A stretch of DNA of 60,318 nucleotides from a bacterium (GTDB taxonomy: Bacteria; CG2-30-53-67), in the NCBI GenBank assembly GCA_919901565.1, contig CAKKPE010000002.1, positions 1-60,318 on the forward strand, given 5' to 3'. Within the stretch, counting starts at the first letter, position 1. Every line of letters starts with the position of its first letter. The notes beneath the pieces were generated by a model, which worked only from the letters and a program-made list of their open reading frames with translations, was not told the DNA's origin and did no database searches. Both the position numbers and the translations under genes were made by a program. Below are positions 1 to 60,318 of this stretch, piece by piece.

Positions 1-46
1 AATAGGACATTTCTACTTTGGCCAAATAGGACATTATCATTTTGGG
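1..46. repeat. Tandem 24-bp repeat, possible insertion-sequence end
   Basis: Two imperfect copies of a unit starting AATAGGACATT and ending TTTGG sit head to tail with a 24-bp period, right at the window edge and next to the 3' end of the ABC permease gene. Tandem terminal repeats of this type occur at the ends of some insertion sequences, so this may be the end of an IS lying to the left. No transposase is visible inside the window. A loosely similar pair (GACCAAAATAG twice) occurs near 58487-58513. Confidence 0.4.
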
Positions 47-65
47 ATTACAGATTGAAAAATAT

Positions 66-848
66 TTATTTGATGATCCGCCTCTTCGTGAGGTTTACAG
101 CCAGGCCAAAGAAAATCCAGGAAGGGACTGAAAGAAGCAGGGTCCACCATGCAATGATCCACGATGGGTTTCCATAGATCAGGGAGCGGGAGATGTCCAC
201 CGCGTAGGTCAGGGGCAGGAACTTCGACAGGGTCGTCACCCAGGGAGGGAACCTGGTTAAAGGGAAGAAGACCCCGGAGAAAAAAAACATGGGAGTAAGA
301 AAAATGGTAATGTAATAATTGAATGCCTCGAAATTGGGGACAAAGGCGGTGGTGATCATGGACAGCGAGGCGAACAGGAAACTGACAAGGCCTATCAGTA
401 AAGGGATGCCAATGGCCCAATAGGAATCGATGAGCCCGAAGGCCCAGATGACCAGGAACATGATCATGCCATTGATGATGCCTTTGGTGGCGCCCCAGAG
501 GATATCGCCGGCAACCACGTCTTCAATGGAGAGCGGGGTGGCGATGATGGCATCATAGGTCTTCAGATAGATCATCCTCAAATAGGATCCATAGGTGCAT
601 TCGAAGGAGGCAGAGAACATGGCGGAAGAGATGACCAGGCCGGGTGCGATAAACTTTACATAACTCATTCCTTCCATCTGTTCCAGGAAATTGCCCAGTC
701 CGTACCCCATGGCAAGCAGGTAGAGGATCGGATCCCCGAGTGAGCCCACAAGACTGACCTTATAAAATTTCATATAGGCGTCTCTGTTCCGCTGCCAGAC
801 CCTCAGGCAACGCCAGGAGACGCTGGGGGGGATGAATATTTCTTTCAT
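66..848 (-). CDS. ABC-2 type transporter permease (NodJ/DrrB-like)
   Basis: A 260-residue multi-pass inner-membrane protein with about six hydrophobic segments. The stretch YLKTYDAIIATPLSIEDV and the later PMFFFSGVFFPLTRFP...LPLTYAVD are typical of ABC-2 exporters of the NodJ/DrrB group. It should form the channel of an exporter energised by the ATPase encoded just upstream; the two genes overlap by 4 bp (ATGA), so they are translationally coupled. The family exports lipids, polysaccharides, lipo-oligosaccharides or drugs, and nothing here identifies the substrate. Length is normal for the family. Confidence 0.9.
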   Translation of the reverse strand: MKEIFIPPSVSWRCLRVWQRNRDAYMKFYKVSLVGSLGDPILYLLAMGYGLGNFLEQMEGMSYVKFIAPGLVISSAMFSASFECTYGSYLRMIYLKTYDAIIATPLSIEDVVAGDILWGATKGIINGMIMFLVIWAFGLIDSYWAIGIPLLIGLVSFLFASLSMITTAFVPNFEAFNYYITIFLTPMFFFSGVFFPLTRFPPWVTTLSKFLPLTYAVDISRSLIYGNPSWIIAWWTLLLSVPSWIFFGLAVNLTKRRIIK

Positions 849-1777
849 GATTCCACAAGCTCCCTTCCCGTCAACTGCAAAAAAAGATCCTCAAGGGTTG
901 CCTGCCGATGGACCATCTCCGTATGGTTGTATGGGATGAGCCTCTGCGCCAGTTCACTGAAAAGGTGTTTTTCTGCAGGGATGTAGATATAGAAGGTATC
1001 GCCGAATCGATCTGTTTTGAGCTGAAGGTCACGAAGCGATGTTCTGATCCCCTCATCCAGGTCAGGAGAGATTCGAAGTTCAATGATCTCGGCGCCCACG
1101 TGTTTTAGGATCATCTCTCTGGGCAGGCCCGCTGCAATGATTTTACCGTGGTCCATGACTGCGATCCGGTCGCAGAGCTGGGCGGCCTCTTCCATGTAGT
1201 GAGTGGTCAGGATCATGGAAACCCCGGTCTTTTTCAAGGAGCGGAGCCTCTGCCAGATCAGGTGGCGGGCCTGCGGGTCCAGGCCGCTGGTGGGTTCATC
1301 CAGAAGGAGGAGACTGGGAGAGTTGATCAGCGACCGGGCAAGAACCAGACGCCGTTTCAGCCCTCCGGAAAGATGTTCCACCAGGCTATGGGTTTTATCT
1401 CCAAGCTGCATGAATTCGATGAGATCACGGGCCCGCGCCAAAGCTTCCTTTTTGGGGATGTTGAAATACCGGGAGTAGACCAGGAGGTTCTCCATGAGCG
1501 TAAGGTCCGTATCCAGATTATTTTCCTGGGAGACCACGCCGGTCTGCTCTTTTATGAATCTTGCCGATGTCCGGATGTCCATGCCCATGACTTTCAAGAC
1601 GCCTGAGGTCATGGGAGAAAAGCCATACATCATCCTCATGGTACTGGTTTTGCCAGCGCCATTAGGTCCGAGAAACCCGAAACATTCTCCTTTGTAAATC
1701 GTAAAATCGATCCCTTTTACGGCAATGATCTCACCGAATTTTTTTGTCAGGCCTTTTGCAATGATCAGTGGCTCCAT
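845..1777 (-). CDS. ABC transporter ATP-binding protein (NodI/DrrA-like)
   Basis: A 310-residue nucleotide-binding subunit. Walker A GPNGAGKT lies near residues 37-44, the signature LSGGLKRR in the middle, and Walker B LLLLDEPTSGLD shortly after, followed by the switch His in TTHYMEEA. The C-terminal extension after the ATPase core is usual for NodI/DrrA/CcmA-type exporters. The open frame extends 11 codons further upstream, but ATG at 1777 (MEPLIIAKGL) matches the family start. It is the first gene of a two-gene operon with the ABC-2 permease. Confidence 0.92.
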   Translation of the reverse strand: MEPLIIAKGLTKKFGEIIAVKGIDFTIYKGECFGFLGPNGAGKTSTMRMMYGFSPMTSGVLKVMGMDIRTSARFIKEQTGVVSQENNLDTDLTLMENLLVYSRYFNIPKKEALARARDLIEFMQLGDKTHSLVEHLSGGLKRRLVLARSLINSPSLLLLDEPTSGLDPQARHLIWQRLRSLKKTGVSMILTTHYMEEAAQLCDRIAVMDHGKIIAAGLPREMILKHVGAEIIELRISPDLDEGIRTSLRDLQLKTDRFGDTFYIYIPAEKHLFSELAQRLIPYNHTEMVHRQATLEDLFLQLTGRELVES

Positions 1778-1861
1778 GTCCCTGTCCCCGGGAAAAATAA
1801 AAGAAAGCAATTAAATTAAAATAATGCCAAACGAAAACACTTTCAAGCAGAGATTTTTATT

Positions 1862-1890
1862 TTGACAATCCAGCCAAAATCAGTTAAGTT
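1862..1890 (+). promoter_or_regulatory. Candidate sigma-70 promoter for the TPR lipoprotein gene
   Basis: A perfect -35 TTGACA at 1862-1867 is followed after 17 bp by TAAGTT at 1885-1890. A perfect TATAAT at 1893-1898 is nearby but 25 bp from this -35. The site lies in the divergent spacer between the ABC operon and the TPR gene. The -35 is strong and the -10 assignment uncertain. Confidence 0.45.
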
Positions 1891-1931
1891 AATATAATTG
1901 TAACCCTATGTTTTTTTAAGGAGTTTTTTAC

Positions 1932-3656
1932 ATGCAGCATAGACTTGGAATTTTTTCTGTTTTCACACTGCTCGTCCTGTCCGCCTGTTCGGTCTTCAAT
2001 CTTCCTCTGGAACAGGGGCCTGCGGCCGTCGCTCCTCAACCCAAGACCGCGGCGCCGGCCAGGGTTCGTACAGCCTCTCCGGAGGCCTATGGCCACTTTT
2101 TAAATGCCAACAGGTACCGCTTCAATGGAGATCTGCAGGGGGCTCTGGAAGAGATCAAACAGGCTGAGCAAGCCGATCCCCAATCTCCCCTGCTCGAAAC
2201 ATATCTGGCGTCCCTATACCTTCAGAAGGGAGACCTGGAAAAGGCGGCCGTTTCCTGTGAAAAGGCCCTTTCCGTGGATCCGGAATCGATCGGTTTGATG
2301 ATGCTTACAGCCGGGGTTTACTCCAGCCTGAAGCGCCAGGACGAGGCCATCCGGCTTTATGAAAAGGTTCTAAAGTCAGATCCCGGACAGAATGAAGCCT
2401 ATATCTTTCTCGGGACCATCTATATTCAGGAGGGGCGGGCGAATGAGGCTGAAGATCTTTTTCAAAAACTCTCCAGGATCAAGGACCATGAAAGTTTAGG
2501 GTATTATTATCTTGGGCGGGTCTATGCCAGCCAGAAGGATTTTGCCCGGGCCAAAAGGCATTTTGAGAAGAGCATCCGGGTTGATCCGGATTTTATGCAG
2601 GCCTATCTCAGTCTTGGGATCTTATATGAGATCGAGAAAAAACCTGATAAGGCGATCCAGATCTACAAAAAAGCACTGAAGATCAACCCGCATCAAACAC
2701 AGATCCAGCAGCGGCTGAGCATGCTCTACATTCAGGGGAATCAGATGGACAAGGCCCTGAGTCAGCTGGAAGAGTTGAGTGAACTGGAGCCGAACAATGC
2801 TGACGCGCACCTGAAGGTGGGCTTGATCTATCTCCAGCAGGATAACCTGGACCGTGCGGTCGAGGAGTTGCGGATTACTCTGGCCCTGGAGCCGGGAAAC
2901 GTGAAGGCGCACTTTTATTTGGGAGCGGCCTATGAAGGATCCGGGAAGCTGGATCTGGCCGAAAAGGAATATATCGAGGTCCTTTCCATCGCTCCGGACG
3001 ACCTGGATACGATTTTCCATCTGGCGCAACTTTATCAGAAAATGGAGCGGCTGGAAAAGGCCGTGACTCTCCTTATGCAGACCAGGGAAAAGTTTCCGGA
3101 CAATTCAGATGTCCTTTTGTATCTTGGCATGATCTATTCGGCTAAAAAAGAAGATACAAAGGCATTGGAGGTCATTCAGGAGGCCATCCGGCTGGATGGG
3201 AATAACGATAATCTCTATTTTCAGCTGGGGGTGGTTTATGAGCGGCAGAAACGTTTTGATGATGCTGTTGCCGCCTTCCGCAAGACCATCGAGCTGAACC
3301 CGAATCATAGCAATGCCCTAAACTATCTGGGATACATGTTTGCTGAAAAAGGGATCAACCTGAGAGAGGCCGAGGATCTCATTATCCGGGCACTCAAGAT
3401 TCGGCCGGAAGACGCATATTTTCTGGATAGTCTCGGATGGACCTATTTTAAAATGAACCGTTTTGATTATGCCGTAAAATATCTGGAGGAATCCAACAGG
3501 AACCTCTCCGGAGATCCTACGGTCACCGAACATCTGGGAGATGCCTATTTCAAGACTGGTCACCCTGAAAAGGCCAGGGAATGTTGGGAAAAGGCGCTCC
3601 AGGCAAATCCCGAGGCCCCGTCCCTTCAGGACAAACTGAAGAATGGATTGCCTTGA
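1932..3656 (+). CDS. TPR-repeat lipoprotein
   Basis: A 574-residue protein with a lipoprotein signal peptide: hydrophobic segment FSVFTLLVLSAC with the lipobox Cys at residue 19. The rest is almost entirely tetratricopeptide repeats of about 34 residues (for example SLGILYEIEKKPDKAIQIY and DSLGWTYFKMNRFDYAVKYL). It is expected on the periplasmic side of a membrane as a protein-interaction scaffold. AAGGAG precedes ATG 1932. Downstream lies a LolB-like lipoprotein gene and ispE; in Deltaproteobacteria a large TPR lipoprotein is often found next to lolB/ispE. Specific partner unknown. Confidence 0.85.
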   Translation: MQHRLGIFSVFTLLVLSACSVFNLPLEQGPAAVAPQPKTAAPARVRTASPEAYGHFLNANRYRFNGDLQGALEEIKQAEQADPQSPLLETYLASLYLQKGDLEKAAVSCEKALSVDPESIGLMMLTAGVYSSLKRQDEAIRLYEKVLKSDPGQNEAYIFLGTIYIQEGRANEAEDLFQKLSRIKDHESLGYYYLGRVYASQKDFARAKRHFEKSIRVDPDFMQAYLSLGILYEIEKKPDKAIQIYKKALKINPHQTQIQQRLSMLYIQGNQMDKALSQLEELSELEPNNADAHLKVGLIYLQQDNLDRAVEELRITLALEPGNVKAHFYLGAAYEGSGKLDLAEKEYIEVLSIAPDDLDTIFHLAQLYQKMERLEKAVTLLMQTREKFPDNSDVLLYLGMIYSAKKEDTKALEVIQEAIRLDGNNDNLYFQLGVVYERQKRFDDAVAAFRKTIELNPNHSNALNYLGYMFAEKGINLREAEDLIIRALKIRPEDAYFLDSLGWTYFKMNRFDYAVKYLEESNRNLSGDPTVTEHLGDAYFKTGHPEKARECWEKALQANPEAPSLQDKLKNGLP

Positions 3657-3701
3657 TTCATGCCGCCAGCGGCGGCTTATACATGAAGGTATCTTGGGAT
3701 C

Positions 3702-3810
3702 CGCTCCTTGCGATGTACCATAGGGGGGGTACGCGCTGAGTCGCGCGCCTTGATGAGACCGCCCTACGACCCTCTCGGTGCGTGACCATATTTACGAAAA
3801 GGACCACTTA
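3702..3810 (-). repeat. Dispersed repeat family B, copy 1 (truncated)
   Basis: The reverse complement matches the left two thirds of the element at 21335-21502, including TAAGTGGTCC, TTCGTAAATATGGT, TCGTAGGGCGG, TCATCAAGGCGCGCGACT and GGTACAYCGCAAGGAGCG. The distal terminal repeat is missing. Between the TPR stop codon and this copy (3661-3700) there is a short hairpin GCCGC...GCGGC without a T-run. The intact end of the repeat abuts the ribosome-binding region of the next gene. Confidence 0.8.
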
Positions 3811-3820
3811 GGGGGGGGAT

Positions 3821-4594
3821 GTGAGGAAGTCGGTTTTATCTTTTTTATCTCTCCTGTTCCTGCTCAGCAGCTGTGCCCCAACACCCGGAAGGCTTCTCCT
3901 TCCGGACCAGCTCCTCATGCACCAGAAGATTCTCCAGCGGATGCGAGAGCGGACACAAGGCATTCATACCCTCTCCGGAATCGCCAGGCTTGCCATTCAA
4001 ACATCTCAAGGCCGTGATTCCACGGAAGAGGTGATTCTTTTGCAGCCTCCGGACGCCATTCGCCTGGAGTCCTGGAACTCCATGGGCGGTCTGCAGCTTC
4101 TCATGATTTCAAGAGGGAAGAAAGGGGTTTTTGCGATCCCCGGAGAATTCAAGACCTATGAGTTTGCTTCAGAACCGGGCCCCTTGAAACGTCACCTGGG
4201 TTTGGATCTTTCAATCCCTGACCTTCTGCAAATCCTTATGGGAGCACCGCCGATCCCGCCCCTTGAGCCGGATCAGATTCTGACCGAGCTGGACACAGGG
4301 GGAACCGTCCTTGAAATCCTGCAGGGGCGCCGTGTCATTCAGAAGGTCTGGATAGACCTGTCCGGCCGGATTGTCCGGTGGGAACGCCTCGATGCAAAAG
4401 GCAACCCCATGGAGTCACTGATATTTGACGATTTTCAAGAGGTGGAAGGGATCTCCATGCCCTTTCATATCGCCTATACCGGATCAGGGGGGGTGGAACT
4501 CGCACTCCGGTACCGGTCACTTTTACTGAATCAGGCCATAGAGGACCGTCTCTTCGACATCTCGGAGGTTATGGAAACCATAAACCATGAATAA
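3821..4594 (+). CDS. LolB-like / DUF4292-type outer-membrane lipoprotein
   Basis: A 257-residue protein with a lipoprotein signal (LSLLFLLSSC, lipobox Cys at residue 18). The body (SGIARLAIQTSQG, DAIRLESWNSMGGLQLLM) resembles LolB and DUF4292 proteins, which bind lipoproteins or other hydrophobic ligands in a beta-barrel-like cavity at the outer membrane. The start is GTG 3821; the in-frame G-run AGGGGGGGG just upstream is the only Shine-Dalgarno candidate and abuts the end of a family B repeat. The gene overlaps ispE by 8 bp, the lolB-ispE arrangement seen in many Proteobacteria. The fold assignment is inferred from context and composition. Confidence 0.7.
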   Translation: MRKSVLSFLSLLFLLSSCAPTPGRLLLPDQLLMHQKILQRMRERTQGIHTLSGIARLAIQTSQGRDSTEEVILLQPPDAIRLESWNSMGGLQLLMISRGKKGVFAIPGEFKTYEFASEPGPLKRHLGLDLSIPDLLQILMGAPPIPPLEPDQILTELDTGGTVLEILQGRRVIQKVWIDLSGRIVRWERLDAKGNPMESLIFDDFQEVEGISMPFHIAYTGSGGVELALRYRSLLLNQAIEDRLFDISEVMETINHE

Positions 4595-5453
4595 TGTGTG
4601 TGTCCGGGCACCGGCAAAAATCAATCTCGGATTGCGCGTCCTCAAGAAGAGACCGGACGGGTATCACGAGATTGAAACCGTGTTTCAAATGGTTTCCCTG
4701 TTTGACGATCTGCGGATTGAGGAGGGCGGTCCCGGAATCCGGATCGAGTCGGATCGGGACGATCTCCCCTGCGGTGAAGGGAATCTGATCTATCGGGCGG
4801 CAGAGTTGTTAGGCAGGGAGTCCGGAAGACCGCCGGCGGTCCGGATCCGGCTGTGCAAGAGGATTCCCATCGCCGCCGGCCTGGGAGGGGGGAGCAGCGA
4901 TGCCGCTGCAACCCTGGTGGGGCTGAACCGGTTGTGGAATCTCGGTTTTTCCAGGGGCAGACTCATGGCACTGGCAGGGGAAATCGGCATGGATGTTCCC
5001 TTTTTTCTCTTCTCCGCCACGGCCTTTGCAAAAGGACGGGGAGAGATTCTTGAAAAACTACCCTCCCCCTCTCCGCCCCTATGGATTCTTCTGATTCATC
5101 CGGGCTTTAAAGTTTCAACAGCGTGGGCCTATCAGAGCTTAAAATTAGGGTTGACAATAGAACATAAAAATATTAGCATACCAAAGTTTTTCGTTGCTTT
5201 TCCCGGGGAAGGCAGGATTCCCTTAGAGAACGATTTGGAAAAGGTAACGTTTAAGGAGTACCCACGCCTGAAGGAAATCAAAGGAACGCTTGAAACTTCG
5301 GGTGCTCTCCATGTACTGATGTCTGGAAGCGGGTCGGCCATCTTCGGGCTCTTCCAGGATAAAGATAAAGCGCTCTCTGTTCAAAAGCGGCTGGAACAAA
5401 GAAAAGATCTCTCAGTCTATCTGGTGCATACGCTGAGTGCCTTGCCGGCATAG
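4587..5453 (+). CDS. ispE: 4-diphosphocytidyl-2-C-methyl-D-erythritol kinase
   Basis: A 288-residue GHMP kinase that phosphorylates the 2-hydroxyl of CDP-methylerythritol in the MEP isoprenoid pathway, in the cytosol. Family motifs are the N-terminal APAKINLGLRVL, the ATP-binding loop PIAAGLGGGSSDAA near residues 92-105, and the C-terminal LMSGSGSAIFGLF. DGYHEIETVFQ near residue 24 binds substrate. Length matches the family. ATG 4587 lies inside the last codons of the preceding lipoprotein gene, so the two are translationally coupled; spoVG follows after 64 bp. Confidence 0.96.
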   Translation: MNNVCVRAPAKINLGLRVLKKRPDGYHEIETVFQMVSLFDDLRIEEGGPGIRIESDRDDLPCGEGNLIYRAAELLGRESGRPPAVRIRLCKRIPIAAGLGGGSSDAAATLVGLNRLWNLGFSRGRLMALAGEIGMDVPFFLFSATAFAKGRGEILEKLPSPSPPLWILLIHPGFKVSTAWAYQSLKLGLTIEHKNISIPKFFVAFPGEGRIPLENDLEKVTFKEYPRLKEIKGTLETSGALHVLMSGSGSAIFGLFQDKDKALSVQKRLEQRKDLSVYLVHTLSALPA

Positions 5454-5517
5454 AGGCTGAGATGCCACAACGCACAGGAACATCTTTCAACATCAGAAAG
5501 GTGGTGATGCTGTCTGT

Positions 5518-5808
5518 ATGGAGATTACAGAGGTTAATATTTTTCCCGTAGCAGATAAAATGCTGAAGGCTTATGCAACGATTACCATTGATGACTGTTT
5601 TGTGGTTCGTGATTTAAAAGTGATTGAGGGACGCAAAGGAATCTTTGTGGCCATGCCCAGTCGACGCAGGTCGGATGGAACGTTTAAGGATACGGCGCAT
5701 CCCCTTGATACGGAGACACGTGAGAGAATTCAGGAAAGGGTCTTGGCCGAATATGTCAAGGTCATTAACAGCCGGTATATGGGATTTTCACAGGGGACCG
5801 GATCCTGA
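5518..5808 (+). CDS. spoVG: SpoVG-family RNA/DNA-binding regulator
   Basis: A 96-residue protein with the SpoVG hallmarks: MEITEVNIFPV at the start, AYATITIDDCFVVRDLKVIEG and the highly conserved GIFVAMPSRR. In Bacillus, Staphylococcus and Borrelia SpoVG is a nucleic-acid-binding regulator; it is also widespread in Deltaproteobacteria, where its targets are not established. It sits directly after ispE and just before tRNA-Gln. An AGGTGGTGAT sequence lies upstream of ATG 5518 with long spacing. Confidence 0.93.
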   Translation: MEITEVNIFPVADKMLKAYATITIDDCFVVRDLKVIEGRKGIFVAMPSRRRSDGTFKDTAHPLDTETRERIQERVLAEYVKVINSRYMGFSQGTGS

Positions 5809-5860
5809 TGATCGAAGCCTCCGGACACTTTTTTCTGTGCCAATGACCGGGCAATAGAAA

Positions 5861-5934
5861 TCGGGGGTCGTCCAACGGTAGGACTCCAGATTTTGGTTCT
5901 GGCTATCGGGGTTCGAATCCCTGCCCCCGAGCCA
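5861..5934 (+). tRNA. tRNA-Gln (anticodon UUG)
   Basis: A complete cloverleaf of 74 nt with encoded CCA. The acceptor stem pairs TCGGGGG with CCCCCGA, the D stem GTCC with GGAC, the anticodon stem CCAGA with TCTGG around the loop TTTTGGT (anticodon TTG), and the T arm carries GTTCGAATC. The discriminator base is G. It lies between spoVG and prs; a tRNA-Gln upstream of prs is common in Deltaproteobacteria. Confidence 0.97.
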
Positions 5935-6012
5935 TGTTTTTGTGAAATTTTATTTCAAGCTTTTTATTAAAAGACACTTCTTGCATGTGACACAAGAGAG
6001 GGCCATACGGGA

Positions 6013-6945
6013 ATGAAGATCTTTTCGGGAAACTCCGATCCGATGCTTGTAAGAGAAATCTGCCGGCATTTGAATATTTCTAAAGGGGATGCCGAGGTCA
6101 GCACCTTCAGTGACGGCGAGATCATGGTGCATATCAATGAAAACGTGAGAGGCCGGGATGTTTTAGTTTTCCAATCCACCTGTAACCCGGTCAATCACAA
6201 TCTCATGGAACTCCTGATCATGATCGACGCCCTGAAAAGGGCTTCGGCGCGCCGCATTACAGCCGTCATTCCTTATTATGGCTATGCCAGGCAGGACCGT
6301 AAGATTCTTCCGAGAGTTCCCATTACCGCCAAGCTTGTGGCTGATCTCATTACCACCGCCGGAGCAAACCGCGTCCTTACCATGGACCTGCATGCAGGCC
6401 AGATCCAGGGCTTTTTCAATATACCGGTCGACAACATGTATGCAGCGCCGATTCTCGTCGATTATTTTCGTAAGAATGATATGCAGGGCGAAAACTGCGT
6501 GGTGGTTTCTCCGGATGCAGGCGGTGTGCAGCGGGCCAGGGCCTTTGCCAAACGGCTCAGCGCTTCTCTGGCCATCATCGACAAGCGCCGCACCAAGCCC
6601 AATGAATCAAAGGTGATGCACCTGATCGGAGAAGTGGAAGGAAAGAAGGCCCTGATCCTGGATGATATGGTCGATACCGCAGGGACCCTGGCTGAAGCCG
6701 CTGGCGCCATTATGAATCAAGGAGCCATAAGTGTTTCTGCGTGTTGTGCGCATCCGATTCTTTCGGGTCCGGCCCTTGACCGGATCAATGAATCGGCCCT
6801 GGACAAAGTAGTGGTGACCAACAGCATCCCCTTTAAAAACGGAGACAAGTGCAAAAAGATCGTGATCCTGTCCATTGGAGAACTCTTCGCCAAAGCCATC
6901 CGGAATATTCACGAAGAGACTACGATCAGTACATTGTTTGAATAA
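6013..6945 (+). CDS. prs: Ribose-phosphate pyrophosphokinase (PRPP synthetase)
   Basis: A 310-residue cytosolic enzyme making phosphoribosyl pyrophosphate from ribose 5-phosphate and ATP for nucleotide, His and Trp synthesis. Seen are the N-terminal KIFSGNSDPMLVREICRHL, the FSDGEIMVHINENVRG loop, the ATP-binding IPYYGYARQDRK, the catalytic flexible loop KRRTKPNES, and the PRPP-binding motif LILDDMVDTAGTL. Length is standard for class I enzymes. It is followed after 23 bp by rplY; the prs-rplY-pth order is typical of Deltaproteobacteria. Confidence 0.97.
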   Translation: MKIFSGNSDPMLVREICRHLNISKGDAEVSTFSDGEIMVHINENVRGRDVLVFQSTCNPVNHNLMELLIMIDALKRASARRITAVIPYYGYARQDRKILPRVPITAKLVADLITTAGANRVLTMDLHAGQIQGFFNIPVDNMYAAPILVDYFRKNDMQGENCVVVSPDAGGVQRARAFAKRLSASLAIIDKRRTKPNESKVMHLIGEVEGKKALILDDMVDTAGTLAEAAGAIMNQGAISVSACCAHPILSGPALDRINESALDKVVVTNSIPFKNGDKCKKIVILSIGELFAKAIRNIHEETTISTLFE

Positions 6946-6968
6946 GTAATTATCAAGAGAGGTGCAAA

Positions 6969-7643
6969 ATGAAAACAATTTCACTCGAAGTATTTCCCAG
7001 GGAAGCTACAGGCAAAGGGGCGGCCAGAAAGCTCCGGCGGATGGGGCTGGTTCCGGCTGTGATTTACGGACACGAAACCATCAGGAATCTGGCCGTCCGC
7101 CTCAAGGATTTGCAGCAGGTTTTAAAATCCGGGGGGGGGTCGAATTCCATCCTGGATATCACCGTGGACGGAAACAAGAAGACGGCCCTCTTGAAGGACG
7201 TCCAGATCAATCCGATCCAGCAACTCCCGATCCATGCCGACATCTTTGAGGTATCCATGGACCAGAAGATCAAGGTCATGGTGGAGGTCAAGTCAGCGGG
7301 AGACACGCCTGTGGGGTGCAAGAAGGGCGGGATTCTGACTCATGCCTTGACCGAAGTGGAGATAGAATGTCTTCCACTGGAGATTCCTGAATTTTTCCAG
7401 GTTGACTGCTCCAATCTGGATGTCGGAGATGCGATTCATGTCTCGGATCTGCCGAATCTGGGGGTCAAGGTCCTGACGCCTGAAGACCAGGTGCTCTATT
7501 CGGTTCTGGCGCCGATTGTGGAAGAAGTGGCCAAACCGGCTGAGGCCGTGGAAGGGGTTGTTGCTGAAGAGGGCACTGCTGAAGGAGGAGAGGCCACGGC
7601 AAAGGCCGCCGCTCCCGAACAGAAGCCCGGGTCCAAGAGTTGA
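6969..7643 (+). CDS. rplY: 50S ribosomal protein L25 (Ctc/TL5 long form)
   Basis: A 224-residue 5S-rRNA-binding ribosomal protein of the long general-stress (Ctc/TL5) type. The N-terminal L25 domain (REATGKGAARKLRRMGLVPAVIYG) is followed by the TL5 C-terminal beta domain and a low-complexity Ala/Glu/Lys tail. GAGAGGTGC gives a ribosome-binding site before ATG 6969. Its TGA overlaps the start of pth by one base, so translation is probably coupled. Confidence 0.95.
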   Translation: MKTISLEVFPREATGKGAARKLRRMGLVPAVIYGHETIRNLAVRLKDLQQVLKSGGGSNSILDITVDGNKKTALLKDVQINPIQQLPIHADIFEVSMDQKIKVMVEVKSAGDTPVGCKKGGILTHALTEVEIECLPLEIPEFFQVDCSNLDVGDAIHVSDLPNLGVKVLTPEDQVLYSVLAPIVEEVAKPAEAVEGVVAEEGTAEGGEATAKAAAPEQKPGSKS

Positions 7644-8200
7644 TGGATTTTCGCATGATCGTCGGGCTCGGTAATCCGGGGCGCAAGTACCAACAGCACC
7701 GGCACAATATCGGGTTTCGGGTGCTCGAAGCCTGGGCCGAGAGAGAGCAGATGGGGCCGTGGCGAAGCAGTTGCCAGGCCGAGATCATCCAGGGAGAACT
7801 TGCTGAGGTGCCGGTGATCCTGGCCAAGCCGCAGACCTTTATGAATCGAAGCGGAGAATCCGTGTTTTTGCTGCTTCGGAAATTCCGCTCCCCCATTGAA
7901 TCTATGATCGTGATACACGATGACCTCGATCTGGAAAGAGGGTGCATCAAGCTCAAGCAAGGGGGTGGTCACGGAGGCCACAACGGGCTTCGATCGATTA
8001 TCGAGCAATGCGGAGCCGATTTTATCCGGCTCCGAATCGGCATTGGTCGACCGGATGAGAGTCAGGACCCTGCTGAATATGTCTTGATGAAGTTCTCAGA
8101 CCCTGCCGAGGCAAGGGAGGGGGTCAAGAGGGCGGTAGATATTGTGGAATATCTTCTTTTGCACGGACTCGGGGAAGCCATGAACCATTTTCATTCATAA
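7643..8200 (+). CDS. pth: Peptidyl-tRNA hydrolase
   Basis: A 185-residue enzyme that releases tRNA from stalled peptidyl-tRNA. Signature IVGLGNPGRKYQQHRHNIG contains the catalytic His; KPQTFMNRSGESV, HDDLDLERGCIKLKQGGG and GHNGLRSI are also conserved. I chose ATG 7643, which shares its A with the rplY stop (TGATG); the frame also allows TTG 7640 and ATG 7655, the latter giving the more usual MIVGLGNPG start. It is the last gene of the prs-rplY-pth block. Confidence 0.95.
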   Translation: MDFRMIVGLGNPGRKYQQHRHNIGFRVLEAWAEREQMGPWRSSCQAEIIQGELAEVPVILAKPQTFMNRSGESVFLLLRKFRSPIESMIVIHDDLDLERGCIKLKQGGGHGGHNGLRSIIEQCGADFIRLRIGIGRPDESQDPAEYVLMKFSDPAEAREGVKRAVDIVEYLLLHGLGEAMNHFHS

Positions 8201-8389
8201 CACAAAATGGGATTTCCATAGCATGAAAACTACAACGATAATATTTATTAACTAAACTATAAGAAATTCTAACTTTACTTTCCTGGGGTATTTATAAATA
8301 ATAATATTCTAATTCTTGTTATAGAAGAGAGTTAGAATCGCGCAGGTGCGTGGTAAAAGACTATCATTATATAAAGAGGAGGAGACAAA
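8201..8389. promoter_or_regulatory. AT-rich leader region upstream of hppA
   Basis: A 189-bp spacer, much richer in A+T than hppA. A 9-bp inverted repeat, ATTCTAACT at 8266-8274 and AGTTAGAAT at 8330-8338, could form a long-loop stem or be an operator. AAAGAGGAGGAGA directly upstream of ATG 8390 is a strong ribosome-binding site. I did not find a convincing -35/-10 pair or a known riboswitch. Confidence 0.35.
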
Positions 8390-10423
<2,034 letters not shown>

Positions 10424-10490
10424 TTGTCGATCTTTGGTGGCCGTGGTTGGCCATTAATTGCGTGAGCAGACCTCTGAATGGGACCATCAG

Positions 10491-10526
10491 GGTCCCCTCT
10501 TCTCCTGGAGAGGGGACCTTTTTTTT
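10491..10526 (+). terminator. Rho-independent terminator of hppA
   Basis: A perfect 10-bp stem, GGTCCCCTCT at 10491-10500 and AGAGGGGACC at 10509-10518, with an 8-nt loop, followed by eight T residues (10519-10526). It lies 68 bp after the hppA stop. Confidence 0.93.
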
Positions 10527-10671
10527 GCGGTTCAGGCAAAAAAACGCTTGAAACCAGGCTGCTCACTGTGTTATACGTAAAGCCGCACCAGAGAAGACCT
10601 GAAACATTCAGGTTATCATAACCCCTTGCTCCGGATGTGCTCCGGGGCTTGATATCCAAAAGGAGGTGATC

Positions 10672-11043
10672 ATGAACTACTACGAATCCATTTTTATCCT
10701 CAATCCTGACCTCTTACCTGAAGAGACTGAAAAAATCAAGGAAACCATGTCGGAAATTGTCCGTAAACAGGGCGGGGAGATCCATATCGTAGATGACTGG
10801 GGCGTGAAAAAGCTCGCTTACGATGTTAAGAAGCACAAGAAAGGCCGTTATGTGCTCATGCAGTTTTTGGGGAGCGGCAACATTCTTCATGAGCTTGAGA
10901 GAAATTACCGCGTCAATGACGGCGTCATAAAATTCATGTCCCTCAGAATCGAGAAGGAGGCCCTGCAGGCCGCTTCGCTCAAGGAGGGCGAAGAGCCTGT
11001 GTCCGGCACGCCTCCGCAACAGGCAGAAATGAGGGACTCGTAG
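10672..11043 (+). CDS. rpsF: 30S ribosomal protein S6
   Basis: A 123-residue ribosomal protein of the small-subunit platform that binds 16S rRNA together with S18. Start [17 protein letters not shown], the central [25 protein letters not shown] and [16 protein letters not shown] are typical. The frame opens at GTG 10666 inside AGGAGGTGAT, which is clearly the ribosome-binding site for ATG 10672. rpsR follows after 160 bp that contain a family A repeat; no ssb or rplI is found between or after them. Confidence 0.96.
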
Positions 11044-11058
11044 AAAGTCCTAAAATGA

Positions 11059-11184
11059 GACGGCACAGTAAAAAGCTCCGGATGCAAGGCTTGCGAATCC
11101 TGAGGAATGAGGCGTACTGAGAGGTACGCTGCAATGACGAAGGATGAAGCGTAACGCCGCAGACGGACTTTTTACGAAGCCGTC
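11059..11184 (+). repeat. Dispersed repeat family A, copy 1 (126 bp)
   Basis: A MITE-like element lying between rpsF and rpsR. It starts GACGGCACAGTAAAAAG and ends CTTTTTACGAAGCCGTC, so the ends are imperfect inverted repeats. It matches the copy at 16566-16691 over the full 126 bp with about nine mismatches. It has no coding capacity. Confidence 0.9.
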
Positions 11185-11203
11185 AGAGATAGGAGAGTAA
11201 GAT

Positions 11204-11467
11204 ATGGCATACCGGGAACGGGAACGAGAACAAGACCCCAAAAAGAAGAAGAAAGTTTTTTACCGGAAAAAAGTCTGCCGATTATGCGAGAACAAGATTG
11301 CCTCGGCGGACTACAAGGACATGAGACTGCTGAGAAATTTCATTACCGAGCGGGGGAAGATCATTCCGAGAAGGATCTCCGGGAACTGCGCACCCCATCA
11401 GCGCATCCTGACCGAGGCCATCAAAAGGGCCCGAAATATTGCTCTCATTCCTTTTGCCGAGCCCTGA
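11204..11467 (+). CDS. rpsR: 30S ribosomal protein S18
   Basis: An 87-residue ribosomal protein that partners S6 on the 30S platform. After a basic N-terminus ([23 protein letters not shown]) it has the typical [25 protein letters not shown] core and the conserved [20 protein letters not shown] end. CRLCEN gives a CxxC pair; only these two Cys are clustered, so zinc binding is possible but not certain. AGGAGAG precedes ATG 11204. murA starts 38 bp downstream. Confidence 0.96.
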
Positions 11468-11505
11468 TCCCATGGTTTAGAGAAGAACCAAAAAAGAGGT
11501 TCCAT

Positions 11506-12789
11506 ATGGAACGGATCGTGATCCAGGGCGGCACTCCTTTGCAGGGGAAGATCAGAATCAGCGGCGCAAAGAATGCCGCCCTTCCGATCATGGCAGCGTC
11601 CCTGCTCTGCCACGGCAGGTGCTCCCTGTCCAATGTCCCGGCTCTCAGGGACGTGAATACCATGGTTGTCCTTCTGCGCGATCTCGGGGTCGTCATCGGG
11701 CAGCCTGAACCAGGAAGACTGGAACTGGACGCGAGCGAGGCCCGGGGACACAGGGCTTCCTATGACTTGGTCAGGACTATGAGGGCCTCGGTGCTGGTTC
11801 TCGGCCCCCTTATAGCCCGGTTCGGCCGGGCCGAGGTCTCCCTGCCCGGCGGTTGCGCCATCGGCGCCCGGCCCATTAATATCCACCTGATGGGCCTTGA
11901 AAAGCTGGGAGCCACAATCAGCATTGAGAATGGGTACGCCTGTGCCGAGGCCTCCGTGCTCAAGGGCGCAAAGATCACCCTGGATTTTCCCACCGTCACC
12001 GGAACCATGAATATCATGATGGCCGCCTCGCTGGCAAAAGGGAGCTCGGTCATAGAAAACGCCGCCTGTGAACCCGAGGTCGGGGAGCTCGCTTCCGCCT
12101 TGAATCTTATGGGTGCAAGGATCTATGGGGCGGGAAGCGACCGCATCGAGATCCATGGTGTGGAGAGCCTTTCAGGCATGTCGTATGAGATCATGCCCGA
12201 CAGGATCGAGACCGGAACGTTTCTTGTGGCCGGGGCCATCACCGGAGGAGATATCACCGTTCAAGGATGCCGCCCTGAGCACCTGGATGCCGTAATAAAC
12301 AAGCTCAGAGAGGCCGGGGCGGAAATTTTCATCAGAGACCACGACATCCGGATCAGAAGGCTCGGGGAACTCCACGCGGTGGACGTCAAGACCGGGGTCT
12401 ATCCGGCGTTTGCCACGGACATGCAGGCCCAGTTCATGGCCCTGATGACCATCGCTCGCGGGAGCAGTGTGATCACCGAGACCGTGTTCGAGAACCGGTT
12501 CATGCACGTGGCCGAGCTTCTCAGAATGGGCGCGGATATCCTCGTGGAAGGAAACAACGCCGTGGTTCGAGGGGTGGAACAGTTAAGCGGGGCCCCTCTC
12601 ATGGCCACGGACCTTCGGGCCAGCGCCTCCCTGATCCTGGCCGGGCTTGCGGCCCAGGGTGAAACCACGGTGTCCAGGATCTATCACATTGACCGCGGGT
12701 ACGAGAAGATCGAGAAGAAGCTGCAGGACCTGGGCGCAAAAATCCGGAGGGAGAAGGAACCAGAAAAAAATACCGTTCAAACAGTTTAA
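11506..12789 (+). CDS. murA: UDP-N-acetylglucosamine 1-carboxyvinyltransferase
   Basis: A 427-residue enzyme for the first committed step of peptidoglycan synthesis, transferring enolpyruvate from PEP to UDP-GlcNAc in the cytosol. Motifs are [15 protein letters not shown] at the start, the loop [17 protein letters not shown] with the reactive Cys (fosfomycin target), and [13 protein letters not shown] near the C-terminus. The open frame extends 74 codons upstream, but ATG 11506, preceded by AAGAGG, gives the family length. The 3' end runs into a short-period direct repeat array. Confidence 0.96.
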
Positions 12790-12839
12790 AGGGTTCAAGC
12801 GGTTTAAACGGCTTGAACGTATTGAACGATTTGAACGAT
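12775..12839 (+). repeat. Short-period degenerate direct repeat (GTTCAA/TTGAAC)
   Basis: About seven degenerate units of roughly 9-11 bp built on GTTCAA, GTTTAA and TTGAAC run from the last codons of murA into the murA-dapB spacer. It has no obvious coding role and reads like a slippage-generated array. Confidence 0.7.
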
Positions 12840-12857
12840 TCTTATATGGAGGTGTTT

Positions 12858-13658
12858 ATGATCAGAGCGGCGGTCACCGGCGCCATGGGCCGGATGGGAC
12901 AGCGCATCATTCAGCTGCTTCAGGAAGAAGAAGGGATCTGTTTGAGCGGCGCCCTGGAGAAGCCCGGGCATCCCAAGGCAGGGATGGATGTGGGAGAGCT
13001 GTCCGGGATCGGCAAGGCCCATGTTCCCCTTTCCACAGAACTCGGGGCTGTACTGGAAGGATGCGACGTGATTATAGACTTCACTTTTCCTGAGATCAGC
13101 CTGAAGAATATACGCGAGGCATCGGCGGCCGGGAAGTCCATGGTGATCGGCACTACGGGTTTCTCCGAAAAGGAGATTGAGAGCCTGCGCAGCTTTTCCA
13201 GGAAGGTCCCCAACCTCTTTGCTCCCAATATGAGTTTGGGGGTCAATCTCCTGCTCAAGCTCCTTCCGGAAGTGGCAAGGACACTGGGCAAGGATTTTGA
13301 CGTGGAAATTGTGGAAGCGCACCACCACTTTAAAAAAGATGCCCCATCCGGAACAGCCGTGCGCATGGCCGAGGTCATCGCCTCAGCCCTGGACCTGGAC
13401 CCGGAAAAATCCTGTGTGCACGGACGGTGCGGCAAGGTCGGTGACCGGGGGCGAAACGAGATCGGGGTCCATGCGGTCCGGGGCGGGGATATCGTTGGGG
13501 AGCATACGGTCATGTTTTGCGGCGCAGGCGAGAGACTGGAATTTGTTCACAAGGCCGGAAGCCGGGACACCTTTGCAAAAGGGGCCATCCGAGCCGCGAG
13601 GTGGATCGTCAGCCAGAAGCCGGGGCTCTATTCCATGATCGACATGCTGGGAATTTGA
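12858..13658 (+). CDS. dapB: 4-hydroxy-tetrahydrodipicolinate reductase
   Basis: A 266-residue NAD(P)H-dependent enzyme of the lysine/diaminopimelate pathway. The Rossmann glycine motif AVTGAMGRMGQRI is at the N-terminus, GTTGFSEKE follows, and the catalytic region has EAHHHFKKDAPSGTA. ATG 12858 is preceded by ATGGAGGTG; the frame is open a little further upstream without family similarity. The TGA overlaps the next start by one base. With dapL downstream, it fits a diaminopimelate-aminotransferase route. Confidence 0.96.
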   Translation: MIRAAVTGAMGRMGQRIIQLLQEEEGICLSGALEKPGHPKAGMDVGELSGIGKAHVPLSTELGAVLEGCDVIIDFTFPEISLKNIREASAAGKSMVIGTTGFSEKEIESLRSFSRKVPNLFAPNMSLGVNLLLKLLPEVARTLGKDFDVEIVEAHHHFKKDAPSGTAVRMAEVIASALDLDPEKSCVHGRCGKVGDRGRNEIGVHAVRGGDIVGEHTVMFCGAGERLEFVHKAGSRDTFAKGAIRAARWIVSQKPGLYSMIDMLGI

Positions 13659-14428
13659 TGAAGATTTACAGGGTTGTTTTTGAAAGCCGGATTCGTTATG
13701 CATTCCTGGATGGCGAAGGCCTCGTTTTCATGAAGAACGATTTGTCGGAAGGATCTGTTCCGACCGAAACGATAATTCCCATGAAGGAGGCGGTTATTTT
13801 ATCCCCCTGCACGCCCAGCAAGATCGTGGCCGCGGGACTCAATTATCGAGACCATGCCCAAGAGCTTTCCATGCCTGTTCCTGAGGAGCCGGTCCTTTTT
13901 CTCAAGCCCGGTACATCCGTGGTCGGGCCCGGGGATGTGATCTATTACCCGGAGATGTCCGGGCAAGTCGACTACGAGGCCGAACTCGCGGTCGTCATAG
14001 GCCGCCAGGCCCGGAATGTGGAGCCCCGGGATGCCGAAGCGTACATCTTAGGATATACCTGTTTCAATGATGTTACGGCCAGGGATCTTCAGAGGCGTGA
14101 CGGGCAGTGGACCCGTGCCAAGTCATTTGATACATTTGCCCCTCTGGGACCGTGCATAGAGACCGAGCTCAACCCGGATAATTTACTGGTAGAGGCCTTC
14201 CTGAACGGGGAGATGAAACAATCCTCCTCCACCGCCAACCTGATCTTTTCAGTTCGGAAACTGGTCGGCTTTGTCTCCAGGGTCATGACTCTTTTTCCCG
14301 GGGATGTGATCGCGACCGGGACCCCGCCGGGCGTGGGGGCCATGCAGCCGGGAGATACCGTTGAGGTCCGGATCCAGGGGATCGGCTCCCTGGTGAACAC
14401 GGTAAAGAGGGCATCCGTAAATATGTAA
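13658..14428 (+). CDS. Fumarylacetoacetate hydrolase family protein
   Basis: A 256-residue protein of the FAH superfamily. After a small N-terminal domain it has PSKIVAAGLNYRDHAQEL, FLKPGTSVVGPGD, the metal-binding YEAELAVVIGRQAR, CFNDVTARDLQ, and FPGDVIATGTPPGVG. The family cleaves or decarboxylates 3-oxo acids (oxaloacetate decarboxylase, acylpyruvase, 2-hydroxyhepta-2,4-diene-1,7-dioate isomerase), so the exact substrate cannot be read from sequence. ATG 13658 overlaps the dapB stop (TGATG), so the genes are coupled; it sits between dapB and dapL. Confidence 0.9.
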   Translation: MKIYRVVFESRIRYAFLDGEGLVFMKNDLSEGSVPTETIIPMKEAVILSPCTPSKIVAAGLNYRDHAQELSMPVPEEPVLFLKPGTSVVGPGDVIYYPEMSGQVDYEAELAVVIGRQARNVEPRDAEAYILGYTCFNDVTARDLQRRDGQWTRAKSFDTFAPLGPCIETELNPDNLLVEAFLNGEMKQSSSTANLIFSVRKLVGFVSRVMTLFPGDVIATGTPPGVGAMQPGDTVEVRIQGIGSLVNTVKRASVNM

Positions 14429-14470
14429 TCTTTCCTGTCACCGATTTAAAAAAGAGTGGGTGAAAAGATC

Positions 14471-14630
14471 AGGGGTCAAGGGGTCAAGGATTCCAGGGGT
14501 CAAGTGAAGTGCTCAAAACATAAGGGGCCGAGGGTGCTATGGGTCAAGGGTTTTAGTGTTTTTCTCTGGAGATTTTGCTTGCGTTATCAGTATTTCACTT
14601 GACCCCTTGAACCCTGGGATCCTCGAACCC
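14471..14630. repeat. GGGGTCAAG palindromic dispersed repeat
   Basis: An imperfect inverted repeat between the FAH-family gene and dapL. AGGGGTCAAGTGAA at 14495-14508 matches exactly, in inverted orientation, TTCACTTGACCCCT at 14594-14607; the match continues outward through GGATTCC/GGATCC-like sequence. The left arm also contains three direct GGGGTCAAG units. No coding content is seen, and the rest of this 265-bp spacer is featureless. Confidence 0.8.
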
Positions 14631-14693
14631 TTCTTACCTACTACAGGATTAAAAATATAGGCGGATACGCCCTGACTGGAGAAGGAGAAATTT

Positions 14694-15866
14694 GTGGAAG
14701 GACGGCCGTTCGACATGGCGAAGCGCTTAAAAGGGATCCCCCCCTATCTTTTTGCAGAACTCGACCGGCTCAAGCAGGCCGAGGTAAAAAAGGGAGTGGA
14801 TGTCATCCCTCTGGGCATCGGGGACCCGGACCAGCCCACTCCAGAGAATATTGTGCAGGCCATGCACCGGGCCATTGACCGTCCCCAGAACCATCACTAC
14901 CCTTCCTACGAAGGGATGCCGGCCTTTCGGCAAGCGGCGGCCGGATGGTTTCAATCCCGATTCGGGGTCTCCCTTGATCCGGATCAGGAGATCGTTACCC
15001 TGATCGGTTCCAAGGAAGGGATCGGGCATTTCCCCCTGGCCTTTGTAAATCCGGGAGAGGTGGTCCTTGTTCCGGATCCGGGCTATCCGGTCTATGAGAT
15101 CGGCACCCTGCTGGCCGGCGGGATTCCCTATTCCATGCCATTGACACGAGAGAATGGTTTTATGCCGGACCTTTGTGCCATACCCCATGACATCCTCAAA
15201 AAGGCCCGGATGATCTTCCTCAATTATCCAAACAACCCCACCGCCGCCGTGGCTTCACGGGAATTTTTTGACGAGGTGGTCCGGTTTGCCATGGAGAACC
15301 GTTTGATCGTCTGCCACGATGCGGCCTACACGGAAATCTTCTACAATGGGGAGAAACCCATGAGCTTCCTGGAGGTGGACGGCGCCAAAGATGTGGGTAT
15401 CGAATTCCATTCCCTGTCCAAGACCTATAACATGACCGGGTGGCGCATAGGTTTTGCCGCGGGATCGGCGCAGCTCATTCATGGGCTGGGAAAGATCAAG
15501 ACCAATCTTGATTCGGGGATCTTTCAGGCCATCCAGGAGGCAGGGATTGAGGCGCTGAGCGGGGACCAGTCCGGCGTGGAGAGGATGCGGACCCTTTACC
15601 AGGAGCGCCGGGACACCTTTGTGGCAGGCCTGCGTGAGGCCGGGCTATCATGCGATCCGCCCAGGGCCACTTTTTATCTCTGGATGGAGGTTCCCAAAGG
15701 CTATACATCAAAGACGTTCTGCGAGTTTCTCTTGAAAAAGGCCGGGATTGCCGCCACCCCGGGCCATGGATTCGGGAAGTACGGCGAAGGCTATATCCGT
15801 TTTACCCTGACCGTATCCAAGGAAAGACTGGCAGAGGCTGCAGAACGGATCAGGAAGGTTCTCTAA
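14694..15866 (+). CDS. dapL: LL-diaminopimelate aminotransferase
   Basis: A 390-residue fold-type I PLP aminotransferase. N-terminal RLKGIPPYLFAELDRLK and VIPLGIGDPDQPTP fit DapL-type enzymes; LNYPNNPTAA, HDAAYTEIFYNG and SLSKTYNMTGWRIGFAAG (PLP-binding Lys) form the active site. DapL converts tetrahydrodipicolinate directly to LL-diaminopimelate, bypassing DapD/C/E, and lies one gene from dapB here. I chose GTG 14694 because GAAGGAG is well spaced from it; ATG 14715 is the alternative. Related aminotransferases (AlaC-like) look similar, so specificity rests partly on context. Confidence 0.88.
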   Translation: MEGRPFDMAKRLKGIPPYLFAELDRLKQAEVKKGVDVIPLGIGDPDQPTPENIVQAMHRAIDRPQNHHYPSYEGMPAFRQAAAGWFQSRFGVSLDPDQEIVTLIGSKEGIGHFPLAFVNPGEVVLVPDPGYPVYEIGTLLAGGIPYSMPLTRENGFMPDLCAIPHDILKKARMIFLNYPNNPTAAVASREFFDEVVRFAMENRLIVCHDAAYTEIFYNGEKPMSFLEVDGAKDVGIEFHSLSKTYNMTGWRIGFAAGSAQLIHGLGKIKTNLDSGIFQAIQEAGIEALSGDQSGVERMRTLYQERRDTFVAGLREAGLSCDPPRATFYLWMEVPKGYTSKTFCEFLLKKAGIAATPGHGFGKYGEGYIRFTLTVSKERLAEAAERIRKVL

Positions 15867-15910
15867 ATACCGGTACAATTCTATCGTTGTTTTCGGAGTA
15901 AACAAAACTG

Positions 15911-15937
15911 TTGAAAAAACAGGGTTCTTCGTATACT
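15911..15937 (+). promoter_or_regulatory. Weak candidate promoter upstream of cheW
   Basis: TTGAAA at 15911-15916 and TATACT at 15932-15937 with a short 15-bp spacer, in the 205-bp gap between dapL and cheW. No other clear signal was seen in this gap. Confidence 0.3.
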
Positions 15938-16071
15938 ATAAAATAAACCCGGTAGAAACCCGTCCTGCAGGTCCGGGATACATGGTGTGACGGGGCCGAA
16001 CAAATTTTTTTCCTTGATCAAACGATCAATCTTCCGGATCTCGTGTGAAAGGCCGTAGCGTGGTGTTGAGC

Positions 16072-16539
16072 ATGTCAGAAAAAGAGGGCGACGTTTCCGA
16101 TCCCTTGCTCCAGGTAGTCAGCTTCGAACTGGGCAAGGAGGTTTTTGCCTTTGATATTCTTCGGGTTCAGGAGATTATCCGGATGATGGAGATCACGCAG
16201 GTTCCCAATGCCCCGGAATTTGTTGAAGGGGTGATCAACCTGCGGGGGAAGGTCATTCCTGTGGTTGATCTTCGAAAGCGGTTCCGTATCCCCGTGAAGG
16301 AGAGCACCTTGCAGGAGCGGATTATCGTGGTCAAGACTGAAGACAAGCCCATGGGGGTTATCGTAGACAACGTTTCCGAAGTGCTGCGGTTCCACAAGGA
16401 AGAGATCGAACCGGCACCGGAGATGTTTAACAATCTTGACGCCCAGTGCTTTGCAGGGGTTGCCAAGGCAAAAGACCGTCTCCTGATCATCCTGGACGAA
16501 ACAAAGATCCTCTCCGTGTCAGAGCAACGCCGGCTTTGA
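16072..16539 (+). CDS. cheW: CheW-like chemotaxis adaptor
   Basis: A 155-residue CheW-domain protein that links chemoreceptors to the kinase CheA in cytoplasmic arrays. QVVSFELGKEVFAFDILRVQEIIR, VPNAPEFVEGVINLRGKVIPVVDLRKRF and IVVKTEDKPMGVIVDNVSEVL are classic. The frame is open to GTG 16045, but ATG 16072 (MSEKEGD) seems the likelier start; neither has a strong ribosome-binding site. No receptor, CheA or CheY gene is nearby, so it is an orphan in this window. Confidence 0.9.
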   Translation: MSEKEGDVSDPLLQVVSFELGKEVFAFDILRVQEIIRMMEITQVPNAPEFVEGVINLRGKVIPVVDLRKRFRIPVKESTLQERIIVVKTEDKPMGVIVDNVSEVLRFHKEEIEPAPEMFNNLDAQCFAGVAKAKDRLLIILDETKILSVSEQRRL

Positions 16540-16565
16540 AAGCTTCGTAGAAAGTTATTAAGAAA

Positions 16566-16691
16566 GACGGCACAGTAAAAAGCTCCGGATGCAAGGCACG
16601 CGAGTCCTGAGGAATGAGGCGTACTGAGAGGTACGCTGCAATGACGAAGGATGAAGCGTAACGCAGCAGGCGGACTTTTTACTGCGCTGTC
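16566..16691 (+). repeat. Dispersed repeat family A, copy 2 (126 bp)
   Basis: Full-length second copy of the element at 11059-11184, starting GACGGCACAGTAAAAAG. It lies between convergent cheW and the PpiD-like gene; its right terminal repeat ends inside the stop codon of the latter, so the element sets the end of that gene. Confidence 0.9.
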
Positions 16692-18579
16692 ACATCTTGT
16701 CCAAAAGCTCCTGGTTTACATTAATGCCGGCATCTTTTCGTGCCTGATTCAGCCAGGAGATGAACATGGTTTCTCTCTTGCCTTGCAACAGCGCTTTTTT
16801 TATCTCTTCGCTTACCGCCTGAAATGCCGTTTCATCAGCCGGTTGTTTTTCTTTAAGGGCGATTACATAAAATCCATTTTCCGCAGGGATATAAGCGGCG
16901 GGTTTTTCCGGGGAAAGGGTGAACGCTGTTTTTACAAAATCCGGCGACATCACGGTCTGGTCCCGGGTGAAGGGCTCAGTGGTCCCGGTATCTTTGAGTC
17001 CGGCCTTGACGGCGGCCTCATTAAACGGGGTTTTGTCCAACAAGGACTGAACTATGTTTTTCGCGTTTGATTCAGCATTGGACTTCCCCTTCTCCTGAAG
17101 CGCCGCTTCCACGACGGCCTGGCGAACTTCATTCAAGGGAGGGATGCCCGGGGCCTTGCGCCCGAAGACCTGAAGTAGTATATACTCATTCTCGCCTTTA
17201 ATGACCCCGCCGATACCCTCCTCGCCGGCGGAAAAGGCCTCTTCGGAAAAACGCTTGTTGATGTCTGCCGGGACCCCCTGGATCAGGGTATCCTTTCTTG
17301 AAAAGAATCCGGTCTCGCGGACAGGAATTTTGGCCTCTCCCAGGGTTTTGCGGAAGTCCTTGGTCTTGTGAATCTCGGCATAGAGAAGGCGGGCTTTCTT
17401 TCTGGCAAGCTTGATCCCCGAATCGGTTTTCAGCTCCAGGAGGATTTCATCGCGCACCTCATTCAGCGTCTTTTTCTTATCATCCTGTCTCTCCTCTACC
17501 TTGATAATATGGAAACCGAACGGTGTGCGTACCACAGGGCTGATCTCACCCGGATTCAACGCAAAGGCGGCCCGTTCGAAATTCGACGTCATCGCTCCCG
17601 GGCCAAAGAAACCCAGGTCACCGCCTCGAGAGGCGGTAGAATCCTCGGAATACTTTATGGCCAGACTTGCAAAATCCGTCCCGCCCCGCGCCTCTTTTAG
17701 AATATTGATCATCTTTTCCCGGGACGCCTTTTCCGTTTCCTTGCCGGCGTCATCGGGGACACGGATCAGAATATGCCGGGCATGGACCTTCGCAGGTTGA
17801 ATGAATTCGGATGAGTGAACGCTGTAAAATTTATTGATCTCTTCCTCGGGAACCTGGATCTCATTGAAAAGATCCTGCGGTGTGATGGTGGAGAAGATCA
17901 CATTAACCTGTTCCTGGGTCCTGAAGTCATCCTTGTGCCTTGAAAAGTATTTCTCCAGTTCCTGTTCGGACGGATTTTCCTGCGGGCGGTGATTCTGGAA
18001 TGTGATCAGGGCATAATCGGCCGTGATCTTTTCGTTTTTGTGGACATAGGCATCGTGAATCTCATCGTCGGTGACCTTGGCCGAATCCTGTATGAGTTTT
18101 TGTAGTTTCTGGATTACCACCATCTTGCGCTGCTGGCTTTCAAAGAATGCAGGGGTCAATCTGTTCTGGGACAGGATCGCCTGATAGGACTGGCTGCTGA
18201 AGGCGCCGTTTTCCTGGAATGCCTGAATCGCCTCTATGGATGCCGCAACCTCCTTGTCGCCTGCCTCGATTCCCATTTTTCCTGCATTGTCCACAAGGAT
18301 CTGCTGGTTGACCAGTTTGTCCAGGACCTGCTGTTTCAGGTTCAGCTGCTTCATCAGTTCGGGCGGGACGTCCCGGAACTGTTCCATGGTCCGGCGGTAT
18401 TCTTTTTCATACTCCTCCACGGATATGGTCTCATTCCCGACCTTCGCGAGCCAGTTTTTCGTACCCCCCTTGAGACGGGCGCTCTTCATTCCCCAGGCAT
18501 AAAAGATGGTGAGCACAAAGGCGGCAATAATCAGCCACATGACAAAAGACTTCATATAGTTTCGCATGAAGTAAAGCAT
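16690..18579 (-). CDS. PpiD/SurA-like membrane-anchored peptidyl-prolyl isomerase
   Basis: A 629-residue protein with one N-terminal transmembrane anchor (MKSFVMWLIIAAFVLTIFYAW), so the bulk is periplasmic. A SurA N-terminal-type helical chaperone region follows (VGNETISVEEYEKEYRR, LDKLVNQQILVD), then a parvulin domain around residues 275-370 (VHARHILIRVPDD, GGDLGFFGPGAM, VRTPFGFHIIKVEER), then a second helical region. PpiD-type proteins assist folding of newly exported envelope proteins. The frame opens 27 codons upstream, but ATG 18579 has GGGGAG at good spacing. It is monocistronic and its 3' end is formed by a family A repeat. Confidence 0.92.
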   Translation of the reverse strand: MLYFMRNYMKSFVMWLIIAAFVLTIFYAWGMKSARLKGGTKNWLAKVGNETISVEEYEKEYRRTMEQFRDVPPELMKQLNLKQQVLDKLVNQQILVDNAGKMGIEAGDKEVAASIEAIQAFQENGAFSSQSYQAILSQNRLTPAFFESQQRKMVVIQKLQKLIQDSAKVTDDEIHDAYVHKNEKITADYALITFQNHRPQENPSEQELEKYFSRHKDDFRTQEQVNVIFSTITPQDLFNEIQVPEEEINKFYSVHSSEFIQPAKVHARHILIRVPDDAGKETEKASREKMINILKEARGGTDFASLAIKYSEDSTASRGGDLGFFGPGAMTSNFERAAFALNPGEISPVVRTPFGFHIIKVEERQDDKKKTLNEVRDEILLELKTDSGIKLARKKARLLYAEIHKTKDFRKTLGEAKIPVRETGFFSRKDTLIQGVPADINKRFSEEAFSAGEEGIGGVIKGENEYILLQVFGRKAPGIPPLNEVRQAVVEAALQEKGKSNAESNAKNIVQSLLDKTPFNEAAVKAGLKDTGTTEPFTRDQTVMSPDFVKTAFTLSPEKPAAYIPAENGFYVIALKEKQPADETAFQAVSEEIKKALLQGKRETMFISWLNQARKDAGINVNQELLDKM

Positions 18580-19933
<1,354 letters not shown>

Positions 19934-19953
19934 GCGGATTTGGACAACACAAC

Positions 19954-20811
19954 ATGCTCAGTTTTTTCCTTCGGTTCCGACAATCTATCCTGCTTTTTAT
20001 TCTTCTGGTGACCTCTTTGATTTTGATGACAAGCCATGCAAACCAGGGCGCGGGTTTTCAGACACTCACCTTCGGGCTTTTCGAGGTGACGGCGGCCATG
20101 GAATCATGGTTTTCCTCCGGGTTCAAGGGCATTGAGAATTACTACCATAGGCATATCCACCTGGTCGGCGTCGAGAAGGAAAACCGGTTGATCAGGGAGC
20201 AGGTTACCGTGCTTCAGGAGCAGCTGAACCGGCTTCATGAAATTGCACTCGAAAACAACCGGTTCAAGGAGCTGCTCAAATTTCAGGAATCGGTGCCCTA
20301 CTCCATGATTACCGCAAGGGTTGTGGGAAAGAGCGACAACAGCTGGTCCAGGACATTGATTCTTAATGCAGGGAGCCGGGCCGGGGTTGCCAAGGGGATG
20401 GCGGTGACCCGGCCCGAAGGTGTGGTGGGGAAAATCCTTTCGGTCTCTCCGCATTATTCGCTTGTCCAGTTGCTCATAGACAGTAACAGCGCCATTCCCG
20501 GAATTGTCCAGAGGACACGCGCCCAGGGGATCGTAGAGGGGAAGATCACCAATTTATGCCAGATCAAATATCTGGACCGGCTCTATGATGTCCGTGTCGG
20601 GGATATGGTCTTATCTTCCGGGTTGGGCGGGGTCTACCCCAAGGGCTTGGTTATCGGGACCGTTGTGGCGGTCCAAAAAAAGTCTTACGGTCTTTTTCAG
20701 GAGGTCCAGGTTGCCCCGGCTGTGGACTTATCACGGCTGGAGGAGGTCTTTGTGATCAAGAACAGCCGCCTCCCGGATGATGATCAGCCATTTAAGAGTA
20801 TCCAAGAATGA
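19954..20811 (+). CDS. mreC: Rod shape-determining protein MreC
   Basis: A 285-residue bitopic protein. One N-terminal transmembrane helix (SILLFILLVTSLILM) is followed by a coiled-coil (VGVEKENRLIREQVTVLQEQLNRL) and the periplasmic beta-domain pair (VVGKSDNSWSRTLILNAGSRAGVAKGMAV). It connects MreB to PBP2/RodA in the elongasome. It overlaps mreD by 4 bp (ATGA). Confidence 0.95.
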   Translation: MLSFFLRFRQSILLFILLVTSLILMTSHANQGAGFQTLTFGLFEVTAAMESWFSSGFKGIENYYHRHIHLVGVEKENRLIREQVTVLQEQLNRLHEIALENNRFKELLKFQESVPYSMITARVVGKSDNSWSRTLILNAGSRAGVAKGMAVTRPEGVVGKILSVSPHYSLVQLLIDSNSAIPGIVQRTRAQGIVEGKITNLCQIKYLDRLYDVRVGDMVLSSGLGGVYPKGLVIGTVVAVQKKSYGLFQEVQVAPAVDLSRLEEVFVIKNSRLPDDDQPFKSIQE

Positions 20812-21311
20812 AATTTCTGCTGATTCTTTTTCTCCTCACATTATCGGTCCCGTTTCAGACGCACATTTTAAGCCTTCTCCCCTTCCCGTTTCCGTTTGAT
20901 CTTGTACTGATCGTGACCTATTACTTTGGATATTTCCACGGAAAGAACAAGGGAATGACCGTAGGGGCATACCTGGGCATTCTAACCGATGTTCTCTCCG
21001 GGGAGCATCTGGGCGTCCAGATGTTCCTGAAGGCGCTCGTCGGGTATTTTTCAGCGGTTTTCGGCATGGGGATCTTGTCCAAAAATGTGGTCATTCATTT
21101 TGTCCTGCTCTTGTTTTTTTCCTTGATGAACGGACTCCTGAATCACTTCCTGATCTATCTCTTTGTAGGAGAGATTCCATTTAAGGATGCCCTGCTGGGA
21201 ATGATCCTCCCCTCTGCGGCATGGAACGCCCTTTTCGGTTCTCTTATGGTCTTTTTTTTACAAAAAAGGGCGTTGAAGAAGCAGTCTGATTTTTCTTCTG
21301 AAAAGATCTGA
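20808..21311 (+). CDS. mreD: Rod shape-determining protein MreD
   Basis: A 167-residue integral membrane protein with five or six hydrophobic segments and the MreD pattern (PFPFDLVLIVTYYFGYFHGKNKGMTVG, LGMILPSAAWNALFG). It is the membrane partner of MreC. Start ATG 20808 overlaps the mreC stop. After it the operon is interrupted by a 168-bp family B repeat before mrdA. Confidence 0.9.
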   Translation: MKFLLILFLLTLSVPFQTHILSLLPFPFPFDLVLIVTYYFGYFHGKNKGMTVGAYLGILTDVLSGEHLGVQMFLKALVGYFSAVFGMGILSKNVVIHFVLLLFFSLMNGLLNHFLIYLFVGEIPFKDALLGMILPSAAWNALFGSLMVFFLQKRALKKQSDFSSEKI

Positions 21312-21334
21312 GACCTTATGTTTGAGCCGTACCA

Positions 21335-21502
21335 TAAGTGGTCCTGTTCGTAAATATGGTGACGTACCGAGAAGGTCGTAGGGCGGCCTCATCAAGGCGC
21401 GCGACTGAGGCGTACCCCTCTGGTACACCGCAAGGAGCGCAACGCCGAGGAGAACGCCCTACGGCATTCGAATGCCACCGTATTTACGAATAGGGCCACT
21501 AA
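21335..21502 (+). repeat. Dispersed repeat family B, copy 2 (full, 168 bp)
   Basis: Starts TAAGTGGTCCTGTTCGTAAA and ends TTTACGAATAGGGCCACTAA, i.e. terminal inverted repeats of about 27 bp, with inner arms TCGTAGGGCG and CGCCCTACGG. It lies inside the mreBCD-mrdA cluster; its last two A residues form part of the AAGGAGG ribosome-binding site of mrdA. Partial copies are at 3702-3810 and 41634-41658. Confidence 0.9.
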
Positions 21503-21514
21503 GGAGGTTTATGC

Positions 21515-23455
21515 GTGTTATTTAATGGAAACGAACAGGCAATGACTCCGTACCAGAGGCGGGTCAGGATACTCTCTGTTTTCTTAGGTTTTTTCTTTGT
21601 AATCCTGATCGCAAGGACCTGGTACCTTCAGATCATGAAGGGTGGCTACTTCAAGGACCGGTCTGAGAGGCAGCGGATCCGGATCGAGCGTGTCATCTCT
21701 CCAAGGGGAGAATTTGTCGACCGGAACGGCATTGTCCTTGGAGACACCAAGCCGGGATTCAATCTCACCATCACCCTGGAAGATGTTCAGGATTTGGATC
21801 AAACCCTGGAGCGTCTTTCCCATCTCCTTGGGATTCCTGCCGCCGATTTTCACCATACCATCCGGACCGCCCGGGAGAACGGGGTGAGGGTTTTTCAACC
21901 GATCCGGCTGCTTTCCAATGTGGATTGGGAGACCGTGGCCCTGATCGAAGTCAACCATATGGACCTTGGCGGGATTTCCATTACACCGGAACCCTTCAGG
22001 AACTACAGGGACGGCGATCTTTTTGCGCATCTCTTCGGGTATATCAGCGAGATCAATCCTGCAGAATTAAAGAGCGACACCTACCGGAGCTACAGGATCG
22101 GAGATGTGGTCGGGAAGACCGGCCTCGAAAAAAGCCTGGAATCCTCTCTCAAGGGGATGGATGGTGAACGCCAGATAGAGGTCAATTCTCTCGGGAGGGT
22201 CATCGAAGAGATCTCTTTCCGTCCGCCGGAGTCGGGCAGCCGGGCTGTTTTGACCATAGATTACGATCTTCAGAAGGCGCTCGAGGACGCCTTCGGGGAT
22301 CATGCAGGCGCCGCGGTGGTCATCAACCCGAACAACGGCGAGGTGCTTGCCATGATCAGCCGGCCGGCTTATGACCCCAACCTCTTTCCCGGAGGGATCG
22401 CAAAAGAGGAATGGAAGCATCTCATTATGGATCCCAATCACCCCCTGACCAACAAGGCCATATACGGACAATACCCCCCGGGATCGGTTTTCAAGATCGT
22501 CATGTCCATCGCCGCGCTCGAAGAGCACCGGGTATCACCGAAAGAAACCCTCTACTGCCGGGGGTACACCCCTTTCGGCGGAAGAGCTTACCGGTGCTGG
22601 AAAAAGCAAGGGCACGGCAGTGTCGATCTGTACCGTGCCATTGTGGAATCCTGTGATGTTTATTTTTATGAGATGGGCCAGAGGCTGGGGATCGACAAGA
22701 TCGCGTATTACGCAAAAGGTCTGGGCCTCGGCCATCTGACCGGGATAGCCGTAGACGGAGAGAAGCCGGGTCTGATCCCGACCCGGGAATGGAAAAAGAA
22801 GGCCACCGGGGAACCCTGGTATCCCGGTGAAAATCTGAGCGCCGCCATCGGCCAGGGATTTGTCCTCGTCACGCCGCTCCAGCTCGCCAATCTGATCGCT
22901 GCCGTGGCCAACGGCGGGACCGTCTATCAGCCCCAGCTGGTCAAGCGCATAGAAAATTATAAGGGGGAGACGCTGCAGGCATTCTCCCCGCAGGTTCTCT
23001 CCCAGATCCGGATTTCTCCGGAGACCCTGAGTATGGTCCGGAATGCCCTGGAAAGCGTGGTTTCGGAGCCGCAGGGGACAGGGGGCAAGGCACGGATTAA
23101 TGGAATTCGAATTGCCGGCAAGACGGGCACGGCCCAGGTCATCCGGATGAAGCAGCAAGGTGAAAAAATGAGCGAAGCGCTTGCGGAAAAGTTCCAGGAC
23201 CACGCCTGGTTTGTCGCGTGCGGTCCCATGGAAAAACCCGAAATTGCCGCAGCCGTCATCATGGAGCACGGCGGTCATGGAGGATCTGCAGCGGCCCCCA
23301 TTGTCAGGAAGGTCATGGAGGCCTATTTCAAGAAGACCGGGCGGATTGCGGAACCCCCGAAGGATGTAACATCGGCAGCCCGGCAGCCCGGGATGCGCCT
23401 TTCACAGGTTGCGGACCTGGTTCGGATCAGCGGAGAACCCGCAAAGAAAAGGTAG
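21515..23455 (+). CDS. mrdA: Penicillin-binding protein 2 (elongasome transpeptidase)
   Basis: A 646-residue bitopic class B PBP that cross-links peptidoglycan during elongation. One N-terminal helix (RILSVFLGFFFVILIA) precedes the pedestal domain (ISPRGEFVDRNGIVLGD). The transpeptidase has the SxxK in PPGSVFKIVMS, the SxN-equivalent ESCDVYFYEMGQ, and KTGTAQ. The start is GTG 21515 with AAGGAGG 7 bp upstream; ATG 21511 is closed by a stop after four codons. It works with RodA encoded downstream. Confidence 0.96.
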   Translation: MLFNGNEQAMTPYQRRVRILSVFLGFFFVILIARTWYLQIMKGGYFKDRSERQRIRIERVISPRGEFVDRNGIVLGDTKPGFNLTITLEDVQDLDQTLERLSHLLGIPAADFHHTIRTARENGVRVFQPIRLLSNVDWETVALIEVNHMDLGGISITPEPFRNYRDGDLFAHLFGYISEINPAELKSDTYRSYRIGDVVGKTGLEKSLESSLKGMDGERQIEVNSLGRVIEEISFRPPESGSRAVLTIDYDLQKALEDAFGDHAGAAVVINPNNGEVLAMISRPAYDPNLFPGGIAKEEWKHLIMDPNHPLTNKAIYGQYPPGSVFKIVMSIAALEEHRVSPKETLYCRGYTPFGGRAYRCWKKQGHGSVDLYRAIVESCDVYFYEMGQRLGIDKIAYYAKGLGLGHLTGIAVDGEKPGLIPTREWKKKATGEPWYPGENLSAAIGQGFVLVTPLQLANLIAAVANGGTVYQPQLVKRIENYKGETLQAFSPQVLSQIRISPETLSMVRNALESVVSEPQGTGGKARINGIRIAGKTGTAQVIRMKQQGEKMSEALAEKFQDHAWFVACGPMEKPEIAAAVIMEHGGHGGSAAAPIVRKVMEAYFKKTGRIAEPPKDVTSAARQPGMRLSQVADLVRISGEPAKKR

Positions 23456-23501
23456 GCTCTTTTTCAGATCGAGTGGGTAAGTTAATATAGACAAAAAAGA
23501 A

Positions 23502-23712
23502 TGTCATCCCCGAGTGCTTTTATCGGGGATATGGTTCCCCGATCAAGTCGAGGACAAGTTTGAAGTATCGCGAACAAACAATACTATTTAAGAAATGGAA
23601 CAGGGCATGGAAAATTGCCTTGCTTGAAAAAAATAATCCTGAATGGCGGGATTTATATTGTGATTTGATAAAGTTAAGTATATATCCCCGATAGAAACAT
23701 TCGGGGATGACA
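23502..23712. mobile_element. MITE-like element with 31-bp terminal inverted repeats
   Basis: TGTCATCCCCGA at 23502 opens a 31-bp end that matches, inverted with three mismatches, the end at 23682-23712 (closing TCGGGGATGACA). The 211-bp unit sits between mrdA and rodA and contains a coding relic of a GIY-YIG nuclease. The remaining parts of the 326-bp spacer (23456-23501 and 23713-23781) show no further feature except AAGGTAAG before rodA. Confidence 0.85.
23563..23694 (+). pseudogene. C-terminal relic of a GIY-YIG endonuclease
   Basis: Reading from 23563 gives about 43 codons ending at TAG 23692-23694, with KKWNRAWKIALLEKNNPEW followed by RDLY. This is the C-terminal end of small COG2827-type GIY-YIG proteins, which usually have REKQIKKWNRAWK...IEKxNPEWxDLY. 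The N-terminal nuclease part is missing. The relic lies wholly inside the inverted-repeat element, with the last codons formed by the right terminal repeat. Confidence 0.75.
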
Positions 23713-23781
23713 GGAGAAACGAAACATTCGGGTGCAATTGGGTTACTCACCTGAAATGAGAAAGAACCATAAGGTAAGACC

Positions 23782-24882
23782 ATGCTCGATCGAAGACTGA
23801 TTACACATTTTGATTTCGGGTTTTTATTTCTGATCCTCTTTCTTTCGTTGATCGGGGTCGGGGCCATCTACAGTGCCTCTCATTTTGCCGGAAGCCCGCC
23901 GTCGGCCCTTTATCTGAAACAGCTCAACTGGATCGGATTCGGCCTCCTTGCACTCCTGGTAGCGGCTTCCGTCCATTACCAGACCATTCAGCGTTATGCC
24001 TACGTCATTTATGCCGTATCGGTCTTCCTGCTCATCATCGTCGCCGTCAAGGGAAAAGTCGGGATGGGAGCCCAGCGGTGGATTGATATCGGTCCGCTGA
24101 CCCTCCAGCCTTCGGAGTTGACCAAGATCGCTTTGATTCTGGCCCTGTCCAGATATATTTCAGATACACGGGACCGCGGGGAGATTACCCTCAGGAATTA
24201 CGGAGTCATGGGCGTCATCATCGGCATCCCATTGTTTCTGGTGGTCAGGCAGCCTGACCTGGGGACCACACTGATGCTGCTCCTCATTTCCATGACCCTG
24301 ATTTTTATAGCCGGCATTCCCATAAAGATCCTTCTGGTCGGCGGGATAGCTTCGCTGGGTGCGGTCCCCTTCCTCTGGCGCTTCCTCAAGGATTATCAGA
24401 AGCAGAGACTCCTGGTTTTTTTGAAACCGGACCTGGACCCGAGCGGCGCCGGCTACCACATCATCCAATCGAAGATCGCCATCGGTTCCGGCGGGTTTCT
24501 TGGGAAAGGGATTCTCCATGGGACACAGAGCCAGCTCAGGTTTATCCCGGAGCAGCACACGGACTTCATCTTCTCGGTCATCGCCGAAGAGACCGGCTTC
24601 ATCGGCGTGCTGGTCCTGCTCCTGCTATTCGCCTATTTTATTTTCTGGGGAATCAGCTTTGCCCTTAAGGCCCCTGATGACTTCAGTACGCTGACCATCG
24701 CCGGACTGGTCAGCATGATTGCCTATTATGTCTTTGTCAATATCGGGATGACCTCAGGGGTCTTCCCGGTGGTCGGCATCCCCCTCCCATTCATCAGCTA
24801 CGGCGGGTCTGCCCTGATCGCCCTCTTCATCGCGGCCGGGCTGATCCTGAACATCCGTATGCGGCGCTTTCAGAGCGGATAA
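23782..24882 (+). CDS. rodA: Rod shape-determining protein RodA (SEDS glycosyltransferase)
   Basis: A 366-residue polytopic membrane protein with about ten helices that polymerises lipid II in the elongasome with PBP2. Signatures are AQRWIDIGPLTLQPSELTKI, VRQPDLGTTL, IAIGSGGFLGKG, FIPEQHTDFIFSVIAEETGF and the end GIPLPFISYGGSAL. AAGGTAAG precedes ATG 23782. It is the last gene of the mre cluster. Confidence 0.96.
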   Translation: MLDRRLITHFDFGFLFLILFLSLIGVGAIYSASHFAGSPPSALYLKQLNWIGFGLLALLVAASVHYQTIQRYAYVIYAVSVFLLIIVAVKGKVGMGAQRWIDIGPLTLQPSELTKIALILALSRYISDTRDRGEITLRNYGVMGVIIGIPLFLVVRQPDLGTTLMLLLISMTLIFIAGIPIKILLVGGIASLGAVPFLWRFLKDYQKQRLLVFLKPDLDPSGAGYHIIQSKIAIGSGGFLGKGILHGTQSQLRFIPEQHTDFIFSVIAEETGFIGVLVLLLLFAYFIFWGISFALKAPDDFSTLTIAGLVSMIAYYVFVNIGMTSGVFPVVGIPLPFISYGGSALIALFIAAGLILNIRMRRFQSG

Positions 24883-25057
24883 AGGCAAGACGCACCTCGT
24901 TCATTGGGAAAAATTGTTCTTTACATTTTGGTGGATTATAGAGAAAATGATTGAGGATTTTATCCGGTTTGGCCTCCCGCGAGAGGTCGAGTGAGAGCGT
25001 CAAAATAGGCGTGTCCGGCCGTCTTAACGAACCAGAAAATGCGGAGGAATCTCTTCC

Positions 25058-25927
25058 TTGCTCAAAGCCATCATCATTTCCATGCGGCCTGACCAGTGGA
25101 TAAAAAATCTTTTTGTCCTGGCCCCCCTGCTTTTTTCGCGAAGCCTTCTTGATTTTGAGATGTTTTTTGCAGCCTTCCTCGGCTTTCTCATTTTCTGTGG
25201 CGCATCCGGGGCGATCTACCTGATCAATGACGTGAAAGACATTGAAGAAGACCGTTCTCATCCGGAAAAAGCAACACGGCCCATCGCCTCCGGCAGGCTT
25301 TCGGTCATGGCGGCAGTGGTTTCGGCGATTCTCCTTTCCGGCCTCTGTCTGGGTGCAAGTTGGTTTCTGTTCCCCCGTTTCGCGACGATCCTCCTGGTAT
25401 ATCTTACCTTGAATCTCCTCTACTCTTTCATCTTGAAGGAGCTTGTCATTATTGATGTCATGACGATATCTGCGGGCTTTGTGCTTCGTGTGCTGGCCGG
25501 CTCAGCGGTTATCAACGTACCGACATCCCAATGGGTGCTTATCTGTACGGCATTCATAGCACTCTTCCTCGGCTTCTCGAAAAGGCGTCACGAACTCATC
25601 ATACAGGAAAACAGCGCTGTGTCCTCGCGCAAGGTCCTTTCTCACTACAGCCCTTACTTCCTCGATCAAATGATCGCAGTGGTGACGGCCTCTACGGTCA
25701 TGTCCTATGCCCTCTATACCGTATCCGAAGAGACAGTTGAAAAGTTCCAGACTTCAAATCTGATCTATACCATTCCCTTCGTGCTCTACGGTATTTTCCG
25801 CTATCTTTATCTGGTGCATCAGAAGGACCGGGGGGAGAGTCCCGCACAAATCATGCTCAGCGATAAGCCGATGATGCTTAATGTCATCTTGTGGGTTGTT
25901 GTCGTGTTGGCAGTTCTGTACCAATGA
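25058..25927 (+). CDS. UbiA-family prenyltransferase (decaprenyl-phosphate phosphoribosyltransferase-like)
   Basis: A 289-residue polytopic protein of the UbiA superfamily. The start (LKAIIISMRPDQWIKNLFVLAPLLF) and the metal-binding NDVKDIEEDRSHPEKATRPIASG fit the DPPR-synthase-like branch, which transfers phosphoribose to a polyprenyl phosphate, giving a lipid-linked pentose donor. TTG 25058 is preferred because the residues before ATG 25080 are conserved in the family; GGAGG lies 10 bp upstream. It precedes a DUF362 gene by 21 bp. Other UbiA substrates cannot be excluded. Confidence 0.8.
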   Translation: MLKAIIISMRPDQWIKNLFVLAPLLFSRSLLDFEMFFAAFLGFLIFCGASGAIYLINDVKDIEEDRSHPEKATRPIASGRLSVMAAVVSAILLSGLCLGASWFLFPRFATILLVYLTLNLLYSFILKELVIIDVMTISAGFVLRVLAGSAVINVPTSQWVLICTAFIALFLGFSKRRHELIIQENSAVSSRKVLSHYSPYFLDQMIAVVTASTVMSYALYTVSEETVEKFQTSNLIYTIPFVLYGIFRYLYLVHQKDRGESPAQIMLSDKPMMLNVILWVVVVLAVLYQ

Positions 25928-25948
25928 AAGATAAATGGGAATGCCATT

Positions 25949-27031
25949 ATGAAACCAAAGGTTGCTGTCGTTAAGACGAGACCGGAGACCGTACTGGAAG
26001 ACTATAAGAGGCTCTTGCGCCTTGCGGAATATGAAACGTTCCTGCCCAAGGACAAGGACACCGCGCTCAAGATCAACATCTCATGGGAGGTCTATTTTCC
26101 GGCGTGCTCCACGCCGCCCTGGCAATTGGAGGGCGTGATCCGGACCATGCTTGATGACGGCTACTCCAGGGAGCTCATGCATGCCTGCCACAACCGGACC
26201 GTGGTGGTCTCTGCCAGGAAAGGGGAAATCAACAACAAGCACAAGCCGATCGTAGAGAAGTACGGGTTGCGGAATATCCATCTCTACGAAGGAGAAGAGT
26301 GGATACGCTACGAGCCCAAAGGGGAACTGCTGGTCCTCGACAAAATCTTTCCGGATGGGATCAAGATTCCCAAGCGGTTTATCGGTGAGAACATTATCCA
26401 TCTTCCCACCATGAAGACCCATGTTTTCACCACCATGACCGGGGCCATGAAGAACGCCTTCGGTGGGCTCTTGAACGAAAAACGGCACTGGACTCACAGC
26501 GTGATCCATGAAACCCTGGTGGATCTTCTCATGATCCAGAAGGAGATCCACACCGGTATCTTTGCGGTCATGGACGGGACCCTCGCCGGGGACGGGCCCG
26601 GGCCGAGGTGCATGGTCCCCCTGGAAAAAAATTACATCCTTGCCGGCGCGGACCAGGTCGCCATCGACGCCATTGCCGCCAAGATGATGGGATTTGACCC
26701 CCTCTCCCTGAAATTCATCAGGCTGGCCCACGAACGGGGGCTCGGCGTCGGTGACCCCGCAGAGATTGAAGTGGTTGGCGAGGATATCTCCGGCGTGAAC
26801 TTTCACTTTCACGGCAATGAGAACACTCTGGCCAGCCGGGGCCAGAAATTGATCTACCATGGGTGGCTGAACCCCCTGGAAAAGCTCATGCTGCGAACCT
26901 TCCTGGTCCCCTGGTCCTACGCCGCATCCCGGTTTTACCATGACCTCTACTGGTATCCTTTTATTGGAAAGAAAAGGATAGGTGAGATTCGGAATACGCA
27001 GTGGGGGGAGCTTTTTGAGAAGTATCAATGA
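25949..27031 (+). CDS. DUF362 domain protein
   Basis: A 360-residue soluble protein. FIGENIIHLPTMKTHVFTTMTGAMKNAFGGLL and AGADQVAIDAIAAKMMGFDPLSLKFI mark the DUF362 core (about residues 130-290). No ferredoxin-type Cys cluster is present, unlike in some DUF362 proteins. The function of the family is not established. The C-terminus (LRTFLVPWSYAASRFYHDLYW) is hydrophobic/aromatic and could contact membrane. It is probably cotranscribed with the UbiA-family gene. Confidence 0.85.
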   Translation: MKPKVAVVKTRPETVLEDYKRLLRLAEYETFLPKDKDTALKINISWEVYFPACSTPPWQLEGVIRTMLDDGYSRELMHACHNRTVVVSARKGEINNKHKPIVEKYGLRNIHLYEGEEWIRYEPKGELLVLDKIFPDGIKIPKRFIGENIIHLPTMKTHVFTTMTGAMKNAFGGLLNEKRHWTHSVIHETLVDLLMIQKEIHTGIFAVMDGTLAGDGPGPRCMVPLEKNYILAGADQVAIDAIAAKMMGFDPLSLKFIRLAHERGLGVGDPAEIEVVGEDISGVNFHFHGNENTLASRGQKLIYHGWLNPLEKLMLRTFLVPWSYAASRFYHDLYWYPFIGKKRIGEIRNTQWGELFEKYQ

Positions 27032-27055
27032 AATATTAATGCATGACAAAAAATA

Positions 27056-27125
27056 TTAGCCACTAATTGACACAAATAAACAACAGCCTTTCCCTTGTGT
27101 AGATTCGTGTTCATTCGTGGCAAAA
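27056..27125. repeat. Short palindromic repeat (GCCACTAATTGACAC / GTTCATTCGTGGC)
   Basis: Two arms of about 22 bp, at 27056-27077 and 27103-27125, are imperfect inverted repeats separated by 25 bp, between convergent DUF362 and methyltransferase-like genes. The right arm and the following CTCTGTGGTCTGTGGTGA resemble a common bacterial dispersed palindrome. It may act as a bidirectional transcription-stop structure. Confidence 0.6.
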
Positions 27126-27177
27126 AGGTTTTTCTCTGTGGTCTGTGGTGAAACAGTATTTGCCCTTCGGTAAGATC

Positions 27178-27750
27178 TTAAGAAGCGAAATAGCGGTAGA
27201 TGAGGACCGCTAAGGCGATGAGCAGTCCGGCGTTAACGATATGTTCCCCGTTCCTTACCCACTGGGATGCGGCCCACCCGCCAGGGCCGGTTTCATAGGG
27301 CGTCAGCCTCGGCCACATGGCGCGTACATGCGCTTTGTACTGGATGAAATCATCGCCGAAGAGCTTGTGCAGGGTCCGTTCCTCCTTGCGGATACTGGGA
27401 ACATAGAGCCAGAGGTAGAGTACCGCGAAGGCCGCAAAGGACCATGCCCGGCCCGAAAGGATGCAGAACCCGAGGGCGATCAATACATTGCCCACGTAAA
27501 GCGGGTTCCGCACAAAGGCATAAGGACCTGTGGTGGCGAGCTCCCTGTCTTTTTTCACGTAACCCCCGGCCCAGAAGCGAATCGCCGTTCCGAGCAGGGC
27601 CAGGGCCGCTCCCAAGGCGACCGTCCCGCCGCCTCCGGGCCGACCAATCACGGTCAGGAAGATGATAAACCCGATCCCCACCACCTGCCGGATGGCATGG
27701 GGGCGCCGGGTTTTCTTGGCTATGTATGACAAGGTGTCTTCCACGTGCAT
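27178..27750 (-). CDS. Isoprenylcysteine carboxyl methyltransferase (ICMT/PEMT-like) membrane protein
   Basis: A 190-residue protein with about five hydrophobic segments. The conserved TTGPYAFVRNPLYVGNVLIALGF and the later EERTLHKLFGDDFIQYKAHV are the ICMT/PEMT-family SAM-binding signature. Bacterial members methylate lipids, isoprenoids or unknown membrane substrates. The start could be ATG 27750 or GTG 27744; the AGGAG upstream is better spaced for the GTG. It is convergent with the UbiA/DUF362 pair. Confidence 0.83.
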   Translation of the reverse strand: MHVEDTLSYIAKKTRRPHAIRQVVGIGFIIFLTVIGRPGGGGTVALGAALALLGTAIRFWAGGYVKKDRELATTGPYAFVRNPLYVGNVLIALGFCILSGRAWSFAAFAVLYLWLYVPSIRKEERTLHKLFGDDFIQYKAHVRAMWPRLTPYETGPGGWAASQWVRNGEHIVNAGLLIALAVLIYRYFAS

Positions 27751-28391
27751 TCTCCTTTGAGAAAATTACGTTTGTTACTATATCATAATTAAAAGAGGAG
27801 AGAAACAGATTTCTATTTTATAGGCCAATGAAAGATTGCAATGCTCCAGAATTTAAGGAATTCTCTGTCGAAAAGATGTTTAGATTGAGCTGGATGGGGT
27901 TGGTAGCGGTGGTTCTATTCAGGGAAATAGGTTGCCGTTCAGCCTCAATCCTTTCTTGCAGGCGACTATAGAGTTCTCAATTCATTCAGAGCTAATTATT
28001 AGCAAACAGGGCGATTCTCGGTTCCTCAAGGAAGAAAAGGGTGTCCCTTTCCCGGCCTGACCTTACCATGATCTGTTGCGATGTCCTCGGTCCCCAGCCA
28101 AAAAAACATTACAAAGGCCAATATATTGTCAATATTTCTTCAAACGATTGTTTTTGATTGACAAGAGACTAAATCCGATGTTATTCTTTAAAAATATTAA
28201 AGGATGCAACTTCCAATTATAAAAGGTGTAAGACTAGAAACGGGGAACGTTTACAGCAGCTCAAATACACATACGAAAAAGGCCCGGCGAATGATAGCCC
28301 GCGATACTGCGGGTTATTGAGATCCGGTAATTCTATTCAGGCGCAAGTTGTTTTTCTCAGAAGAATGCAACTGCAACGTAAGAATTCGGCT
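27751..28391. other. 641-bp intergenic region, mostly featureless
   Basis: Between divergently arranged genes. A small hairpin (AGCCCGC-GATACT-GCGGGTT, 28296-28315) lies in the presumed leader of the dockerin gene. An open stretch of about 49 codons from ATG 27828 has no recognisable similarity and no ribosome-binding site. I found no riboswitch, tRNA, sigma-54 site or repeat here. Confidence 0.5.
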
Positions 28392-29858
28392 ATGAAAACA
28401 TCACGTAGAGTCCTTGCAGTTCTTGCATATATGGTAATCTCCTCTCTTTCATCGCCAACACATGCTGAACTTGAATCTCGCCTCGGCGGTAAGGCGTATT
28501 ACGACACAGTGCTGAATATCACCTGGCAGACCGATGCGAATGCAATCTCAGGAACCGCATGGGACGATGGGTCTTCAACGACAGATGGTTTTGTAAGCTG
28601 GCTTTCTGCGAAAAATTGGGTGAGCGGTCTTCAAATTAACGGGATTAGCGGTTGGAGATTGCCAAATATGGATATTGATGGCAACCAGGTAATTGTTGAT
28701 TGCCGTTATGCCTCCGAGACTGATTGTCGAGATAACGAATACGGGTATATGTACGAACACAATGGTGTGAGTGCAGTGAATCCCGGCCAATTTTCCGTAC
28801 CAGCTTATGCATTTTGGTCCATGACGGTGTATTTGCCTTTACCTAACTTGGTTTGGGAATTCAATATGGACAACGGGATTCAGCATCCGCTTGGCAAAAG
28901 CTATACTCGCCATGCGTGGGCCGTGCGTGATGGCGACGTTGCGCTTTACAAGAATGGCGTCCCGAACATTACACTTGGGACCATTGATTACGGGCAACCT
29001 ACCTATGTGACTTATGATAACTTTGCCGTTACTGAAGCAGGCGTCATGGTTGGTATGGAATGGTTAGGGTCGGAGCCCGCCGCCGGTTATTATCTGGGAA
29101 CAGACTTCAGCATATATAGCGGTCCTCCGAACCCAGGGAACCTTATTGTATCAGGGAATGCTACGGCTGTCCGCAGGGATACAGGTATTGTCTTGGCCAA
29201 TGGAGAGTCTGTCTATGAGTACAGCATAACAGGCTTACAGGCTTCACTGGCGCCTACAGCTACCTACTATCTTGGTTTGACCCAAAATGGTCTCGGGGAA
29301 GGGGCCGGCTGGGTAAGAGCATCCGACTCACTATTCGCAAATGGTGTATATCAGTCCATCAATGGCACGCTTAACGGCCCATTTGCCGGTGATACATACT
29401 TCCGAATTGTAGGCTATGTCTCTCCGGATACTGACGGTGATGGTATTGTCGATGCCTTGGATACAGACGACGACAATGACGGACTCCTGGACATCTATGA
29501 AACCAACACGGGAAGCTATGTCAGCCCCACCGACACGGGATCCGATCCTCTGAACCCCGACACGGACGGCGACACCTACCACGACGGCATCGAAGTCGTC
29601 CTGGGTTCCGATCCCAATATTTTCCTGTCGGTGCCCAGTTATGAACCGGGAGATATCGCACCGCGCGGCGCCCCGGACGGAATTGTCGATATGGCCGATG
29701 CCTTGCTGGCCATGAGAATCGCCATGGGCCAGATTTTACCGTCCGCAGCCGAAATGGTCCGGGCCGATGTGGCTCCGTTGGCCGGTCCCGACGGTAAACT
29801 GGACGTGGCCGATGCCCTCCTGATCATGCGAAAAGCCTTGGGGCTGATCACTTTCTGA
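28392..29858 (+). CDS. Secreted DUF1566-like protein with C-terminal dockerin
   Basis: A 488-residue exported protein. A signal peptide (VLAVLAYMVISSLSSPTHA) precedes a DUF1566/Lcl-like domain (TWQTDANAISGTAWDD, WLSAKNWVSGLQINGISGWRLPN). A beta-rich middle leads to a thrombospondin type 3-like Ca2+-binding segment (DTDGDGIVDALDTDDDNDG) and a dockerin with two repeats (APDGIVDMADALLAMRIA and GPDGKLDVADALLIMRKALG). It lacks a PEP-CTERM tail, so it may attach by dockerin-cohesin contact. ATG 28392 gives a clean signal peptide; the frame is open 25 codons further upstream. Confidence 0.82.
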   Translation: MKTSRRVLAVLAYMVISSLSSPTHAELESRLGGKAYYDTVLNITWQTDANAISGTAWDDGSSTTDGFVSWLSAKNWVSGLQINGISGWRLPNMDIDGNQVIVDCRYASETDCRDNEYGYMYEHNGVSAVNPGQFSVPAYAFWSMTVYLPLPNLVWEFNMDNGIQHPLGKSYTRHAWAVRDGDVALYKNGVPNITLGTIDYGQPTYVTYDNFAVTEAGVMVGMEWLGSEPAAGYYLGTDFSIYSGPPNPGNLIVSGNATAVRRDTGIVLANGESVYEYSITGLQASLAPTATYYLGLTQNGLGEGAGWVRASDSLFANGVYQSINGTLNGPFAGDTYFRIVGYVSPDTDGDGIVDALDTDDDNDGLLDIYETNTGSYVSPTDTGSDPLNPDTDGDTYHDGIEVVLGSDPNIFLSVPSYEPGDIAPRGAPDGIVDMADALLAMRIAMGQILPSAAEMVRADVAPLAGPDGKLDVADALLIMRKALGLITF

Positions 29859-30038
29859 ACCCCTCCAGACCATCCCTGCAGTGAATAAAACCCCAATACT
29901 TTCGATCGGCTGGTTTCAGCGCCAGAAGTACTGCTCATTGAGCTATTCCCGGCAACCAGAAATCTCTTGAGAGAGAAAAGAAAATATGATAGGGTGCCAA
30001 GTCAACGATCACTGAGTTCATCTGGAGGGAATGATTAT

Positions 30039-32411
30039 ATGGTAAAAAGAAATCAACCGACAATAGTCTTTGTTCTGACCTGGATCCTGCTTTTTTCGAG
30101 CCTTTTAGCCTGCGGCAGCGTGGAACAGCGCAGGCAGAAATATTTTGATCAGGGTAAAAAACATTATGAACAGGGCAAATATAAAGAGGCAAAGATTGAG
30201 TTTCAAAATGCTATCCAGATTGATCCCAAGTTTTCTGAGGGATACAATCAGTTAGGAAATGCCTCTTTGAAACTTAAGGATTTTGAGACAGCTTTTGCTG
30301 CTTTTAGCAAAGCAGTGGAGTTAAATCCGGACTCCCTGGATTCACAAGTACATCTGGGAGAAATTTTGCTGCTTGCGAGACAATATGATGAAGCTCTGGC
30401 AAAAGCAAAGCTGGTTCTGGAAAAAGATCCCAACAACAAGCCCGCCCATGAAATAAAGAGGAATTATTATTTAATGACTAAGGATCTTGACAGCGCCATT
30501 GAAGAAGGTCAGAAAGTCTTGTCCATAGACCCAGAGGATATCGATTCGATGGTTTTTCTATCAAAAGTTTATCAAACAAAAGGAGAAAAAGAGAAAGCAG
30601 AAAGTATTCTAAAAAAGGCCATTGAGAAAAACCCCTCTCTTTCGCAAACTTATGTTGATCTAACTCAACTATATCAATTATCCAAAGAATATAAAAAAGC
30701 AGAAGAAGCGATGCTTAAGGCCATTTCCCTGTCACCTGAAGACCCAAGCCTTCTTATGGGGCTGGCAAGTCTGTATGCTGCTCAGGATAATGACGAAAAA
30801 AGCGAAGAAACTCTGAGAAAGGGGATGAAACAGTTTCCAGAGAAATTTGAGTTCGTGCTTAACTTAGCCCAATCTTACGTAAAAAAGGACAGAAAGAAAG
30901 ACGCAGAAAATATTTTATTACAGTCGGTAAGCGAACGTCCTGACGATTTGCAGAGGCGCAACAGCCTTGGTGATTTCTATATGGGAATGAGTGACTTTGA
31001 AAAGGCCAAGGCCATTTATAAAAAGTGCATTGAAATTGATCCCACCGCTTCGGAAGCCAGGAGAAATCTCGCCACGGTGCTCGTGCAAGAGAAGAATTAT
31101 GACGAAGCCCTGAAGATTCTGGATGAGATTCTCTCAAAGAACCCTAAGGATACAAATGCGCATTATTTAAAAGGACAGGTCAGCATGGCAAAGAACAACC
31201 CGCAGACGGCTATTGAAGAATTCAGGGTAGTGCTGAAAGATTTTCCGGATAACCCGGAAATACACTTTCGTCTTGGTTTGGCCCACTTGGCCAACCAAGA
31301 GGATCTCTTAGGAGAGGAGGAATTAAAGAAGGCGATAGCTTTGAAGCCTGAGTTGATTCCAGCCCAAATGGAATTGGCCAGAATATCTTTGAAAAACAAG
31401 AAATTTGACGACGCCAAAAAATATGCTGAAGAGATCATCAAGTTCAAACCGGAATCGGTTGCTGGTTATACTGTACTTTCGGAGAGCGAATTAAATCAAG
31501 GCGATTGGAAAGGGGCGGAGTCCGCGGCAGAAAGGATTATAGAACTAAAACCAGACATGCCCGATGGATACTATTACAGGGGACTCGCCAATCATGCGCA
31601 GAAGAAAATCGATGAAGCCCTGAAGTCTTATGAGAAAGCATTATCGGTTGACCCTGATCATGCTGATTCTATATACCAAATTGTGAGGATCTATGTAACA
31701 GAAAGGAAGGACCCTGATAGTGCAATCCTTAGAGTGAAGAAACAAATCGGGATATCACCTCAAAATCCCAATTTTTATGTACATCTGGCAAAAGTCTATA
31801 TTGATAAGAAAGATTTCAAATCGGCTGAACAGGCTCTCAAACAGGCAATAGACATAAAGCCTGATCTACAGCCGGCCCTCATGCTTCTCGGGCAAATCTC
31901 CCTGAATGACAAGGCCAAATACTTCATGGAAGCGATACAGAAACATCCTGACCAGTTGAAACCTTATCTTGGTTTGGCAGCCCTGTATGAACAGAATGGG
32001 AAACATGAGGATGCCATCGGTATGTATGAGAAGGCGTTGAAACTGGATAGCAAGAATGTCATAGCTTCCAATAATTTGGCAAATCTGTATATTGAGCACA
32101 CAAAAAAGCTGGATCGGGCACAGGAACTGGCTCAGAATGCAATGGCCCTGGCTCCGGAAAACTCATGGATTATGGACACCTTGGGCCTGGTATACTATAA
32201 AAAGGAGTTTTACATTAAGGCGATTAATCTTTTTGAACAAAGCATTGAAAAGAACAACCAGGACCCCGTTGTTTTTTACCATCTTGGCTTGGCTTACAGG
32301 GAGAATGGCCAGAAGGATAAGGCACGAGAGATGCTCAAGAAGGCTTTAACTTTTGACGCGGATTTTCCGGAGAAGGAGTTGGCACGCAAGGCTTTAGAGC
32401 AACTGGGGTAG
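30039..32411 (+). CDS. prsT: PEP-CTERM-system TPR lipoprotein PrsT
   Basis: A 790-residue lipoprotein (WILLFSSLLAC lipobox) made of about 20 tetratricopeptide repeats, beginning QKYFDQGKKHYEQGKYKEAKIEFQNAIQIDP. Length, lipobox and the opening repeat fit the PrsT family found beside exosortase/PEP-CTERM loci, where it is thought to support envelope assembly of exopolysaccharide or sorted proteins. GGAGGG precedes ATG 30039; the frame is open 24 codons upstream. No exosortase gene is in the window, so it would have to lie elsewhere. It is followed after 139 bp by wecB. Confidence 0.85.
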   Translation: MVKRNQPTIVFVLTWILLFSSLLACGSVEQRRQKYFDQGKKHYEQGKYKEAKIEFQNAIQIDPKFSEGYNQLGNASLKLKDFETAFAAFSKAVELNPDSLDSQVHLGEILLLARQYDEALAKAKLVLEKDPNNKPAHEIKRNYYLMTKDLDSAIEEGQKVLSIDPEDIDSMVFLSKVYQTKGEKEKAESILKKAIEKNPSLSQTYVDLTQLYQLSKEYKKAEEAMLKAISLSPEDPSLLMGLASLYAAQDNDEKSEETLRKGMKQFPEKFEFVLNLAQSYVKKDRKKDAENILLQSVSERPDDLQRRNSLGDFYMGMSDFEKAKAIYKKCIEIDPTASEARRNLATVLVQEKNYDEALKILDEILSKNPKDTNAHYLKGQVSMAKNNPQTAIEEFRVVLKDFPDNPEIHFRLGLAHLANQEDLLGEEELKKAIALKPELIPAQMELARISLKNKKFDDAKKYAEEIIKFKPESVAGYTVLSESELNQGDWKGAESAAERIIELKPDMPDGYYYRGLANHAQKKIDEALKSYEKALSVDPDHADSIYQIVRIYVTERKDPDSAILRVKKQIGISPQNPNFYVHLAKVYIDKKDFKSAEQALKQAIDIKPDLQPALMLLGQISLNDKAKYFMEAIQKHPDQLKPYLGLAALYEQNGKHEDAIGMYEKALKLDSKNVIASNNLANLYIEHTKKLDRAQELAQNAMALAPENSWIMDTLGLVYYKKEFYIKAINLFEQSIEKNNQDPVVFYHLGLAYRENGQKDKAREMLKKALTFDADFPEKELARKALEQLG

Positions 32412-32550
32412 CTTCTCGATGTTTATCTTGTTTTAGATTTTTTATGCCGAAGAGACCGCATTCTCTCAAAAGCGGCTTGCAGCTTTCGAAAGAATTATCT
32501 GAACATCTACAGGCATCCACAGTCTGGGATGCGTTTCCGTTTCTTTCAAA

Positions 32551-33684
32551 ATGGGACGAGGCGAGCGCTTGAGAGACATTGGAGTGGTGATTGGAACCCG
32601 GCCGGAAGCCATCAAGATGATGCCTGTCATACGCTCTTTCGAAGAGGCCGGGTTGAAGCCAAAAATATTTGTCACCGGCCAACATCGTGAGCTCCTATCG
32701 CCGATTCTTTCCGAACTCAATCTTGCTGCAACTGAAAACTTAGACCTCATGGAAGATGATCAATCCCTGGGAGACCTTTCATCCAGAATTCTGAAAAATA
32801 TGCAGAGCGCTTTACGGCGCCATCGGCCGGATCTCCTTCTGGTTCAGGGGGATACGACTTCAGCAGCGATGAGCGCCCTGACTGCCTTCTATGAAGATAT
32901 AAGGGTTGCTCATATAGAGGCCGGTTTAAGAACGTTCAATCCGAGGAATCCTTTCCCGGAGGAGATGAATCGAAGGCTGGTTGCATGCTTAGCGGATATT
33001 CATTTTGCTCCAACGGCGCAAGCCGAAGAGAATTTGTTGAAAGAGGGGATAGAATCTGATCATATTCATGTGGTGGGGAATACCGTGGTGGATGCGCTTT
33101 TTTATTCACGTGATCACCTGGTGAGCAGACTCTCCCGTGATTTTCAGCTCCAGGAGGCCATGGACCTCGGTCGGTCGATAGTTCTTGTAACGGGCCATCG
33201 ACGCGAAAGCTTCGGAGCCGATTTGGCCTCGATATGCGAAGGGATCCGGAAAATAGCCGACGAGTTCAAAGACCAGGTCGAAGTTATATACCCGGTTCAT
33301 CTGAATCCGAACGTTCAGTCCGGAGTTCTGCCGATTCTTTCTTCAGCGCCCAACGTTCGACTGACCAGGCCCCTCTCATACCTGAGATTCATCCAGGTCA
33401 TGTTGCATTCAAAGCTGATTATTACGGACAGCGGTGGAGTACAGGAGGAGGCTGCAGCGCTTGGCATACCCGTACTGGTAACCCGGAGGACTTGCGAAAG
33501 ATTGGAGGCGGTCGATGCAGGCATATCCCAGCTGGTCGGACCGGACGCGGAGGAAATTTTCAACGCAGCAGAAGAGCTATTGACCAATGAGTCAGTCTAC
33601 CTCAAGAGGGCGGTACCCAGCCTTGTATTCGGCGATGGTCATGCCTCCAGACGCATCGTCAAGGTGTTATTGAAGGAAGAGTGA
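32551..33684 (+). CDS. wecB: UDP-N-acetylglucosamine 2-epimerase (non-hydrolysing)
   Basis: A 377-residue GT-B-like cytosolic enzyme interconverting UDP-GlcNAc and UDP-ManNAc. Motifs: VVIGTRPEAIKMMPVIR, TGQHRELL, VQGDTTSA, HIEAGLRTFNPRNPFPEEMNR, VTGHRRESFG, ITDSGGVQEEAAALGIPVLV. Length matches WecB/MnaA. It is the first gene of a tight operon with a DPM1-like glycosyltransferase (2-bp gap), a membrane glycosyltransferase and a sulfatase-fold lipoprotein, suggesting ManNAc in the resulting surface glycan. Confidence 0.95.
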   Translation: MGRGERLRDIGVVIGTRPEAIKMMPVIRSFEEAGLKPKIFVTGQHRELLSPILSELNLAATENLDLMEDDQSLGDLSSRILKNMQSALRRHRPDLLLVQGDTTSAAMSALTAFYEDIRVAHIEAGLRTFNPRNPFPEEMNRRLVACLADIHFAPTAQAEENLLKEGIESDHIHVVGNTVVDALFYSRDHLVSRLSRDFQLQEAMDLGRSIVLVTGHRRESFGADLASICEGIRKIADEFKDQVEVIYPVHLNPNVQSGVLPILSSAPNVRLTRPLSYLRFIQVMLHSKLIITDSGGVQEEAAALGIPVLVTRRTCERLEAVDAGISQLVGPDAEEIFNAAEELLTNESVYLKRAVPSLVFGDGHASRRIVKVLLKEE

Positions 33685-33686
33685 TT

Positions 33687-34469
33687 ATGGACCAGTCTCT
33701 GGGGAAAGGCGGTGTTGAACTCCCAATGCCGCGAAAAGCGTGTATTGTCCTGCCGGCTTATAATGAGGAGTTCAGTATAGGAAGGCTGTTGGGCCGGATC
33801 GAGGAAGTGATGCATGAATCATCATACCCCTATCAAGTGATCCTGGTGGACGATGGGAGCCGGGACAACACAGCGAAAATTGTTGGAGAATATTCCAAGC
33901 GGATTCCTGTCGTGATAAAGCAGCACAAAGTAAATCTGGGCCTGGGAGCAACCATCCGTGACGGGCTGATGGCGGCCGCGGAGTTAACTGCGGATCGAGA
34001 TATCATAGTGACGATGGATGCTGATGATACCCATATGCCGGCCCTAATCCTGCGGATGATCCAAATGATTGACGAGGGACACGATGTGGTGATTGCATCT
34101 CGCTACCAAGCTGGTGCAAGGACTATCGGCGTTCCCGTGTTGAGACGATTAATGAGTTTTATGGCGTCTTTTCTTTTCCGGATCTTGTTTCCCATACCCG
34201 GAGTAAGGGACTTTACGTGCGGTTACCGGGCCTATCGTTCCACAGTCATCAAGGATGCGATTAAGAAATATGGGAAGAGCCTTTTTAACCAGCAAGGCTT
34301 TCAGTGCATGGCGGATATCCTTCTTAAATTAAGAAGGATGAATCTCGTTTTTGGTGAGCTACCCATCATTCTCCGGTATGATTTTAAAAAAGGGAAGAGC
34401 AAGATGGACGTTATGCATACGGCATGGAAGACCTTTATACTGGTATTGGTGAGAAGGCTCGGAAAATAA
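33687..34469 (+). CDS. GT2 glycosyltransferase, dolichyl-phosphate-mannose-synthase-like
   Basis: A 260-residue GT-A enzyme. CIVLPAYNEEFSIGRLL, VDDGSRDNTAKIV, NLGLGATIRDGL and the metal-binding MDADDTHMP are typical; CGYRAYRSTVIKDA and the basic C-terminus resemble DPM1/polyprenyl-phosphate-sugar synthases. There is no C-terminal membrane domain. The expected product is a polyprenyl-phosphate-linked sugar used by extracytoplasmic GT-C enzymes, several of which are encoded nearby. The frame opens at GTG 33681; ATG 33687 directly follows the wecB stop. Confidence 0.88.
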   Translation: MDQSLGKGGVELPMPRKACIVLPAYNEEFSIGRLLGRIEEVMHESSYPYQVILVDDGSRDNTAKIVGEYSKRIPVVIKQHKVNLGLGATIRDGLMAAAELTADRDIIVTMDADDTHMPALILRMIQMIDEGHDVVIASRYQAGARTIGVPVLRRLMSFMASFLFRILFPIPGVRDFTCGYRAYRSTVIKDAIKKYGKSLFNQQGFQCMADILLKLRRMNLVFGELPIILRYDFKKGKSKMDVMHTAWKTFILVLVRRLGK

Positions 34470-34498
34470 TTTTCTGATAAGTCCGATTCCGCTAAGAG

Positions 34499-36127
34499 AT
34501 GAAAAGCCAGAGACATTTCAGTATGATCCGGAGATTAGAGTGGACTGTGGGCGCCATGATGGTGATATTCGCCATCACTCTCCACGTCGTCTTTCTACTG
34601 AATGCCGGGGGGTTCTGGCGCGATGAGGTCAGCAGAATCCAATTGGCAACCTTACCCTCCCTATCCAGCGTATGGTCCTCTCTAAAATACGATGTTTATC
34701 CTCTCCTGTCTCCCCTGGTGATCCGTCTGTGGGCGGGTACCGGCTGGGGTGGAACTGACCTGGGGCTCAGAGTTTTAGGGCTATTCACAGGCATCGCCAT
34801 TCTGGGGAGTCTATGGTTCAATGCACGTCAATTCAGCCGGTCCCTGCCTCTCCTTTCTATGTCCCTCTTTGCTCTGAGTCCATTGACTATACGAACCGGA
34901 GACGCTGTCGGCCAGTATGGATTGGGTATTTTCCTGAACCTGCTGGTGTTCGGTCTGATATGGGACGTGGTCGAATCACCCAGTCTTTGGCGGAGCCTTG
35001 CAGCTTTACCGGCGGCTGTACTAAGTATGCAGTGCGTCTATCAGTCGGTGCTGTTGATCTTTGCGTTTTGTATGGGAGGCATAGCTGTTACCATTTATAA
35101 CGCCAGGTGGAAAAGGGCCGCGCTTTTAGCAGGAATCGGTATCATCTCCGCACTTTCACTTTTTCCATACATGGGAATAATAAAAAGGTCAGCGGACTGG
35201 GGCGTATTGGTTCAATATCCGAACACTTTAAACCTAACCTGGGAGATCCTTGAGAGGATCCTTGGTTATCCGATCCGTGCGGTTTTCTGGATCTGGGTCG
35301 GGCTTTTTCTTCTTGCAGTTTTTGTAGCGGGCCACCGAATACTCCGGAGAAATACGGAAGTTACAGATCAAAGAGAAAGAGATGCCGCTCTTTTTCTTGG
35401 GACGGTGATGGTGACTTGTACCGTGGAATTTTTCATTTTTTTCCGAGTGATGAAAATATTCCCTAATTCCTGGTATTTCCTCTATCCGATGGCCATAGTG
35501 GCCGTGTCTCTGGATGCAATACTCGGGAGCAGAAAATCATGGGGTCTATGGCGGGCCGCCTTGGCGCTATTGATTCTTGTCTCCACTTACATTCCTGTAT
35601 GGAATACGGTTCGCATGCGGCAGACCAACATGGATCTTATTGCTGCAAAATTAAAGGATGTTGCCACACCGGATGACATAATATTAGTCAATCCCTGGTA
35701 CTTGGGGGTCACTTTCCAGAGGTACTACAAAGGCCGGGCTCCCTGGATGACCATCCCGCCCATGGAAGATCTCAAGATCCACCGGTATGACCTCCTCAAG
35801 AAAAAAATGGCCTCCCCGGACCCGCTCCAGCCGGTTTTAAGCAGAATCGCTATGACTTTGCAGGCTGGAAACAGACTCTGGTTGGTCGGATCATTTTCCC
35901 TTCCGGAAAATGGGCAGCCCCCTGGATTGTTGGAACCGGCTCCTCATGAAAAATATGGCTGGGATTTTAGACCCTACTTGCTGAACTGGGAGACGAGAAC
36001 AACATATTTCATCGAGTCGCATGCACGGGATCATGGATTTTTTTGGAAATCATCAAATGAAACGCCTGTAAATCCGAACGAAAATGCCCGTTTGGATATG
36101 GTGCATGGGTGGCGATCAGGTTACTGA
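34499..36127 (+). CDS. GT39/ArnT-like integral membrane glycosyltransferase
   Basis: A 542-residue protein with about ten helices and a periplasmic C-terminal domain. The first extracytoplasmic loop holds the acidic catalytic-type motif GGFWRDEVSRIQLA near residues 40-53, as in GT39/PMT and ArnT-like GT-C enzymes, which use polyprenyl-phosphate sugars. SALSLFPYMGI and SWYFLYPMAIVAVSL are later helices. Acceptor and sugar are unknown. It follows the GT2 gene by 29 bp and precedes a sulfatase-fold/TPR gene by 21 bp. ATG 34499 or 34523 could be used. Confidence 0.75.
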   Translation: MKSQRHFSMIRRLEWTVGAMMVIFAITLHVVFLLNAGGFWRDEVSRIQLATLPSLSSVWSSLKYDVYPLLSPLVIRLWAGTGWGGTDLGLRVLGLFTGIAILGSLWFNARQFSRSLPLLSMSLFALSPLTIRTGDAVGQYGLGIFLNLLVFGLIWDVVESPSLWRSLAALPAAVLSMQCVYQSVLLIFAFCMGGIAVTIYNARWKRAALLAGIGIISALSLFPYMGIIKRSADWGVLVQYPNTLNLTWEILERILGYPIRAVFWIWVGLFLLAVFVAGHRILRRNTEVTDQRERDAALFLGTVMVTCTVEFFIFFRVMKIFPNSWYFLYPMAIVAVSLDAILGSRKSWGLWRAALALLILVSTYIPVWNTVRMRQTNMDLIAAKLKDVATPDDIILVNPWYLGVTFQRYYKGRAPWMTIPPMEDLKIHRYDLLKKKMASPDPLQPVLSRIAMTLQAGNRLWLVGSFSLPENGQPPGLLEPAPHEKYGWDFRPYLLNWETRTTYFIESHARDHGFFWKSSNETPVNPNENARLDMVHGWRSGY

Positions 36128-36148
36128 TTGTATATCAGGGAGAAAGGG

Positions 36149-38665
36149 ATGGAAAATCCAATGGCAAAGACCAGGAGATTCTGGAAACAAAATCTCATAG
36201 TATATTTTATTTCCGTCCTCAGTTTTCTTGTCGGCTCCTGTGATAACTTTTCTCTCGGTAAGGAGAAGAAGCCTGCTTCACCCAATCTTCTCGTGATTAC
36301 TCTGGATACTACAAGGGCTGACCGGCTCGGCTGCTACGGCTATAAGTCGGCGGAAACCCCAAACTTGGATCAATTGGCGGAACAAGGGGTTCGGTTCGAT
36401 AACGCGTACTCCCAGATTCCCATCACCCTGCCATCCCACGCGACCCTCTTCACAGGCCTCTATCCGCCCGAACATGGCATACGAGACAATGGATCCGGTG
36501 TGCTTGGGGAGGACATTCCCACAGTGGCAGAGATATTCGCAGATCATGGATACAAAACAGGCGCGTTTGTTGCAGCCGCGGTTCTTGACCATATGTATGG
36601 GCTTGAGAGGGGTTTTGAGACCTACAGCGACCGAATGGAAGGGAATATTTCTCCGGATGAACAGATTGCAGAAATTCCAGCCGACCGTGTCTGTGACCGG
36701 GCACTGAACTGGCTGGAAAAGAACAAAAAAGCGCCGTTTTTTTGCTGGGTCCATTTTTATGACCCGCATACTCCTCACCGGCCGCCATCCCCCTATCTTG
36801 AGAGACACAAAGACAAATATGACGGAGAAATTGCCTTTATGGACTCCCAGATTGGCCGTCTTAAGAATTGGCTGGATTCGAATGGTCTAAGAAAAAATAC
36901 CCTTGTGATTGCGGTAGCTGACCATGGCGAATCCCTGGGAGAGCACGGCGAGAGCACCCACAGTTTTTTTATTTATGGCGCAACGATTCATGTGCCTATG
37001 ATCTTCACTGCACCCGGCTGGCTGGCCAGGGGGAAGGTTGTCAAGGCAGATGTGGGCATCGTAGATATTCTGCCAACGGTGCTGAATCTCCTGGGCTGGG
37101 AAGTCCCCAAGTCAGTAACAGGCAGAAGTTTTTTACCCGCATTTCAAGATGCAGCATTGGATTTTAGAGGGGTCTATTCTGAATCCGACTATGCGTTCAA
37201 CAATTTTGGCTGGGGGAAACTTAGAAGTCTGGTCACAGGAGAGTGGCACCTTATTCAAGCGCCTCGTTCCGAGTTGTACAATATGGTCAAGGATCCTTAT
37301 GAACTCAGGAACATATATGAAGAGGAAAAAGCCCTGGCAGTCAAGATGAATGCCGAGTTGACAGAAATTGAAAAATCCATAAAAACAAGCAAGGTAAAAA
37401 ACGTCGTGTTGGACCAAAAATCCAGGGAAGCCCTGGAATCTTTGGGCTATTTGAGCGGAGGGCGAGGAGGAGAGAACGGCCGAAGCCGGGAAAATTTAAA
37501 GGATCCCAAAGAGATGATTCATGCTTATAACCGGGTCATGGCCGGCCGGAGTTTTATTGCGGGGGGTGACACTAAACGGGGGATTAAGGAACTGGAAACG
37601 GCTCTTGATTCCGCCCGGGATTCGGCAATGATTCATTATTCCCTGGGACGGGCCTATGCATCGATCGGCGACAAGGGAAAGGCAAAACATTATTTTCAGG
37701 ATGCGTTACAGCTTCTTCCCACATACTGTGACGTCCATAATGAACTCGGACTGCTTCTGTCAGAGGAGGGGAATTATTCCGGCGCTATCGCCCATTACGA
37801 GAGTGCGCTTCGGGTTACACCCAATTACCCCATCGTCCTTCTGAACATGGCAAATGCAAAGATGGCCCTCGGAAAGATTGATGAGTCGAAAGAGATTTAC
37901 AGGAAGATCCTTGCATCGAAAGATGACTACCCCGAGGCGTATTACCAATTGGGTATTGCCTGTGCGCTGCAGGGTGATACATCCGGCGCTGTGACCGCCC
38001 TCCGCTCTGCAGTCCGGATCCGCAAGGATTATTGGCAGGCATGGAATGATCTGGGGGCACTGCTGGAGAAAGAAGGAAAGCTTCAGGAGTCTGTATCATG
38101 TTACGAAGCTGCCCTCAAGGTTAACCCTGAAAATCCTGTTCTTCTTGTGAATATGGCGAATGCGAAGATGGTCCTGGGAGATTTCAAGGCGTCGGCGGAG
38201 GTCTATCAAAAGATCCTTGAACTGAGAAAAAACGATCCAGGGGCCTATTACGGACTCGGAACGGCCTACTTGAGGCTTGGAAAACTTCCTGAAGCCGTGA
38301 CCGCGTTCCGTCAAGCTGTTGGGTTTAAAGGTGACTTCTGGCAGGCATACAATGATCTCGCCGATACGTTTTTAAAGATGGGTGAACTCGACAAAGCCCT
38401 GGATGCAGCCCGGAGGGCGGTAGAGATCATGCCGTCTCAACCCTTGGTGCATGTTACCCTTGCCGAGGTATATTCTGAAAAGCAGATGAATCAGCGTGCG
38501 AACAGGGCATTGCAGGCGGCCGTAGAAAAGGGCTTTGCAGATGCCGCTTACCTTAGGAACGATAGATATTTCAAGAGATTGCAGGGGGATCCTCAATTTC
38601 AGAGCGTGCTCGGCATCATTGAAGATAAGCAGAGAAAACCTGTTGTACCGGAAAAACAAGAATAA
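36149..38665 (+). CDS. Sulfatase-fold/TPR fusion lipoprotein
   Basis: An 838-residue lipoprotein (VLSFLVGSC lipobox). Residues about 40-430 are a sulfatase/alkaline-phosphatase superfamily domain with metal ligands in LVITLDTTRADRLGCYGY and VADHGESLGEHGE. The nucleophile region reads TLPSHATLFTG, with Thr where sulfatases have Cys or Ser and without the CxPxR maturation signature. Eight or so TPRs fill the C-terminal half. It may be a phospho- or phosphoethanolamine-type transferase or phosphodiesterase acting on surface glycans. The track start is TTG; ATG 36149 has GGGAG at ideal spacing. It is last in the wecB operon and paralogous to 48443-50725. Confidence 0.85.
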   Translation: MENPMAKTRRFWKQNLIVYFISVLSFLVGSCDNFSLGKEKKPASPNLLVITLDTTRADRLGCYGYKSAETPNLDQLAEQGVRFDNAYSQIPITLPSHATLFTGLYPPEHGIRDNGSGVLGEDIPTVAEIFADHGYKTGAFVAAAVLDHMYGLERGFETYSDRMEGNISPDEQIAEIPADRVCDRALNWLEKNKKAPFFCWVHFYDPHTPHRPPSPYLERHKDKYDGEIAFMDSQIGRLKNWLDSNGLRKNTLVIAVADHGESLGEHGESTHSFFIYGATIHVPMIFTAPGWLARGKVVKADVGIVDILPTVLNLLGWEVPKSVTGRSFLPAFQDAALDFRGVYSESDYAFNNFGWGKLRSLVTGEWHLIQAPRSELYNMVKDPYELRNIYEEEKALAVKMNAELTEIEKSIKTSKVKNVVLDQKSREALESLGYLSGGRGGENGRSRENLKDPKEMIHAYNRVMAGRSFIAGGDTKRGIKELETALDSARDSAMIHYSLGRAYASIGDKGKAKHYFQDALQLLPTYCDVHNELGLLLSEEGNYSGAIAHYESALRVTPNYPIVLLNMANAKMALGKIDESKEIYRKILASKDDYPEAYYQLGIACALQGDTSGAVTALRSAVRIRKDYWQAWNDLGALLEKEGKLQESVSCYEAALKVNPENPVLLVNMANAKMVLGDFKASAEVYQKILELRKNDPGAYYGLGTAYLRLGKLPEAVTAFRQAVGFKGDFWQAYNDLADTFLKMGELDKALDAARRAVEIMPSQPLVHVTLAEVYSEKQMNQRANRALQAAVEKGFADAAYLRNDRYFKRLQGDPQFQSVLGIIEDKQRKPVVPEKQE

Positions 38666-38765
38666 TTTTCTACTCTTTTGTTACTCCATCACGCTTCCGA
38701 ATTGAGCATGATTCAATACATCGTCCAGGAGCAAGCACAACTCAAAAGGCCGTTGGCGCCGGCTC

Positions 38766-40238
38766 TTAAAGATATCCCAACGACTTGAGCTTCTCTCTGG
38801 TTTCCGGGGATATATCGCGTCTGTGATCAGGAGGGGCCGGGAGGGCATGTGCGTTTTGCATAATCTGGACTAAGAGTTGGCTGAAGTGATCTATGACAGA
38901 AGGATTCTCGTCTGCAATATTGCTCTTTTCATCGGGATCGTTCTTGATATTGAAAAGCTCGAACTGGTTCAATTCACCCAAATCGGCATTCCGCTTTATT
39001 TTTTTTGGGTCGGGAATGTAGATGAATTTGTAGACCCCGTCCCTTAGAGACTTCCTTTCCGGGCCAAACTCGGTCTCTTCACTCAATGCCAGTCGTTCGG
39101 GCCGGTTTTCACCGTGCATCAACGGAAGGAGCGATTCGCCATCCACGTGAGGCCCGTCTTCAATGCCCAGCAAATCCAGGATCGTGGGGAAAATATCTAT
39201 GCTCCGGGCCTGTGAGGCAATGACCTTTTTGGGAAAACGGAATCCTGGCGCCCGAATAATGAGCGGTATCTTGATCAGGTTATCATACAGCGAGTGACCA
39301 TGGTCTGCGCTTCTTTCCGGGTAGTGCTCCCAAAATTCTTCCCCATGGTCACTGGTTAAGATAACAATCGTCCTGCGGCCTAACTGCATGGAATCAAGGT
39401 CATGCAGGAGTTTACCCACATAGGCATCGGTGAATCGAATGTCTCCGTCATAAAGAGCTGTAATATACTTCTTTTCCTGCTCGGTGGGAGTCAAGCTCTT
39501 ATCCCGGAGGCGGAACAAGGCCTCTACGGTAAATTTTGGTCCGATTCGTACGGACTGTTCATCGCCGAGAAATTCCCTGTGTGTGTACGGCACATGCGGT
39601 TCATAAGTATGAAAGAACAAGAAGAAGGGGCGTGGATCCTTCTTTGTTTGGCGCTCCTTTAACCATCCTCGGGATCCCTGGTATATTTTTTCCAGGTCAT
39701 GATCCTCTGCCTGATCGGTGAGTATATCGGCCCAGTTGCCTGCTTCGAAGAATGTATCGAATCCTTTAGAGAAACCGAAGTCTTTTGAAATGTATCCCCC
39801 GCCGGTAAAGGCCGCTGTTTCATATCCATGACTGCTTAGCACTTCTGCCAGCATAGTGACCTCTCCCCTGGCAAAAGAGTTCTGGATTGCCGAAGAATTC
39901 TTGCCGGTCAACATGGAGACATGAGCCGGGAGGGTCCAGGAGGAAGAGCTCAATCCATTGAGAAAAAGCGCCCCTGATGAGGCCATCTGATCTATATTGG
40001 GAGTGGTCTGTCTTTGATAACCATAACAGCTCATATGATCCGGGCGCAGCGTGTCCAATGAGATAAGGATCACATTATACGGCTCCCGATTCGAACACCC
40101 GGACAGCAAGGAGAGCAGTAGAAGGATGCAAAGGCAGGGCACACCTGTCCCGGAGATCCAGGATAGGAAAATGGGGCTCCTGAGTTTCCAATGCCGGCTC
40201 TTAAGAAAAATCCTATGCGAATTAAGTGGTTCGAGCAT
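38766..40238 (-). CDS. Sulfatase-fold lipoprotein
   Basis: A 490-residue protein with a long N-terminus, a lipoprotein signal (CILLLLSLLSGC) and a complete sulfatase/alkaline-phosphatase superfamily domain: VILISLDTLRPDHMSCYGY, ILTSDHGEEFWEHYPER, DHGHSLYDNLIKIPLI. The nucleophile site is WTLPAHVSMLTG, again Thr instead of Cys/Ser. It ends shortly after ETREKLKSLGYL and has no TPR. It is second in a two-gene operon with the 40262-41617 paralogue (23-bp gap). It is convergent with the wecB operon. Confidence 0.85.
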   Translation of the reverse strand: MLEPLNSHRIFLKSRHWKLRSPIFLSWISGTGVPCLCILLLLSLLSGCSNREPYNVILISLDTLRPDHMSCYGYQRQTTPNIDQMASSGALFLNGLSSSSWTLPAHVSMLTGKNSSAIQNSFARGEVTMLAEVLSSHGYETAAFTGGGYISKDFGFSKGFDTFFEAGNWADILTDQAEDHDLEKIYQGSRGWLKERQTKKDPRPFFLFFHTYEPHVPYTHREFLGDEQSVRIGPKFTVEALFRLRDKSLTPTEQEKKYITALYDGDIRFTDAYVGKLLHDLDSMQLGRRTIVILTSDHGEEFWEHYPERSADHGHSLYDNLIKIPLIIRAPGFRFPKKVIASQARSIDIFPTILDLLGIEDGPHVDGESLLPLMHGENRPERLALSEETEFGPERKSLRDGVYKFIYIPDPKKIKRNADLGELNQFELFNIKNDPDEKSNIADENPSVIDHFSQLLVQIMQNAHALPAPPDHRRDISPETREKLKSLGYL

Positions 40239-40261
40239 GATACGCAGGAATTCCGCAAATA

Positions 40262-41617
40262 CTATTGAACATATCCCAAGGATCGCAGAGTGTTCATGGT
40301 GTCGGTGTCATAATCGGCCCGCTCCTCCTTGGATCCATACTGCTTTCTCCATTTCTGAAGAACTTTTTCCAGCCGTCCTGCCTCCTGGAACTGCTCTCTT
40401 GAGAGCGGGTGCGCTTCTGCAGGGTCTGTCAGAAGATTAAAATAGAGGTAGCTGTTTGTGCGCACATTGTAAATCGCCTTTTCGCTCTTTGTTCTGGCGC
40501 TGACAAACCATCTCCCGGTCATATATCCTTGGACACGATTAATCTCACTAAACGCGATCTCTTTGATCGGTCTTTTTCCGTTCAACTGTTTCAAAAAACT
40601 CTTCCCCGTTACTTTATAATCGAATGGTATGTCCAGCATTTCCATGAGTGTCGGAGCGAGGTCGATCATCTCCACCAATCCGGAATATCGAGATCCACTC
40701 CGTTTGACTCCGCCGGACACGATCAGCGGGACGTGTATCAGCTCGTCAAAGACGGACTGACCGTGCGTGACACCTCCATGTTCCATAAACTCGTCACCGT
40801 GATCAGCGGTGAAAACAATTATAGAGTTTTGGAAGACGCCGGCAGTCTTGAGACCTTGGATCAAGCGGCCGAACTGCTCGTCAAAATAGGCAATACCTCC
40901 ATCATACAAATCGATCAGGTGGTCCAAATCTTCTCCTGACAAATATAAAGGCTTTCTCTCTTTCATCCTTTGCATGTAAGTGACCATTATACCGTTGACC
41001 GGCCCTTCGTATTTCTTGCCGTATTCTCTATTGTAGGGCGGAGGCGGCCAGTACGGGTCATGAACATCCATGAAATGCAGATAAAGAAAGAAAGGCTTAT
41101 TTCGATTTCTGGCGCCAACCCATTGCAGAGCGGCATCGACGAGCAAGGGAGCTCTCAACCACTTTGGACGGGCGTCTTCATTGAGTAGTAAATTGTAGGA
41201 ATCAAATCCCTTATCATACCCAAGGGATCGTTTTAACAGGGGATTTGTCACAAACGCCCCTGTTTGAAAATTATTTTCCCGCAGTCGCTGGGCAAGAGTT
41301 CTGTCTCCTTCTTTTATGCCCATATTGCTGCTCATAGCAGGGTAGTTTGAAGTAAACATGGCCGCTATTGCAGGCGCAGTCCATCCACTCTGGCTGATTG
41401 CATTATCGAGAACCATCGCCGTTGAAGCAAATTCATTAATGTGAGGGGAGGTGTTTCTCTTATAGCCATAGACTCCAAGATGGTCCGGCCTCAGTGCATC
41501 AACCAGAACTATTATAAGGTTTTCCGGAGGATGATCCGCAGCATTTTTATTGCCGCAGCCGCACATGCAATTTATTGAAAATGCAAAAAAATAAAGCATA
41601 AAGAGGCAGATTCTCAT
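40262..41617 (-). CDS. Sulfatase-fold lipoprotein
   Basis: A 451-residue protein with a short lipoprotein signal (lipobox NCMCGC) and a sulfatase/alkaline-phosphatase domain: LIIVLVDALRPDHLGVYGY, FTADHGDEFMEHGG, HGQSVFDELIHVPLI. The nucleophile site is GWTAPAIAAMFTS: the Thr-x-Pro is kept but the following His/Arg is replaced by Ile, the most divergent of the four paralogues here. First gene of the operon with 38766-40238. A 25-bp fragment of repeat family B lies 16 bp upstream of its start. Confidence 0.85.
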   Translation of the reverse strand: MRICLFMLYFFAFSINCMCGCGNKNAADHPPENLIIVLVDALRPDHLGVYGYKRNTSPHINEFASTAMVLDNAISQSGWTAPAIAAMFTSNYPAMSSNMGIKEGDRTLAQRLRENNFQTGAFVTNPLLKRSLGYDKGFDSYNLLLNEDARPKWLRAPLLVDAALQWVGARNRNKPFFLYLHFMDVHDPYWPPPPYNREYGKKYEGPVNGIMVTYMQRMKERKPLYLSGEDLDHLIDLYDGGIAYFDEQFGRLIQGLKTAGVFQNSIIVFTADHGDEFMEHGGVTHGQSVFDELIHVPLIVSGGVKRSGSRYSGLVEMIDLAPTLMEMLDIPFDYKVTGKSFLKQLNGKRPIKEIAFSEINRVQGYMTGRWFVSARTKSEKAIYNVRTNSYLYFNLLTDPAEAHPLSREQFQEAGRLEKVLQKWRKQYGSKEERADYDTDTMNTLRSLGYVQ

Positions 41618-41633
41618 ATTTGATCTAAGCCTT

Positions 41634-41658
41634 CGTATTTACGAATAGGGCCACTAAG
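41634..41658 (+). repeat. Dispersed repeat family B, terminal fragment
   Basis: Twenty-five bases (CGTATTTACGAATAGGG then CCACTAAG) are identical to the right terminal repeat of the full element at 21335-21502. Only this end remains. Confidence 0.8.
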
Positions 41659-41796
41659 TCAGTTACTAATATTATTATAAAAGCCGTTCCTCATTGTCAA
41701 GATAAAGGTTCTCATGGGGATTATTTTTTATTTTTTCGCGACTTTTATGGTCCATTGGTTACTATATAAATACAGATAGCGGCCGTCAGGTCATTA

Positions 41797-41863
41797 TAGG
41801 AAAAGTTCCAAAAGTTTTCCCAAATGTGGAAAAAGTTTTCATAAAAAGGGAAAAGTTTTTCAT
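41797..41863 (+). promoter_or_regulatory. Three palindromic boxes, putative enhancer-binding-protein sites
   Basis: Boxes around CCAAAAGTTTTCCC, GTGGAAAAAGTTTTCAT (41826-41842) and AGGGAAAAGTTTTTCAT (41847-41863) repeat with a 21-bp period, two helical turns. They end about 120 bp upstream of a sigma-54 promoter, the usual position for an activator of the NtrC class. Similar arrays precede 44227 and 58905. Confidence 0.7.
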
Positions 41864-41982
41864 ACATTAGGACTTTCGAATGAGTGAATAAGCTTGAAAT
41901 TTTATTAAACAATTTTTAAAAATATTTTATATTACAAGGTGTTGTAATTTTCTGATAAAAAAAACCGCTGTCTTACAAGGAT

Positions 41983-41998
41983 TGGCACAAAAAATGCT
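41983..41998 (+). promoter_or_regulatory. Sigma-54 (-24/-12) promoter
   Basis: TTGGCAC followed by AAAAA and ATGCT: perfect -24 element, GG and GC separated by exactly 10 bp, one mismatch in the -12 element (ATGC for TTGC). The start point would be near 42009, giving a leader of about 200 nt before ATG 42210. Confidence 0.8.
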
Positions 41999-42209
41999 TA
42001 TGTATAATCGTAGATTTGAGCCGATGGGACAAAAAAGTTTAGGGGAATTACCAAAAACAATGATCTCGTTTCTGTTTTGCTTGTAGTATGGTAACGAGTC
42101 AATCGGAAGGATTCCCTATAAGGAAGGGGGTGGTAGTTCAAGAATCGACGAAGATTTAAAGTAGTGTAGTGTAGTCAATTTAATACATCATAATTTAAGG
42201 AGTGAACAA

Positions 42210-42869
42210 ATGAAAAAATTTTATATGTTAGTCATTGCGATGTTGATCGTCGTCGGCACGAGCGCCATGTCGTCAGCCGCCCTGGCCCCGGGCACCCTGC
42301 TGACCATTGACCAAACGTTCGAAGGAGCCGTATCCTATTTCACGATGGCGGTCGGTTCAGCTACGATTCTTACAACCAATATCAAATCCACCAATACCGC
42401 CGGTGCTTTTATCGCGAAGTCCACGAGTGGTGGGATCCTTCTCGGGACGCCCCAGGCGGCAGGAAGCGGGAGCCATACCGGGACCACGACTTCGGCCGAC
42501 TTGAACTCTATTGATGCGCCCTGGAATTTCTTCTTTAATACAGGCGAACACTTCCAGAGCGCTGCGGGCATCACGGACAACGGCGACGGCACCATGAGTA
42601 TGGCCGGCTGGTTCGTCTCCTGGAACGGGATTCCTGCAATCAACATGGGTACCGGCCCGGCTGCGACCTTCACGGTCAGCGGGACGCATTACACCCTGGA
42701 CTATATGGCGACCGTTCCTATTGGCGATCCCTCGAGTTTCGGCGGCGTGCCCTACGCTCTGCACATCAACGGGCGGGTCTTTCCGGCTGTAGTTCCTGAA
42801 CCGGCGTCTCTGCTGTTGATCGGCTCCGGCCTGATCGGCTTGATCGGCCTGGCAAGAAGGAAGAATTAA
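42210..42869 (+). CDS. PEP-CTERM surface protein, founding member of a local paralogue family
   Basis: A 219-residue exported protein. A signal peptide (FYMLVIAMLIVVGTSAMSSA) is followed by a domain of about 165 residues (GTLLTIDQTFEGAVSYFTMAV, IDAPWNFFFNTGEHFQ, SWNGIPAINMG, VPIGDPSSFGGVPYALH) and a PEP-CTERM sorting tail: PEPASLLLIGSGLIGLIGLA then RRKN. Exosortase would cleave the tail after export. The same domain occurs in proteins at 44227, 47831 and 58905 with other C-termini. AAGGAG precedes ATG. A terminator follows. Confidence 0.9.
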   Translation: MKKFYMLVIAMLIVVGTSAMSSAALAPGTLLTIDQTFEGAVSYFTMAVGSATILTTNIKSTNTAGAFIAKSTSGGILLGTPQAAGSGSHTGTTTSADLNSIDAPWNFFFNTGEHFQSAAGITDNGDGTMSMAGWFVSWNGIPAINMGTGPAATFTVSGTHYTLDYMATVPIGDPSSFGGVPYALHINGRVFPAVVPEPASLLLIGSGLIGLIGLARRKN

Positions 42870-42903
42870 TTGTTTCCGTATGTTTAGTTAGGTGTTAGCA
42901 TAA

Positions 42904-42939
42904 GCGGTACCCGGCGATTATACCGGGTACCGCTTTTTT
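42904..42939 (+). terminator. Rho-independent terminator
   Basis: A perfect 11-bp stem GCGGTACCCGG / CCGGGTACCGC around an 8-nt loop, followed by six T residues (42934-42939), 34 bp after the PEP-CTERM gene stop. Confidence 0.92.
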
Positions 42940-42975
42940 ATCATGCGGATCATGAAACTTAACGGAGAATCAATC

Positions 42976-43833
42976 ATGTGGAAATCCATTGTTTTGCTAT
43001 GGGTCATTCTCAGCTCGATGTCGCTCAATGGGTGCGTGGGGCTGAACACCTTCCCCAAGTCCGCTCGAGCGGGCGACACCATCACGATCGGTGTGGGAAA
43101 CGCCTACCTGCACGGCGGAGAAACCGAGAACATGACGCGTACGAATACCATGGTTATGATTTACGACGGGGGCTCGATCAACTACAGCCTGACCCCGAGG
43201 GCAACCCTGAATCTTTTTCCGGATTCCCGCAGCAAGCTCGTGAACTATAATCTCTGGATGACCACACCGAGCCTCGACGGCAGGCCCTATGAAACCGTTA
43301 TGGTTGTGGATCTTCCCACGGATATCCCCGTAGGCTCCTATACCGTAGAGGTGGTCTCCTCTGTGGCGGGACTGGTCCAACCGTACATATCCAACCTTAA
43401 TATCGTGGGGACAGGCGGTTCACCTGATAGTTTTCTCGATGAATTCGGTCTCGCGGAGAATGTCAAAGAGCTGGAGACCGCTCCCTTTTCTGAAGTGACG
43501 CTTTCCTCATCAGCCGTCCCGGTGGGCGCAGTGCAGTTGGATATCGGATTCGACAATACGATTGTTTCATCCAGTAATATTCGTGTTGTACAGGCTCAGT
43601 TTGACCGGGTGGAAAAACAGAACAATCTATTCTGGCGTGTTGAGCCGGGCATTATTCATGTCTACATCCTTTCACCGGAAGGGGTTTCACAGACGAAATA
43701 CCTGAAGCTCTATCTGGTCAGACCGCAGGGTTCAGGTGATCCTTTATTTAATGTCCTGCCGGGGGCCAAGATCGTGGACGTCGATGGAAACCCGATCTCC
43801 GGTATGACGGCAAGCATAACGAGCATGAATTAA
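42976..43833 (+). CDS. Lipoprotein of unknown function
   Basis: A 285-residue protein with a lipoprotein signal (SIVLLWVILSSMSLNGC). I do not recognise the family. It reads as mostly beta-strand, with an N-terminal part (SARAGDTITIGVGNAYLHGG) and a C-terminal part (VPVGAVQLDIGFDNTIVSSS) that is faintly cohesin-like. The frame opens at ATG 42943, inside the spacer after a strong terminator; ATG 42976 with GGAG is a better start. No promoter of its own was found in the 36 bp after the terminator, so it may be expressed by read-through. Confidence 0.75.
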   Translation: MWKSIVLLWVILSSMSLNGCVGLNTFPKSARAGDTITIGVGNAYLHGGETENMTRTNTMVMIYDGGSINYSLTPRATLNLFPDSRSKLVNYNLWMTTPSLDGRPYETVMVVDLPTDIPVGSYTVEVVSSVAGLVQPYISNLNIVGTGGSPDSFLDEFGLAENVKELETAPFSEVTLSSSAVPVGAVQLDIGFDNTIVSSSNIRVVQAQFDRVEKQNNLFWRVEPGIIHVYILSPEGVSQTKYLKLYLVRPQGSGDPLFNVLPGAKIVDVDGNPISGMTASITSMN

Positions 43834-43846
43834 GGTATGATCTGCG

Positions 43847-43866
43847 CCGGGACATGATCCCGGTTT
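43847..43866 (+). terminator. Weak terminator after the lipoprotein gene
   Basis: A 6-bp GC-rich stem CCGGGA-CATGA-TCCCGG followed by only three T residues, 13 bp after the stop codon. Confidence 0.45.
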
Positions 43867-43946
43867 CATGCAGTGCCGCTGCAAGCAATGCCTTCTGGGC
43901 CCATTCCAAGTTATTAATAAGGCAGCATATATTCATTTTAGAATAA

Positions 43947-44004
43947 GTGAAATCTTTTTCACAAAAGTGGAAAAACATTTCCTATTTTAGGTAAAACATT
44001 TCCC
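43947..44004 (+). promoter_or_regulatory. Three palindromic boxes, putative enhancer-binding-protein sites
   Basis: GTGAAATCTTTTTCAC (arms GTGAAA/TTTCAC), GTGGAAAAACATTTCC and AGGTAAAACATTTCCC start at about 43947, 43967 and 43988, a 20-21 bp period. They end about 120 bp upstream of the sigma-54 promoter, the same spacing as at 42210. Confidence 0.7.
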
Positions 44005-44122
44005 ATGTATAAATATTGAAATCAAGAAAATACTATATGATTTTATAAAGAGAAAAATTTATTCTCTTTAATTTCAAGGATTTTCAACTGATTGAGTATT
44101 TTAAAGAGAGGGTATGGCCGAT

Positions 44123-44138
44123 TGGCATCTTTTTTGCT
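44123..44138 (+). promoter_or_regulatory. Sigma-54 (-24/-12) promoter
   Basis: TTGGCAT, five bases, then TTGCT: perfect -12 element, GG-N10-GC spacing, one mismatch in the -24 element (T for the final C). The start point would be near 44149. Confidence 0.83.
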
Positions 44139-44226
44139 TTAAAACAAAATGGACAGGCGGAGATATTCTTGCCATCCCAGGGGGATTATTGTCATAGGGC
44201 TCAGTTTACTTCGAAGGGGGTTGCTT

Positions 44227-46551
44227 ATGAAAAAGTATTCGTATGCCGGTTTGGTGTTGTTACTGGTTTTTTGCCTTCGTTCAAGTGCAATGTCGGCGGC
44301 ATTGCCTTCAGGAACCTTATTGACCATTGATAACGGGTTCGAAGGGGCCGCCTCCTACTTCACCATGGCGGTTTCAAGTACTACGATTCTTACTACCTAT
44401 CTCAAATCTACCACCACCACCGGCGTCCAGCATCCAAAGTGCTTGAATGGCGGTATCCTTCTCGGGACGAACCAACCCGCAGGAACCGGGAGCCATACGG
44501 GTACGACGGTTCCCGCCGACAATGGTCCCATTGACGCGCCGTGGAATTTCTTCTTTAATACAGGCAATGATTTCCAGGATTTGGCCGCGGGCGGCGTGAC
44601 CGACAACGGCAACGGCACCCTGAATATGGTCGGCTGGAGAGTCTCCTGGAACGGGATCCCATCCATTAACATGGGCATGGGCGGCGGGGCGAACATCTTC
44701 ACAAAGAGCCTTGACGGGACACATTATACCCTGGATTATATGACTACCGTACCTCCGGGTGATCCCTCCGGATTCGGCGGTGTCCCCTATGGTCTGCATC
44801 TGGAAGGAAGGATCGTTGTGGTGGATCTATGCGCTGACAACCATTGTACCGACAGCAATGCCTGTACGGTTGATCTTTGTGACAGCGGAACCGGAGCCTG
44901 TACCAATACACTGGACTGCACGCTTCCCGGTTGTAACAGTACCGTAGATCCCCGCTGTGACCTCTGCAATGGGGTGGTCTGTGATGACGGCAATGCCTGC
45001 AACGGCGTAGAGACCTGCGACTCCAATACCGGCGGGTGCATTGCAGGGACCCCGCTGAACTGCGACGACCAGAACATTTGCACGGACGACACCTGCAATC
45101 CGGCGGCCGGGTGTGTGAACGCCCCGGGTTCTGCCAATTGCCCCTCAGGGAATGTATGGGTTACGCCTGCTACCGGCGGAGAAATACGATTCTACGACTG
45201 GGGTTATACCGGCCCCGGAAAGGACGGATGTGCGGAGGGAGATCCCGGATGCACGGACTGGAGGAGGGCCTTGGAGTTCAACCCGATAAGCGGATTCGGA
45301 GGCCCTGCAGAAGGGAATGCCCTTGACCCGGCCGGCGGCATCGGACAGCGGCAGCACGTGATAACCCAGGATCAGGACTGGCTGACCCCGGATCCGGCCC
45401 ACAACATTGTTGGTGATTTTGATGGCGGCGAGAATTTCCCCAATGCGAATATGGATGCAAACGTCAATTTCTACAAGTGGGGCTATACCACGGTTGCGGG
45501 GTCTGCCTTCAATAACATGATGATTGACTATGACGGCGACTATCTGATTCCGAAAGGGGACATGCATTTCGTGTTCTACGATATTTTCCGGTACAAGGAT
45601 ATGACCGGCGCCAATCCGGACCAAACCTTTGATACCCGTATCAATTTCCAGCCTTTCCCGATCTCCGATGCCATCGGCTGGTGCGGATCAGTCTTGACCA
45701 GTCATCCTGCGGCTCTGGAACCCATGGCCGGCCAGGTGACCTTCGATTTTGCCTTTGAGGCATACTTCCCCTTTACGGATCTGGGACCCAACGGGCTGCC
45801 TGATCCGGGTGAAGGTTCCGTCCAGATTGTTCCAGGATTCATCATGCGAAGCTACGGTACCCTGGAAGTTGATGTCAAGGAGTCTCAGGGTGGCGCCGGT
45901 AATCTGCATTTTGTAGCCAATGCGGTCATTAATAATACCAATCCGACCCTGGGAAGGGACGCGTCTCATCCCTACGGCTATCCGGACCCTGCCTATTACA
46001 ATCACGTATCCTTTATGGGCGGGGGCGTGGTTCCAGGCGGAGTGTGGGTCTATCCGGATGGTATAGGCACGCACGATGTCCGGGTACATCCGGTTCAGGG
46101 AGCGCCTGGGACAACGCCCGGAGAGGTCCGTGCCGATGGCGCCGTATGGCACATGAACAGCTTTGCCGGTTATCCGTTTATGCTTCGTGCCGATGCGATT
46201 CGCTACGTGGAGTATTTTGATGCCGCCCGCTACGGCGCTGACACGGATGATGATGCAGTGCCGGATACCCAGGATAACTGTATTCAGGCGGCAAATGGGC
46301 CCAAAACGCCGGACGCAGGCGGTAATGTGCAGCGTGATACCGACAGTGACGGGTACGGCAACCGCTGCGATGCGGACCTGAACGGAGACGGTATCACCAA
46401 CTCCCTGGATTTAGGTCTGTTCAAACTGGTTTTTATGGGCAGCGATGCGAATTCGGACCTGAACGGAGACGGCATTGTCAATTCCCTGGATCTGGGGATC
46501 GTTAAAAATCTCTTCATGCTGCCTCCTGGGCCATCGGGAGTTGCGCCATAA
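44227..46551 (+). CDS. Large secreted protein: paralogue domain + Cys-rich region + dockerin
   Basis: A 774-residue exported protein. The signal peptide (SYAGLVLLLVFCLRSSAMSA) leads into the local paralogue domain (GTLLTIDNGFEGAASYFTMAV ... VPPGDPSGFGGVPYGLH). A Cys-rich segment of repeated CxxxxC pairs follows (ACTVDLCDSGTGAC, NICTDDTCNPAAGC), then a domain of about 350 residues I do not recognise, a thrombospondin type 3 motif (DTDDDAVPDTQDNC), and a canonical dockerin (DLNGDGITNSLDLGLFK and DLNGDGIVNSLDLGIVK). No PEP-CTERM tail. It heads a presumed operon with two cohesin-like genes. Start ATG 44227 rather than the upstream open frame. Confidence 0.85.
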   Translation: MKKYSYAGLVLLLVFCLRSSAMSAALPSGTLLTIDNGFEGAASYFTMAVSSTTILTTYLKSTTTTGVQHPKCLNGGILLGTNQPAGTGSHTGTTVPADNGPIDAPWNFFFNTGNDFQDLAAGGVTDNGNGTLNMVGWRVSWNGIPSINMGMGGGANIFTKSLDGTHYTLDYMTTVPPGDPSGFGGVPYGLHLEGRIVVVDLCADNHCTDSNACTVDLCDSGTGACTNTLDCTLPGCNSTVDPRCDLCNGVVCDDGNACNGVETCDSNTGGCIAGTPLNCDDQNICTDDTCNPAAGCVNAPGSANCPSGNVWVTPATGGEIRFYDWGYTGPGKDGCAEGDPGCTDWRRALEFNPISGFGGPAEGNALDPAGGIGQRQHVITQDQDWLTPDPAHNIVGDFDGGENFPNANMDANVNFYKWGYTTVAGSAFNNMMIDYDGDYLIPKGDMHFVFYDIFRYKDMTGANPDQTFDTRINFQPFPISDAIGWCGSVLTSHPAALEPMAGQVTFDFAFEAYFPFTDLGPNGLPDPGEGSVQIVPGFIMRSYGTLEVDVKESQGGAGNLHFVANAVINNTNPTLGRDASHPYGYPDPAYYNHVSFMGGGVVPGGVWVYPDGIGTHDVRVHPVQGAPGTTPGEVRADGAVWHMNSFAGYPFMLRADAIRYVEYFDAARYGADTDDDAVPDTQDNCIQAANGPKTPDAGGNVQRDTDSDGYGNRCDADLNGDGITNSLDLGLFKLVFMGSDANSDLNGDGIVNSLDLGIVKNLFMLPPGPSGVAP

Positions 46552-46593
46552 CAATATATAATAAACCTATTGAAGGTAAAGGAGGAACCTATA

Positions 46594-47064
46594 ATGAAAA
46601 TATTGATCTCTTTAATAACGGTGATGATGCTTTCCACAGCCGTTTTTGCGGCAGGTCCGGTTGTCGGCATTAACCCGCAGAAGACCAAGGCTGCTGTGGG
46701 CGGCACGGTGTCGGTAGATATTGTGGCACAGGACCTTCCGGTCAGCGAAGGGGGTGGAGTTACCTTGCGCTTTGACCCCTCCGTGGTCCAGGTTACCGGT
46801 GTTTCAGTGAACACGGCCCAATGGAGCTTTGCGAGCAGCCCGGGGGGCATTGATAACACAAAGGGCGAAGTTTCCAATATATGGGTCAGCAGTTTCTCCG
46901 GTGTCAGCGGCAATGCAATAATAGCGACGGTCAAGCTTCAGGCCATCAAAAGAGGGGAAAGCCAGCTCAGGCTTCAGGAATCCGCTCTTAATCCTTTTGC
47001 AAGCGCAGGGAAGCACCTGTCGGTCAGATTTGTGAATGGGGTAATTGGCGTGGCAGGCAAGTAG
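46594..47064 (+). CDS. Secreted single-domain cohesin-like protein
   Basis: A 156-residue exported protein. Signal peptide ISLITVMMLSTAVFA, then one cohesin-type beta-sandwich: VGGTVSVDIVAQDLPVSEGG, LRFDPSVVQVTGVSV, IATVKLQAIKRGESQLRL. It has neither anchor nor dockerin, so as read it is a free cohesin. GGAGGAACC precedes ATG 46594; the gene starts 42 bp after the dockerin protein and is probably cotranscribed with it. The fold call is from motif pattern, so a related hemagglutinin-type beta domain cannot be excluded. Confidence 0.8.
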   Translation: MKILISLITVMMLSTAVFAAGPVVGINPQKTKAAVGGTVSVDIVAQDLPVSEGGGVTLRFDPSVVQVTGVSVNTAQWSFASSPGGIDNTKGEVSNIWVSSFSGVSGNAIIATVKLQAIKRGESQLRLQESALNPFASAGKHLSVRFVNGVIGVAGK

Positions 47065-47072
47065 GGGGAATC

Positions 47073-47094
47073 CTTTGGCAGAGATGCCAAGGGT
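47073..47094 (+). other. Small hairpin between the cohesin genes
   Basis: CCTTTGGCA-GAGA-TGCCAAGGG forms a 9-bp stem (one G-U pair) without a T-run. It could reduce read-through or protect the upstream mRNA end. Confidence 0.4.
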
Positions 47095-47152
47095 GTTGTT
47101 TAGATAAGGGGAATGGGGGATCAATTACATGAATGGAAGGGGGAAGGAAGTT

Positions 47153-47698
47153 ATGAAAAGCATTGTATCCATGATCACTGTTTTGTTCCTGTGGACAACA
47201 GGCGCACAGGCCGCAACCATAGGTTTTGACCCAATCAGCTCGAATGTTTCCCTTGGGTCGGGATTTTCAGTCAACGTCGTGGGAACCAGTTTCCCGCAAA
47301 CCCAGGGCGGGGGCTTCAACCTTTACTTTAATTCGAGCATCGTGAACGTGACCTCTGTGAGTATAAATGCAACTGTTTGGAATTTTGTGAACGGAACCGG
47401 CGCCATCAACAATCCGGCCGGTTCTCTGACCAGCGTTTTTATGAGTGCGTTTCCGGGGGTGGGACCGGGCAGCTTCACTGTCGCCACGATTAACTTATTG
47501 GCGGTGGGGTCCGGCTCAACTCCCCTTACATTGACCGAGTATGCCCTGAATCCCTGGGCCAGCGACGGAAACCCGATTTATCCACTATTTAATGCCGGGT
47601 CGGTTAATGTTGCTGCTGCCATCCCGGAGCCCGCTTCCATTCTTCTCATTGGCACCGGCCTTGCGGGGATGCTGGTGCTGGTGCGAAGGAAGAAATAG
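47153..47698 (+). CDS. Cohesin-like protein with PEP-CTERM anchor
   Basis: A 181-residue exported protein: signal peptide (SMITVLFLWTTGAQA), a cohesin-like domain (SNVSLGSGFSVNVVGTSFPQ, FNLYFNSSIVNVTSVSIN, ATINLLAVGSGSTPLTL), and a PEP-CTERM tail (IPEPASILLIGTGLAGMLVL then RRKK). It is clearly related to the 46594 protein but carries the sorting tail, so it could be the surface-fixed partner for dockerin proteins. GGAAGGAAG precedes ATG 47153. A terminator follows 70 bp downstream. Confidence 0.87.
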   Translation: MKSIVSMITVLFLWTTGAQAATIGFDPISSNVSLGSGFSVNVVGTSFPQTQGGGFNLYFNSSIVNVTSVSINATVWNFVNGTGAINNPAGSLTSVFMSAFPGVGPGSFTVATINLLAVGSGSTPLTLTEYALNPWASDGNPIYPLFNAGSVNVAAAIPEPASILLIGTGLAGMLVLVRRKK

Positions 47699-47767
47699 TT
47701 GCATTGAGGTATGACTTAGATAGAAGATTAGGAAGAACATAAGGTCATGGTACCGAGAGCCATCAAG

Positions 47768-47798
47768 AACCCCGCCTCATCCGAGTGTGGGGTTTTTT
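47768..47798 (+). terminator. Rho-independent terminator
   Basis: Stem AACCCCGC / GTGGGGTT (8 bp) around an 11-nt loop, ending in six T residues (47793-47798). It closes the dockerin-cohesin operon. Confidence 0.85.
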
Positions 47799-47830
47799 GT
47801 TTATCCGGTTTGTTGATTCGGGGAGGGATT

Positions 47831-48376
47831 ATGAAAAAGAAAACGGTTCTGATTGCCGCGTTACTTTTTCTTGCAGCAGCCTCCTACGCCGGGGCCGTGC
47901 CGTTTCCGGCGGGATCGCTCATCCCCATGGGGCCCGGCGCCAAGTATGGATTTGAGGTGTCCCCTGGGCTTATCGCCTGGACTTCCCTGCATCCGGGCAC
48001 GGACGGGGGGATTGTCTTGGGGAAGAACCAGGCTCCTGGAAAAATCGATGCCGAAAATATCCATGGTACAGGAAACGGTAGCCTGAATTATATGGACGAT
48101 GCCGGTCTGCACCTCAACGACTGGTTGATTTTCATGTACGGGATCCCCGCAATTCAATTGGGTGGAGGTCTGCCGTCACCCGTTATTTTTAGCGGGAACA
48201 ATTTTATCTTTGATTATCGCCAGACGGTCCCGGCAGGCGACCCCAGCGGATTCGGAGGCGTCCCCTATTATTTGCATTGGGAAGGGACCCTTGCCTCTGT
48301 TCCTGAACCGTATTCTCTTGTTCTTCTCGGCTCCGGCTTGGCCGGAATTCTGGGGTTGGCTCGAAAGAGAAGGTGA
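47831..48376 (+). CDS. PEP-CTERM protein, divergent member of the paralogue family
   Basis: A 181-residue exported protein with signal peptide (VLIAALLFLAAASYAGA), a shortened version of the local domain (GGIVLGKNQAPG, LIFMYGIPAIQLGGG, VPAGDPSGFGGVPYYLHWEG) and a PEP-CTERM tail (VPEPYSLVLLGSGLAGILGLA then RKRR). The open frame runs back through a terminator; ATG 47831 with GGGAGGG is the real start. No sigma-54 site lies in the short upstream gap, so its promoter is unknown. Confidence 0.87.
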   Translation: MKKKTVLIAALLFLAAASYAGAVPFPAGSLIPMGPGAKYGFEVSPGLIAWTSLHPGTDGGIVLGKNQAPGKIDAENIHGTGNGSLNYMDDAGLHLNDWLIFMYGIPAIQLGGGLPSPVIFSGNNFIFDYRQTVPAGDPSGFGGVPYYLHWEGTLASVPEPYSLVLLGSGLAGILGLARKRR

Positions 48377-48442
48377 AAATAGCGATTTGCCACAATGTCG
48401 GTTTTGTTTCAGAGATCTCCATGAATCAAGAAAAGAGGAAAC

Positions 48443-50725
48443 TCATGGTTCTTTGATCATTTTGTGAAACTTTTTATCACCTGAGATGCTTTTCAAATCG
48501 TCATCGGTCTTTGCTATTTGCCGGTATTTCTCGCCCCCGAGTCTAATTGCCTGACCAAGGCTGTTAAGAGCATCCTGCGTATTGCCCAGCCGGGATTTCA
48601 CGCAGGCGTAATTATACCACGCGTCCGCATTTCCTGCGTCGAGTTTCAGCGAATCCGTGAGGCTTTTCTGCGCCATGTCAAGCGCATCTTTTTTAAGATA
48701 GGCCACACCAAGGATCATTTTCGCCTGAGCGGAATCCGGGTGAGTTGCTATGCCTTTTTTCAGCTCTTCAATGGCCTGGTCAACGAGATTCAGTTGGAGC
48801 AGGCAGGCGGCCAGCTTGAATCGGACTTCTGAGAGTGAAGGGTCGATCTCCAGCACTTTTTTCAGATGAAGGGCCGCTTCGTCAAACCGGGACTGGCGCA
48901 TCAATTCCGTTGCCAGGAAATTCCGGTACAAGGAGTTCTCCGGATCCAGATCAACGGCTTTTTTCACCAAGCCTTCCGCTGCGGCGAGCTCTCCCAGCTT
49001 CTGCTTGACGATTCCCAGAGAATAATAGGCATCGGCTTTCTTGGGAAGGAGCTTGATGACTTCAGACGTCTCCAGGTCCGCATTTTTCATATCACCCTTT
49101 CGGAAGTAAGCCGTTGCAAGATAAATGTGAACATAGCTGAAATCCGGCCTTCTCTTCTTCAGTGTCTCGAGTATTTCAATACTTTCGTCTAGGCGGCCCA
49201 GTTCAAGTAAAGCCTGCGCTTTGAGGAGTTGTACATTCAAGTTGTCCGGATCGAGTTGCAGCGCTTTCTGAACGTGCAGGAACGCCTCTTCGTAGTCTGA
49301 AATCGCAATATAACCCTGTGCCAGACCGTTCTCTTCGATGAAGTCTTTCATCTCTTTTGGATCCGTTCCGGTCGGGTCAAAACTCAACTTTGACAAGGGT
49401 TCCGCCTTCCCAGCTCCGGCAATATATCCAAGGCTTTCGAGTCGGCTTCGCGTCTCCGGGTCTATATTTTTTGCGGGGCTCTCTTTAGATGCATTCTGAA
49501 TTGAGCGTTTAAAGACCTGCTTGAGGCGCTCTTTCATTGCCGAGGCTGTTGCCGGTTCTTCCTTGATGAGATTTCTTGTTTCAGAAGGGTCATCTGTCAT
49601 CCTGTACAGCTCCGGTTTCGGGGCGTTGATAAACTTCCATTCCTTCGACCGGAGCGAGCGGAGAGCGCTCCATCCGTGCTGGACATGGCCTGGCATCGCC
49701 TCACCATAGGATTCAAGGCCGAGATCATCTGAGCCGGATGACAGCATGGGGATCAGGCTCACGCCCTGGATATGATCGGGGATTTTGAAGCCCAGAAAAT
49801 CGAGAGTGGTAGGGAGAATGTCAATGGACCGTACAATCCCATGCACACGGCGCTCGCGGGGCAGGACCGCCGGCGCAGAAAAGATAAGGGGGATGTGTAA
49901 AGTGGATTCGTAGACAAAGTAGCTATGATTTGCCTCGCCATGCTCTTGGAGACCTTCCCCGTGGTCAGCGGTCAGGATAATGAGGGTCTTTTTATCCATG
50001 CCTGACTCTTTTAAAGTTGAGAAGATCCGGCCCAAACACTCGTCCGTGAATGCGACCTCACCGTCATACGGTGTTTGAGCATATTCATCTTTATATGGAG
50101 ACGGAGGGCTGTAGGAAAAATGCGGGTCAAAAAAATGCAGCCACAGGAAAAATTTCCTGGACTGGTTTTTCCTGAGCCATTCTATGGCCGCCTCTGTGGT
50201 CTTATCGCCTTGACGTTCAAGCAAAGGTTTTACTTTCGGCTCTCCAGGAGAATTAAACTTATCATCATAGGAGTCAAATCCCTGGTCCAAACCAAACTGG
50301 CGGTCCAGCACAAAGGTGGAAACGATGGCCCCTGTGGTGTAACCATGATCCTTGAGTATTTCTGCCATGGTTATCTGTGAATCCCGGACGTAAAACACCC
50401 CGTTGTCCATAATTCCATGATACGGAGGGAGCGTGCCGGTCATGATTGAAGTATGGGAGGGAAGTGTCACCGGCGCCTGCGACTCTGCATGCTCAAAGAG
50501 CACCCCGCGATTCGCCAGGGCATCAATATTTGGAGTTTTCACCTCCCTTGACCCGTAGCAGGCAAGATGGTCGGCTCTCAATGTATCTATGGTAATGAGT
50601 AATATGTTATAGTCCATGCCGGGGGCCGGTTTTTTCCCAGTGCACCCCGCAAAGAACAGAGCGCTTAAGAGAGCGGCGGCAATTTGGAGTATTTTAAGTA
50701 ATCGGTTGAATGGGTTTGAAAACAT
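48443..50725 (-). CDS. Sulfatase-fold/TPR fusion lipoprotein
   Basis: A 760-residue lipoprotein (ALLSALFFAGC lipobox). The sulfatase/alkaline-phosphatase domain has ILLITIDTLRADHLACYG, VTLPSHTSIMTG (Thr at the nucleophile position) and LTADHGEGLQEHGEANHSY. A linker ending SRLESLGYIAG leads to about eight TPRs. The architecture equals that of 36149-38665. It starts 16 bp after the stop of a TMTC-like glycosyltransferase gene, so the two are a probable operon. ATG 50725 with AAAGGAT is preferred over the longer frame. Likely substrates are membrane or surface glycans; true sulfatase activity is doubtful. Confidence 0.85.
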   Translation of the reverse strand: MFSNPFNRLLKILQIAAALLSALFFAGCTGKKPAPGMDYNILLITIDTLRADHLACYGSREVKTPNIDALANRGVLFEHAESQAPVTLPSHTSIMTGTLPPYHGIMDNGVFYVRDSQITMAEILKDHGYTTGAIVSTFVLDRQFGLDQGFDSYDDKFNSPGEPKVKPLLERQGDKTTEAAIEWLRKNQSRKFFLWLHFFDPHFSYSPPSPYKDEYAQTPYDGEVAFTDECLGRIFSTLKESGMDKKTLIILTADHGEGLQEHGEANHSYFVYESTLHIPLIFSAPAVLPRERRVHGIVRSIDILPTTLDFLGFKIPDHIQGVSLIPMLSSGSDDLGLESYGEAMPGHVQHGWSALRSLRSKEWKFINAPKPELYRMTDDPSETRNLIKEEPATASAMKERLKQVFKRSIQNASKESPAKNIDPETRSRLESLGYIAGAGKAEPLSKLSFDPTGTDPKEMKDFIEENGLAQGYIAISDYEEAFLHVQKALQLDPDNLNVQLLKAQALLELGRLDESIEILETLKKRRPDFSYVHIYLATAYFRKGDMKNADLETSEVIKLLPKKADAYYSLGIVKQKLGELAAAEGLVKKAVDLDPENSLYRNFLATELMRQSRFDEAALHLKKVLEIDPSLSEVRFKLAACLLQLNLVDQAIEELKKGIATHPDSAQAKMILGVAYLKKDALDMAQKSLTDSLKLDAGNADAWYNYACVKSRLGNTQDALNSLGQAIRLGGEKYRQIAKTDDDLKSISGDKKFHKMIKEP

Positions 50726-50741
50726 CGTTTTGATCCTTTCT

Positions 50742-52718
50742 TTACTTTTTTTTCTGCTGACCGGATAGGGACGCCATCCGATTGACAATTTCCTTGAAAT
50801 CGGGACGGGCCCTCAGGGCTTTCAAGTCCGGATCCTCATTCAGGATGCGCGCATCACCCATCCCTTTTTCCAGGGCATCCCGGAGCCGGTCTATGGCCTC
50901 TTCAGGTTTTCCATTTGTTGCATAAAAGCACGCAAGGTTGTATGACAGCAGGTAGTCATCCGGGGAGGCCGTGATGGCCTTGAGGTAAAGATCCTCTGTT
51001 TTCCATTTCTCGCCGAGGTTAGAGTAAGCCAGAGTGATCAAGAGCAGGGCATTAGCATGGGCCGGTTCGAGTCGGAGTGTCGCCTCGAGGGCTTCGACGG
51101 CCTCCCCGGCACGCTTTGTATGGGTGTAAAAGACAGCAAGATTGTATCTGATTTCCGCATTCTCCGGATCAAGCTCTACTGCTTTCTTTAACTGGATTAA
51201 TGCCTCATCCAGGTGGCCCTGCTCTTTATAAACCGATGCCAAATCGCTCCTTAGCGTGCCGTCTTCGGGTACCAACCTCACGGCCTCTTCCAGGTGTGTG
51301 ACTGCTTTCTCCAATTTGCCCAGTTTCATGCAAGCAAACCCAAGATTGCTTCTCGCTTCAACATATGTGGGATCGAGTTCAACACTCTTTGAGAGCTCCC
51401 GTTCCGCCTCCTGAAATCTTTCTTTTCTCATGTAGATTTCACCGAGACCGCCATGGGCTTTTCCGTTATTGGGCGCTTTGGCTACGGTATCCAACCAGAG
51501 GATCAGGCCATTTTCCCAAACTCTGTTTCGATTATAGAGAACCAGACCAAGGACCCCTATCAGGAGAGATACGGTTACTGCAGCAACAATCCTATGGGTT
51601 TGAGAATTTTTCCGGATTCTCTCGAAATATACGACAAGATGAGAAATGAGCCCCGCGACGGCCACCATGGGGAAATAGAGGTAGCGGTCGTTCATTAAAG
51701 TCACAATGGGAATTATTTGAGAGACCGGAAGTAAAGCAATGAAATAGAACCCGATCCAGAAAGATGCCCAGGACCTCTTCCGGTACAGCCGGAAGAAGAT
51801 CAGACCGATCGCTCCGATGACCATGACTGCCGGCAGCACAGCCGGAGAGAAAAAGGTGGTCTGAATGGGCGGATCGTAGAGGGCTGAGAGACGAACCGGA
51901 AAGAGAATCATGCGCAGGTATTGGAGATGAATGGTCAGGACGGTCAGAAAGGTCGCAAAGGGTCCGCCGCCATAGAACTCCCGAATGCCTCCACCCTTCT
52001 GTTGTGTAAGGACCGCCACGACCGCTATCGCACCAGCCGCCACAATAAACGGCGCCGGATACGCGAGGATTTCCCGGAACCTTCGCTTCGGGCGATCTTC
52101 AATCAGATGGTAGAGCAGGAGGATGGGGGGAAGGATGACTGCTACGGATTTTGTCAAAAGGGCTGCCCCGAAGAGGGTCAGACTTCCCGCATAGGCAGAG
52201 CGGCGATGGGTCTCGAGGAATCTCAGATAGAACAAAAACGAGGCAAGGAAAAAGGACATGGACAATATGTTTTTCCGCTGGGAGATCCAGGCCACGGATT
52301 CCACCTGTACCGGGTGTATCGAGAAGATCAGGGCGCCGATGAACGAGGCAGGTCGGTTGCGGCAGAACCTGAATAAAAGGAAAAAAACGAGCAGGGCGTT
52401 CAGGATGTGCAGTAACAGATTGGTGAGGTGAAATCCCATAGGATTTAATCCCCAGATCCTGTAGTCGATCATATAGGAGAGCATCTGGACCGGGGCGTAA
52501 TTTCCCACGAATTGTTCCGTGAAGATGCCGGCCAGGTGTTTCCATGTGAACCCGCGAATAAGGAGATTTTCCGTTACATACTTGGTATCGTCCCAATTCT
52601 GAAGAAACTCGTGGGAAAGCGTATTCAGATAGACGAGAAAAGTCAGTATCGTGAGAACCGCGAGCCAAACCCAGGAGGTCTTTTTTTCAAAAATTTGTTT
52701 TTCTACCTGTGAATGCAT
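50742..52718 (-). CDS. TMTC-like membrane mannosyltransferase with C-terminal TPRs
   Basis: A 658-residue protein with about ten helices followed by TPRs from about residue 420. The first loop carries the acidic pair in NWDDTKYVTENLLIRG; NYAPVQMLSYMIDYRIWGLNPMGFHLTNLLLH and IHPVQVESVAWISQRKNILS align in order with eukaryotic TMTC1-4 O-mannosyltransferases, which use dolichyl-phosphate-mannose. Bacterial members are widespread but uncharacterised. It is cotranscribed with a sulfatase-fold/TPR lipoprotein downstream. A copy of a 69-bp direct repeat lies upstream. Confidence 0.8.
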   Translation of the reverse strand: MHSQVEKQIFEKKTSWVWLAVLTILTFLVYLNTLSHEFLQNWDDTKYVTENLLIRGFTWKHLAGIFTEQFVGNYAPVQMLSYMIDYRIWGLNPMGFHLTNLLLHILNALLVFFLLFRFCRNRPASFIGALIFSIHPVQVESVAWISQRKNILSMSFFLASFLFYLRFLETHRRSAYAGSLTLFGAALLTKSVAVILPPILLLYHLIEDRPKRRFREILAYPAPFIVAAGAIAVVAVLTQQKGGGIREFYGGGPFATFLTVLTIHLQYLRMILFPVRLSALYDPPIQTTFFSPAVLPAVMVIGAIGLIFFRLYRKRSWASFWIGFYFIALLPVSQIIPIVTLMNDRYLYFPMVAVAGLISHLVVYFERIRKNSQTHRIVAAVTVSLLIGVLGLVLYNRNRVWENGLILWLDTVAKAPNNGKAHGGLGEIYMRKERFQEAERELSKSVELDPTYVEARSNLGFACMKLGKLEKAVTHLEEAVRLVPEDGTLRSDLASVYKEQGHLDEALIQLKKAVELDPENAEIRYNLAVFYTHTKRAGEAVEALEATLRLEPAHANALLLITLAYSNLGEKWKTEDLYLKAITASPDDYLLSYNLACFYATNGKPEEAIDRLRDALEKGMGDARILNEDPDLKALRARPDFKEIVNRMASLSGQQKKK

Positions 52719-53029
52719 GGATTGTCTCGTCTCAATAAATGAGGATTAGACTATTGCCTGATACTCAGTCTTGACTGCCCTGCATGCGGCACTCGGACGT
52801 CTGAGGAAAAGCCTGTACGAATGGGGAAATCATACCAATATAGCGGTTCCCGATTTTTATTTTCAACGTCAAGTATAAGGAAAAAATCAAAAAAAAGCTA
52901 CGACAATTTGGATGTTGCTGCTCTATTCCGTCATGCCGCCGTTTCCTACGTCATGACCGCTGTGCCCTGATCGCCAGACTCTAACTCGGACCAATAACTC
53001 TTCTGCCCAAGTCGAAAGAGAAGAAAAGT
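52719..53029. other. 311-bp intergenic region with direct-repeat copy
   Basis: Upstream of the TMTC-like gene and downstream of the GT39-like gene. It contains direct-repeat copy 1 (52841-52909) and otherwise nothing recognisable. Confidence 0.6.
52841..52909. repeat. 69-bp direct repeat, copy 1
   Basis: Matches 54657-54725 with three mismatches; the last 51 bp (from ATTTTCAACGTCAAGTATAA) are identical. The two copies are in the same orientation and bracket the GT39-like gene. Confidence 0.9.
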
Positions 53030-54652
53030 TTACGGTTTCGGTCCAGGTAGAATCTTTGATCGGTGCCTGTATGAGGGCTGTAAAATCTTCTCAGTTATAA
53101 AAATATAATACTTCTCATCTTCCACAATTCCAGGAGGAATGTATTTGAGCAAGTCAATTCTTACGTCATCGCTGAGCATTGCGTGTTCAAGATTAAATGT
53201 TTGACCGTTCTGAACGTATGTCGACTGGTTATCGAGAACCACCAATACCTTCTTCTCTCCTTTTTCCATAAACTTCAATACACCTGAAAATATATCCATC
53301 AGCTTCAAATCACTATTTCTTTTATTGTCCCATATAACAAATGAGCCGAGACTTTTTCTTTCGGGATAATAAATCGGCCTATTTAGATAGGATGACAAAG
53401 GGGAAATAACAAAATCAGTTGAACCTACGATGGATAGATTATCCAACCCATTTTCAATGATATACCGCGCAGCTTCTTTGCTTGTACTGAATTTTAGCCT
53501 GAAATCTTTTGAGAAAGCGGTAATACCTCCTGCAGCGCTTACTGCAAGCACGATGACCAGAAATATATTTTCTGACATTTTTCCAAAACCGGACATCATC
53601 CTCAGTAATGTATTCTTAATATTTGCTTCCTTGCAATAACGAGCTATCCAGAATGAAATAATGAGTACAAGATAGAAATGACCGTAGTAGCGTGCGTGAA
53701 CAAGAAGCGTCCAGTAGAATAGAAATCCAAATGCAGCAGTGCACCCCGCGTAAAAAAGCAGCGCAAGCGGCTTCCGGATAAAAATGCATATGCAGATCGA
53801 CAGAATTATTATTGGGATTACAGGATTAAGTGCATTCTGATTACTCGTGAAGACATTGGTGTTCCAGAAATGCATTCCTTTTAAATCAGGAATGGGAAAA
53901 TAGGATGAAAATAATTTCCATGAAATAAGGTAAAACCGGTTTTTGTCAAAGCCCTCCGACCAGGAAACGGGGAACGAATTGCCCGGTTTGGGATACAACT
54001 GCCATAATGAAAGAATGATACCTGCCATGAAAATAACTGCCGGCAATGTAAGTTTTACAATAGAAATATTCCTATATGACTTTTCTTTAATAATGGTTAT
54101 GAAAATAATTCCTGCTAACCCTGATGACAAAATGAGCCCATAAACAGTGGTGTTTGCAAGGAGCAGCAGAAGAAGAGATATAAAAAGTAAGTTTGAATTT
54201 CGTTTAGGGAATAGAACACAGATAAGAAATGCGATCAGCACGCCCAAACCGTAGCCTCTGCTGATGAGAGCATATTCGTATAAAACGAAATAGCTTAGAA
54301 CAAAAAGAATTTTTACAGAGAGAGAAAAAGGCGCGTAGCGACAGAACAAAAAGACATAAGAAACAGCAATGATGACGTGAAAAATCTGCATGGCGACCGG
54401 CTTGGATGTAAACGATGAGATAACATAGAGGCATAAATGCCAGAGTGCGGGATTGCCCTCGTATTTGAGGTTTTGAAAAAGTCCTGAAATAGAGTGTGCA
54501 TCTCTTGCAACTAACCATGCCTGGTGCTCATCACGCCACATTTCGTGATGAAGAATCCCTATGAGTATAAGCAGGAAATACCCGGCAGTTATTGCATAAG
54601 CAATTGCAGGATTATCAGCTTTCTGAATGTTTTTCTTTCTCTTTCCTTTCAT
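53030..54652 (-). CDS. GT39-like integral membrane glycosyltransferase
   Basis: A 540-residue protein with about ten helices and a soluble C-terminal part. HHEMWRDEHQAWLVARD in the first extracytoplasmic loop is the WRDE-type motif also present in 34499-36127. RYYGHFYLVLIISFWIARYC and NAHxPLI-like helices follow. Codon use is AT-rich compared with most neighbours. Starts at ATG 54652; ATG 54676 and an upstream frame lie inside the direct repeat. The gene is bracketed by 69-bp direct repeats, suggesting separate acquisition. Sugar and acceptor unknown. Confidence 0.7.
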   Translation of the reverse strand: MKGKRKKNIQKADNPAIAYAITAGYFLLILIGILHHEMWRDEHQAWLVARDAHSISGLFQNLKYEGNPALWHLCLYVISSFTSKPVAMQIFHVIIAVSYVFLFCRYAPFSLSVKILFVLSYFVLYEYALISRGYGLGVLIAFLICVLFPKRNSNLLFISLLLLLLANTTVYGLILSSGLAGIIFITIIKEKSYRNISIVKLTLPAVIFMAGIILSLWQLYPKPGNSFPVSWSEGFDKNRFYLISWKLFSSYFPIPDLKGMHFWNTNVFTSNQNALNPVIPIIILSICICIFIRKPLALLFYAGCTAAFGFLFYWTLLVHARYYGHFYLVLIISFWIARYCKEANIKNTLLRMMSGFGKMSENIFLVIVLAVSAAGGITAFSKDFRLKFSTSKEAARYIIENGLDNLSIVGSTDFVISPLSSYLNRPIYYPERKSLGSFVIWDNKRNSDLKLMDIFSGVLKFMEKGEKKVLVVLDNQSTYVQNGQTFNLEHAMLSDDVRIDLLKYIPPGIVEDEKYYIFITEKILQPSYRHRSKILPGPKP

Positions 54653-54656
54653 AGCA

Positions 54657-54725
54657 TAGCAGTTCCCGGTTTTCATTTTCAACGTCAAGTATAAGGAAAA
54701 AATCAAAAAAAAGCTACGACAATTT
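54657..54725. repeat. 69-bp direct repeat, copy 2
   Basis: Second copy of the 52841-52909 repeat. It ends four bases before ATG 54652 on the minus strand, so it forms the whole proximal 5' region of that gene. Confidence 0.9.
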
Positions 54726-54933
54726 ACCTCGACTTCCGAAACTCAGGTCAAATTGGCTTTACAAGTTTATAAAGCTCGATCTTTACACATTTTGTGCTTC
54801 TGTGCTATGCTGACCCCAGACAATAACGAAATACCCTTTTCTTGCCAAAGAGAGGACGGCGAAATGTGCGGGCAGGATTCCGGAGAAAGGGTGTTCATCT
54901 GCCTGCGGTTATTTTTTAGTGAACGTGAAACCC

Positions 54934-56610
54934 ATGAGTACTTTATCAAGGTATACTCTCATTGCGGCCTTTCTCATTTCTCTGGTCTATCTCCAATCTT
55001 TGCGCTATCCGTTCCTTCAGACTTGGGACGACCCGGAATATGTTACGCTTAACGAGAACATCCGTTCCCTGGACATGCCCCATATCCGGAGGATCTTTAC
55101 GTCCTTTTCCATGGGGAATTATGCGCCGGTGCAGATCTTGTCTTACGCCGTAGATTACCGGCTATTCGGCGCCGGTCATTTCGGATTCAGGGTAACAAAT
55201 CTGTTCCTCCATTTTCTGAATTCCATCCTTGTTTTCCTGCTGATCAGAAAGATAAATAAGATCGAATGGATTGCTGCGGTCGGAGGGCTTTTGTTTGCGA
55301 TTCACCCGGTGCAGGTCGAGTCCGTAGCCTGGGTTTCTCAACGCAAGAATTTGCTCTCGGCATTTTTTCTTTTACTTTCTTTCATATTTTATATTGGTTC
55401 CAGCGAAGAGCGCAATCTCCGCAAGTACTGGGCATCCGTGGTTCTCTTTTCGATCGGCCTTCTTGCCAAGGTATCCATTATTATTTTCCCATTCTATATA
55501 CTTGCCTGTGACATATTCGTGCTTGGGAAGCGTATCCGCTTCAAACAATCGGCCAGGTATATCCCATTTGTTCTCCTTTCAGTGAGTGCAGGCCTGATCA
55601 CTCTTCAGGCTCAGTCCATTGGCGGGGTGAGGGCGCAATATTACGGTAACTCCGTTTTGGAATCCGTTTTTGTCACCCCGATGCTTTGGCTGGCCTATAT
55701 CCGGCAGATACTGTTCCCTTTCAATCTAAGCGCTCTTTACGATGAGAAGGTTATTGCTTCCTTCTCTCTCGCAAAGGCCGCGTTTTTGGCCGTTTTGTTT
55801 GTGATGCTTCTTTTTCTCATCTATTGGTGGACCAGGAAAAAACAAAAAATCGCGCTGTTCTGGCTTGCATGGTTCATTGTCGGACTGCTTCCGGTCTCTC
55901 ATTTCATCCCCATGGTGACCATCATGAATGATCGATATCTCTATTTTCCTGCTATCGGGATTTTTGTTTTAATGGGGATGTGTTTCCGGATTCTGGTGCA
56001 AATGTCCCATCCAAAGATCGTGAAGGGCTTTTCAGCGGCTCTGCTTATTGGGGCTGTCACTGTTTTATGCATGGTATCCGCGCAGCGGGTCCATGTGTGG
56101 GCCGGTGATTTCGAATTATGGTCGGATGCGGTCTCCAGGTTTCCCAACCAGGCTAAGGCAGGAAATGGTCTCGGGGCCTATTACATGAGCATTGGTGAGA
56201 ATCAGAAGGCGATCGCGGAATTCAAGAAAGCCCTTGAGATTAATCCGGATTTATATCTCGCGCGGCTGAATCTTGGGGCATCGTACCTCAACATAAGCAA
56301 TGCCCGTTCCGCAGTGGATGAACTTAAAAAGGCGATCCATATCTTTGACGGAGACCCAAAAGCCCATTATTACCTGGGAATGGCGTACTACCTGAGCGGT
56401 ATGAATGAATCAGCCATCCCGGAACTGAGATGGGTTGTTGACCGGTTCCCTAATTGGAGCGAAGTGACTCTCAATCTGATCGAGGTCTATCAGAAGTCCG
56501 GGAAAAAAAAGGAAGCCGATGAGCTGATTCACTCTGCCCGTTCAAGGTTCAAGTATGATATCAAGATTCTTTCTGAGTTGGGGAGGTTTGCCGACAGGAG
56601 TAGCTATTAG
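54934..56610 (+). CDS. TMTC-like membrane mannosyltransferase with short TPR region
   Basis: A 558-residue protein with about ten helices and about three C-terminal TPRs. It has TWDDPEYVTLNENIRSLDM, NYAPVQILSYAVDYRLFGAGHFGFRVTNLFLHF and IHPVQVESVAWVSQRKNLLS, the same ordered motifs as 50742-52718. The frame opens at GTG 54919; ATG 54934 is taken, with no strong ribosome-binding site. It converges with a further paralogue; the two stop codons overlap by 4 bp. Confidence 0.8.
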   Translation: MSTLSRYTLIAAFLISLVYLQSLRYPFLQTWDDPEYVTLNENIRSLDMPHIRRIFTSFSMGNYAPVQILSYAVDYRLFGAGHFGFRVTNLFLHFLNSILVFLLIRKINKIEWIAAVGGLLFAIHPVQVESVAWVSQRKNLLSAFFLLLSFIFYIGSSEERNLRKYWASVVLFSIGLLAKVSIIIFPFYILACDIFVLGKRIRFKQSARYIPFVLLSVSAGLITLQAQSIGGVRAQYYGNSVLESVFVTPMLWLAYIRQILFPFNLSALYDEKVIASFSLAKAAFLAVLFVMLLFLIYWWTRKKQKIALFWLAWFIVGLLPVSHFIPMVTIMNDRYLYFPAIGIFVLMGMCFRILVQMSHPKIVKGFSAALLIGAVTVLCMVSAQRVHVWAGDFELWSDAVSRFPNQAKAGNGLGAYYMSIGENQKAIAEFKKALEINPDLYLARLNLGASYLNISNARSAVDELKKAIHIFDGDPKAHYYLGMAYYLSGMNESAIPELRWVVDRFPNWSEVTLNLIEVYQKSGKKKEADELIHSARSRFKYDIKILSELGRFADRSSY

Positions 56611-58199
56611 GGATAATGAGTGCTTTCCTCTGGACGTATCTGGGAAAGCCTTTTTCTTGCTTCCGGATAATTCGGGCTTGCAGCAGGGATTTCCTCCAAT
56701 ATTTCCCGGGCTTTTGTGAGGTTCTTTTTTTCTATATACATAGACCCCATCTCAAGCTTTAGCGGCTCCATGTACGGTTTAAGTGAAAGTGCTTTCTTAT
56801 AATAGATTTCAGCATTGTAAAAATCCTTTTTCAGCATGGAAAGAGACCCCAGGTTTTTGTTGGCCTGGTAATTGTCAGGGGCAATTTTAAGGGCTTTTTC
56901 AAAAAACTCCTGGGACCGGTTGAAGCCGCCTTCTCTTCCCCAGTAGACTGCAAGATTATTGTAGGCAACAGGTGATGGACTGCTCTTGATGGTCTCTGAC
57001 CACAAAGTCAAATCGTTCTTCCAGATTCCAACCCGGTTATAGCTTAAAAACAGCAGCATCCCACAGACAGCAAACACCGATGCGAGAACAGTTTTCCCGA
57101 TGACTGTTGTGAAATTATACTTTCCAAAAAACTTCTGAAGAGCCATGGCCATCAGGCAGAAAATGCCTACTGCCGGCAGGTACATGTAGCGGTCCCCCAT
57201 GACCGCGTCCAAAGGAACAATCTGCATGTTCGGCAAAAGGGTGATAAAGAACCATCCAGCCCAGAACAGGATGGTTTTGTCTTTCCGAAAGATGAGCAGA
57301 AGGACAAGGATGATCAGAATCCATGCAATGGAAAATATAACCGGAGGGGCGAAAAGTGATTGATAAGAAAAATAATAGTAGGCGCTCAGATTAAAGGGGA
57401 AGAAGATCAGGGAAACATATTTTCTCAGAGCCACAATCATCGTGCAGAGATTTGAAAGCAGTGATCCTCCATGAAAGCGGAGTTCCCCGCCATACGCGAT
57501 GAATTGAGCATATAGAGAGATCAGTCCAAATATGAAACTCAGGGAAAAAAAGGGGATTATATCGGCGAATGATGCCTTTGATTGTTTTTTTTGGAAGCAA
57601 ACATCGTACAGAACCAACAGGAGGGGGAGCGTTATCGTGCTGACTTTGGAAAGGAGTGAGCAGAAGAAGAAAAAGAGTGACCAGTAGTAGTTCCTGCTTG
57701 AATGCCCTGTTGCAAAGCGAAGATACTGGATAAAGGAGAGAATGAAGAAGGCCTGAGCGATTAAGGTCTTGCGCTGTGAAATCCAGGCAACGGTCTCGAC
57801 ATTGACGGGATGTATGGCAAACAACATGGCCGTCAGCCATGCAGCGTTTTTATTTCTCGTAATTATGGAAACCAGATAAAATGTGCCGACGGTATTGAAT
57901 AAGTGGAAGACAAGATTAGTGAGATGATACCCCTTCGGATCCAATCCCCAAATCTGGAAGTCCAACGCGTATGTGCATAAATGGAGCGGGGCATAATTGC
58001 CTAAGAAGGTATTTGAAAAAAAAGCAGCGATGTTTCGGATGGAGAGTGAGCGTATGAAGGGGTTCTGGAGCACGTAGAGATCATCGTCCCAGTGGGTAAA
58101 GTCCAGATTGAGAACCTGCATGTATGTTGCAAGCCCTAAGATAATCAAAGAGGATAAGTAGATAGCTTGCGTCTTTTGCCGGGACCGGATAGAAATCAA
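56607..58199 (-). CDS. TMTC-like membrane mannosyltransferase with short TPR region
   Basis: A 530-residue paralogue of 50742-52718 and 54934-56610: HWDDDLYVLQNPFIRSLS, NYAPLHLCTYALDFQIWGLDPKGYHLTNLVFHLF and IHPVNVETVAWISQRKTLIA, about ten helices, then two or three TPRs (AVYWGREGGFNRSQEFFEKA, LGSLSMLKKDFYNAEIYYKK). The only full-length start is TTG 58199, without a clear ribosome-binding site, so the N-terminus is uncertain. It ends with PEESTHYP. Confidence 0.78.
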   Translation of the reverse strand: MISIRSRQKTQAIYLSSLIILGLATYMQVLNLDFTHWDDDLYVLQNPFIRSLSIRNIAAFFSNTFLGNYAPLHLCTYALDFQIWGLDPKGYHLTNLVFHLFNTVGTFYLVSIITRNKNAAWLTAMLFAIHPVNVETVAWISQRKTLIAQAFFILSFIQYLRFATGHSSRNYYWSLFFFFCSLLSKVSTITLPLLLVLYDVCFQKKQSKASFADIIPFFSLSFIFGLISLYAQFIAYGGELRFHGGSLLSNLCTMIVALRKYVSLIFFPFNLSAYYYFSYQSLFAPPVIFSIAWILIILVLLLIFRKDKTILFWAGWFFITLLPNMQIVPLDAVMGDRYMYLPAVGIFCLMAMALQKFFGKYNFTTVIGKTVLASVFAVCGMLLFLSYNRVGIWKNDLTLWSETIKSSPSPVAYNNLAVYWGREGGFNRSQEFFEKALKIAPDNYQANKNLGSLSMLKKDFYNAEIYYKKALSLKPYMEPLKLEMGSMYIEKKNLTKAREILEEIPAASPNYPEARKRLSQIRPEESTHYP

Positions 58200-58577
58200 A
58201 ATGGGTGGCTCGCCGTGAATGAGCGGTTCCGACTTGCTGTGCGGAGCCGCGTATTAAAAACACGAAATTCCTGAAGTAACAATTTCAGCTCAATGGATGT
58301 TGATATCGGGCTGCCTTTAAAATTATCACAGACATGAAAACACGGGCAAGCTTAAAATTGATAGGCTTATATAAATAGAATATGCTAATATATTAATTAA
58401 CAAATTTCAATGTGTCTTATACTTTTTTATTGACAAGTGCTGGGATATATTATATTTACATGGTTCCTTCAAAAAAATATATTTAAATTACGACCAAAAT
58501 AGTAATGACCAAAATAGGGAAACTTCAAAACACGCAAGAATTCAAATTAAAATAAGTATGAAAAAATTTACCATTAA

Positions 58578-58615
58578 TAGGAAATGTTTTTCACAAAATA
58601 GGAAAAAATTTTCAC
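58578..58615 (+). promoter_or_regulatory. Two palindromic boxes, putative enhancer-binding-protein sites
   Basis: TAGGAAATGTTTTTCAC (58578-58594) and ATAGGAAAAAATTTTCAC (58598-58615) are spaced 21 bp and lie about 200 bp upstream of the sigma-54 promoter. They match the boxes before 42210 and 44227. Confidence 0.7.
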
Positions 58616-58812
58616 ATTTATACTTTTATGGATCAGGGAAAAACTGTTTTATTTCGTTGAACAGGATAAATTCGGCTGAGGAAAACAGACTGAAGAGAAA
58701 CTGTTATTCGAAGGCATCTGATTGATAACGCACAATATATTGTTTATCATGGTTGTTTTATTGTCTTAGCCGAACGAGCGATTTTGATTAAACGAGCAAA
58801 AAATGCATTTTC

Positions 58813-58828
58813 TGGCATGAAGGTTGCA
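58813..58828 (+). promoter_or_regulatory. Sigma-54 (-24/-12) promoter
   Basis: CTGGCAT, five bases, then TTGCA, with GG-N10-GC spacing. The -12 element is perfect; the -24 element has one mismatch. The start point would be near 58840, giving a leader of about 65 nt. Confidence 0.83.
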
Positions 58829-58904
58829 ATATTCATTATTGATTTGTAAGTGGAATGAAGAAGTCATATCATTATAATAATGAGGTATGAAACAGGAGGA
58901 GTTT

Positions 58905-60318
58905 ATGAAGAAGAAGATATTTCGCTTGTCAATGTCTATGCTGTCTATGCTCACGTCTTTTTTCTTATTGCTTGGTCTGAATTCAAGCGCCGTGGCCGCC
59001 TCCCTTCCGAACGGAACCCTCTTGACCATTGATAACGGGTTTGAAGGGGCGAGTTCTTACTTCACCATGGCGGTTACAAGTACTACTATTCTTACTACCC
59101 AGATCAGATCCACTACCGCGACCGGAACTCAGCATGCCAAGTCCACGATGGGCGGTATCCTTCTCGGGACGCCCCAGGCGGCAGGGAGCGGGAGCCATAT
59201 CGGGACCACGACTTCGGCCGACTCGAACTCTATTGATGCGCCCTGGAATTTCTTCTTTAATACAGGCGAACACTTCCAGAGCGCTGCGGGCATCACGGAC
59301 AACGGCGACGGCACCTTGAACATGGCCGGCTGGAATGTGTCCTGGAACGGGATTCCTGCGATTAACATGGGGAGCGGTCCGGCCGGCGTCTTTAATAAAA
59401 GCGCAGACGGTACCCATTATTCCCTGGATTATTATGCAACCGTGCCTCTGGGCGATCCCTCGAGTTTCGGCGGCGTTCCCTACGGTCTGCACATCCAAGG
59501 GAGGATCGTACTTCCTGCTTGCACGGATAGTGATGGAGACGGATACGGGACCTCGGATAACCCCAGTTGCGCTCAGACTGGAATAGACTGTGATGACGGC
59601 AACATAGCGATCAACCCCGGGGCCACTGAGGTGTGCGACGGTGTTGACAATAACTGCGCAGGCGGTATAGACGAAGGCGTGACGAATGCCTGCGGCACCT
59701 GCGAACCTGTGCCGGTCGAGATCTGCGACAACGTTGACAATGACGGAGATGGTCAGACGGATGAAAATCTGATTCAAGACACTACCTGCGGTGTGGGGCA
59801 ATGTGCCGGCAATACCGGGACCAAGACCTGTACAGCCGGGGTCTGGGGCCCAGATACCTGCGATCCGCTGGCCGGGGCCACTCCCGAGGTATGTTACAAC
59901 GGAGACGAAGACTGCGATGGGCAAACCGATGAGGGCGGTGTCTGTGCTGGTCAAGCGTGTCCGGATCAAGATAATGATACTTTTGCAAACTGTGTAGAGG
60001 GGTGTGTTCTGAGTCCTGGCGATAACTGCGATGGCGACTGCAATGACGGCAACATAGCGATCAACCCCGGGGCCACTGAGGTGTGCGACGGTGTTGACAA
60101 TAACTGCGCAGGCGGTATAGACGAAGGCGTGACGAATGCCTGCGGCACCTGCGAACCTGTGCCGCCGGAGGTGTGCGACGGTGTTGACAATGATTGCGAC
60201 GGCCAGATAGACGAGGGATTGAAGAACGCCTGCGGTGCCTGCGGACCTGTGCCGCAGGAAGTTTGCGACGGTGTTGACAATGATTGCGACGGCCAGATAG
60301 ACGAGGGATTGAAGAACG
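58905..60318 (+). CDS. Secreted paralogue-domain protein with MopE-type repeats (partial, runs off window)
   Basis: At least 471 codons, open to the window end. Signal peptide (MLTSFFLLLGLNSSAVAA), then the local paralogue domain (GTLLTIDNGFEGASSYFTMAV, IDAPWNFFFNTGEHFQ, SWNGIPAINMGSG, VPLGDPSSFGGVPYGLH) to about residue 205. The rest is Cys/Asp-rich repeats of 30 residues such as EVCDGVDNDCDGQIDEG, matching the putative metal-binding (MopE) motif; MopE binds copper in Methylococcus. Whether it ends in a PEP-CTERM tail or dockerin cannot be seen. AGGAGGAG precedes ATG 58905. Confidence 0.88.
   Translation, partial: MKKKIFRLSMSMLSMLTSFFLLLGLNSSAVAASLPNGTLLTIDNGFEGASSYFTMAVTSTTILTTQIRSTTATGTQHAKSTMGGILLGTPQAAGSGSHIGTTTSADSNSIDAPWNFFFNTGEHFQSAAGITDNGDGTLNMAGWNVSWNGIPAINMGSGPAGVFNKSADGTHYSLDYYATVPLGDPSSFGGVPYGLHIQGRIVLPACTDSDGDGYGTSDNPSCAQTGIDCDDGNIAINPGATEVCDGVDNNCAGGIDEGVTNACGTCEPVPVEICDNVDNDGDGQTDENLIQDTTCGVGQCAGNTGTKTCTAGVWGPDTCDPLAGATPEVCYNGDEDCDGQTDEGGVCAGQACPDQDNDTFANCVEGCVLSPGDNCDGDCNDGNIAINPGATEVCDGVDNNCAGGIDEGVTNACGTCEPVPPEVCDGVDNDCDGQIDEGLKNACGACGPVPQEVCDGVDNDCDGQIDEGLKN
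59593..59714 (+). repeat. 122-bp exact coding repeat, copy 1
   Basis: Identical base for base to 60043-60164, 450 bp (150 codons) downstream in the same reading frame. It encodes one MopE-type unit and its flanks. Confidence 0.92.
60043..60318 (+). repeat. 122-bp repeat copy 2 followed by 90-bp tandem units
   Basis: Copy 2 of the exact repeat (60043-60164) runs into tandem 90-bp units; GTGTTGACAA recurs at 60091, 60181 and 60271. The last two units are nearly identical, and the array continues past the window end. The same 90-bp spacing is seen at 59641 and 59731. Confidence 0.9.

Follow-up and report, generated by a model that had tools for sequence, protein, structure and literature searches.

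A PEP-CTERM protein gene (PF07589, TIGR02595; 42210..42869, + strand) lies in the window, i.e. the whole stretch of 60,318 nt analysed here, behind a row of short palindromic boxes and a sigma-54 promoter. This arrangement poses a double question: which protein reads the boxes, and is the layout a hallmark of PEP-CTERM genes, as the sequence-only reading of this DNA suggested when it put forward PrsR as a possible binder? All the genomes used are drafts, several of them labelled MAG; that of the window (G000) comprises 2.96 Mb in 160 contigs and is 97% complete.

Box arrays and sigma-54 promoters in the window

The sequence at 41799-41862, GGAAAAGTTCCAAAAGTTTTCCCAAATGTGGAAAAAGTTTTCATAAAAAGGGAAAAGTTTTTCA, contains the array upstream of the 42210 gene (array A), with 12-bp cores (GAAA-N4-TTTC) starting at 41808 (degenerate, 2 mismatches), 41829 and 41850, i.e. 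with a period of 21 bp. Its boxes are A1 (41807..41820, +; the degenerate copy TCCAAAAGTTTTCC), with an additional half box GGAAAAGTTCC beside it at 41799-41809, A2 (41828..41841, +; GGAAAAAGTTTTCA) and A3 (41849..41862, +; GGAAAAGTTTTTCA). The sigma-54 promoter TGGCACAAAAAATGCT, with exact GG-N10-GC spacing, is located 121 bp past the array (41983..41998, +), and transcription from it would be expected to start near 42009. The sequence-only reading had placed palindromes of this period about 120 bp before an element with exact GG-N10-GC spacing, and its coordinates were right. The palindrome that it described is also real, but its consensus, AAAAGTTTTC, is better replaced by the 14-bp palindrome [GT]GAAA-N4-TTTC[AC].

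The same plan had been noted before the genes at 44227 and 58905, and three boxes plus a sigma-54 site are indeed present at each. Array B consists of B1 (43948..43961, core from 43949, +; TGAAATCTTTTTCA), B2 (43969..43982, core from 43970, +; GGAAAAACATTTCC) and B3 (43990..44003, core from 43991, +; GGTAAAACATTTCC), with the promoter TGGCATCTTTTTTGCT at 44123..44138 (+) before the 44227 gene. Array C comprises C1 (58559..58572, core from 58560, +; TGAAAAAATTTACC), C2 (58580..58593, core from 58581, +; GGAAATGTTTTTCA) and C3 (58601..58614, core from 58602, +; GGAAAAAATTTTCA), and its promoter TGGCATGAAGGTTGCA (58813..58828, +) lies 199 bp further on. Over the three window arrays the distance to the sigma-54 site is 119-199 bp, and the sites are strong, matching the test pattern TGGCAC-N5-TTGCW with exact GG-N10-GC spacing.

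The 44227 gene (44227..46551, +), which likely starts there rather than at the ORF start 44149, encodes a protein that is paralogous to the 42210 product and contains thrombospondin-3 and dockerin regions; the two proteins are 63% identical over 196 aa and have a common N-terminal domain. The third member of this N-terminal family, whose gene is cut by the window end (58905..60318, +), carries metal-binding repeats that are MopE-like. Since the three genes share this domain, their promoters alone do not count as three independent observations. The MopE-like repeats are of the CDGVDNDCDGQIDEG type, and part of the same gene reads N in L040.

Several features of the neighbourhood are recorded here in passing. 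Between 44227 and 47698, the protein matching dockerin (PF00404) comes before one that matches cohesin weakly (PF00963, E 4e-4, below cut-off) and a PEP-CTERM protein that looks similar, so that a surface-anchored cohesin-dockerin pair is possible. The gene after 42210 (42943-43833) is lipoprotein-like and distantly similar (22%, E 4e-9) to the gene that comes first after the C25 array (L031:3674-4723). The flanks of the PEP-CTERM cluster (36128-41617 and 48443-58199) hold several genes that we name, from reading translations only, sulfatase-like with TPR and mannosyltransferase-like membrane proteins with TPR.

Sigma-54-like hexamer pairs alone are not significant in the window (25 vs 25.6 expected), and the sigma-54 consensus was rejected as evidence on its own because its count is at chance level. 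Tandem box pairs (<=3 mismatches), by comparison, number 7 against 0.70 +/- 0.80 in 100 dinucleotide shuffles of the window, among which the largest count was 3 and none reached 7. The combination of box array and sigma-54 site is significant, unlike the sigma-54 pair alone.

The leader before 42210 had been called unusually long. Its length of ~200 nt is real but unremarkable, as the distance from sigma-54 motif to start codon is up to 221 nt in other bacteria (PMC1569441) and the folding of the leader is ordinary (z = -0.37). An Rfam search of the leader matched no family and gave nothing credible; given this result and the ordinary folding, a riboswitch or structured leader was dropped.

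Distribution of the arrays in the genome and in related genomes

The search of the whole genome for box pairs near sigma-54 sites, proposed as a check by the sequence-only reading, yielded 32 core pairs at 21 bp in G000 (<=2 mismatches) against 6 in a reversed-pattern control, and 21 against 0 at <=1 mismatch. The 32 pairs fall at 19 places, 18 of which were counted as arrays, a list that is a lower bound because such genome-wide counts are pattern searches rather than a full weight-matrix scan; an array-like match in C62, without a sigma-54 site, was set aside. A sigma-54 site is found downstream in 16 of the 18 arrays, mostly at ~100-200 bp, the exceptions being those of C158 (before a regulator gene) and C24. 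The rpoN gene, whose presence was to be checked as well, is encoded in G000 (PF04552 at G000:C41:10662-11135, E 5e-60).

The six members of the family that were analysed, belonging to three genera, have 10-21 pairs each and 0 in the control, and two class-mates from another family (G006 and G007) gave no arrays in the same pair scan. When the spacing of exact pairs was left free between 14 and 44 bp in the six genomes, 38 of 48 pairs were spaced by 21 bp and 5 by 42 bp, with 0-1 per genome in the control; therefore, the arrays are a genuine element with fixed helical phasing. Sigma-54 sites scoring >=5.5 lie within 60-280 bp of 48 of the 58 arrays in these genomes (mean 1.75 and maximum 5 in 60 shuffles), and at the strictest score 20 arrays are linked, against 0 in shuffles. 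The repeated boxes are real and mark ~18 sites in G000, nearly all of them just upstream of sigma-54 promoters whose genes relate to slime, biofilm or signalling.

Genes behind the arrays

In G000, the PEP-CTERM targets are the 42210 gene and genes on C37 and C29, and the window adds the paralogues at 44227 and 58905. Other arrays precede genes for an exopolysaccharide sugar-phosphate transferase fused to a nucleotidyl transferase (C35), an ECF sigma factor (C70), a STAS protein (C127), a GAF-GGDEF-HD-GYP protein (C29 at 16.6 kb), cyclophilin-type proteins (C107, by Pfam; C9, named from sequence only), a subtilase (C42), a DUF5658 protein (C30) and a lipoprotein-like protein (C25). The C98 target is a protein of ~212 aa (L038:2278-2913) with no match to Pfam or NCBIfam; it stands behind an array in all six genomes (G000-G005) and is the most conserved target besides the regulator described below. 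The ECF sigma, STAS, GGDEF/HD-GYP and DUF5658 targets recur in several of the six genomes, across genera. Since two targets are regulators and one is a GGDEF/HD-GYP protein, the set points to a regulatory hierarchy more than to a mere switch of one operon.

Does the layout then define PEP-CTERM genes? Such genes are over-represented among the targets; with 2,800 genes assumed for G000, a rough hypergeometric estimate gives P of about 1e-3 to 3e-5. However, only ~4 of 29 credible PEP-CTERM genes in G000 carry the layout, three with an array and one (C17) with a single box and a sigma-54 site, and most array targets are not PEP-CTERM. For this reason the layout is not a PEP-CTERM signature, despite the enrichment.

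Two arrays are of separate interest. At 4977 on the minus strand of L029 (G000:C22), an array and a sigma-54 site are followed by no ORF >=60 aa within 450 bp, and repeated CGGGGGATCAG-like elements lie downstream; this may be a non-coding transcript or a repeat array. In L030 (G000:C24), three boxes without a sigma-54 site (5059-5112) adjoin a TetR-type gene, which may mean that the box is also used in another way or that a promoter has decayed there.

A regulator of the exopolysaccharide locus as the candidate binder

The C158 array (3982-4035, with a fourth box near 4057), which has no sigma-54 site, sits between a histidine kinase gene and the gene of an NtrC-type regulator (G000:C158:4230-5693), the kinase gene being directly upstream. 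The genes after the regulator are those of an exopolysaccharide (EPS) locus: XrtA polysaccharide export, chain-length, tyrosine kinase, ATPase, sugar-nucleotide, NusG, EpsI and exosortase EpsH. The regulator has a receiver domain (PF00072), a sigma-54 AAA+ domain with an ERGAFTGA loop (PF00158) and a Fis-type HTH (PF02954), an architecture that fits NtrC-type (group I) bEBPs. It is single-copy in all six box-bearing genomes, with 75-90% identity to the G000 copy and a nearly identical HTH, and was not found in the box-less class-mates G006 and G007 (cut E 1e-130); as the six genomes are one family, this co-occurrence amounts to one or two evolutionary events. An array is present upstream of the regulator gene in 6/6 genomes. 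Between array and gene, a TG-N-TAnnnT-like extended -10 can be recognised by eye in every one of them, and only the G001 array has a sigma-54 site nearby, the other five self-arrays having none. Autoregulation is suggested by the position of the array, which precedes the regulator gene and its sigma-70-like promoter.

One additional piece of evidence comes from beyond the phylum. Homologues of the regulator with 45-57% identity are encoded in Myxococcota, Acidobacteriota and Nitrospirota, and for many of them the EPS surroundings are the same. A box with >=9/10 positions is found upstream of 16 of 27 homologues against 9.2% expected in shuffles, although the homologues are related, so that the counts are less independent than they look and the P value is optimistic. 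In one Myxococcales MAG, a perfect pair spaced by 21 bp lies 184-205 bp ahead of the homologue gene, and several Myxococcota homologues have two boxes ~40 bp apart upstream. The L130 genome, labelled Deltaproteobacteria and placed in Myxococcota by the tree tool, contains six arrays (0 in the control), two of them near-identical repeats, with a candidate sigma-54 site 95-110 bp from all six; its regulator homologue has no array before its own gene. Among 37 genomes with bEBP homologues scanned at <=2 mismatches, most had 0-3 pairs, and many genomes, mostly GC-rich ones, showed no clear arrays. These pairs were not counted, many being GC-rich and coding-like by their letters, with 21 bp equal to seven codons.

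Taken from the locus and its relatives, these observations indicate that the boxes are probably read by the regulator from the EPS gene cluster and not, as first guessed, by PrsR. A regulator gene can of course be a target without being the binder, and G000 has 47 TIGR02915-type matches, so another of these ~47 candidate bEBPs might bind the boxes and hold the EPS-locus regulator under the same control. We regard this as unlikely: this one bEBP keeps the array beside it in all six genomes, which span three genera, boxes recur before the Myxococcota homologues though the intergenic DNA otherwise differs, and none of the other listed bEBP matches in G000 directly adjoins an array.

A very improbable reading is that PrsR binds the boxes, the layout then being an instance of the PrsK/PrsR/sigma-54 control already known for PEP-CTERM genes. 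In its favour, the targets include PEP-CTERM genes that have sigma-54 promoters, and PrsR exceeds its cut-off in G002-G005, all box-bearing. Nevertheless, when prsR and prsK were looked for in G000, the genome richest in boxes, neither exceeded its cut-off (PrsR, TIGR02915, best 435.3 vs 502.6 bits; PrsK, TIGR02916, best 111 vs 300 bits); in G001, PrsK is over the cut-off and PrsR is not. Conversely, G006 and G007 have PrsR yet no boxes: in G006, candidate sigma-54 sites occur at 9/9 PEP-CTERM genes, some of them coinciding with the assigned start codon or lying shortly after it, where start calls are uncertain, and boxes at 0/9. PrsR forms a separate, fully supported clade in a tree that has some long-branch rows of unsure placement and was used only for PrsR versus the EPS-locus regulator, and its recognition helix reads SRxTLHxxLxKY against SYKALLYKIKEN in the latter. 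The reported PrsR motif, a 17-mer ending in TTTACA at 32-92 nt (about 63) from the sigma-54 site (Haft 2006, PMC1569441), also differs from our boxes (GAAA-N4-TTTC, 95-200 bp) in both motif and spacing. A guessed PrsR motif, TGTAAA-N5-TTTACA, gave no consistent signal in the relatives.

That the boxes are AT-rich or architectural DNA or sites of a non-bEBP regulator, functionally unlinked to the sigma-54 promoters, is hardly credible, for although they are AT-rich and the C24 array adjoins its TetR-type gene without such a promoter, their spacing is fixed at 21 bp with controls near 0 and their sigma-54 linkage is ~27 times the shuffled rate.

Proposed mechanism

We consider it quite likely that the EPS-locus NtrC-type regulator binds the arrays and drives a sigma-54 matrix regulon. 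Boxes, sigma-54 sites, targets, locus context and the co-occurrence with the regulator are read from sequence, and the mechanism past this co-occurrence (binding, phosphorylation, activation, autoregulation and physiology) is modelled on the known biology of NtrC-type proteins. The boxes would act as upstream activating sequences, the tandem 21-bp spacing placing them two helical turns apart on one face of the DNA. The histidine kinase encoded directly upstream would phosphorylate the regulator, which would then oligomerise cooperatively on an array, contact sigma-54 RNA polymerase ~100-200 bp away by looping and open the promoter at the expense of ATP. The predicted output is extracellular matrix, comprising some PEP-CTERM and related surface proteins, the sugar-phosphate transferase, and secreted folding and protease enzymes. 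The GGDEF/HD-GYP protein, the ECF sigma factor and the STAS protein would form a control tier, and the regulator may feed back on its own gene through its array.

A wider possibility, which we hold tentatively and do not quite favour, is that an ancient EPS-locus bEBP with its own GGAAA-N4-TTTCC box is the master matrix regulator in several phyla (this one and Myxococcota at the least), with feedback on itself and a second tier of ECF sigma factor, STAS protein and c-di-GMP enzyme, that it replaces or parallels PrsR over PEP-CTERM genes, and that it may equal EpsI/Nla24 of Myxococcus.

Comparison with known systems

Haft et al. (2006) noted that the PrsR motif is missing from many PEP-CTERM genes, both within Proteobacteria and elsewhere, and that there must be other regulators (PMC1569441). 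The present data offer a concrete candidate for such non-PrsR control in an uncultured phylum and in relatives of Myxococcota: the DNA motif is defined, and a particular regulator and kinase can be named along with a list of targets. The question of how exosortase substrates and exopolysaccharide are controlled outside PrsR thereby becomes a direct binding test.

In Desulfovibrio vulgaris, too, comparative genomics has assigned response-regulator bEBPs to operons for EPS and biofilm (the DVU0110 and DVUA0057 sigma-54 regulons, PMC4641369). These belong to another phylum, and the main text of that paper does not mention a GGAAA motif; with partial coverage of the literature, the absence of our motif from papers argues only weakly for its novelty. 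EpsI/Nla24 of Myxococcus xanthus binds c-di-GMP (PMC4877007), and no DNA binding site for it was found in the main text of that paper. It may be the counterpart of the EPS-locus regulator, homologues of which were found in EPS loci of Myxococcota MAGs.

The closest point of reference is the PrsK-PrsR regulon of PEP-CTERM genes (PMC1569441; Aquincola pepA, PMC9850573). Both systems have sigma-54 promoters with upstream activator motifs at PEP-CTERM genes, and an NtrC-type response regulator with a kinase and a link to EPS. They differ in the motif, here GGAAA-N4-TTTCC in 21-bp tandem at 95-200 bp, there the TTTACA-ending 17-mer at about 63 nt, and in the proteins and genes involved: the kinase and regulator are others here, and most targets lie outside the PEP-CTERM class.
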